The position numbers and the translations under genes were made by a program. A DNA stretch of 29,546 nt from a virus. The first letter of the stretch is position 1. Each line of letters begins with the position of its first letter. The DNA lies in IMG/VR virus record IMGVR_UViG_3300017765_000028, positions 1-29,546 of that record, one strand, 5' to 3'. The notes below the pieces were generated by a model. The model made no database searches. It saw only the letters and a list, made by a program, of their open reading frames with translations, and had not been told where the DNA came from. Shown piece by piece: positions 1-29,546 of the stretch.

Positions 1-30
1 GCAGCTGTGCTGGCTGCAACAAACCCGATG

Positions 31-199
31 AATTGTTCGGGTTCTGTCTGCGCCGTCCCTGGGAGGCTGCGCCGATTCAGGGTTCCGCCGAGAGATTCGA
101 GCCGGGCAACAAGAACAATTGTTCGGGTTTCGGGGTTGTCCTCCTCGGAACGGCGAGCTGCCAGCTCCGACCTGGTAGATTCCACCCGAACATTTCTGG
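31..199. repeat. GTTCGGG repeat cluster I (upstream regulatory region)
   Basis: GC-rich non-coding DNA with three perfect copies of the heptamer GTTCGGG or its complement, at 35-41, 121-127 and 185-191 (the last inverted). The middle copy is part of a 12-bp palindrome GAACAATTGTTC at 113-124. ORFs across this stretch have no ribosome binding site and only translate the repeat. A second cluster with the same heptamer and palindrome lies at 1036-1320. Each cluster ends with CCCGAACATTT about 45-50 bases upstream of a TTGAC plus A-tract element, so the two look like duplicated control regions. A binding site for a phage or host regulator, or an origin-type iteron set, is inferred. Confidence 0.7.
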
Positions 200-254
200 C
201 TGCCCGCTGCACAGCCAGCGTCAAATGATTGACACAAAAAAATGTATTTTTTGC

Positions 255-283
255 TTGATTGTGTGAAAATAGTTTCCTATATT
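255..283 (+). promoter_or_regulatory. Putative sigma70-type promoter for the first small operon
   Basis: TTGATT (255-260) and TATATT (278-283) are separated by 17 bases in very AT-rich DNA, about 110 bases before the first gene. A second TTGACA lies at 229-234 and an A/T palindrome, AAAAAATGTATTTTTT, lies just after it. Transcription would start near 290, leaving an untranslated leader of about 100 nt. Alternative -10 registers such as TATTAT (280-285) are possible. Confidence 0.6.
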
Positions 284-290
284 ATATAGT

Positions 291-360
291 GTAGGCGGTG
301 AATGAGTCGAACTGTCACTGTACAAGTTACAAACTTTGAAAGGCTAACGTAGCCGCCTAC
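291..360 (+). promoter_or_regulatory. Structured 5' leader closed by an 8-bp inverted repeat
   Basis: GTAGGCGG (291-298) pairs exactly with CCGCCTAC (353-360), enclosing 54 nt. Inside, GGCTA-ACG-TAGCC (about 343-355) forms a small hairpin that competes for the distal arm of the long stem. The segment begins at the predicted transcription start and ends about 20 nt before the ribosome binding site of the first gene. The arrangement could be an RNA switch, a stability element or a small RNA. It does not match any riboswitch consensus I can recall. Confidence 0.4.
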
Positions 361-393
361 TCTTTGTGAGAACTAGAACTAGGAGAAAAGACT

Positions 394-606
394 ATGAAGA
401 TTACAAAACAACATTTAGTTAATATGGGTTTTACCAAAACTGATTTAGGTGGCGGTAATGAAGGTTACTCTTTAGAACTTCCTAACGGGTACAGTATGCT
501 GTTTACTGGTGAGGGTTTAGGCGCTCATGTAGAAAGTGAAGGCACGAGTTTTGGTATTTATCACCCAGAGCATGAATTTGTTTGGGGTACAGAGGGGGCG
601 CTGTAA
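394..606 (+). CDS. Small hypothetical phage protein (70 aa)
   Basis: An ATG follows a good ribosome binding site, AGGAG at 381-385, eight bases upstream. The 70-aa product is soluble and slightly acidic, with a Gly-rich turn segment (LGGGNEGYSLELPNGY) and no membrane segment or Cys. I do not recognise a family. It is the first gene of a two-gene operon between a promoter near 255-283 and a terminator at 986-1011, and its stop lies one base before the next start. Its place next to the control region suggests an early or accessory role, possibly acting on the host. That is inference only. Confidence 0.7.
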   Translation: MKITKQHLVNMGFTKTDLGGGNEGYSLELPNGYSMLFTGEGLGAHVESEGTSFGIYHPEHEFVWGTEGAL

Positions 607-607
607 G

Positions 608-943
608 ATGGACTACAAGAAGCAAGAAATTCAAGAGCACTTCGAGGAGTGGTTGGAAGAGCAGATTATTCATCAAGGCGGTGATTGGGTTATGGACAAC
701 CTAGACGAACTTCACCACGAGTGCTTCAACACAGACTATTACATCATTGGCACGCAAGATGCCATCGAGTGGATGGGCAACCAAGCATTTGGAATTATCC
801 AATTCGTCAAAGAGTATGAAGAAGACAACTTCGGGCAGTGTGGCACACCATTGGACGACCCAGAGCGCGTTGTGAATATGTATGTCTATATCATTGGTGA
901 AGAAGTAGTGAACGATTACAGAGCAAAGAAAGACGCCGCTTAA
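608..943 (+). CDS. Conserved hypothetical phage protein (111 aa)
   Basis: I chose the ATG at 608 (MDYKKQEIQ), one base after the preceding stop, rather than an upstream in-frame start inside the previous gene. The 111-aa protein is strongly acidic, rich in aromatic residues and predicted helical. The segments HHECFNTDYYIIGTQDAIEW and IIQFVKEYEEDNFG resemble small hypothetical proteins I recall from marine phages and cyanophages, but no function is known to me. There is no transmembrane segment. A strong intrinsic terminator begins about 40 bases after the stop, so the pair 394-943 is a closed transcription unit. Confidence 0.75.
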   Translation: MDYKKQEIQEHFEEWLEEQIIHQGGDWVMDNLDELHHECFNTDYYIIGTQDAIEWMGNQAFGIIQFVKEYEEDNFGQCGTPLDDPERVVNMYVYIIGEEVVNDYRAKKDAA

Positions 944-985
944 TCAATCGCCCGCCCGTGCGTTATCGGGTTTCCTCCCAAACTG

Positions 986-1011
986 CCCCCGCCTCGTGCG
1001 GGGGTTTTTTT
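986..1011 (+). terminator. Rho-independent terminator
   Basis: CCCCCGC (986-992), loop CTCGT and GCGGGGG (998-1004) are followed by seven T. It closes the operon 394-943 and separates it from the second GTTCGGG cluster. Confidence 0.9.
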
Positions 1012-1035
1012 ATGCTCGCATTACCTGCTGGCGTT

Positions 1036-1320
1036 AATTTGTTCGGGTTGAATCACAGCTGCCCGCTTACCTGCGGCGGGATATGTTCGGGATTCGGGCA
1101 ACCTGCTCCCTGGTTCGGTATATGTTCGGGTTCTGGCCTCCCTAGCTCGGGGTCGGGTTGTTCGGGTTTCGGGCTTCTAAGGTTCTGGCAGCAAATTGTT
1201 CGGGTCGGGGCGCCGTCTTCCCAGGCAGCAGCGGAAAACCCGAACATTTGTTCGCAAATTTGCAGCTGGCGCCAGGCGCAGCGCAGCGTTTTGACGGCAA
1301 AAAAAATCGAACAATTGTTC
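1036..1320. repeat. GTTCGGG repeat cluster II (regulatory region before the amidoligase)
   Basis: Six perfect heptamers lie at 1041-1047, 1085-1091, 1124-1130, 1160-1166, 1198-1204 and, inverted, 1239-1245. A near copy, GTTCGGT, is at 1113-1119. Two palindromes have the form GAAC-N4-GTTC: CGAACATTTGTTCG at 1241-1254 and GAACAATTGTTC at 1309-1320. One pair, GTTC at 1113 and GTTC at 1124, has the N7 direct spacing of alphaproteobacterial LexA boxes, but this spacing is not general. The stretch is GC-rich and has no credible gene. It matches cluster I in motif, order and position relative to a promoter. Confidence 0.75.
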
Positions 1321-1337
1321 TTTTTTTACTATACTAT
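1309..1337 (+). promoter_or_regulatory. Putative promoter/operator of the amidoligase gene
   Basis: The palindrome GAACAATTGTTC (1309-1320), flanked by an A-tract and a T-tract, is followed by a good -10 hexamer TATACT (1330-1335). No consensus -35 lies 17 bases upstream. The -35 position (about 1307-1312) falls on the palindrome, as expected for an activator site or an operator that blocks polymerase. TTGACG at 1291-1296 is too far from this -10. Confidence 0.5.
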
Positions 1338-1392
1338 GAAACGTTTTTCCTGTACGGTTATAGAGTGAGAACATTTTAGAAAGGAAAAAACG

Positions 1393-2511
1393 ATGACTCA
1401 TATGAATAATGGTTTTATGGTTTTTGGTTTAGAGTGTGAAATAGACGATTTGTCACCATCACGCGCTGAACGTGCTTTATCAGATGCTGGTCTGGATGCG
1501 ATTTGGGTTACTACCGATGCATCCAGTGGCGTAACCGCTGAAATAGTATTTCCGCCCTTGCCATTTTGTACGCGCTCAAAAAACTTTGTTGGGCGCGTTT
1601 ATGAAACGCTGGAAAATGCGGGCGCGACTATTTCGGCTGGATGTGGTCATCATGTCCATTTTAGCGCTTCGCAAGTAACTAATTGCACAATGGATGAATT
1701 TTTTGATGATGCAACAAATCGCGCTCGCAATACTTCATATAATGATGCCAATGGCGCAAAATTGCCTAGTGGCGATTTGTTCGGCGATGTGATGCCGTTT
1801 GAATTGGTTAAGGATGTGGTTTATCGCTATGGAACGCATCAACAAGAAGTAAACCGCATTTTGCCGCGCTCGCGCCATGATAACCGTATGTGCAACAATC
1901 TTTATAATAAAGTTCGCCATAACGATTTTAATGGCCTTTCATCAATGGGCGATTTAAATGCACATTTAGGCGGAAAGTTTGCCGCTATAAATGTCTCAAC
2001 ATATAACACGCATGGCACAATAGAGTTTAGACAGCATGCGGGGACATTGAACGCCCATAAAATTTGGGGATGGGTTGAACTTATTCACAACATGTTTGTT
2101 TGGTCTGATAATGAGCGGTTAGAATATAACGCGCAATCATCAACAGACGTTCAACCATTTCGCCCGTCATGTCGCAATGGTGTCGCTTGGTCTATGTGCC
2201 GTACTGATAATGGCGCATCTGTTGCCGAATTGATGGATGCAATTGGATGGACGCCAAACAATGTTCGCAGAACTATTTCAGAATGGCGCTCGCGGTTTGG
2301 TGATGATATCGTTCAAACCATAGGACAACAGAACAATGGCGCATCATATGGTGATGGCGATACCCATACCCGTTACATAATACGCGAGACGTTAGGCAAT
2401 AGCGTTTCGATAATACCAGCCAACCGCGCAGGCCAAACAAGTATATGGGCGGGTCTATCAGATGATTGCTATGAATACATGCAAGGCCGCATTCAAGAGT
2501 TATCGCATTAA
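1393..2511 (+). CDS. Putative amidoligase (Amidoligase_2 type) with C-terminal winged-helix-like segment
   Basis: The 372-aa protein shows the ordered motifs of the Amidoligase_2 family, glutamine-synthetase-fold enzymes that join amino groups to carboxylates using ATP: FGLECEID (11-18), AEIVFPP (49-55), CGHHVHFS (84-91), KFAAIN (195-200) and TIEFRQHAGTLN (209-220). The acidic and His residues in these motifs would bind Mg-ATP. Residues about 274-330 (GASVAELMDAIGW...VRRTISEW, then TRYII) resemble the small winged-helix DUF3489, making this a possible fusion. The substrate is unknown. The start at 1393 has an AAAGGA ribosome binding site; a second Met follows at codon 4. The gene stands alone, with its own repeat-rich promoter and terminator. 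The family call is from motifs and is fairly sure; the biological role is not known. Confidence 0.8.
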   Translation: MTHMNNGFMVFGLECEIDDLSPSRAERALSDAGLDAIWVTTDASSGVTAEIVFPPLPFCTRSKNFVGRVYETLENAGATISAGCGHHVHFSASQVTNCTMDEFFDDATNRARNTSYNDANGAKLPSGDLFGDVMPFELVKDVVYRYGTHQQEVNRILPRSRHDNRMCNNLYNKVRHNDFNGLSSMGDLNAHLGGKFAAINVSTYNTHGTIEFRQHAGTLNAHKIWGWVELIHNMFVWSDNERLEYNAQSSTDVQPFRPSCRNGVAWSMCRTDNGASVAELMDAIGWTPNNVRRTISEWRSRFGDDIVQTIGQQNNGASYGDGDTHTRYIIRETLGNSVSIIPANRAGQTSIWAGLSDDCYEYMQGRIQELSH

Positions 2512-2535
2512 AGATAACCAACCAACCAAGCAACA

Positions 2536-2561
2536 GGGGCGCAAATCGCGCCCCTTTTTTT
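2536..2561 (+). terminator. Rho-independent terminator after the amidoligase gene
   Basis: GGGGCGC (2536-2542), loop AAATC and GCGCCCC (2548-2554) are followed by seven T, 24 bases after the stop codon. It isolates the amidoligase transcript from the repressor region. Confidence 0.9.
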
Positions 2562-2591
2562 GCGCCTACCTATTCGGCAGCCTTCTGGCGA

Positions 2592-2685
2592 CTGTCAGAA
2601 AATTGACAGGTACCCTAGACCCAAGTGTCAAAAATTTGACGGGCCTGTCAGAGACCCGACACCCCCCTCTGTCAAAAAATTGACG
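2592..2685. repeat. Operator array, four TGTCA-N6-TGACA sites
   Basis: Four copies of a 16-bp two-fold symmetric site lie at 2593-2608 (TGTCAGAAAATTGACA, perfect arms), 2626-2641 (TGTCAAAAATTTGACG), 2646-2661 (TGTCAGAGACCCGACA) and 2670-2685 (TGTCAAAAAATTGACG). A fifth, perfect copy overlaps the promoter at 2758-2773. Centre-to-centre spacings here are 33, 20 and 24 bases. The symmetry and the helix-turn-helix gene just downstream indicate repressor binding sites. The stretch 2686-2729 between the array and the promoter shows nothing else that I recognise. Confidence 0.8.
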
Positions 2686-2729
2686 CGGAGCACTACACAC
2701 CGTGTTTTACAAAAACGACCACACTACTC

Positions 2730-2773
2730 TTGACACTGTGGGAAAGATGTTTCATATTGTCAATATATTGACA
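2730..2773 (+). promoter_or_regulatory. Promoter with overlapping repressor operator
   Basis: TTGACA (2730-2735) and CATATT (2753-2758) are 17 bases apart. The perfect 16-bp palindrome TGTCAATATATTGACA (2758-2773) covers the start region, so a dimer bound there would block transcription of the operon 2791-3400, which encodes the likely repressor. A strong ribosome binding site, AAGGAGG, follows at about 2779-2785. Confidence 0.75.
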
Positions 2774-2790
2774 GTCATAAGGAGGATAGT

Positions 2791-3036
2791 ATGACACAGA
2801 CACGATATAGATTAAACATGGGTGAGCCGTTTGAGTTCACTGCCAGCACTGACGAGCATTTCTTAGGTACCCTGCGTGAAAAGCACATGTATGCTAAGAG
2901 CGATGACCAGGCTTTCTTGCGTCAGGTAGCCGCTACGGCTTGTGAGTGGACGGGTAAATCGATTAATTTTTCAGATGTAGCGTCATTTAAGCGTAGTTTA
3001 GAAGATGCTGGCGTCCTGGAGGTTGTAAATGGCTAA
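2791..3036 (+). CDS. Small hypothetical protein, partner of the repressor gene (81 aa)
   Basis: The first gene of a two-gene operon, with a strong AAGGAGG ribosome binding site. The 81-aa product is soluble, mixed alpha/beta in appearance (RYRLNMGEPFEFTAS, then helical ATACEWTGKS), with one Cys and no recognised domain. It overlaps the following HTH gene by eight bases, so the two are translationally coupled. The overlap suggests that it works with the regulator, for example as an antirepressor or co-factor, but nothing in the sequence proves this. It is also not recognisable as a small terminase. Confidence 0.75.
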   Translation: MTQTRYRLNMGEPFEFTASTDEHFLGTLREKHMYAKSDDQAFLRQVAATACEWTGKSINFSDVASFKRSLEDAGVLEVVNG

Positions 3037-3400
3037 AAGATTAGCGCAATCTGATTGGACGGCAGATGATTTAAAGGCGAAGCGAGAGGCATTGGGCATG
3101 AATAAGGCTGAGATGTCTCGTAGGCTTGGTGTGACTTATCGTCAATACATGTATTACGAGAACGGTCACACTAGAGTTAGCAAGGGTTTGGAGCAATTTA
3201 TTAACGATTTGCTTAATCCAACGGGCAGTGACAAAGAAAAGTCTCAAGGTACCCTGAGTGATTTTGAAAAAGACAGGATAACTAGGCTTTTAAACGCCCT
3301 GCAAAACCACCCCCTTGATGATTTAGACGAGCGGGCGCAAAAAATTTTACGTCAAAGTTCTGAAGAAATCGTGCTGTTGTTGTCAAAGCTTGGCAATTAG
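3029..3400 (+). CDS. XRE-family helix-turn-helix transcriptional regulator
   Basis: The 123-aa protein carries an N-terminal Cro/C1-type helix-turn-helix at about residues 13-60: LKAKREALGMNKAEMSRRLGV, then the recognition helix TYRQYMYYENG. A helical C-terminal part (70-123) probably serves dimerisation. GGAGG lies eight bases before the ATG, inside the end of the preceding gene. Five symmetric TGTCA-N6-TGACA sites lie upstream, one over its own promoter, which points to autoregulation. A possible weak sixth site lies in the promoter that starts the late operon at the end of this gene. Whether it maintains lysogeny or only times lytic genes cannot be told, since no integrase is in the window. 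Confidence 0.85.
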   Translation: MAKRLAQSDWTADDLKAKREALGMNKAEMSRRLGVTYRQYMYYENGHTRVSKGLEQFINDLLNPTGSDKEKSQGTLSDFEKDRITRLLNALQNHPLDDLDERAQKILRQSSEEIVLLLSKLGN

Positions 3401-3408
3401 CATATTAT
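3380..3408 (+). promoter_or_regulatory. Putative promoter of the late structural operon
   Basis: TTGTCA (3380-3385) and TATTAT (3403-3408) are separated by exactly 17 bases, overlapping the 3' end of the repressor gene. The -35 sits in TGTCA-AAGCT-TGGCA (3381-3395), an imperfect copy of the repressor operator one base shorter in the centre. This may tie late transcription to the repressor. No terminator separates this promoter from the genes that follow until 18633. Confidence 0.5.
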
Positions 3409-3438
3409 TGTCCTACCAAATTAATTTGAGGCAGGCAA

Positions 3439-6400
3439 ATGGCGCAAAAAAACATGATGGGCGGTGGCATGGCGCCACCCCCGGCTTCTCCCGCTAATCC
3501 TACAGCGTTAAATTTCCAGAGTGACCCGAACATGCGACAGCAGTTCAAGGGTTTTATGTCTGGTTTGTCTAAAAGGGCGGAGTCACAACCCGTGGCGCAA
3601 CCTTTACCTTCGCCTATGCCGATGTACACGCCTGCTGCGGACATAGATATTTTTCAGCCTATGCCTATGGAAATGGGGGGTATGGTTCCTCGTTCTACTG
3701 AGATTGCTGGTCAGCCACATATGTTATCGTACATTACGCCTGGTGAGGCTATGGCTTTGAGGTCTATGGGCGGCTCTGGACAACCTGGGCCTGCTGGTAT
3801 TCCTGCTTTTAGTTATGAAGATGAGGCTTTTGGCGGTGCTAGTTCTTCTGCGGGGTTCGGCGGCAGCACTAATTTTAGTTCTGGTGGCGGTGGGAATAAC
3901 AACACCAGTGACGATGATAACGATTACACTCCCGGTTTTAGTCAAACTTATACCGATGGTACTCCTGCTGGCACCACGATTAGTGGCAACACAATCACGG
4001 GTGGCACAATCAAAGGCGGGTTCACTCGTGGGGAAGTGCTTGGTGGTGACGATAGCGGCGGCGATAACATTGCTGTTGGCCCAGTTGCTTTTGGTATTGG
4101 TGCGCGTCCTAGTGTAAACTTATCGGCTCGTACAATGCCTGTGAGTGGTGGCGATGCGTTGTCCAATGAGATAGGCAAGCGTTCTAGCTATGATGATGCG
4201 CCTATGAATTCTAGGGGTTTGTTAACCAATCAGGCGCAGGCTGACGCGGCTATGGGTATTGGTGGTGGTTTTGGGGCTACGGGCGCAACGCAATCAGTCA
4301 GTGGTTCTCCCACCGCTAGTGGTTATGACGAATTTGCCTTAGGCCCCCTTAACTTACTTGGAAATGTTAATTTATTAGACCCTGATGCTGTCATGCGTCA
4401 GGCGCTTGATTCAAGTGCACGTTTAATGCAGGACGCTTACGGTCAGGTTGCTGTTAACCCAGAACTGACGGGTCTTCCTGGTGGCGCCGCTGTGGTTTCT
4501 GGCAGGCCGCTGCAGACTGTTGACGAGATAATGTATAACGACGCAATGATGCGTACAGATATGTCTCCTGCTGATATGGAGCGTATTCAGCGCGAACGTG
4601 CGGCGCAGGATATTACGCGCCGTGGTGGTACTGTAGATGTTAATCCTGAAACTGGTCAGCTTATTGCAAATTACCCTCAGACTCCTTCTATGCTAGATAC
4701 TGTGCCACAGTCCATACCCACTCCGATTGGTATGCCTGATGAAATTCGTTCTATGCGAGATACATTTAATGATTTAGATGTTTTTGGTCCGAATACAGGT
4801 GGCGCTCCTGTTACTATTGGCACTCCAGAGCCTCGCCCAGATACGCCTTTTGAGCAAGGCGCAGCGGCTGGAGAGAGGGTTGCACAAGGGGAGCCGTCTG
4901 GCACTTCTTCTGACTATTATTCAGAAGCTCAAGGTGGGTTTGGGCGTGAGCGCACAGAAGCTGGCAGAACTAACAGGGTGGCTGATTCTGGTTTTGGCTC
5001 AGGTGAAATTTACAGAACAAAAGGCGATGATTTAACTCAGGATGAGCAGAACAAGTTGATTGAAAACGCCATGAATCGGCGGACGACTGTTACGCTTGGA
5101 CTTCAGGACCCTAGATTTGGGGGGAGTGCCCCGCCTCTTGGCACAAAAGACGCTGTAACTGTCAGTTCTCTTGACCAGCTAGCTAGAAGGGCTGGTTTAG
5201 CTCCCGGTTCATTTGGGGGTCAAATAGCTGAAGACTTAGGTTTTTTTGGTCAGTCAATCGCTAATTTTGGGGCTAAAAACGCTGGCAAGATGTATGATAA
5301 CATCGTTAACAAGGGGCATCGTCCTGTTTACGATAACCGTGGTCAGATTATCGCCACTGTAAATAGTTTGGGCCAGATAGGCGCTGGCAGTCGTCCGATT
5401 AACATGGACTTTGTTTCACGCGCTGGTGATGACATGTTTGATTTAGAGGGCTTCACTTACGACCAGGTCGCTGACATGCAAGCCTCGACTAAAGGCGGTG
5501 ACAATCCTTTAATTATCGCCGACCAAATAAGAAAAATAGACAAAGAGGTTGCTGAACGGTCTGAGGGGCTTGGTGGAATTGGTGATGCGCCTCCGCAGGC
5601 TCCTTCCACTGTTCAGCCTTCCACTTCTTTAAGTGGCGCAGCGCAAGTAGCTAATCCGCTTCAGTATGGTTATGGTCAGATTCAGGGCATTAATCCTAAC
5701 TTAGACAATGCCGCGAATAAGTTCTTATCATTCCTTGGCGGTTTTGCCGAGGGTGGCGAGGTTGAGAAATTCAGAGGTGGCGGCGGTGTAGGTCGTCAAG
5801 ATTATCAGGGCGGCACTATGTCTGGCGTTACTGGAGATGTATCTGGCAGCACGACTTCTGATGCGGCGTCCAGTCGAGCTACTGAAGGCGTAAATAGCGG
5901 CACTGGGCGTTCTTTCTCTGGGGCGGAATTGTCCGGCAATCAGAACATGACAAGTGACAACAACGCAGTTCAAAGCGTCATGGCGACACCTGTTCAGAGG
6001 CAGACAGTTATAGCTACACCGTTAGATGGCCCTGCGCCACAAGCAGAGAAATTAGTGCCTGTGGAAGGTGCACAGTCACAGCCGCAAATTCAGCAACAGC
6101 AAATCGTTCCCGGGAACATGATTCAGACGCAGGCTGGCCCTATTGACCCTGCATCAATGAGTCTTTCTGAAAAAACGAGCTTGATAGGTGAGGGTTTAGG
6201 CAATCTCTTGGATTTTGATTTGTTTAGTGCCCCAGAAGTTGATGGGGAAATGGCGGCGAGATTCGAGGCTGCTGGTTTTAGCCCATCTGCGGCGGCGAGT
6301 ATAGCAACTCCTACAGGCGGCCTCTTTGATATTCCTGAGTCCGTTCCTCTAGGCGCTGCGCAAACCAGTTACAAGCAGTTTGCTACCACCCCTGAAAGCA

Positions 6401-6570
6401 AGATTAACATGGGTAGAGTAGATATGGGCGATAGAGGTTTTGACTTCAGTGGTTTAGGCGATGTGCTTGCTAGAGCCTATGACGCAACAAAGCAGAAGCT
6501 TTCAACGGCTCTTGACCCAGTGGATTACAGCAATTTAGACCAGCTTGGTCAAAATCTTAGGAATCAGTAA
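3439..6570 (+). CDS. Large glycine-rich putative virion protein (1043 aa)
   Basis: No enzyme domain is recognised. The N-terminus starts MAQKNMMGGGMAPPP. Residues about 94-126 hold MLSYITPGEAMALRSMGGSG and PGPAGIPAFSYEDE, a segment I recall from large marine-phage virion-associated proteins. Residues 140-240 are Gly/Ser/Thr/Asp-rich low complexity; the middle is Gln/Pro/Met-rich. Near 765-785, FAEGGEVEKFRGGGG resembles the tags on small proteins downstream. There is no signal peptide or transmembrane segment. The start has a GAGG ribosome binding site 38 bases after the repressor gene. Being first in the late operon and next to the terminase, it could be an internal (ejected) or accessory virion protein; this is inference. 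Its stop overlaps the next ATG by one base. Confidence 0.8.
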   Translation: MAQKNMMGGGMAPPPASPANPTALNFQSDPNMRQQFKGFMSGLSKRAESQPVAQPLPSPMPMYTPAADIDIFQPMPMEMGGMVPRSTEIAGQPHMLSYITPGEAMALRSMGGSGQPGPAGIPAFSYEDEAFGGASSSAGFGGSTNFSSGGGGNNNTSDDDNDYTPGFSQTYTDGTPAGTTISGNTITGGTIKGGFTRGEVLGGDDSGGDNIAVGPVAFGIGARPSVNLSARTMPVSGGDALSNEIGKRSSYDDAPMNSRGLLTNQAQADAAMGIGGGFGATGATQSVSGSPTASGYDEFALGPLNLLGNVNLLDPDAVMRQALDSSARLMQDAYGQVAVNPELTGLPGGAAVVSGRPLQTVDEIMYNDAMMRTDMSPADMERIQRERAAQDITRRGGTVDVNPETGQLIANYPQTPSMLDTVPQSIPTPIGMPDEIRSMRDTFNDLDVFGPNTGGAPVTIGTPEPRPDTPFEQGAAAGERVAQGEPSGTSSDYYSEAQGGFGRERTEAGRTNRVADSGFGSGEIYRTKGDDLTQDEQNKLIENAMNRRTTVTLGLQDPRFGGSAPPLGTKDAVTVSSLDQLARRAGLAPGSFGGQIAEDLGFFGQSIANFGAKNAGKMYDNIVNKGHRPVYDNRGQIIATVNSLGQIGAGSRPINMDFVSRAGDDMFDLEGFTYDQVADMQASTKGGDNPLIIADQIRKIDKEVAERSEGLGGIGDAPPQAPSTVQPSTSLSGAAQVANPLQYGYGQIQGINPNLDNAANKFLSFLGGFAEGGEVEKFRGGGGVGRQDYQGGTMSGVTGDVSGSTTSDAASSRATEGVNSGTGRSFSGAELSGNQNMTSDNNAVQSVMATPVQRQTVIATPLDGPAPQAEKLVPVEGAQSQPQIQQQQIVPGNMIQTQAGPIDPASMSLSEKTSLIGEGLGNLLDFDLFSAPEVDGEMAARFEAAGFSPSAAASIATPTGGLFDIPESVPLGAAQTSYKQFATTPESKINMGRVDMGDRGFDFSGLGDVLARAYDATKQKLSTALDPVDYSNLDQLGQNLRNQ

Positions 6571-6677
6571 TGAAAATCCTTCTGGCTATGCTCAAAAAAA
6601 TATTTTCACACAATCATGCTGGTGATTTATCTCAGCACAGGTTGCATACGCTTCGTTACGAGGATTTATGTAAATAA
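6570..6677 (+). CDS. Possible mini-protein (35 aa) before the terminase
   Basis: This very short ORF fills the 113-base gap between two large genes. Its ATG overlaps the preceding TAA (TAATG) and it stops six bases before the terminase start. The product is basic and amphipathic (MKILLAMLKKIF, then HRLHTLRYEDLCK). The one-base overlap, common elsewhere in this operon, supports translation by reinitiation; a leader role for terminase translation is the alternative. There is no recognised homolog. Confidence 0.45.
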   Translation: MKILLAMLKKIFSHNHAGDLSQHRLHTLRYEDLCK

Positions 6678-6683
6678 AGGGCT

Positions 6684-8168
6684 ATGAACAATCAATTTGA
6701 TATACCTGTTGAGTATCTTACTGACGATGAAATAGCAGAGCTTAGTAAGGTAGTAGGGCGCTTTGAAGAGGTATCTAAGAGAGACGAAAACCAAGAAGGT
6801 TTCATGTCTTTTGTAAAGCATGTTTGGCCTACCTTTATTGAGGGCAATCACCACAAGATTTATGCTGAAAAGCTACAGCGGGTGGCTGAAGGCAAGTTGA
6901 AGCGGTTGATTGTGAACATGCCGCCCCGACACACGAAATCTGAATTTGCGAGTTATTTATTTCCTGCTTGGTTGATGGGTCGCAAGCCCGAAACCAAGAT
7001 TATTCAGGCGACACACACGGCTGAGTTGGCTGTGGGTTTTGGTCGTAAGGTCAAGAACCTTATTGACAGTGAGATATATCGTGATGTGTTCCCTGAGTTG
7101 AAGCTTGCGGCTGATGCAAAAGCGTCTGGTCGCTGGTCTACATCTAAAGGGGGCGAGTATTATGCTGTGGGCGTTGGTGGCGCGTTGGCTGGTCGTGGTG
7201 CTGATTTGTGTATTATTGATGACCCTGTTTCTGAACAAGATGCGTTATCACCCACAGCCCTTGATAATATTTACGAGTGGTACACTTCAGGCCCCCGACA
7301 GCGTCTCCAGCCAGGAGGCGCAATAATTATTGTTATGACGCGGTGGAGTATCCGTGACTTGACAGCAAAGGTGTTGCAGAAGCAGGCGGAGGGTGGCGCT
7401 GACAATTGGGAGGTTGTAGAGTTTCCTGCAATTTTCCCCGATAATGACAAGGTTTTATGGCCTGAATATTGGAAGAGGGAGGAGTTAGAGGCTGTAAAGG
7501 CGTCTATTCCCGTTGCTAAATGGAACGCGCAGTATTTGCAGAACCCTACCGCCGAAGAGGGCGCGATTATCAAAAGGGAGTGGTGGAATGTTTGGGATAG
7601 TGGTGAGCCGCCAGCTTGCTCATACATCATACAATCATACGATACTGCCTTCTCTAAGTCAGAGAGAGCGGACTATTCTGCTATTACTACTTGGGGTATT
7701 TTTGAACCTGTGGATGGAGACGGGGAAGCCATCATCTTACTTGACGCGCAACGAGGTAGATGGGATTTTCCAGAACTTAAACAAGCTGCCCAAGATTTAT
7801 ACGAAGAGTTTGAACCAGACATGGTTCTTATCGAGCAGAAAGCCAGCGGTATGCCGCTCACGCAGGAGTTGCGGCGCATGGGCGTGCCCGTCACACCCTT
7901 TACGCCTTCAAGGGGCGCTGATAAATTTACCCGCATGAACGCCTGTGCGCCAGTGTTTGAATCTGGTATGATATGGCGGCCTGATATGAATTTTGCCGAG
8001 GAAGTGGTCGAGGAATGTGCCGCATTTCCTAATGGTGAGCATGATGACTTGGCGGATTCAATGACACAGGCTATACTGAGGTTCAGGCAGGGTGGGTTTA
8101 TTATTACTCCCTCTGATTATGATGAAGATGATTATAGAGAGTTTCGTAGGAAACGGGAGTATTACTGA
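6684..8168 (+). CDS. terL: Terminase large subunit
   Basis: The ATP-driven DNA packaging motor and nuclease, acting at the portal of the prohead. The 494-aa protein has a typical length. The N-terminal ATPase shows an atypical Walker A, MPPRHTKS (79-86), Walker B LCIIDD (175-180) and the coupling motif MTRW (218-221). The C-terminal RNase H-like nuclease has SYDTAFSK (D320), VLIEQKASG (E384) and GEHDDLADS (D454/D455). Both active sites appear complete. The start at 6684 follows AAAGGG; the stop overlaps the next ATG (TGATG). No small terminase subunit could be identified nearby. Confidence 0.97.
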   Translation: MNNQFDIPVEYLTDDEIAELSKVVGRFEEVSKRDENQEGFMSFVKHVWPTFIEGNHHKIYAEKLQRVAEGKLKRLIVNMPPRHTKSEFASYLFPAWLMGRKPETKIIQATHTAELAVGFGRKVKNLIDSEIYRDVFPELKLAADAKASGRWSTSKGGEYYAVGVGGALAGRGADLCIIDDPVSEQDALSPTALDNIYEWYTSGPRQRLQPGGAIIIVMTRWSIRDLTAKVLQKQAEGGADNWEVVEFPAIFPDNDKVLWPEYWKREELEAVKASIPVAKWNAQYLQNPTAEEGAIIKREWWNVWDSGEPPACSYIIQSYDTAFSKSERADYSAITTWGIFEPVDGDGEAIILLDAQRGRWDFPELKQAAQDLYEEFEPDMVLIEQKASGMPLTQELRRMGVPVTPFTPSRGADKFTRMNACAPVFESGMIWRPDMNFAEEVVEECAAFPNGEHDDLADSMTQAILRFRQGGFIITPSDYDEDDYREFRRKREYY

Positions 8169-8485
8169 TGGCTAAACCTGAAGCACCGATTATGCCCGAA
8201 GAGGTAAGGAAAAAGCGCAACGCAAGTGCGGAGCGTACTGAGCGTCCGTCTAGAAAGGCCTACAAAGAGATGGGCTTTACTGACGCTGAATTGAAAAAAA
8301 TGGGTATGAAAGATGGCGGCGAAGCTGTTCCTGCAAAATTCAAAGGCTTTTCCAAGCTACCTGAAGGTGTTCAGGAGAAAATGGACCCTAAACTTGCTCA
8401 GAAGTATGAAAAGGGTGGGGCTGTTGGCAGTTGCCGTGGTATGGGTGCTGCTCTGCGCGGTGGCAAGTTCTCTGGAGTGAAGTGA
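8168..8485 (+). CDS. Small basic protein with C-terminal GGAV...KFSGVK tag (105 aa)
   Basis: A Lys-rich protein with an N-terminal helical half (MPEEVRKKRNASAERTERP, then a FTDAELKKMGMKDGGEAVPAKF segment) and a Gly-rich C-terminus: KYEKGGAVGSCRGMGAALRG followed by GKFSGVK (about 79-105). The two genes downstream end in related tails, as does the protein at 12998-13237. It starts within the terminase stop and ends overlapping the next start, so it is tightly coupled in the packaging operon. It may be a minor virion or head-assembly protein; no function is known to me. Confidence 0.8.
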   Translation: MAKPEAPIMPEEVRKKRNASAERTERPSRKAYKEMGFTDAELKKMGMKDGGEAVPAKFKGFSKLPEGVQEKMDPKLAQKYEKGGAVGSCRGMGAALRGGKFSGVK

Positions 8486-8712
8486 TGGAAAAGATTGACG
8501 GCCTTACACCGCGTCAAATCCTCACCAAAGGTACTACGCAGGGCGTTGGAAGCCTTACCAATGCTCAGTATGACAATTATACTCTTCAGATTGATAATCA
8601 AAAGAAGGGCGTGCCTAATTACAGCAAGAGTCCTCGTAAATACGCATCTGGCGGCGCGGTTCGTGGTTATGGTGCGGCAACCTCTGGGACAAAGTTTAAG
8701 GGTATATTCTGA
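8485..8712 (+). CDS. Small protein with C-terminal GGAV...KFKGIF tag (75 aa)
   Basis: I chose the ATG at 8485 (MEKIDGLTPRQ), which overlaps the preceding TGA by one base, over an in-frame start at 8431 inside the previous gene. The N-terminal half is hydrophilic; the tail reads KYASGGAVRGYGAATSGTKF then KGIF, the same pattern as its two neighbours. The protein is basic with no Cys. The repeated TGATG junctions suggest equal production of this trio. Their function is unknown; a shared address signal for the head is discussed in the findings. Confidence 0.8.
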   Translation: MEKIDGLTPRQILTKGTTQGVGSLTNAQYDNYTLQIDNQKKGVPNYSKSPRKYASGGAVRGYGAATSGTKFKGIF

Positions 8713-8906
8713 TGGCAAAACCTTTTAAATCAAGAAAAGAAATAGCTAAAGGCTTTCAAAATAAGCCTTTTAGAGCGTTTAAAAAGCAGGGTATGATAGC
8801 TGATTTTATAAGAGCCATTCAGGGAGAGCTTCCTCCGTTTAAAAAATACGAGAACGGTGGGGCTGTAACAAAAGGCCGTGGCGGCAAGTTTAAAGGAGTA
8901 TTCTAA
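8712..8906 (+). CDS. Small basic protein with C-terminal GGAV...KFKGVF tag (64 aa)
   Basis: The third of three consecutive tagged proteins. Residues 1-45 are very basic and helical (KPFKSRKEIAKGFQNKPFRA); the tail is KYENGGAVTKGRGGKFKGVF, the most compact version of the motif. The start overlaps the preceding TGA and the stop overlaps the next ATG. The conserved tail on otherwise unrelated N-termini argues that the tail itself is functional. Confidence 0.8.
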   Translation: MAKPFKSRKEIAKGFQNKPFRAFKKQGMIADFIRAIQGELPPFKKYENGGAVTKGRGGKFKGVF

Positions 8907-9322
8907 TGTCTGGCATCATCCGCATTGAAATCGACATGAATAGCATCGAGGATATGATTCCCGGCTACGGCGATGGGGATGATGATAACTTTGTGTGTCC
9001 TGTTTCTACACAAGATGCCGATTTAAATAAAAAAAACAGACAAGTGGCAGTGGACGAAAGGCATTATGGCGTTCCTTCTGTTGAGAAAACAGAGAAAGAA
9101 ATGCGTTGTGGTACATGCGCTAACTTCAACTTACGCTCTGCGCTGCTTAATTGCATATCGGAGGGCTTGGGGCTAAAGGAGGGTAGTGGCTATTGTGACG
9201 AACTGCATTTTGTGGCTTCAATGGAAAACGTCTGTGATTTATGGTCTGTTGGGTCGCCCACAACAGATGGCGATTTAGACGATTATCCTTCAGACATGGG
9301 GAATCAGAAGGATATTATGTAA
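8906..9322 (+). CDS. Cys-rich putative metal-binding protein (138 aa)
   Basis: An acidic N-terminal part (1-65) is followed by a Cys-rich module, C68-x2-C71-x11-C83-x13-C97-x12-C110, with flanking aromatic residues (CGTCANFN, GYCDELHFVA, VCDLW). The spacing suggests a zinc ribbon-like fold or an iron-sulphur site of the high-potential type; I cannot choose between them from sequence. One more Cys is at 31. It starts inside the stop of the preceding gene and overlaps the next start by one base. Proteins with CGxCANF and CDxW motifs are familiar from marine phages, but I know of no assigned function. Confidence 0.75.
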   Translation: MSGIIRIEIDMNSIEDMIPGYGDGDDDNFVCPVSTQDADLNKKNRQVAVDERHYGVPSVEKTEKEMRCGTCANFNLRSALLNCISEGLGLKEGSGYCDELHFVASMENVCDLWSVGSPTTDGDLDDYPSDMGNQKDIM

Positions 9323-10476
9323 TGGACATAAAAGACCGTATTTTAGAGCCATTTGACTTTCAGAAGTCACCTAGTATGAGCAGCCAGATGTTTGAGGCTG
9401 CTCCTAGTGTATTTGGCGGAAAAGATGGTGCTAATCTATTGCAAACAGCCAACAGAGTTATGATTGGTGGGCCTTTGGATATATTTGACCTAATTGGTCG
9501 CGCTGGCGATGCTGGGCTTCGCGGTGCGGCGGAAGTAATTGGCGAGGGCTATGAGGCATTAGGCGGTGGGCAAGGTATGTCGAAGCGGTTAAAGCGAGAC
9601 ATTTACGGGTTGGGTCAGATGGCTGGATTAGTTGCAGGGGCAAGCCCTTCGTCTCTGTCTGGCGCGAGAGTTCCCTCCACTCGCCGCGCCTCCGCATCTG
9701 ACTCAACGCCTTCTGAGGGGATTATGAAGGCGTTAGAGAGTCCACCAAAACCTGCTGGTTTATTGCCCGCGCCAAAGTCTAGAAAAGCTTTAGAAGGTGA
9801 GATTGTTTCAGGGCCTTCTGATAAATTTCTTCAGGCTCAAGCAAAAAGAGACAAGGCAATCTCTAAACAAGGTAGAGAAGTATATGAAGAAGAGATGGAT
9901 TACCTTGGCTTAGAAGACTCTTTCCAGACAATTAAGGCAGATATTGAGGATGGTCTGGAGGGCGCTGTTGACAGAGGTTTCGAGCCTGTAGATGTAGATG
10001 GTTTCTTTGATGACTTTCAAGACACTGTTATGTATCGCCGTATGCAGGCAGAGGGGCGGGGCGAAAAGCCTAATATGGGTGAAATTATTGCCGAAGAGCT
10101 TCCTAAAAAGATTGATGATTATGAACAAAGCTTTGGTCTTTTTGTAGATTCCAATGATATGGTTAACAAAATTTCAAAAACAGCAGACAATGTTTATGGT
10201 TTTGGCATAAGCAAGGCGAAAAAGCGCCGTGATGATGCGGCGGAATCTGTTAGTAAGTTACGCTCTGAGAGAAATCGTTTGGCGATGGAAAACAACCAAA
10301 GAGAATATTATAGAAGCATTGGCATTACTGACGATATGACAGATGACCAAATAAGAGATATACTGTACGAGCGTCAAACAGGCATGCAGCGTGATTTGGC
10401 AGGGGCGGGCATTCCAGAGCCAAAGCAACAGAAACCCAATTTGCGTGTTGTGATTGATAATGAGGACTTAGACTAA
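9322..10476 (+). CDS. Putative internal or portal-associated virion protein (384 aa)
   Basis: The ATG at 9322 (MDIKDRILEPFDF), overlapping the preceding TAA, is preferred to a start at 9241 inside the preceding gene. Residues about 45-110 are Gly/Ala-rich and moderately hydrophobic (PLDIFDLIGRAGDAGLRGAA), a feature of proteins that insert into membranes on ejection. Residues 170-330 are acidic, helical and partly coiled coil. There is no catalytic motif. It sits directly before, and overlaps by one base, the portal gene. An internal virion or ejection protein is the best guess; confidence in the function is low. Confidence 0.75.
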   Translation: MDIKDRILEPFDFQKSPSMSSQMFEAAPSVFGGKDGANLLQTANRVMIGGPLDIFDLIGRAGDAGLRGAAEVIGEGYEALGGGQGMSKRLKRDIYGLGQMAGLVAGASPSSLSGARVPSTRRASASDSTPSEGIMKALESPPKPAGLLPAPKSRKALEGEIVSGPSDKFLQAQAKRDKAISKQGREVYEEEMDYLGLEDSFQTIKADIEDGLEGAVDRGFEPVDVDGFFDDFQDTVMYRRMQAEGRGEKPNMGEIIAEELPKKIDDYEQSFGLFVDSNDMVNKISKTADNVYGFGISKAKKRRDDAAESVSKLRSERNRLAMENNQREYYRSIGITDDMTDDQIRDILYERQTGMQRDLAGAGIPEPKQQKPNLRVVIDNEDLD

Positions 10477-12929
10477 TGGCAGTTGAAAAAGGCATAGGTT
10501 CAGGCGGTGACAATGTGGTGCCAATGAACCCTCAAGAACAAGCTGAAATTGATATCATTGAGATGGCTAAAGAACCCGGTCAAGTCACAATGGAAGATGG
10601 TTCTGTTATCATGGGAGACATTTCTGAAGAAATGATGATGACAGAAGTTCCGATTGACATTCCTTTTGACGCTAATTTAGCAGACTTTATGGACGATGCG
10701 GAAACTTCTTCTATCGCTTCTGATTTGATGGGTGACGTAGAGGACGATATGTCCTCTCGTGAAGATTGGGAAGACACTTATAAAAGTGGTATAGAGCTAC
10801 TTGGCATGAAGTATGAGGAACGCTCACAGCCATTTGAAGGCGCGTCTGGCGTTGTACACCCTTTGCTTGCTGAATCAGTTACGCAGTTTCAGGCGCAGGC
10901 TTATCGTGAGCTTCTGCCTGCTGGAGGTCCTGTTCGCACTCAAATCATTGGTGATGAGTCGCAAGATAGATTGGCACAGGCAGACCGTGTAAAAAATTAC
11001 ATGAATTACCAGATTACTTATGAAATGGAAGAATACGACCCTGAGTTAGACCAGATGCTGTTTTATCTTCCGCTAATAGGTAGCACCTTTAAGAAAATTT
11101 ACTTCGACCCCCTATTGCAAAGGGCTGTTTCTAAGTTCGTTCATGCCGAAGATTTAGTTGTTCCCTACACGGCAACAGACCTAGCCTCTGCAACACGCAT
11201 TACACACATTGTTAAAATGGATAAGAACGAAGTTCGTAAACTACAGCTTACAGGTTTCTATTCTGATATTGATTTGCCTGGGGATGGGTACTCTGAGGAA
11301 GATTATTCAGAGGTGCAAGAGACAATAGATGATGTTCAGGGAATTTCTCCGACTGGAAACAACGAAGACATTACATTATACGAAGTACATACAAACTTGG
11401 ACTTATCTGGCTTTGAAGATATGAATATTGAGGGCGAGGAAACTGGCCTGAAGTTACCGTATATTGTTACTATCTGTGAGAAAAACGGCAAAGTCTTGTC
11501 TATTCGCCGTAATTACGAACAAACAGACCCTCTACGCCGTGCCAAGCCTTATTTTGTACATTACAAATTCTTGCCTGGTCTGGGCTTCTACGGTTTTGGG
11601 CTTACACATATGATTGGCGGACTGTCTCAAGCAGCAACCAGCTTGTTAAGACAGCTAATTGATGCTGGCACCTTGTCTAACCTCCCAGCAGGGTTCAAGG
11701 CTCGTGGCGCTCGTATCCGTGATGAAGACGAACCACTAAATCCTGGTGAGTTTCGTGATATTGATGTCGCGGGTATGGACATCCGCCAATCTCTGATGAC
11801 GCTACCATTTAAGGAGCCCTCGCAGACGCTCTACGCGCTTCTAGGAACGCTTGTTGACTCTGGGCGTAGGTTTGCGTCTATGGCTGACATGAAGATAGCT
11901 GAGATGGGCGGAGAGACGCCTGTAGGTACTACTATGGCTATTATGGAGCGTGGCACAAAAGTAATGTCTGCTATTCATAAGCGGCTGCACTATTCTCAGA
12001 AAATTGAATTTAAACTTTTGGCTGGTGTTTTCGCTAAATTTATGGCGCCTATGTATCCGTATGCGGTACCAGGAGCCCCACCAGAAATAAAAACAACAGA
12101 TTTTGATGACCGAATTGATGTTCTGCCAGTTTCAGACCCAAATATTTTTTCTATGTCACAGCGTATTGCTTTGGCGCAGACGGAATTACAGTTAGTTCAA
12201 TCAAACCCTCAGATTCATGGAAATGAACAAGGGTTGTATCAAGCGTACAGAAAAATGTACGAAGCATTAGGAGTCACCAATGTTGATGCCATACTCCCTC
12301 CACCACCTGTGCCGCAACCTACGAATCCAGCTAAAGAGAATCAAGAGGCAATGCGAGGCAAGCCTTTACAGGCTTTCGCAGAACAGAATCATCAGGCGCA
12401 TATTGAGGCGCACCTCGCAATTATTGCAACACCTGTGGCACAGGCTAACGCAGCTATAGTAATGACGTTGCAGGGTCATATTCAAGAGCATCTTGGATTT
12501 ATGGCTGAGTCTATGGCGCAAGAAGAAATTGTGAATCAACTTTCACCAGAAGAACAAATGCAGTTGCAATCTTCTCAGGAGGGCATGATGGCTTTCCAAA
12601 CAGAGGTTGCTTCTCGCGCTGCCGAGCTTGTTGGTGAGTTGACTGAGCAATATGCACAGGCGGTTACTCCGCCACAGCAAGTAGACCCACTTGTAGCCAT
12701 ACGCCAGCAAGAGTTAGCTCTTCGCGGCGCTGATATTGAGCGCAAGACGAAAGAGGCCGATGATAAAGCTCAGTTTGAGCGGGAAAAAGAATTAAACGAC
12801 CAAATGGAAGCGCAGGCTCGTTTAGGTATTCAAAAAGAGGCTCTGAATGAAAAAACCAGAGTTGCAGAAGAGAGCATTCAAACTCAAAGGGACATAGCCG
12901 CCTTAAACAACATGACAAAGGGACAATAA
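10476..12929 (+). CDS. Portal protein (P22-like, 817 aa)
   Basis: The dodecameric channel at the capsid vertex, docking site of the terminase and connectors. The acidic N-terminus (1-95) is followed by the hallmark segment WEDTYKSGIELLGMKYEERS, then PFEGASGVVHPLLAESV and YRELLPAGGPVRTQ (about 97-157). Further on are DQMLFYLPLIGSTFKKIYFD, the VHAEDLVVPY segment, and PVGTTMAIMERGTKVMSAIH (stem/wing region). The C-terminus (about 690-815) is a long Gln/Glu/Lys-rich coiled coil, comparable to the barrel and tail of P22-type portals. The length is near that of P22 gp1 (725 aa). The start overlaps the upstream stop (TAATG). Confidence 0.93.
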   Translation: MAVEKGIGSGGDNVVPMNPQEQAEIDIIEMAKEPGQVTMEDGSVIMGDISEEMMMTEVPIDIPFDANLADFMDDAETSSIASDLMGDVEDDMSSREDWEDTYKSGIELLGMKYEERSQPFEGASGVVHPLLAESVTQFQAQAYRELLPAGGPVRTQIIGDESQDRLAQADRVKNYMNYQITYEMEEYDPELDQMLFYLPLIGSTFKKIYFDPLLQRAVSKFVHAEDLVVPYTATDLASATRITHIVKMDKNEVRKLQLTGFYSDIDLPGDGYSEEDYSEVQETIDDVQGISPTGNNEDITLYEVHTNLDLSGFEDMNIEGEETGLKLPYIVTICEKNGKVLSIRRNYEQTDPLRRAKPYFVHYKFLPGLGFYGFGLTHMIGGLSQAATSLLRQLIDAGTLSNLPAGFKARGARIRDEDEPLNPGEFRDIDVAGMDIRQSLMTLPFKEPSQTLYALLGTLVDSGRRFASMADMKIAEMGGETPVGTTMAIMERGTKVMSAIHKRLHYSQKIEFKLLAGVFAKFMAPMYPYAVPGAPPEIKTTDFDDRIDVLPVSDPNIFSMSQRIALAQTELQLVQSNPQIHGNEQGLYQAYRKMYEALGVTNVDAILPPPPVPQPTNPAKENQEAMRGKPLQAFAEQNHQAHIEAHLAIIATPVAQANAAIVMTLQGHIQEHLGFMAESMAQEEIVNQLSPEEQMQLQSSQEGMMAFQTEVASRAAELVGELTEQYAQAVTPPQQVDPLVAIRQQELALRGADIERKTKEADDKAQFEREKELNDQMEAQARLGIQKEALNEKTRVAEESIQTQRDIAALNNMTKGQ

Positions 12930-12997
12930 AATGTCAGCAAGTTCACTAAATCGTAAAGTCGCAGAAATACAAAAAATAAAGAAAATGGAGCGTAGAA

Positions 12998-13237
12998 ATG
13001 CCGCTGTTAAAAGGTATGAGTCAGAAAACGATATCGTCAAACATATCGAAACTGAGGTCGGAGGGATATCCGCAGAGACAAGCGGTGGCGATAGCTTTGA
13101 GACAATCAAATCCGAAGCCCCAAAAGAAAAGCCAAAAAAGTCAGCAGCAAAAAAAACCAGTAGCTCTAAAAAAGGGTGGGCTAGTAAAAAACTTCTCTCC
13201 GATAGCTAGGCCACAAAGGTTTAAAGGTGTTTTTTAA
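12998..13237 (+). CDS. Small basic protein with EGYPQRQAVAIAL motif and KFKGVF-type tail (79 aa)
   Basis: The N-terminus MPLLKGMSQKTISSNISKLR followed by SEGYPQRQAVAIAL is a pattern I know from many phage small proteins, so I prefer this frame to the 92-aa ORF that overlaps it (12931-13209). The middle is Lys/Gln-rich. The C-terminus, GGLVKNFSPIARPQRFKGVF, ends like the three tagged proteins after the terminase. TGGAG lies nine bases before the start. The stop overlaps the next ATG (TAATG), which supports this frame. The role is unknown; probably a minor head or morphogenesis protein. Confidence 0.75.
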   Translation: MPLLKGMSQKTISSNISKLRSEGYPQRQAVAIALRQSNPKPQKKSQKSQQQKKPVALKKGGLVKNFSPIARPQRFKGVF

Positions 13238-13551
13238 TGGCTCAAAAGAGACTTCAGAAAAACAGTGGGTACGATGAGTACGACATAGACGGGGATGGCG
13301 TTGTTACTGACGAGGAGTTAGAGCACGCGAAAGAAATTCGTCAAACTGAAAGAGATTTGCGTAAAAGTTTAGCTCAACTTCGTATGGCTAGATTTACATT
13401 AATAGCTATGGGCGCTTTTACCGCCGCAATGTTTATTGTGCCTCTTGATAGAGTGGAGGCATTGAGCGATATATCAAATCTTTTTTACATTTCTGGTGCT
13501 GGCATTGTGGGAGCTTATATGGGCACGACCGCCTGGATGAGTAGAAAATAA
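13237..13551 (+). CDS. EF-hand protein with two membrane segments (104 aa)
   Basis: Residues 16-27 (DIDGDGVVTDEE) are a canonical EF-hand calcium loop, with ligands at positions 1, 3, 5, 9 and 12 all present. A charged coiled coil follows (28-48), then two hydrophobic helices, about 51-70 (ARFTLIAMGAFTAAMFIVPL) and 82-100 (LFYISGAGIVGAYMGTTAW). The protein would sit in the inner membrane with a calcium-binding N-terminal domain. It lies at the head of a run of membrane proteins that includes the holin, so a lysis-related or entry-related role is plausible but unproven. The ATG overlaps the previous stop. Confidence 0.85.
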   Translation: MAQKRLQKNSGYDEYDIDGDGVVTDEELEHAKEIRQTERDLRKSLAQLRMARFTLIAMGAFTAAMFIVPLDRVEALSDISNLFYISGAGIVGAYMGTTAWMSRK

Positions 13552-13947
13552 ATGCCTAAACTTAATGAAAATACAGAGGTTGCACTTCCTCTTCGTAACA
13601 TCATATCAATGTTAGGCGCTGTTTCGTTAGCCACTTGGGCGTATTTTGGTTTGACAGCTAGGTTAAACACCATTGAAACAAACATCACTATGATGAATGC
13701 AGATTTGGAGCAAAACACAGAGTTTCGTATTAAGTGGCCTCGTGGTGAGATGGGTAGCTTGCCAGCAGATAGCGAACAGTTCATGCTGATAGAGCATTTG
13801 GCTCAACAATTGGACGAGTTGTCTGCACAAATAGATGAAGGTCGCGCTCCGCATGACCAGCAACAAAAACTAACAATAGATTTTTTGGAAAAACGTATTT
13901 CTGGACTAGAGGCTCAAATAGAGAAGTTGCGTAATGGGAGCCATTGA
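13552..13947 (+). CDS. Single-pass membrane protein with coiled coil (131 aa)
   Basis: It begins directly after the preceding stop. One transmembrane helix lies at about 12-33 (LPLRNIISMLGAVSLATWAY). A polar region (WPRGEMGSLPADSEQ, 62-77) and a C-terminal coiled coil (about 78-128) with heptad-like Leu/Ile spacing follow. There is no lipobox, so it does not look like an outer-membrane spanin. The arrangement of membrane anchor plus coiled coil would suit an inner-membrane spanin or a virion-membrane link, but no family is recognised. Its 3' end overlaps the next gene by 14 bases. Confidence 0.75.
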   Translation: MPKLNENTEVALPLRNIISMLGAVSLATWAYFGLTARLNTIETNITMMNADLEQNTEFRIKWPRGEMGSLPADSEQFMLIEHLAQQLDELSAQIDEGRAPHDQQQKLTIDFLEKRISGLEAQIEKLRNGSH

Positions 13948-14158
13948 AACATCTATAATATTAATATTGTATATGTCAGGGTCTATCATGGAGCATGTGG
14001 GCTATGATAATATAGCTATGTGTCTAAGGGCTAAAAGACACATTGAGCGAACTGGCTGGAAAGACAGTGCGAACAAAAGGTATTCTTGCGAGAAAAGAAC
14101 TGTTGAACTGAAGGAGGGGGTAGACGGCAAGCCGTATGTTTTAAAAATAGTGGAGTAA
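13934..14158 (+). CDS. Small protein with N-terminal hydrophobic segment (74 aa)
   Basis: The N-terminus MGAIETSIILILYMSGSIME is a hydrophobic stretch of about 14 residues, short for a transmembrane helix but signal-peptide-like. The rest is basic, with conserved-looking C29 (IAMCLRAKRHIERTG) and C52 (YSCEKRTVEL), which could form a disulphide if exported. It overlaps the preceding gene by 14 bases. A later Met at codon 14 would remove the hydrophobic segment, so I keep the upstream start. Similar short exported-looking proteins occur in marine phages; the function is unknown. Confidence 0.65.
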   Translation: MGAIETSIILILYMSGSIMEHVGYDNIAMCLRAKRHIERTGWKDSANKRYSCEKRTVELKEGVDGKPYVLKIVE

Positions 14159-14161
14159 AAA

Positions 14162-14602
14162 ATGGACCCAATGTCAGCTATTGCAATTGCCACCAGTAGT
14201 TTTGCTGCGCTGAAAAAGGGTTTCTCTTTGTCGAAAGAGGTCTACACTATGGCAAACGACATTGGCAAATTTATGGATGCCATCGACTCTGTCAAAAATG
14301 TCCACAAAGAGGAAAAGAAAAAATATGGCAGCGTAGGAGAGGAAGCCTTAAAAAGCTTTGTTGCCCATAAAAAAGCTCAAGAAATGGAAAATGAGTTAAG
14401 AAACTTTCTAATAGCTAATTATGGATTTAATGCTTGGCAAGATGTTCTTAGAATACAGGCCAAGATAAGAAAAGAAAGAATAGCCATGAGGGAAAAAAGA
14501 AGAAGGCAAGTGCAACAAGCAGTAGAAATAGCTTTCGTAATTCTTGTCGGCTGTGTAGGGTTAACTGGTATATATTTATTTGCCATGTATTTAAAAGGGT
14601 AG
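14162..14602 (+). CDS. Hypothetical C-terminally anchored membrane protein (146 aa)
   Basis: Residues 1-115 are helical and Lys-rich. The N-terminal MDPMSAIAIATSSFAALKKG is weakly amphipathic, followed by YGFNAWQDVLRIQAK. Residues about 120-143 (VEIAFVILVGCVGLTGIYLF) form one transmembrane helix near the C-terminus, preceded by the basic stretch REKRRRQ. By the positive-inside rule the bulk faces the cytoplasm. GGAG precedes the start. It belongs to the membrane-protein run just upstream of the holin. I recall such proteins in marine phages only as conserved hypotheticals. Confidence 0.75.
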   Translation: MDPMSAIAIATSSFAALKKGFSLSKEVYTMANDIGKFMDAIDSVKNVHKEEKKKYGSVGEEALKSFVAHKKAQEMENELRNFLIANYGFNAWQDVLRIQAKIRKERIAMREKRRRQVQQAVEIAFVILVGCVGLTGIYLFAMYLKG

Positions 14603-14611
14603 GAGGGGATT

Positions 14612-15007
14612 ATGTTACAAGCATTAATTGGTCCAGCAACAGAGCTTATTGGTAAATTTGTAGAGGACAAAGACAAAAAGAACGAGTTGGCTCATCAGAT
14701 AGCAACAATGGCTGAACGCCATGCCCAGGAACTCGCAAAAGGGCAGTTGGCTATCAATGCAGAGGAAGCAAAATCCAGAAATGTTTTTGTGGCTGGCTGG
14801 CGGCCCTTTATTGGCTGGTCCTGCGGGCTTGCGTTGTTCGCGCATTTTCTGCTTTTTCCGACCGCCGATGTAGTGACTGCTTACATGGGATACCCCCCTG
14901 TAGCTTACCCAGCCTTTGACATGGATAGCTTAATGACTATATTACTGGGGATGCTCGGATTGGGTGGAATGCGTAGCTTTGAAAAGTATAAAAAGCTAAC
15001 TAAATAA
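14612..15007 (+). CDS. Holin of the GTA 3TM type
   Basis: The protein (131 aa) matches the family of holins with up to three transmembrane segments used by gene-transfer agents. The N-terminal region MLQALIGPATELIGKFVEDK is followed by the helix HQIATMAERHAQELAKGQLA and NAEEAKSRN. The signature VAGWRPFIGWSCGLALFAHF (58-77) begins the main membrane segment, and SLMTILLGMLGLGGMRSFEK (about 106-125) forms the last. It would make the inner-membrane hole that times lysis. A strong ribosome binding site, GGAGGGG, precedes it. No endolysin was recognised beside it. The family is typical of alphaproteobacterial elements. Confidence 0.88.
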   Translation: MLQALIGPATELIGKFVEDKDKKNELAHQIATMAERHAQELAKGQLAINAEEAKSRNVFVAGWRPFIGWSCGLALFAHFLLFPTADVVTAYMGYPPVAYPAFDMDSLMTILLGMLGLGGMRSFEKYKKLTK

Positions 15008-15025
15008 GCGGCGCCTGGAGGGGTT

Positions 15026-15220
15026 ATGGACGCAATAGCATTAACTGAACATTTATTAAAGAACATCCGACAGCAGAAGGATGACTATGCAACTATGCTG
15101 TCGAATGGTGCGGTAGAAAACATGGAAAACTACCGCTTCATAGTAGGTCAAATACGCGGACTGACCTACTGCGAAGATGAAATAAGAGCCGCGATGAAAG
15201 GTGTCATTGAAAATGGCTAA
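15026..15220 (+). CDS. Small conserved hypothetical protein (64 aa)
   Basis: A short helical protein with a strong GGAGGGG ribosome binding site. It contains MENYRFIVGQIRGLTYCEDE, a pattern seen in small phage proteins next to head genes, with one Cys and no membrane segment. Its last codons overlap the GroES-like gene by eight bases, implying coupled translation. Its position between holin and chaperonin gives no clear function; it may be a minor head-assembly factor. Confidence 0.75.
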   Translation: MDAIALTEHLLKNIRQQKDDYATMLSNGAVENMENYRFIVGQIRGLTYCEDEIRAAMKGVIENG

Positions 15221-15698
15221 AAAATTATTCGTGCCTGAAAGGGTTGCGGCTAACATGAAGTCTGACGCGCCGCAGACTGAAATACCAAAGGCGGTTCAAA
15301 AAGCTCTTCCACAAGAAGAGGAAAATAAGAATACAGAAAATCCATCTGAAATGGATGCCTCTGCTCTTGATAGACTCCCAGAACCTGTTGGGTATCGTCT
15401 TCTTGTGATTCCATATTATCCTCCAGCCAAAACAAAAGGCGGCATCTACATACCAGACGCCACTCGTGACCGAGAAGCGTTTGCAACTGTTGCTGCTTAT
15501 GTCGTTAAGGTCGGCCCAGATGCTTACAAAGATGAGGGCAAGTTCCCTTCTGGCGCATGGGCAGGGGAAAAGTCATGGGTGCTTATGGGTAGATATGCTG
15601 GAAATAGGTTCAAAGTGGATGGTCTTGAGGTTCGTCTCATAAATGACGATAATATTATCGCCACTATACTTGACCCAGCAGATATATCGTATGTATAA
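15213..15698 (+). CDS. GroES-like co-chaperonin (161 aa)
   Basis: Residues about 55-155 follow the GroES fold: LPEPVGYRLLVIPYY (strand A), the mobile loop with GGIYIP (76-81), a VAAYVVKVGPDAYKDEG turn, KSWVLMGRYAGNRFKVDGLE and NDDNIIATIL. The GGI-type hydrophobic patch that contacts GroEL is present. An N-terminal extension of about 50 Glu/Gln/Pro-rich residues is unusual for GroES. Phage co-chaperonins (T4 gp31 is the model) cap host GroEL to fold a large capsid protein, and the capsid gene is 2 kb downstream. I use the ATG at 15213; a GTG at 15201 would add four residues. Confidence 0.85.
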   Translation: MAKKLFVPERVAANMKSDAPQTEIPKAVQKALPQEEENKNTENPSEMDASALDRLPEPVGYRLLVIPYYPPAKTKGGIYIPDATRDREAFATVAAYVVKVGPDAYKDEGKFPSGAWAGEKSWVLMGRYAGNRFKVDGLEVRLINDDNIIATILDPADISYV

Positions 15699-15716
15699 AA
15701 ATATTGGAGGCATAAA

Positions 15717-16403
15717 ATGAGCACAGAGCAAATGCAAGAAATTGAAGAAAATCTCACAGTAGATTTTGAAGACGGCGAACAAGTTCTTGAAAAAAGTCAG
15801 GAACAACCCGAACAAATGTTCGACTCTTCCGAACAAGTTGATTCTGAAGGTGTTAGCGGTGATGAACTTGAGAATTACAGCGGAAATGTTCAAAAGCGCA
15901 TAAACCAGTTAACCGCAAAGCGCAAGCAAGCCATTGAAGAGGCCGAAGCGGCGTATAATTATGCTCAACAAGTTCAAGAACAAAATGAGCAAATGAAAAA
16001 AAGGCTCGCAGAGCTAGACCAAGGCTACACTAATGAATACGGGGCTCGCGTTGATTCGCAACACGAGCAAGCTAAAAAACTTTTAAAAGAAGCCCGTGAG
16101 ATTGGTGATGTTGAAAAAGAAATAGAAGCGCAAGATTTAATCGCTAGGCTTGCTATAGAAAAAGAACGTGTTCGCGTTCAAAAAGTAAGGCAAGAGCAAG
16201 CGGCACAACAGCCAGAAGAGCCGCCGCAATCTCCGCAGCGCCAACAGGCGCAAAGGGTAGAGGACTTAGACCCTAAACTAAAAACGTGGATGGGTAAAAA
16301 CGAAAATTGGTTTGGCAAAGACATGGTTATGACCCGTGGGGCACAGGCCATTCACGAAACATTAGTTGGTGTAGAGGGGTATGACCCAACTAGCGATGAT
16401 TAA
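15717..16403 (+). CDS. Scaffold-like head protein, ended early by an in-frame TAA
   Basis: The 228-aa product is acidic at the N-terminus (1-50), then a long coiled coil rich in Glu, Gln and Lys (about 55-165), a Gln/Pro linker, and KTWMGKNENWFGKDMVM then VGVEGYDPTSDD. Position before the capsid genes and composition mark an internal scaffolding protein. The frame continues after TAA (16401-16403) with YAEIDKRMRVEFPHKFQAQR, which reads like the natural continuation, for a full length near 304 aa. A strong GGAGG site precedes the start. Whether the stop is real, suppressed or an error cannot be settled here. A perfect GAAC-N4-GTTC palindrome lies in the gene at 15809-15822. Confidence 0.8.
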   Translation: MSTEQMQEIEENLTVDFEDGEQVLEKSQEQPEQMFDSSEQVDSEGVSGDELENYSGNVQKRINQLTAKRKQAIEEAEAAYNYAQQVQEQNEQMKKRLAELDQGYTNEYGARVDSQHEQAKKLLKEAREIGDVEKEIEAQDLIARLAIEKERVRVQKVRQEQAAQQPEEPPQSPQRQQAQRVEDLDPKLKTWMGKNENWFGKDMVMTRGAQAIHETLVGVEGYDPTSDD

Positions 16404-16631
16404 TATGCGGAGATTGATAAACGTATGCGCGTTGAATTTCCACACAAATTTCAGGCACAGCGGCATAACGCCCAAGCAGTTGCGCCTGCGTCCTCTGGAC
16501 GGTCAGTGAAATCAGGGCGGAAAAAAACGGTAGAATTGACACCGGGTCAGGTGGCTTTCGCCAAGAAGATGAATATTCCTCTTGAGCGGTACGCAAAAGA
16601 AGTCGCAAAACTAGACACAAGGAGTGCATAA
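16404..16631 (+). pseudogene. C-terminal part of the scaffold-like gene, downstream of the in-frame stop
   Basis: In the same frame as 15717-16403, an open stretch of 75 codons runs to TAA at 16629-16631. It encodes YAEIDKRMRVEFPHKFQAQR, a Lys/Arg-rich segment, and a helical end (LTPGQVAFAKKMNIPLERYA) typical of the basic coat-binding C-terminus of scaffold proteins. The first internal ATG is at 16425 but has no ribosome binding site, so separate translation seems weak. The next gene overlaps its stop by one base, as if this were the true gene end. Alternatives are a separate small protein or read-through product. Confidence 0.65.
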
Positions 16632-17086
16632 TGGTTGACCGCGCAAGCCGGGATTCGCAAACCCGTGAAAAAACAGCGAGAGTAGAAGCGTGGCGTCCAC
16701 CATCAGCCCTTGAGGCTCCAGAACCGCCTGTGGGCTTTAAACACAGATGGATTCGTGAGTCAGTCATGGAATACGATGACCGAAACAACGTCCATAAGCG
16801 CCGCCGTGAAGGTTGGGAGCTTGTAAGGGCGGAAGATTATCCTGATTTCGATGCACCTGTCATTGACGAAGGTAAAAACGCTGGCGTAATCGGCGTAGGT
16901 GGCTTGGTTCTTGCCAGAATACCTGAAGAGATTGTGGAACAACGTGACGCACATTATCGTAGTGTCACAGCAAATCAAATGGAATCTGTAGATAGAGATT
17001 GGATGCGTGAGTCGAATGCGGCTATGCCCAAGCTAAATCCACAGCGTTCAAGTAAAGTAACCTTTGGCTCAAAAGGCCAAAATTAA
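16631..17086 (+). CDS. Hypothetical structural-module protein (151 aa)
   Basis: A hydrophilic, Arg/Glu-rich protein between scaffold and capsid genes. It contains an aromatic/basic central part (GFKHRWIRESVMEYDDRNNV, then RREGWELVRAEDYP) and a segment VGGLVLARIPEEIVEQRDAH before a helical C-terminus. There is no membrane segment or Cys. AAGGAG sits eight bases before the ATG, which overlaps the upstream TAA. I recall proteins with this WELVRAEDYPDF-like segment at the same place in marine phages; they are head-associated by position only. Confidence 0.8.
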   Translation: MVDRASRDSQTREKTARVEAWRPPSALEAPEPPVGFKHRWIRESVMEYDDRNNVHKRRREGWELVRAEDYPDFDAPVIDEGKNAGVIGVGGLVLARIPEEIVEQRDAHYRSVTANQMESVDRDWMRESNAAMPKLNPQRSSKVTFGSKGQN

Positions 17087-17106
17087 TCTCATAAGGAGAG
17101 TTCAAG

Positions 17107-17694
17107 ATGGCTAATAAAGACGCCTCTTTTGGTCTGCGCCCAGCGCGTTTGATGAACGGCTCTGCATTTATGAACCAGCAAAACAAGTACAGAATTGCTT
17201 CTGGCTACTCAACCGCTATCTTTCAGGGTGACATTGTTGCTGTCGTGACTGGTGGTGGGATTGAGCGCATTGCCGCTGGCGGCTCTGGCTTGGTTCTTGG
17301 TGTGTTCAACGGATGCCGTTACACTGACCCAACCACGAAAAAGGAAACTTTTTCAAACAGCTACCCTGGCTCAATTGCCGCTTCTGACATTGAAGCGTTT
17401 GTAATTGATGCTCCAGATGTAGTTTATGAAATTCAAGCAGACGCTGCATTCCCTGTGGCTGACCTGTTTGGCAATTTCGACATCGTTGACCAATCACCTG
17501 TAGGTGACACAAACTCTGGCGTTTCACGCATGGAAATTGACGTTACCACTGGCGCAACAACCGCAACACTGCCTCTGAAAGCGCTTGATATTTCGCAAGA
17601 CCCAGAGAACAGCGATGTGGCAAGCGCAAATACAAACGTGATGGTCGTTATCAACAACCACTTGTTGTCCGCTGGCACAACTGGCTTGGCATAA
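17107..17694 (+). CDS. Putative capsid decoration or minor head protein (195 aa)
   Basis: A beta-rich, Gly/Ala/Thr-rich protein starting MANKDASFGLRPARLMNGSA, with YRIASGYSTAIFQGDIVAVV and later AAFPVADLFGNFDIVDQS. This pattern is common in proteins encoded just before the capsid gene in marine podo- and siphoviruses, and is often annotated as a structural or head decoration protein. The strong AAGGAGAG ribosome binding site indicates high expression, as does the even stronger site of the capsid gene 12 bases after its stop. Binding to the outside of the capsid is inferred from position and fold type. Confidence 0.75.
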   Translation: MANKDASFGLRPARLMNGSAFMNQQNKYRIASGYSTAIFQGDIVAVVTGGGIERIAAGGSGLVLGVFNGCRYTDPTTKKETFSNSYPGSIAASDIEAFVIDAPDVVYEIQADAAFPVADLFGNFDIVDQSPVGDTNSGVSRMEIDVTTGATTATLPLKALDISQDPENSDVASANTNVMVVINNHLLSAGTTGLA

Positions 17695-17706
17695 GGAGAC
17701 TAGATA

Positions 17707-18615
17707 ATGGCTATTTCAAGAGCACAGCTAGTTAAAGAACTAGAGCCAGGCCTGAACGCCCTGTTCGGCATGGAATATGACCGCTATGACGCGGAGCACG
17801 CAGAAATTTTCGACACTGAATCATCAGACCGTGCGTTTGAAGAAGAGGTAATGCTCGTTGGTTTCGGCAACGCTCAAACTAAAGCTGAAGGTGCAGGCGT
17901 ATCTTTCGATAATGCTTCAGAAGCATACACAGCACGTTACAGCCATGAGACTATCTCATTGGCTTTCGCGCTGACTGAAGAAGCAATGGAAGATAACTTG
18001 TATGACCGTCTTGGCGCTCGTTACACCCGCGCATTGGCACGCTCAATGTCGCATACAAAGCAAGTAAAAGCCGCTGCTGTCCTAAATAATGCTTTCGACA
18101 GCAACTTTGCTGGCGGTGATGGTAAAGAGCTTTGCGCTACTGACCACCCATTAGCTGGCGGCGGTACTTTCCGTAACGAGCTTGCAACAGCGGCTGACCT
18201 TAACGAAACATCACTTGAGAATGCCTTAATTGACATCTCAACTTTCGTTGATGAGCGGAACATGATTATCGCATTACGCGGTACTAAGTTAATTGTTCCG
18301 ACACAGCTTCAGTTTGTTGCTGACCGTCTGCTTGAGTCTACATTGCGTGTAGGCACAGCAGATAATGATGTGAATGCAATTCGCAACATGGGTATGTTGC
18401 CAGAGGGTTACACTGTTAACCACTTCCTAACAGACCCAGATGCTTTCTTTATCAAAACAGATACACCAAATGGCTTTAAGCACTTTGAGCGTACTCCTAT
18501 GTCAACAGGCATGGAAGCTGATTTTGATTCAGGCAACATGCGCTTTAAAGCTCGTGAGCGTTATAGCTTCGGTTATTCCGACCCACGCGCTGTATTCGGT
18601 TCCCCAGGAGCCTAA
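17707..18615 (+). CDS. Major capsid protein (302 aa, Mu gpT-like / HK97 fold)
   Basis: The main head protein. Motifs in order: QLVKELEPGLNALFGMEYDR, the SHETISLAFALTEEAMEDNL helix (80-99), ARYTRALARSMSHTKQVKAA (spine helix, about 105-124), CATDHPLAGGGTFRNELATA (143-162), then ALRGTKLIVPTQLQFVADRL and the C-terminal FKARERYSFGYSDPRAVFG. The DHPLAGGG turn and the following helix resemble Mu gpT-type major head subunits, which have the HK97 fold. There is no N-terminal delta domain, in keeping with a separate scaffold gene. AAGGAG precedes the start and a strong terminator follows. Confidence 0.88.
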   Translation: MAISRAQLVKELEPGLNALFGMEYDRYDAEHAEIFDTESSDRAFEEEVMLVGFGNAQTKAEGAGVSFDNASEAYTARYSHETISLAFALTEEAMEDNLYDRLGARYTRALARSMSHTKQVKAAAVLNNAFDSNFAGGDGKELCATDHPLAGGGTFRNELATAADLNETSLENALIDISTFVDERNMIIALRGTKLIVPTQLQFVADRLLESTLRVGTADNDVNAIRNMGMLPEGYTVNHFLTDPDAFFIKTDTPNGFKHFERTPMSTGMEADFDSGNMRFKARERYSFGYSDPRAVFGSPGA

Positions 18616-18632
18616 TACAAACAAATGTTCTG

Positions 18633-18662
18633 AAAGGGGCGGCTTTTCAGCCGCCCTTTTTT
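18633..18662 (+). terminator. Strong terminator/attenuator behind the capsid gene
   Basis: GGGCGGCT (18637-18644), loop TTTC and AGCCGCCC (18649-18656) are followed by six T, with an upstream A-run that lengthens the stem. No convincing sigma70 promoter is visible between it and the next gene at 18730, so it likely leaks and lowers downstream expression relative to the capsid. Confidence 0.88.
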
Positions 18663-18729
18663 ATTGTATAGTTACTTATCCCTGACAGTCGCATGGTGCG
18701 GCTGACACTAGCCAAGACAGGAGATAATC

Positions 18730-19200
18730 ATGGCTAATACAACCTTCCAAGGAGTAGTGCGCTCCTATGCTGGTGGTGGCAAAGGCGTTGTCACACCCGG
18801 CGTAATGACACAATCAGTACAAATCTCATGTGACCCAACTGCAAACGCAGCGGCTAACGTAAAGATTGGAACTTCATCTTCAACTGGTGAAAATTTAGTG
18901 TTGCCCGCTGGTGCAATTCCAATTTCAGTGATGACCATGAATGCCTCTACAGGCGGCACAAACCCAACAATTGATATTGGCGGAACCCCTGCTGGCGGTG
19001 CAAATGACCCTGACGGTCTATTTAATGAAGTAGATTGTGACGGCAAAGGCACTATAAAGGGCGCAGACGGCGCTTTAGCAATTGCTGGCGGTCTATCAGC
19101 CAACACAACCGTTACCGCAATGAAAGGCTCTTCAGCGGCCACTGGCGGCACATGGACAGGAATCTTAACATACGCAATGTCAAATGATGGCGTAGAATAA
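18730..19200 (+). CDS. Small beta-rich structural protein (156 aa)
   Basis: A Gly/Thr/Ala-rich protein without Lys-rich or membrane segments: MANTTFQGVVRSYAGGGKGV, repeated short strands, and INTLPAGAIPISVM-like (VLPAGAIPISVMTMNASTGG) motifs. It is the first gene after the capsid terminator and has a good AGGAG ribosome binding site. Composition and position fit a head decoration, stabilisation or head-fibre protein. No specific family is recognised. Confidence 0.75.
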   Translation: MANTTFQGVVRSYAGGGKGVVTPGVMTQSVQISCDPTANAAANVKIGTSSSTGENLVLPAGAIPISVMTMNASTGGTNPTIDIGGTPAGGANDPDGLFNEVDCDGKGTIKGADGALAIAGGLSANTTVTAMKGSSAATGGTWTGILTYAMSNDGVE

Positions 19201-19210
19201 GGAGGCTTAA

Positions 19211-19492
19211 ATGGCTGGTCCAGTAAAAGCCTTTAACCATGCACAAGGGGCTGCCGCTGCCGTGGTCGGCCCTGCACGGTCAAGAATACGTCAGATTGTA
19301 ATTTTTGCTGATGCGGCTGGTGCTTTTACCATCAAGAATGGTGACGCCAGTGGTGAAGTTTTAATCACGCAAACATTTCCTACAGGTCTTCATCATTTGA
19401 ACATTCCTGATGATGGAATTATAGCTAGTAGCGGTGCTTTTGTTTCCGCGTTTACAGGCTCAAGCAATCAATTGACAATATTCTTGTCATAG
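19211..19492 (+). CDS. Small structural protein (93 aa)
   Basis: A beta-rich protein with RSRIRQIVIFADAAGAFTIK followed by NGDASGEVLITQTFPTGLHH, a sequence style typical of small virion proteins that form a jelly-roll or Ig-like sandwich. It has no Cys and no membrane segment. A very strong ribosome binding site, AAGGAGG, lies nine bases before the ATG, and the gene follows the previous one by ten bases. It is probably a companion of the preceding head protein; the function is not known. Confidence 0.72.
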   Translation: MAGPVKAFNHAQGAAAAVVGPARSRIRQIVIFADAAGAFTIKNGDASGEVLITQTFPTGLHHLNIPDDGIIASSGAFVSAFTGSSNQLTIFLS

Positions 19493-19502
19493 GGAGTTCG
19501 CT

Positions 19503-19787
19503 ATGGCTCGTAAAAGGGACAAGCAACCGCCTAAAACAAAAAAGTATTTCCGCTCTACTAAAAGTGGAGCGGGAATGACTAAGGCTGGTGTCGCTAAATA
19601 TCGCAGAGACAACCCAGGAAGCAAGCTAAAAACGGCTGTTACTGGGAAGGTTAAAAAAGGTTCTGCGGCGGCAAAACGCCGTAAATCATTCTGCGCTCGA
19701 AGCGCTGGTCAAATGAAGAAATTTCCTAAAGCAGCTAAAAATCCCAATAGCCGTTTGAGACAGGCGAGGCGTAGATGGAAATGCTAG
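19503..19787 (+). CDS. Very basic small protein (94 aa), DUF6321-like
   Basis: About a third of the residues are Lys or Arg. Conserved-looking segments are KSGAGMTKAGVAKYRRDNPG and KRRKSFCARSAGQMKKFPKA, ending in RRRWKC; two Cys (68 and 94) are present. I recall this arrangement in a small-protein family of phages and large viruses (DUF6321, name from memory). The strong charge suggests nucleic-acid binding, perhaps inside the head. It is the first of a group of very basic proteins between capsid and connector genes and overlaps the next gene by 13 bases. Confidence 0.82.
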   Translation: MARKRDKQPPKTKKYFRSTKSGAGMTKAGVAKYRRDNPGSKLKTAVTGKVKKGSAAAKRRKSFCARSAGQMKKFPKAAKNPNSRLRQARRRWKC

Positions 19788-20017
19788 TTAAGATTTTGAT
19801 AGGTGTAATAGGTTTTTTTACAGCTTTATCTGTGCCATTTATTGGCTGGGTAGGGATAAGTATTGTTGATATGAAGGTTGACTTAGCAGAGACGCACGCA
19901 AAGGTTGACGCTAATTATCAAATGATTAGGCCTATGTGGGAACAATTTATTTCGGAGAAAAAAATTGCCAATATCACGCTCGCAGATGTCCCAGCAAATC
20001 AGCAACCCGGGGAGTAA
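19775..20017 (+). CDS. Small single-pass membrane protein (80 aa)
   Basis: A transmembrane helix occupies about residues 4-30 (LVKILIGVIGFFTALSVPFI), followed by a helical soluble part with heptad character (MKVDLAETHAKVDANYQMIR) and a polar C-terminus. There is no lipobox. The start overlaps the preceding basic protein gene by 13 bases and has AGGCG as a weak ribosome binding site. A similar membrane anchor plus coiled coil is encoded at 13552-13947. It may be lysis-related or anchor virion parts at the membrane; unproven. Confidence 0.7.
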   Translation: MEMLVKILIGVIGFFTALSVPFIGWVGISIVDMKVDLAETHAKVDANYQMIRPMWEQFISEKKIANITLADVPANQQPGE

Positions 20018-20021
20018 AAAA

Positions 20022-20294
20022 ATGCCGAAAGATGCTTGTTATAAGAAAGTAAAAGCTCGATACAGAGTTTTTCCAAGCGCGTATGCAAGCGGCGCCATTG
20101 CCAAATGCAGAAAAGTGGGTGCCAAGAATTGGGGAAATAAGTCCAAGGCAAAGAAAAAAGCTGCGGGCGGCATTGTAACTATGGAAAATGGCGGTGTTGT
20201 TAATAAAGCAAAGCGTCCGTCTAAAAATAAAAATGTAGCACGCGGCTGTGGTGTTGTTATGAGTAATAGGCGTAAAAAAACTCAATACGCATAA
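20022..20294 (+). CDS. Very basic small protein with GCGVVMSNRRKKTQYA tail (90 aa)
   Basis: I chose the ATG at 20022, which has GGGGAG upstream and lies four bases after the preceding stop, not the in-frame ATG at 19965. The N-terminal module DACYKKVKARYRVFPSAYAS, followed by GAIAKCRKVGAKNWGN, is a recurrent small phage module with two Cys. The middle has KKAAGGIVTMENGGVV, and the end reads RGCGVVMSNRRKKTQYA, a tail type I remember from many marine-phage small proteins. It is positively charged throughout. Its function is unknown; a nucleic-acid-binding or virion-internal role is inferred. Confidence 0.8.
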   Translation: MPKDACYKKVKARYRVFPSAYASGAIAKCRKVGAKNWGNKSKAKKKAAGGIVTMENGGVVNKAKRPSKNKNVARGCGVVMSNRRKKTQYA

Positions 20295-20304
20295 TGGGGC
20301 GGAT

Positions 20305-20583
20305 ATGGCGGTTAGAAAAACAAAAGCTGGAGCTAATCTCAAGCGGTGGTTCAAAGAGGACTGGAAGGATGTTCGCACGGGGAAAGCATGTGGGCGCCGC
20401 AAAGGAGAAAAACGGGGCACTCCATATTGTCGCCCCAGCAAGAGGGTTTCTTCCAAAACTCCAAAAACCTCCAAAGAAATGACCTCCGCTGAAAAGCGAA
20501 GTAGGATATCTCAGAAGAAGCGTATTGGACAGCCTGCTGGCAAACCGCGCCGGGTAAAATCTTTGAAGCGAAAGAGAAAGTAA
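20305..20583 (+). CDS. Very basic small protein (92 aa), DUF5872-like
   Basis: The 92-aa protein has LKRWFKEDWKDVRTGKACGR, then RRKGEKRGTPYCRPSKRVSS and TPKTSKEMTSAEKRSR, ending in RVKSLKRKRK. The WFKEDWKDV...CGR...PYCRPS pattern marks a small family found in phages (DUF5872, name from memory). The two Cys could bind a metal with neighbouring residues. The start at 20305 is favoured over an overlapping ORF at 20294 in another frame because of the conserved motifs and the GGGGCGG site. It belongs to the basic-protein group. Confidence 0.82.
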   Translation: MAVRKTKAGANLKRWFKEDWKDVRTGKACGRRKGEKRGTPYCRPSKRVSSKTPKTSKEMTSAEKRSRISQKKRIGQPAGKPRRVKSLKRKRK

Positions 20584-20584
20584 A

Positions 20585-21139
20585 ATGTCTTTGGAGGGGC
20601 AGGTAAAACAAGAGCTTCGTCTCTGGTCTAAAGAGGCGCTAGAAAAGCCTAATGAGAACTACAATGGGCTTCCAGCTTGTCCGTTCGCAAAGAAATCGTG
20701 GTCTGAAGGCCGCGTTGGCTTTACGTTTAAAAGAGGCGCCTCTTGGAATGTTTTAATTGAAACAATTGAAGCCTGGGATGACAGCAAAGATGTTATTATC
20801 TTGATTGACTTTGAGTACCCAGAGCTCGATGAAATGTACAAATTTCTGGATGTTTTGAACGATACTTTGTCTGATGACGGCACTGATATGTTTGTTATGG
20901 GGTTTCACCCAGAAGCGGAGAGCAATGAATTTCTGAATGACTCCTTTGAGATGACTGATGATAATTCTTATGCTATGATATTTTTGCAACGCTTGACAAA
21001 ACTGCAAGAAGCCTCGAATCTTTTGAGAGACAAGGGGTATTATAAGTTTTGCGAGGATTATTATGACAATAACTCTCTGTACCAATTAAGAGAAATTCTT
21101 TATAGGAGATTAAAAGATGGCACCAAAGAAAAAAGTTAA
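20585..21139 (+). CDS. Conserved hypothetical protein (184 aa)
   Basis: An acidic alpha/beta protein, unlike its basic neighbours. Visible segments are ENYNGLPACPFAKKSWSEGR (24-43) with one Cys, DSKDVIILIDFEYPELDEMY (strand-helix), DDGTDMFVMGFHPEAESNEF, and a helical C-terminus with paired Tyr. The GLPACPFAKKSW motif occurs in cyanophage and marine-phage hypothetical proteins as far as I recall. A Cys-containing enzyme or metal site is possible but nothing confirms it. Its last 23 bases overlap the next small gene. Confidence 0.78.
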   Translation: MSLEGQVKQELRLWSKEALEKPNENYNGLPACPFAKKSWSEGRVGFTFKRGASWNVLIETIEAWDDSKDVIILIDFEYPELDEMYKFLDVLNDTLSDDGTDMFVMGFHPEAESNEFLNDSFEMTDDNSYAMIFLQRLTKLQEASNLLRDKGYYKFCEDYYDNNSLYQLREILYRRLKDGTKEKS

Positions 21140-21269
21140 GAAGATGATGGGCGGCGGCGCAGCTAAAAAAATGATGCGTGGTGGCATGGCAACAAAGAAA
21201 AAAGTAGCTATGATGCGCGGTGGCGGTAAAGCCAAAAAAATGATGGGCGGCGGTAAGGTCAAGAAGTAA
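21117..21269 (+). CDS. Met/Gly/Lys repeat peptide (50 aa)
   Basis: A 50-residue ORF made almost only of Lys, Met, Gly and Ala, with four spaced copies of a KKMMxGG-like unit: KKVKKMMGGGAAKKMMRGGM, then VAMMRGGGKAKKMMGGGKVK. The ribosome binding site AGGAG lies about 10 bases upstream and the stop overlaps the next ATG (TAATG), so it is well placed for translation. It carries a high positive charge and no acidic residue. The same MMGGGM unit opens the 1043-aa protein at 3439. It may bind DNA, or membranes, through its positive charge; this is inference. Confidence 0.75.
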   Translation: MAPKKKVKKMMGGGAAKKMMRGGMATKKKVAMMRGGGKAKKMMGGGKVKK

Positions 21270-21934
21270 TGGCTGTTTCAGGCTCCACTGATTTTGAGCT
21301 AGATGTATCTGATTACATTGAAGAGGCTTTCGAGCGTTGTGGCTTAGAGGTTAAAACAGGTTACGACCTCAAGACAGCCAAGCGCTCGATGAACCTTATG
21401 TTTGCTGAATGGGCAAACAGGGGTCTTAATCAATGGACAATTGTTCAGCGTACACAGGCGTTAACTGCTGGAACGGCATCTTATTCTTTGGGTTCTGATG
21501 TGATTGACGTATTGTCCATGGTTGTGCGAAGAAACAACACGGACATTAGTATAGACAAAATTAGTCGTGATGAGTTTTTGAATATTCCGAACAAAAGTAC
21601 GGAAGGTCGGCCTAGTCAATTTTTTATTGATAGGCAGATTACACCCGTTCTTAATGTTTGGCCTTCTCCTGAAAACAGCACAGATGTCATTATCTATGAT
21701 TGCTTAACTCGCTTAGATGATGCTGATACTTTTACCAACACTGTTGATGTCCCTTTCAGGTTTTATCCTTGCCTAGCTGCTGGCCTTGCTTACTATCTTG
21801 CTATTAAACGTGCGCCAGACCGCATTCAGTTGTTAAAGTCTGTATATGAGGAAGAGTTTGATAGAGCGCTGTCAGAAGACAGAGACAGGGCTTCTTTCAA
21901 TGTGGCGCCTAATCTTAGATACTACAGGGTTTGA
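21269..21934 (+). CDS. Head-to-tail connector, P22 gp4-like adaptor
   Basis: The 221-aa helical protein starts with DVSDYIEEAFERCGLEVKTG, followed by a KRSMNLMFAEWANRGLNQWT helix, TASYSLGSDVIDVLSMVVRR (strands), LNVWPSPENSTDVI and the C-terminal FYPCLAAGLAYYLAIKRAPD. This order is that of the tail accessory factor (gp4) class, which binds under the portal ring and closes the head after packaging. The start overlaps the TAA of the Met/Gly/Lys peptide. The family is recognised from pattern and position; the structural match would need a profile search. Confidence 0.82.
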   Translation: MAVSGSTDFELDVSDYIEEAFERCGLEVKTGYDLKTAKRSMNLMFAEWANRGLNQWTIVQRTQALTAGTASYSLGSDVIDVLSMVVRRNNTDISIDKISRDEFLNIPNKSTEGRPSQFFIDRQITPVLNVWPSPENSTDVIIYDCLTRLDDADTFTNTVDVPFRFYPCLAAGLAYYLAIKRAPDRIQLLKSVYEEEFDRALSEDRDRASFNVAPNLRYYRV

Positions 21935-21937
21935 TAG

Positions 21938-22654
21938 ATGGCAAAATATGCTGCTGGAAAATACGCATATGGCATATCAGACCGCTCTGGGTTTCGTTAC
22001 AAGCTTAAAGATATGCGTATGGAGTGGAATGGGTTTCTTGTGGGTAAGGACGAGTGGGAATCAAAGCACCCGCAACTAGAGCCTCGCCGACATCCAACTG
22101 ATGCGGAAGCAATCCGAAATTCTAGGCCAGATACAAACAATATCATACCGCAAACCATCAAGTTTCCTACATTTAATTTGCAGACATTGCGGAGCATAGC
22201 GGTGCCGTTTATGAATGGCTCTGTTGGCTCTGTAACGGTTGGTGGCACTGCAGTTACTCCAACAAATGTTAATCCTACAGGCGTTAGCGCAACGGCATCT
22301 GTTGGCTCCGTAACTGTTTCTACATCTGGCGTTGTTATAACGCAGACATTTACTGTTACTGTTCAAAGCTATTATGGTGCAAATAAATATTACATTGACG
22401 GTGTTCGCCAAGCTACAGTTACCTTAACTGAAGGAAACACTTACAGATTTGACCAAAGTGACAGCAGCAATTCAGGGCATCCATTACGCTTGTCAACAAC
22501 GTCTGACGGGACTCATAGTGGTGGCACACAATACACAACAGGGGTAACAACAACTTCAACTTACACACAGATAACAGTGGCGGCAGGTGCCCCAACTCTG
22601 TACTATTACTGCACAAACCATAGCGGCATGGGCGGACAGGCGAATACACCATGA
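21938..22654 (+). CDS. Connector-module protein with C-terminal cupredoxin-like domain (238 aa)
   Basis: Residues 1-90 form a module I recall from marine phage neck regions (YGISDRSGFRYKLKDMRMEW, then HPQLEPRRHPTDAEA). A Gly/Thr/Val-rich Ig-like or linker part follows (91-135). Residues about 138-238 look like a cupredoxin: KYYIDGVRQATVTLTEGNTY, then SGHPLRLST (H181), and YYYCTNHSGMGG with C225, H228 and M231. The spacing Cys-x2-His-x2-Met plus an upstream His is that of a type-1 copper site such as amicyanin. No ligand is missing. It is placed between two connector genes and overlaps the next gene by four bases. Confidence 0.8.
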   Translation: MAKYAAGKYAYGISDRSGFRYKLKDMRMEWNGFLVGKDEWESKHPQLEPRRHPTDAEAIRNSRPDTNNIIPQTIKFPTFNLQTLRSIAVPFMNGSVGSVTVGGTAVTPTNVNPTGVSATASVGSVTVSTSGVVITQTFTVTVQSYYGANKYYIDGVRQATVTLTEGNTYRFDQSDSSNSGHPLRLSTTSDGTHSGGTQYTTGVTTTSTYTQITVAAGAPTLYYYCTNHSGMGGQANTP

Positions 22655-23295
22655 CTTATACATTGACCACATTAAAACAGGCCATTCAAGATTACACTGA
22701 GAATGATGACACTACATTTGTAAATAATCTAGACAACATCATTAGAAATACAGAAGAGCGGATTCTTAAACTTGTTGATTTGGATTACTTTAGAAAAAAT
22801 GTTACAGCCACAACAGCTTCTGGTAATAAGTTTTTGGCTCTCCCCGCAGACTATCTTTCAACGTTTTCTTTGTCGTACTTGAATAGTGGGGAACATGTAT
22901 TCTTGTTGCAAAAAGATGTTAATTTTCTTCAAGAATTTGCGCCTGATTCAACAGTTACAGGTGCGCCAAAGTATTATGGCGTTTTTGATGTGGACAATCT
23001 TATTTTAGCGCCTACACCAAATCAGGCGTACTCTGTTGAATTACATTATTATTATAGGCCGCAATCAATCACTGCGACAACTTCAGGTACGTCTTGGTTT
23101 GCGGACAACGCCCCCGACACTTTGTTGTATGGTTCATTGGTTGAAGCCTACACATTTATGAAGGGTGAGCCGCCGATAATACAACTTTATGAAAGCAGGT
23201 TTTCAGAATGTGTTGCTAGACTAAAGAATTATGGCGAGGGGATGGAAAATACAGACGCTTACAGAACGGGTCTTGTTCGTATGCAAAAAACTTAA
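22651..23295 (+). CDS. Head-tail connector / neck protein (214 aa)
   Basis: An alpha-helical N-terminus (TLKQAIQDYTENDDTTFVNN, then IIRNTEERILKLVDLDYFRK) is followed by beta segments (NKFLALPADYLSTFSLSYLN) and a C-terminal helical end (LYGSLVEAYTFMKGEPPIIQ). The sequence is typical of small neck or adaptor proteins of marine phages that stack below gp4-type connectors. The start overlaps the previous stop as ATGA. The specific neck position is not certain; it could also be a stopper or a tail-nozzle adaptor. Confidence 0.75.
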   Translation: MTYTLTTLKQAIQDYTENDDTTFVNNLDNIIRNTEERILKLVDLDYFRKNVTATTASGNKFLALPADYLSTFSLSYLNSGEHVFLLQKDVNFLQEFAPDSTVTGAPKYYGVFDVDNLILAPTPNQAYSVELHYYYRPQSITATTSGTSWFADNAPDTLLYGSLVEAYTFMKGEPPIIQLYESRFSECVARLKNYGEGMENTDAYRTGLVRMQKT

Positions 23296-23306
23296 TGGAG
23301 GGTTAA

Positions 23307-23597
23307 ATGTTATCTTTTACTGGTGGACTGGAGATGGGGTCTGTCAATGTTATGACATCTGACAACGGTGGTCACAGTTCAGAACAGATTGTAGAACTTG
23401 CGATGGACAAGATAATGAAGGTGTCTGATACTGCACCTCCAGCCATCCGAGACCAGGCAGAGGCTTTTCAAAATAATCTGCGTGTAGTATTGTATCATTA
23501 CATTGAATTGGCAAGGCGCGAGGAACGTGCTAGTATTGCCAATAAAATACAATCTGCTGGCAACAGCGAAATGGCTGAACTCGTTAGGAGACTATAA
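23307..23597 (+). CDS. Conserved small phage protein (96 aa)
   Basis: The segment NVMTSDNGGHSSEQIVELAM, then MKVSDTAPPAIRDQAEAFQN, is a pattern I recall in many marine phages near neck genes, always of unknown function. The rest is helical (LYHYIELARREERASI). GGAGGG lies a few bases before the chosen ATG; a second start at 23334 (MGSVNVMTSD) would give the more usual N-terminus. There is no Cys and no membrane part. It is probably an assembly or minor structural factor. Confidence 0.75.
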   Translation: MLSFTGGLEMGSVNVMTSDNGGHSSEQIVELAMDKIMKVSDTAPPAIRDQAEAFQNNLRVVLYHYIELARREERASIANKIQSAGNSEMAELVRRL

Positions 23598-24029
23598 ATG
23601 GCTATTACACAAGCAATGTGTACTTCTTTCAAGAAGGAACTTTTGGAAGGAAAGCACAACTTTTTAAACTCTGGTGGAAGCGACTTCAAGCTGGCTTTGT
23701 ACACAAGTTCAGCCTCACTTGACGCTGCAACCACTGCATACACTGCGTCAAACGAAGTTAGTGGCACAGGTTACTCAGCAAAAGGTTCGTCCCTTACAAG
23801 GGTTAACCCAAGCTCATCTGGCACAACTGCTTTTACTGATTTTGCAGACTTGAGCTTTACAACAGCTACAATTACCGCTCGTGGCGCGTTGATTTACAAC
23901 GAAGACACTTCAGGTGATACGTCTGTATGTGTGCTTGACTTTGGTTCTGATAAGACATCAACCGCTGGTACATTTACAATTCAGTTCCCAACTGCTGACG
24001 CTACCAACGCGATTATCCGCATAGCTTAA
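23598..24029 (+). CDS. Beta-rich virion protein (143 aa)
   Basis: The N-terminal FKKELLEGKHNFLNSGGSDF, then KLALYTSSASLDAATTAYTA, and the later RGALIYNEDTSGDTSVCVLD with IQFPTADATNAIIRIA are typical of a widespread small phage structural protein, usually annotated as hypothetical or tail/head-fibre associated. The rest is Ser/Thr-rich beta strands. It starts right after the preceding stop. A tail or appendage role is inferred from its place at the start of the fibre gene run. Confidence 0.75.
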   Translation: MAITQAMCTSFKKELLEGKHNFLNSGGSDFKLALYTSSASLDAATTAYTASNEVSGTGYSAKGSSLTRVNPSSSGTTAFTDFADLSFTTATITARGALIYNEDTSGDTSVCVLDFGSDKTSTAGTFTIQFPTADATNAIIRIA

Positions 24030-24039
24030 CGAGTAAGCC

Positions 24040-24606
24040 ATGTCGCTATCGGGTTGGGGCAGAGGCACTTGGAGCCAAGGTGCTTGGAACGAAGCCCTGC
24101 CCGTTTTGGTGACAGGAGTAGCGGGTACTGGTGCGGTTGGCATACCGCAATTTGCGGGTGATGTTGCTCCTGCTGTCGTCAACACAAACATTCTCGGCAC
24201 TGGGCAAATTGGCAATGCTCTGGCAGCGGGGGGTGCAATTGTTACTGAAGATGGTTTGGTTGGCTCTATTAGCTTTGGTGACGAACAGGTATCCGCCGGG
24301 GCTAATGTGTTCCCAACAGGGGTTACATCTGGCTCTGGAGACATAGGCACCGTTTCTTTCAGTCTTGATTGTGTTTTTGCCGCCTCTGGGGTATCATGCT
24401 CTGGAGCGATAGGTGCTGTCGAGGTGGACGACTTAGCGTTTGGGGTCACAGGATTGCAAGCCACTGCAAATGTTGGTATTGTCAATGTGTGGGGACGGGT
24501 GGTTCCTGACCAAAATGCGAATCCGCAAGAAATTGTGCCGTCCACGACTAACACTTGGAGCGATATAACGCCTAGCAGCACTCCGAACTGGAAAGAGGTG
24601 GCATAA
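24040..24606 (+). CDS. Gly/Val repeat structural protein (188 aa)
   Basis: The N-terminus SGWGRGTWSQGAWNEALPV is a short Trp/Gly motif known from marine-phage appendage proteins. It is followed by loosely repeated 20-25 residue units of the kind VTGVAGTGAVGIPQF, VTEDGLVGSISFGDEQV and VSCSGAIGAVEVDD, which suggest a beta-solenoid or stacked-sheet fibre. The C-terminus is polar (WSDITPSSTPNWKEVA). The ribosome binding site is weak; the stop overlaps the next start (TAATG). An exact function is not assigned. Confidence 0.72.
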   Translation: MSLSGWGRGTWSQGAWNEALPVLVTGVAGTGAVGIPQFAGDVAPAVVNTNILGTGQIGNALAAGGAIVTEDGLVGSISFGDEQVSAGANVFPTGVTSGSGDIGTVSFSLDCVFAASGVSCSGAIGAVEVDDLAFGVTGLQATANVGIVNVWGRVVPDQNANPQEIVPSTTNTWSDITPSSTPNWKEVA

Positions 24607-25094
24607 TGCCAAGCGCATACACAAGTAACACTGGTATAGAAAAGCCAGCTACTGGCGAACAGTCAGGTACCTGGGGTGATACCACCAATACTAACTTTGA
24701 CATCATTGACACCGCTCTAAACGGTGTCGTTACGTTAAGTTTAAGTGGTACTTCTTCAACCCTTACCACCACAGACGGCACCGTAACAGACGGCATGAAC
24801 AAGGTAATTGTTTGTTCTGGTTCGCCGTCTGGCACTCACACCATCACCGTTGCCCCAAGCGGTGCAGAAAAGATTTATTTTGTAACGAATAGTTCAGGAG
24901 AGTCTGTAATCTTTTCACAGGGCACAGGCGCAAATGTTACGATTGCAAATGGCGAGTCTCGCATCATTCATTGTGATGGGGCTGGTTCTGGCGCAGCAGT
25001 GACCGATTTCTCCTCTACTATGGCGGCAAGTACAACCTTCATCAATAACACCGCTGACGGCAACGCCACCGCGTTAGCAATTGCATTAGGATAG
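24606..25094 (+). CDS. Tail fibre-like / appendage protein (162 aa)
   Basis: The N-terminus MPSAYTSNTGIEKPATGEQS, followed by GTWGDTTNTNFDIIDTALNG, is a well-known opening of phage fibre and appendage proteins. The remainder consists of short beta strands rich in Thr, Ser and Gly (GTHTITVAPSGAEKIYFVTN) and ends in an Ala-rich stretch. AGAGGTGG provides a ribosome binding site and the ATG overlaps the preceding TAA. It probably forms part of a trimeric surface appendage; the receptor is unknown. Confidence 0.78.
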   Translation: MPSAYTSNTGIEKPATGEQSGTWGDTTNTNFDIIDTALNGVVTLSLSGTSSTLTTTDGTVTDGMNKVIVCSGSPSGTHTITVAPSGAEKIYFVTNSSGESVIFSQGTGANVTIANGESRIIHCDGAGSGAAVTDFSSTMAASTTFINNTADGNATALAIALG

Positions 25095-25098
25095 TATC

Positions 25099-25446
25099 AT
25101 GGCAAACACTTTTAAGGTCATAACTAAAGCTGGCGTGACGAGTGAAGATGTCATCTACACTGTCGCGTCAAGCACAACCACTGTTATTTTGGGTTTAGTC
25201 TTGGGCAACACAACAAGTAGTCAGACCACTGCTACCGTTACGTTGTCCTCAAACACCGCCAATCGAGCAGGGGCAAATAATGAGGCCAATCAAGATGTAG
25301 AATTGGTAACAAATGCACCGATTCCTTCTGGCTCATCTCTCGAACTGCTTTCAGGCAACAAGGTCGTGTTGGAAACAACAGATGTAATAAAGGTAACGGC
25401 AGGCGCAGCTACAGATGTTTGCTTGTCTATTATGGAGATTACCTGA
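25099..25446 (+). CDS. Small appendage protein (115 aa)
   Basis: A beta-rich protein starting MANTFKVITKAGVTSEDVIY, with a hydrophobic strand TVILGLVLGNTTS and a C-terminal ELLSGNKVVLETTDVIKVTA. The pattern, two sheets with a loop of polar repeats, is common to small marine-phage proteins encoded among fibre genes. The ribosome binding site is weak, five bases after the preceding stop; the TGA overlaps the next ATG. It likely decorates or joins the fibre; no family name is known to me. Confidence 0.72.
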   Translation: MANTFKVITKAGVTSEDVIYTVASSTTTVILGLVLGNTTSSQTTATVTLSSNTANRAGANNEANQDVELVTNAPIPSGSSLELLSGNKVVLETTDVIKVTAGAATDVCLSIMEIT

Positions 25447-26255
25447 TGTCATATGTGGGTAACAGCCCTGCGGAAATATATAGCTCAGTTCAGAAACAGG
25501 ATTTGACAGGGGGTAGCGGTACTGGTTTTACGTTAAGCTACCCTGTGACAAACGCGAATGAGATTTCTGTTTTTGTTAACAATGTGCGCCAAGAGCCTAC
25601 TGAAGCGTATACTGTTTCTGGCACCAGTTTAACAATGACAGGTTCAATTGCGGCTAGCGATGACTTTTACATTATTTTCTCTGGCTTGACTCAAGGCACA
25701 ATCGCCCCGCCTGATGATTCTGTAAGTACAGCCAAGATACAGAACGGTGCGGTTACTGCGGCAAAGATTAGTAGCTTGCCAACAGGGTCTGTATTGCAAG
25801 TTGTTCAAGCTGTAAAAACAGACACGCAAACATTTAATGCAAATACTTATTCTGCAATAAGTGGTCTTTCAGCTGTGATTACACCAACAAGCACATCTAG
25901 CAAAATATTGGTACAAGCTGTTATTCATGTAGGCGCATCTGGTCAGAATGAAGGTGTAGGTGGAAAGTTATACAGAAATGGTTCTGAGGTCAGTGGAGCG
26001 AGAGGGGATGCAGCTGGTAGCAGAGATAGAAATTGGTTTCATGCTGGTGAGTATGCCCAAACAACTTCTCAAAGCCCATCTACTCCTATGTATTTAGATA
26101 GCCCTTCATCAACTGCTCAACTTACCTACGAAGTTTATTGTCGGGCGCACAGTAGTGGCTACCCTGCCTACATCAACAGAAGTGAAGATGATTCTGATGA
26201 TAATCGTAGAAGTAGAACTATTTCAACAATCACACTTATGGAAATAGCGGGATAG
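25446..26255 (+). CDS. Tail fibre protein (269 aa) with shared C-terminal receptor-type domain
   Basis: The ATG at 25446 overlaps the previous TGA and gives the standard opening MSYVGNSPAEIYSSVQKQDL, followed by ISVFVNNVRQEPTEAYTVSG, a fibre attachment domain seen in marine phages. A hinge with VSTAKIQNGAVTAAKISSLP (about 100-120) is typical of fibre shafts. The C-terminal half (SVLQVVQ...ITPTSTSSKILVQAVIH...YLDSPSSTAQLTYEV...TITLMEIAG) is a beta-sandwich domain shared with the protein at 27162-27653. The arrangement suggests attachment at the N-terminus and receptor binding at the C-terminus. Confidence 0.82.
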   Translation: MSYVGNSPAEIYSSVQKQDLTGGSGTGFTLSYPVTNANEISVFVNNVRQEPTEAYTVSGTSLTMTGSIAASDDFYIIFSGLTQGTIAPPDDSVSTAKIQNGAVTAAKISSLPTGSVLQVVQAVKTDTQTFNANTYSAISGLSAVITPTSTSSKILVQAVIHVGASGQNEGVGGKLYRNGSEVSGARGDAAGSRDRNWFHAGEYAQTTSQSPSTPMYLDSPSSTAQLTYEVYCRAHSSGYPAYINRSEDDSDDNRRSRTISTITLMEIAG

Positions 26256-26265
26256 GGAGGCTCTA

Positions 26266-26865
26266 ATGGCATTATCTAAAATACAAGCAGAAAGCATGAA
26301 CCTCGCTGATACCTATGCGTTTACTGGTACTGTGAGTGGTGCTGGTGCTATGGCTGTTGTTTCTACTGGCACTTCGGCAACAGGCCTAAGTGATTTGCAA
26401 GTAACATTACCGACAAGCGGTTATAGCGTTTTAGATTTGCATGTCTTTGGATATTACAGTTCTGCCGCCGCAGACTTATATAGTTATTTTCAAACTTATG
26501 GTGGTTCTTATAGGACTGGTAGTTCAGATTATGCGTGGACTAATGTTGATAGAAAGTATGGCGTTGCGCCACAGGGCAGCAGTGAGAACACATCTGCTTA
26601 TATGAGATTGAATTATCATTCACCTTCTGATTTGGCGGCTGGTGCTAATGATTACCTTTTTAGATTTACCAACAATGGAAGCACATCTTTGCGTACTCAA
26701 GTATTTCACATGGTAGGCGGAGATAGCGGTGATTCAAACCATCATGCTGGTTTTGGTTCAGCAATGTTAAACACCGCAGAGGCTAACGATAAGTTTAAGA
26801 TATCACCAGCGTCAGGCACTTTTAGTCATGGTGGCTATGTGCTTTATGGTTTAGCGAGTTCATAG
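26266..26865 (+). CDS. Putative tail fibre / receptor-binding protein (199 aa)
   Basis: The opening KIQAESMNLADTYAFTGTVS resembles the short N-terminal linker of marine-phage fibre tips. The rest is aromatic, Ser/Gly-rich and beta-like (YSVLDLHVFGYYSSAAADLY, then NDYLFRFTNNGSTSLRTQVF), with His-rich NHHAGFGSA near the C-terminus. A good ribosome binding site, GGGAGG, precedes it. It lies between two fibres that share a C-terminal domain but does not contain that domain. The receptor is not known. Confidence 0.75.
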   Translation: MALSKIQAESMNLADTYAFTGTVSGAGAMAVVSTGTSATGLSDLQVTLPTSGYSVLDLHVFGYYSSAAADLYSYFQTYGGSYRTGSSDYAWTNVDRKYGVAPQGSSENTSAYMRLNYHSPSDLAAGANDYLFRFTNNGSTSLRTQVFHMVGGDSGDSNHHAGFGSAMLNTAEANDKFKISPASGTFSHGGYVLYGLASS

Positions 26866-26872
26866 GTGAAGC

Positions 26873-27151
26873 ATGACTAGATATCATTATATTGATGGCG
26901 TTAAGATAGCCTTAACCGATGAAGAAGAAGCTGTAGTTGTTGCAGAAGAACAGGCATGGGCAGATGGTCAAGCAGACCGTGACCTTGCCGCCCTTCGTGC
27001 AGAGCGTGACCGTTTGTTGGCAGAAACAGATTACTATGGTAACTCAGATGTGACCTTGCCCACCGCAATGAAGACGTATCGTCAAGAACTGCGCGATATA
27101 ACCAAAACAGCTACATCACTTGAAGATGTAAATTGGCCTACCAAGCCGTGA
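26873..27151 (+). CDS. Tail fibre assembly chaperone-like protein (92 aa)
   Basis: The C-terminal half fits the phage tail assembly chaperone pattern (Phage_tail_APC type): LAALRAERDRLLAETDYYGN, then MKTYRQELRDITKTATSLED and a final VNWPTKP. The N-terminal part is short and acidic (TDEEEAVVVAEEQAWADG). Such proteins help fold or attach fibres and are usually encoded next to them, as here. AGGTGA precedes the start. The family call is from the RAERDRLLAETD, YRQELRDI and WPTKP motifs. Confidence 0.82.
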   Translation: MTRYHYIDGVKIALTDEEEAVVVAEEQAWADGQADRDLAALRAERDRLLAETDYYGNSDVTLPTAMKTYRQELRDITKTATSLEDVNWPTKP

Positions 27152-27161
27152 GGATAGATAG

Positions 27162-27653
27162 ATGAGCGTAGCAAGAAATTTAGCGGATTCAGTAGGTTCT
27201 AGCGGGTTAGTTTTGCCTAGCGGTTCAGTATTACAAGTTGTGCAAGACACAGAATTAACTGGTCTTACCACTACAAGTACATCTTTTGCGGATAACGCTG
27301 GTTTAAGTGTTAGTATTACACCCCAGTCTACTAGCAATAAAATTTTAGTGCTGGCACAGTTCGGAATGTATGCTGGTAACAGTTGGAGTGGTGGCATAGG
27401 GTATTACACTATATTCAGAGACAGTACAAATCTTGGAGATAGCACTGTAGGTGCTGTAGCGATTTATCAAAATGTTTCTGGTTCTGCGACACAGGCTGGT
27501 TCTATAAATTATTTGGACAGCCCTGCCACTACAAGTGCGATTACATACACTATGCAAATGAAAACAGGCAACGCAAGTCATTCAATAGGCACTGGTAGTT
27601 ACGGCGCAGGCAACGGGATAAACAGCATTACCGTTATGGAGATTGCAGGGTGA
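27162..27653 (+). CDS. Short fibre protein with the duplicated C-terminal domain (163 aa)
   Basis: It lacks the long attachment domain of the 269-aa fibre and starts with MSVARNLADSVGSSGLVLPS. From residue 21 it parallels that fibre: SGSVLQVVQ, SVSITPQSTSNKILVLAQF, INYLDSPATTSAITYTMQMK and ending INSITVMEIAG. The tips differ in the central loops, as expected for receptor-binding paralogs. GAGGAT serves as ribosome binding site. It may be an alternative tip, or may assemble with the chaperone-like protein encoded just upstream. Confidence 0.8.
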   Translation: MSVARNLADSVGSSGLVLPSGSVLQVVQDTELTGLTTTSTSFADNAGLSVSITPQSTSNKILVLAQFGMYAGNSWSGGIGYYTIFRDSTNLGDSTVGAVAIYQNVSGSATQAGSINYLDSPATTSAITYTMQMKTGNASHSIGTGSYGAGNGINSITVMEIAG

Positions 27654-27681
27654 ACCAGAATCATTTTAAAGGAGCTAAGTT

Positions 27682-28353
27682 ATGCCTTATATAGGAAAAG
27701 CCCCGAATTTTGGTATTAGAACCCGCTACTATTATACAGCGTCAGGTTCTGAAACAACCTTGTCTGGTGCAGATGATAACGGCTTGTCACTAAAGTTTAC
27801 TGACGGTCAGTATGTAGACGTAAAGCTGAACGGCGTATCGCTCGTTGCGGGTACGGACTATAATACAAACACTGCTAACACCATTAGCGGCCTTGCTGCA
27901 CTGACCGCAGGGCAGATAGCCGAGGTTGTGGTCTTTGATGCGTTTAGCGTGGCAAACACTGTTCCTGTTACTGGAGGCACCTATTCTGGCGCGGTGGCGT
28001 ATGATAGCGATGTTACTTACAATAAGGCGTTGCAGGGCAACACCAACACGGATACGACTAACACAGGCAGTGTTACGCTTGATTTTGACACTTACCAAAA
28101 CTTTGTTTTGACCTTTACAGGAAATGTTACTTTTGCCAATCCCTCAACTGAGGCGGTAGGTCAATCTGGTTTTATCGTAATAATCCAGGACTCAACAGGC
28201 GGTCGAACGCTTTCCTTGGGCACGGACTACGAAACTGCGGGAGCCGCTGGAATAACCCTATCACCAGCAGCCAGCGCAACGGATATTGTACCGTATATTG
28301 TAGCAGCATCTGGGCGTATTCTGCTTGGCACACCGCAATTAGCTTTCGCATAA
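27682..28353 (+). CDS. Tail fibre / appendage protein (223 aa)
   Basis: The N-terminus MPYIGKAPNFGIRTRYYYTA, then SGADDNGLSLKFTDGQYVDV and LVAGTDYNTNTANTISGLAA, is a module found in T7-like and marine-phage fibre proteins, where it contacts the tail. The C-terminal half (DFDTYQNFVLTFTGNVTFAN...GQSGFIVIIQDSTGGRTLSL) is a beta-sandwich often seen at fibre tips. A good AAAGGAG ribosome binding site is present. The receptor is unknown. Confidence 0.82.
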   Translation: MPYIGKAPNFGIRTRYYYTASGSETTLSGADDNGLSLKFTDGQYVDVKLNGVSLVAGTDYNTNTANTISGLAALTAGQIAEVVVFDAFSVANTVPVTGGTYSGAVAYDSDVTYNKALQGNTNTDTTNTGSVTLDFDTYQNFVLTFTGNVTFANPSTEAVGQSGFIVIIQDSTGGRTLSLGTDYETAGAAGITLSPAASATDIVPYIVAASGRILLGTPQLAFA

Positions 28354-28362
28354 GGAGCGGCT

Positions 28363-29546
28363 ATGTCTGGTCCATTAGGTTCCTCTCAATTTCTTTATGG
28401 CACACCCGCAACAGGGGGTCAGTCTCTGCGATTTGAAGACGAAGATGTTGCCTACCTGTCTAAAACATTTGCTTCTGCTGGAACACGCACAAAATACACC
28501 ATCAGCCTTTGGACTAAATTAGGAAACAGAGGTACTTGGAAATATCTTTTTGCCGCTGGAACATCAAGCAATGGTGGGCAAAGAGGCTATCTTGTAATAG
28601 ATGGAAGCGACCAAATATACTTTCAAATTGGCGATAGTTCAGCAAACACTTCTCGTTATTATATTACAGATGCAGTTTATCGTGACCCGTCAGCTTGGTA
28701 TCATATTGTCTTGGCTGTAGATACTACCAGAGCAAATTCACACAATAGCACTGCTGGGACAAACAGAGTTGAACTGTATGTTAATGGTGACTTTGTATCG
28801 TTTGGTTCGACAACAAATGCTGTAGGTTTAAACTATGCAAATAGTGTGATTAATAATAACACCACCCATTACATTGGTGCAGATGAATACGGAAAGTCAT
28901 CCTCAACAAACGTCTGGGATGGCTATATAGCTAACTTTTCTTTCATTGACGGCACTGCCCTAGACCCTACCAGCTTTGGCGAGTACGAGGACACACTGTG
29001 GAAGTCTAAGTCTGATTCAAACATTACTAGCAACTTGACCTTTGGGACAAATGGGTTCTACCTACCGTTCAAGCAGACCACTGAGGCCGAAGGGTTCTCG
29101 ACTGTGACCTACACTGGCAACGGCGGCACACAGTCCATCGAGGGCGTGGGCTTTGAGCCAGATTTTGTATGGGCAAAAGCTAGAAATGGGGCTTTCAGTC
29201 ATGGGCTGTTTGACTCCGTCAGAGGTGCAACAAAAAGGTTGCAGTCACAGAGTACAGCTGCAGAGGATACAACTGGGCTTACATCTTTCGACAGTAATGG
29301 TTTTACTACATCAAATTATAATTCTTCTGGGTACAACTACGTCGCATGGTGCTGGGATGCTGGCTCTGGTTCTGCCGCAAGCAATACTGATGGCAGTATT
29401 ACTAGCACAGTTAAAGCTAATATCACAAAAGGGTTTAGCATAGTAGGATGGACATCGCCCGGCGGTGGCTCAAACACAATTGGTCATGGCCTTAGTTCTC
29501 CGCCAGAAATGATAATTACTAAAACAAGAACAGCATCTATCGCGTA
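28363..29546 (+). CDS. LamG/concanavalin-like fibre protein, partial (runs off the window)
   Basis: The reading frame is open from the ATG at 28363 (AAGGAG site upstream) to the last base, at least 394 residues. Residues about 25-205 look like a LamG/concanavalin A-like lectin domain: TKYTISLWTKLGNRGTWKYL, SAWYHIVLAVDTTRA, NRVELYVNGDFVSFG and VWDGYIANFSFIDGTALDPT. From about 250, VGFEPDFVWAKARNGAFSHG, LFDSVRGATKRLQSQ and YVAWCWDAGSG form a repeat unit that recurs in marine-phage fibres; a second unit appears to begin near the end (GFSIVGWTSPGG, LSSPPEMIITKTR). It probably binds carbohydrates on the host surface. Confidence 0.85.
   Translation, partial: MSGPLGSSQFLYGTPATGGQSLRFEDEDVAYLSKTFASAGTRTKYTISLWTKLGNRGTWKYLFAAGTSSNGGQRGYLVIDGSDQIYFQIGDSSANTSRYYITDAVYRDPSAWYHIVLAVDTTRANSHNSTAGTNRVELYVNGDFVSFGSTTNAVGLNYANSVINNNTTHYIGADEYGKSSSTNVWDGYIANFSFIDGTALDPTSFGEYEDTLWKSKSDSNITSNLTFGTNGFYLPFKQTTEAEGFSTVTYTGNGGTQSIEGVGFEPDFVWAKARNGAFSHGLFDSVRGATKRLQSQSTAAEDTTGLTSFDSNGFTTSNYNSSGYNYVAWCWDAGSGSAASNTDGSITSTVKANITKGFSIVGWTSPGGGSNTIGHGLSSPPEMIITKTRTASIA

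Follow-up and report, generated by a model that had tools for sequence, protein, structure and literature searches.

The DNA examined, referred to throughout as the window, is the whole of a 29,546-nucleotide stretch (positions 1-29,546 of IMG/VR virus record IMGVR_UViG_3300017765_000028), and it harbors a phage head module in which several small proteins end in a common C-terminal tag. The terminase large subunit (6684..8168, plus strand; phrog_38, E 2.6e-112) and the portal protein (10476..12929, plus strand; phrog_1216, E 1.7e-49) form the left and right borders, respectively, of the main cluster of tagged genes. They are followed on the same strand by an acidic protein encoded ahead of the capsid gene, in the position of a scaffold (15717..16403; phrog_28737; net charge -0.096 per residue), which by that position is a putative scaffold and a candidate partner of the tag, and by the major capsid protein (17707..18615), which is 66-72% identical in four cultured relatives and is likewise a candidate partner with a conserved surface.

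The four proteins for which an earlier note on this DNA had claimed a common C-terminal tag were confirmed to carry it, and the case for them is stronger than first stated: among the 48 genes of the window, four ends of the form [KR]FxGxx-stop were seen, versus 0.017 expected from C-terminal composition (P about 4e-9). All four are encoded on the plus strand. The first (8168..8485; 105 aa) consists of a variable N-terminus, a KFKGFSKLPE module and, at the C-terminal end, a type-B tag, GGAVGSCRGMGAALRGGKFSGVK (8414..8482), and also contains an internal tag-like sequence, GGEAVPAKFKGF (8315..8350). It is followed by a protein of 75 aa (8485..8712) that ends in GGAVRGYGAATSGTKFKGIF (8650..8709) and by one of 64 aa (8712..8906) that ends in tag A, GGAVTKGRGGKFKGVF (8856..8903); the fourth, of 79 aa (12998..13237), is encoded directly behind the portal gene and ends in tag C, GGLVKNFSPIARPQRFKGVF (13175..13234). 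Each of these open reading frames begins with ATG, and the stop codon of each overlaps the next ATG in the sequence TGATG (at 8485, 8712, 8906 and 13237).

A basic protein encoded behind the capsid gene (20022..20294, plus strand) carries a second type of C-terminal tail, type G (ARGCGVVMSNRRKKTQYA, 20238..20291), which is recurrent, as the earlier note had it, and proved strictly C-terminal, and which represents a tail type separate from the KFxG tag. The related motif that had been reported inside a 1043-aa protein, FAEGGEVEKFRGGGG, shares only GGxV; because the KFxG core is absent, it was rejected as a copy of the tag and was not counted. That protein (3439-6570) is Gly/Ser/Pro-rich, is encoded directly before the terminase gene, has homologs at the same place in close relatives, and gave no PHROG or Pfam match.

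The protein at 12998 is composed of an N-terminal PHROG 2423 body of two helices (phrog_2423, E 1.9e-12), a disordered K/Q/P linker and the type-C tag. In its AlphaFold model, the sole usable one, the two-helix body is confident and the linker disordered, while the tail has no regular strands and lies outside the confidently folded part. A Foldseek search of that model against the PDB gave no significant match, and the AlphaFold model of the 8168 protein was poor (pLDDT 58.6). Another open reading frame (12931-13209) overlaps that at 12998-13237 by about 210 bases in a different frame, and because both have homologs in relatives, they may represent a genuine pair of overlapping genes.

A GTA_holin_3TM-type holin (14612-15007) and a phage GroES/Cpn10 (15201-15698) are also encoded inside the head module. 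Behind the capsid gene lies a row of very basic small proteins (19503-19787, 20022-20294, 20305-20583 and 21117-21269), the features of which include DUF6321, a motif that recurs in proteins of cyanophages and other viruses, DUF5872 and a protein with KKMMRGGG repeats; these are candidate DNA-associated virion proteins.

Anatomy of the tag and its coding sequence

In a first set of 80 IMG/VR loci, gathered around the closest relatives of the window terminase, the end pattern was present in 128 stop-to-stop fragments on the coding strand versus five on the other strand; IMG/VR was also scanned with back-translated GRGGKFKG to remove the bias toward terminase. Among the matches listed in that scan, GRGGKFKG stood exactly two residues before the stop in all 88 that were readable, as did the type-C motif FxxIARPQRFxG in 124 of the 124 matches listed in a scan of its own, and GCGxVMxNRRKKT, the tail of the 20022 protein, stood 3-9 residues before the stop in 93 of the 93 IMG/VR matches listed. 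These three counts are lower bounds on abundance. A further tail, RGMGxAxxGKP, the matches of which were listed in full, lay six residues before the stop in all 11 of the closed matches that resembled genuine tails, the other closed matches being chance frames. Across all loci then collected, the strict core R[GP][GQT][KR]FxG was found two residues before the stop in 128 of 129 distinct cases.

The conserved columns of 169 distinct tags are R at -9, G/P at -8, G/Q/T at -7, K/R at -6, F/Y at -5, G at -3 and V/I/T at -2, with positions -4 and -1 variable and with GGxV placed a few to about twenty residues upstream. The layout of the tag, which occupies the last 15-23 residues, is GGxV, a short glycine-rich or FSxIA stretch, and R[G/P]x[K/R]FxGxx-stop. 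At the corresponding loci, relatives without KFxG have GGxV followed by basic tails of other kinds, and such tails take its place in some phages of the same terminase clade. Searches of cultured phages by tblastn with the 8485 protein and the tag peptides, the reach of which is limited by low-complexity masking, gave no match for the KFxG and RGMG-KIR tails, and the KKTK tail matched 023Pt_psg01 only; no such tails are present in Pam1, MinM2, CRP-901 or CRP-810. A search of open-access PMC found no published description of the tag, and the motif letters returned no phage paper there.

Of 192 tagged reading frames, 164 run into the following start codon or terminate in ATGA, and the glycine at -3 is encoded by GGA or GGG in 123 of 192, as compared with 7 of 120 for the glycine at -8; a Shine-Dalgarno sequence is therefore probably superimposed on the tag. 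The exact tag is nevertheless kept in the 28 tagged frames that have no overlap, several of which also lack a close downstream start, so that it is not merely a ribosome-binding site, and since the same codon bias is found in the few non-overlapping cases (12 of 16), overlap does not fully explain it. The conserved GRGGKF part precedes the Shine-Dalgarno sequence and varies freely in its codons, and in type-C tags RPQRFxG is kept with varied codons. A pure Shine-Dalgarno by-product was rejected on the retention of the tag without overlap and the diversification of the upstream codons.

The codon identity of conserved tag residues was 0.44 within genomes and 0.45 between them, versus 0.39 expected for independent choice, and on these values it was also rejected that the tags stem from a single DNA segment by recent duplication or gene conversion; synonymous change in the tag codons is near saturation. 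Tag identity remained at 0.72-0.80 across body identities of 30-90% and did not fall with body identity, and this independence, together with the diversified codons, shows that it is the peptide that is under selection. Tags within one genome are no more alike than tags from different genomes (permutation p 0.73), and the lack of a within-genome dialect suggests that the partner surface is conserved across the clade.

Tagged bodies and exchange of gene sets

Among the loci collected, 321 distinct KFxG-tagged proteins were grouped by their bodies, at 50% mutual coverage, into 73 clusters, a number that is given here as about 70 because a few of the clusters are chance matches (TKFFGKK, for example). 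The tagged bodies have a mean net charge of +0.13 per residue and 90% of them are net positive, while the terminase, portal, scaffold-position and capsid proteins are net negative. Comparison of the bodies with Pfam and PHROGs found no common domain and no convincing enzyme family, and almost none of them was recognized, the exceptions being weak single matches to EF-hand, dockerin and LysM/endolysin. As the majority of the bodies show no known domain, nothing supports an effector role, and effector or anti-defence roles would be speculation by analogy. EF-hand or dockerin-like calcium-loop motifs were noted in tagged or neighboring small proteins at L101:20-301, L080:11491-12192 and window 13237-13551.

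The description of the bodies as unrelated extends to about 70 of them, but it does not hold wholly in every phage, as is illustrated by the second conserved module and the internal tag-like sequence of the 8168 protein. That inner module, KFKGFSKLPExVQxKxDPxLAxKYExGG, is recurrent, and is followed by tag A or tag B depending on the phage; type-C tags are found on at least three different bodies. In one relative, L001, the parts that match the N- and C-termini of the 8168 protein are two separate tagged reading frames, so that the internal tag-like sequence, which lies at the junction of those parts, may be an old fusion joint, and modules appear to have been shuffled at tag borders. A PHROG-2423-type body ends in KKKTKIY in DSL-LC04 versus RPQRFKGVF in the clade of the window, which suggests that tail types are interchangeable.

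The terminase proteins of L001 and the window are 99.8% identical, and yet their tagged gene sets are largely different: similarity stops at the terminase stop codon and returns only patchily before the portal gene, and of the three tagged genes that the window encodes between terminase and portal, one (8485) has an ortholog in L001 that is 81% identical, one is split and one is replaced. The tagged gene set is thus hypervariable.

Gene maps place one to six tagged genes in tandem from terminase to portal, and a type-C gene directly behind the portal gene, with a small number of tagged genes located behind that for the capsid protein (in loci L106, L111, L129 and L135). Of the 18 tail matches present in six long records (45-58 kb), 17 fall either between terminase and an adaptor-like gene or directly behind portal, and the remaining one looks like chance; the random distribution that the earlier note had named as refuting its reading was thus not observed. 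At least one head gene homologous to those of the window is present in 201 of 201 loci with a type-C tag, a count that is partly by design, since some of the loci were fetched through the terminase. Loci that carry the GCG tail without window-type head genes have PHROG 12985, virion structural and tail proteins as neighbors. Type-C tags were also found on three metagenome-bin contigs filed under Rhodobacteraceae, Planktomarina and Verrucomicrobiota, which constitute weak evidence of hosts.

Candidate functions of the tag

A short and strictly positioned C-terminal peptide, swappable bodies and a location in the head module are best explained by an address tag directed at a conserved partner in assembly, and we assign a probability of about one half to a reading in which such a tag docks hypervariable small basic proteins on a conserved head-assembly partner, most likely for prohead loading. 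The last 15-23 residues, with a free C-terminus, would dock a wide range of small basic proteins onto a single conserved surface formed during head assembly, most likely the interior of the capsid or portal, or the scaffold-filled prohead; the tagged proteins would then be loaded with DNA into the prohead and would enter virions, and the analogy of the internal proteins of T4 suggests that they may subsequently be ejected into the next host. A partner surface common to the clade fits the capsid protein, given its identity among cultured relatives. Counted in favor of the address tag was the pairing of basic bodies with acidic capsid, portal and scaffold-position proteins; counted against it were the other basic tails that replace KFxG in some phages of the same terminase clade, and the fact that head-module position alone also fits assembly factors that stay unpackaged. 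The earlier note's address-signal proposal is supported in part, by one peptide on about 70 bodies, strict C-terminal anchoring, confinement to the head module and selection at the protein level; entry into proheads or virions, and a partner in scaffold, portal or capsid, are its putative parts. A search of open-access PMC found no virion proteomics of a tag-bearing phage.

Rather unlikely, in our estimate, is the alternative that the tag recruits such non-packaged assembly factors (transient packaging or connector helpers) to the terminase-portal motor or the portal vertex: the tagged genes are indeed found almost only between terminase and portal or immediately behind the latter, but some lie behind the capsid gene, and the fast exchange of sets between near-identical phages is unusual for core assembly helpers. 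Less probable still is a tail that acts as a basic Gly/Arg/Lys (RGG-like) nucleic-acid-binding peptide, by which the proteins would be held on phage DNA or RNA and would enter the head passively with DNA. While tails and bodies are basic, and KKTKxY or NRRKKT stands at the end of other tail types, binding that is not sequence-specific needs no invariant F at -5 or G at -3 from the stop, and the type-C FSxIARPQRFxGxF is not especially basic or RGG-like.

Lower again we would place engagement of a host protein (chaperonin, protease or other), for example to protect or redirect small proteins. The window and its relatives encode a Cpn10, the GGxV motif is faintly like the GroES mobile loop, and a tag common to many genomes fits a conserved partner of either host or phage; the tagged genes, however, cluster in the head module and not among early genes, and relatives without the KFxG tag have the GroES gene too. 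The conserved end might instead be mostly a by-product, serving as a Shine-Dalgarno sequence for the overlapping gene and/or as a short homologous linker that promotes cassette recombination. This we consider very improbable: the gene overlaps, the codon bias at the -3 glycine and mosaic breakpoints that coincide with the cluster edge would all be in keeping with it, and against it stand the exact tags of non-overlapping frames, the persistence of the codon bias in them, and the synonymous diversification of both GRGGKF and the type-C core.

For an address tag that docks small proteins during head assembly, several known systems provide points of comparison. In T4, the capsid targeting sequence (CTS) is N-terminal and is cleaved by the prohead protease. 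The internal proteins of T-even phages (IPI-III) are highly diverse small proteins that have only a short, conserved targeting sequence in common (PMC3012670). Both systems join a conserved short peptide to divergent proteins (here, about 70 bodies with tag identity independent of body) that are encoded with head genes and have basic, DNA-compatible bodies; the window-type tag is, in contrast, strictly C-terminal, the sequences are unrelated, and packaging is here putative. No separate prohead protease was seen among the window genes examined. The parallel would be functional, and homology is not claimed. For Family 1 encapsulins, a short C-terminal loading peptide on diverse cargo is recognized by an HK97-fold shell (PMC8346489). 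The likeness lies in the position of the peptide and not in its sequence, which is different, and the likely partner here would be a phage capsid, to which binding is presumed; encapsulin cargo consists of enzymes in a DNA-free compartment, whereas the tagged genes adjoin tailed-phage terminase, portal and capsid genes and their bodies belong to no convincing enzyme family.

Ejection proteins of the P22/T7 type are few, large and conserved. They are likewise encoded by head-module genes, and by hypothesis both groups would be loaded into the head and ejected, but the window-type tagged proteins are many, small and rapidly exchanged. Pelagiphages of the HTVC023P type and relatives (HTVC027P, 023Pt_psg01 and DSL-LC04) have homologous terminase, portal, GroES, scaffold-position and capsid genes in the same order as the window. 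HTVC023P gp32 carries RGVGAAIRGHKFIGVK, whereas HTVC027P and 023Pt are without the KFxG tag, and 023Pt and DSL-LC04 use KKTK-type tails. A published analysis of HTVC023P-type phages includes GroES in their core genome (PMC9599517), and a term search of it turned up no mention of tags.

A wider proposal, which is tentative though a real possibility, is that of a general C-terminal 'shipping code' in abundant marine podoviruses, in which interchangeable tail dialects (KFxGxx, RGMG...KIR and NRRKKTxY) would direct small proteins, from a hypervariable arsenal swapped as cassettes, to the head and so to the next host cell, as an independent counterpart of the T4 internal proteins. Were the tag to be a loading signal, virion cargo in widespread uncultivated marine phages could be predicted from the final ten residues of any gene product, dozens of hypothetical proteins would gain a function at once, and a short portable peptide would be at hand for putting foreign proteins into phage heads; the combination of a conserved targeting peptide with a variable arsenal, known from T4, would then exist in another phage lineage, with the signal at the opposite end of the protein.

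Other features of the window

Upstream of the head module, a protein of the Amidoligase_2 family is encoded at 1393-2511 (Pfam E 3.1e-12); this is an ATP-grasp-like peptide ligase, with no obvious substrate. A palindrome-like sequence, GAACAATTGTTCGGGT, has nine matches (at most three mismatches, both strands) versus 0.17 expected, at window positions 23-1325 and 15806-15825; its copies lie mostly in the low-coding first 1.4 kb, and it may serve as a regulatory operator or be a mobile palindrome. Three copies of 16-mers that resemble CTGTCAAAAAATTGAC, spaced 33 and 44 bp, are found at 2592-2684, in the intergenic DNA before the open reading frame at 2791.
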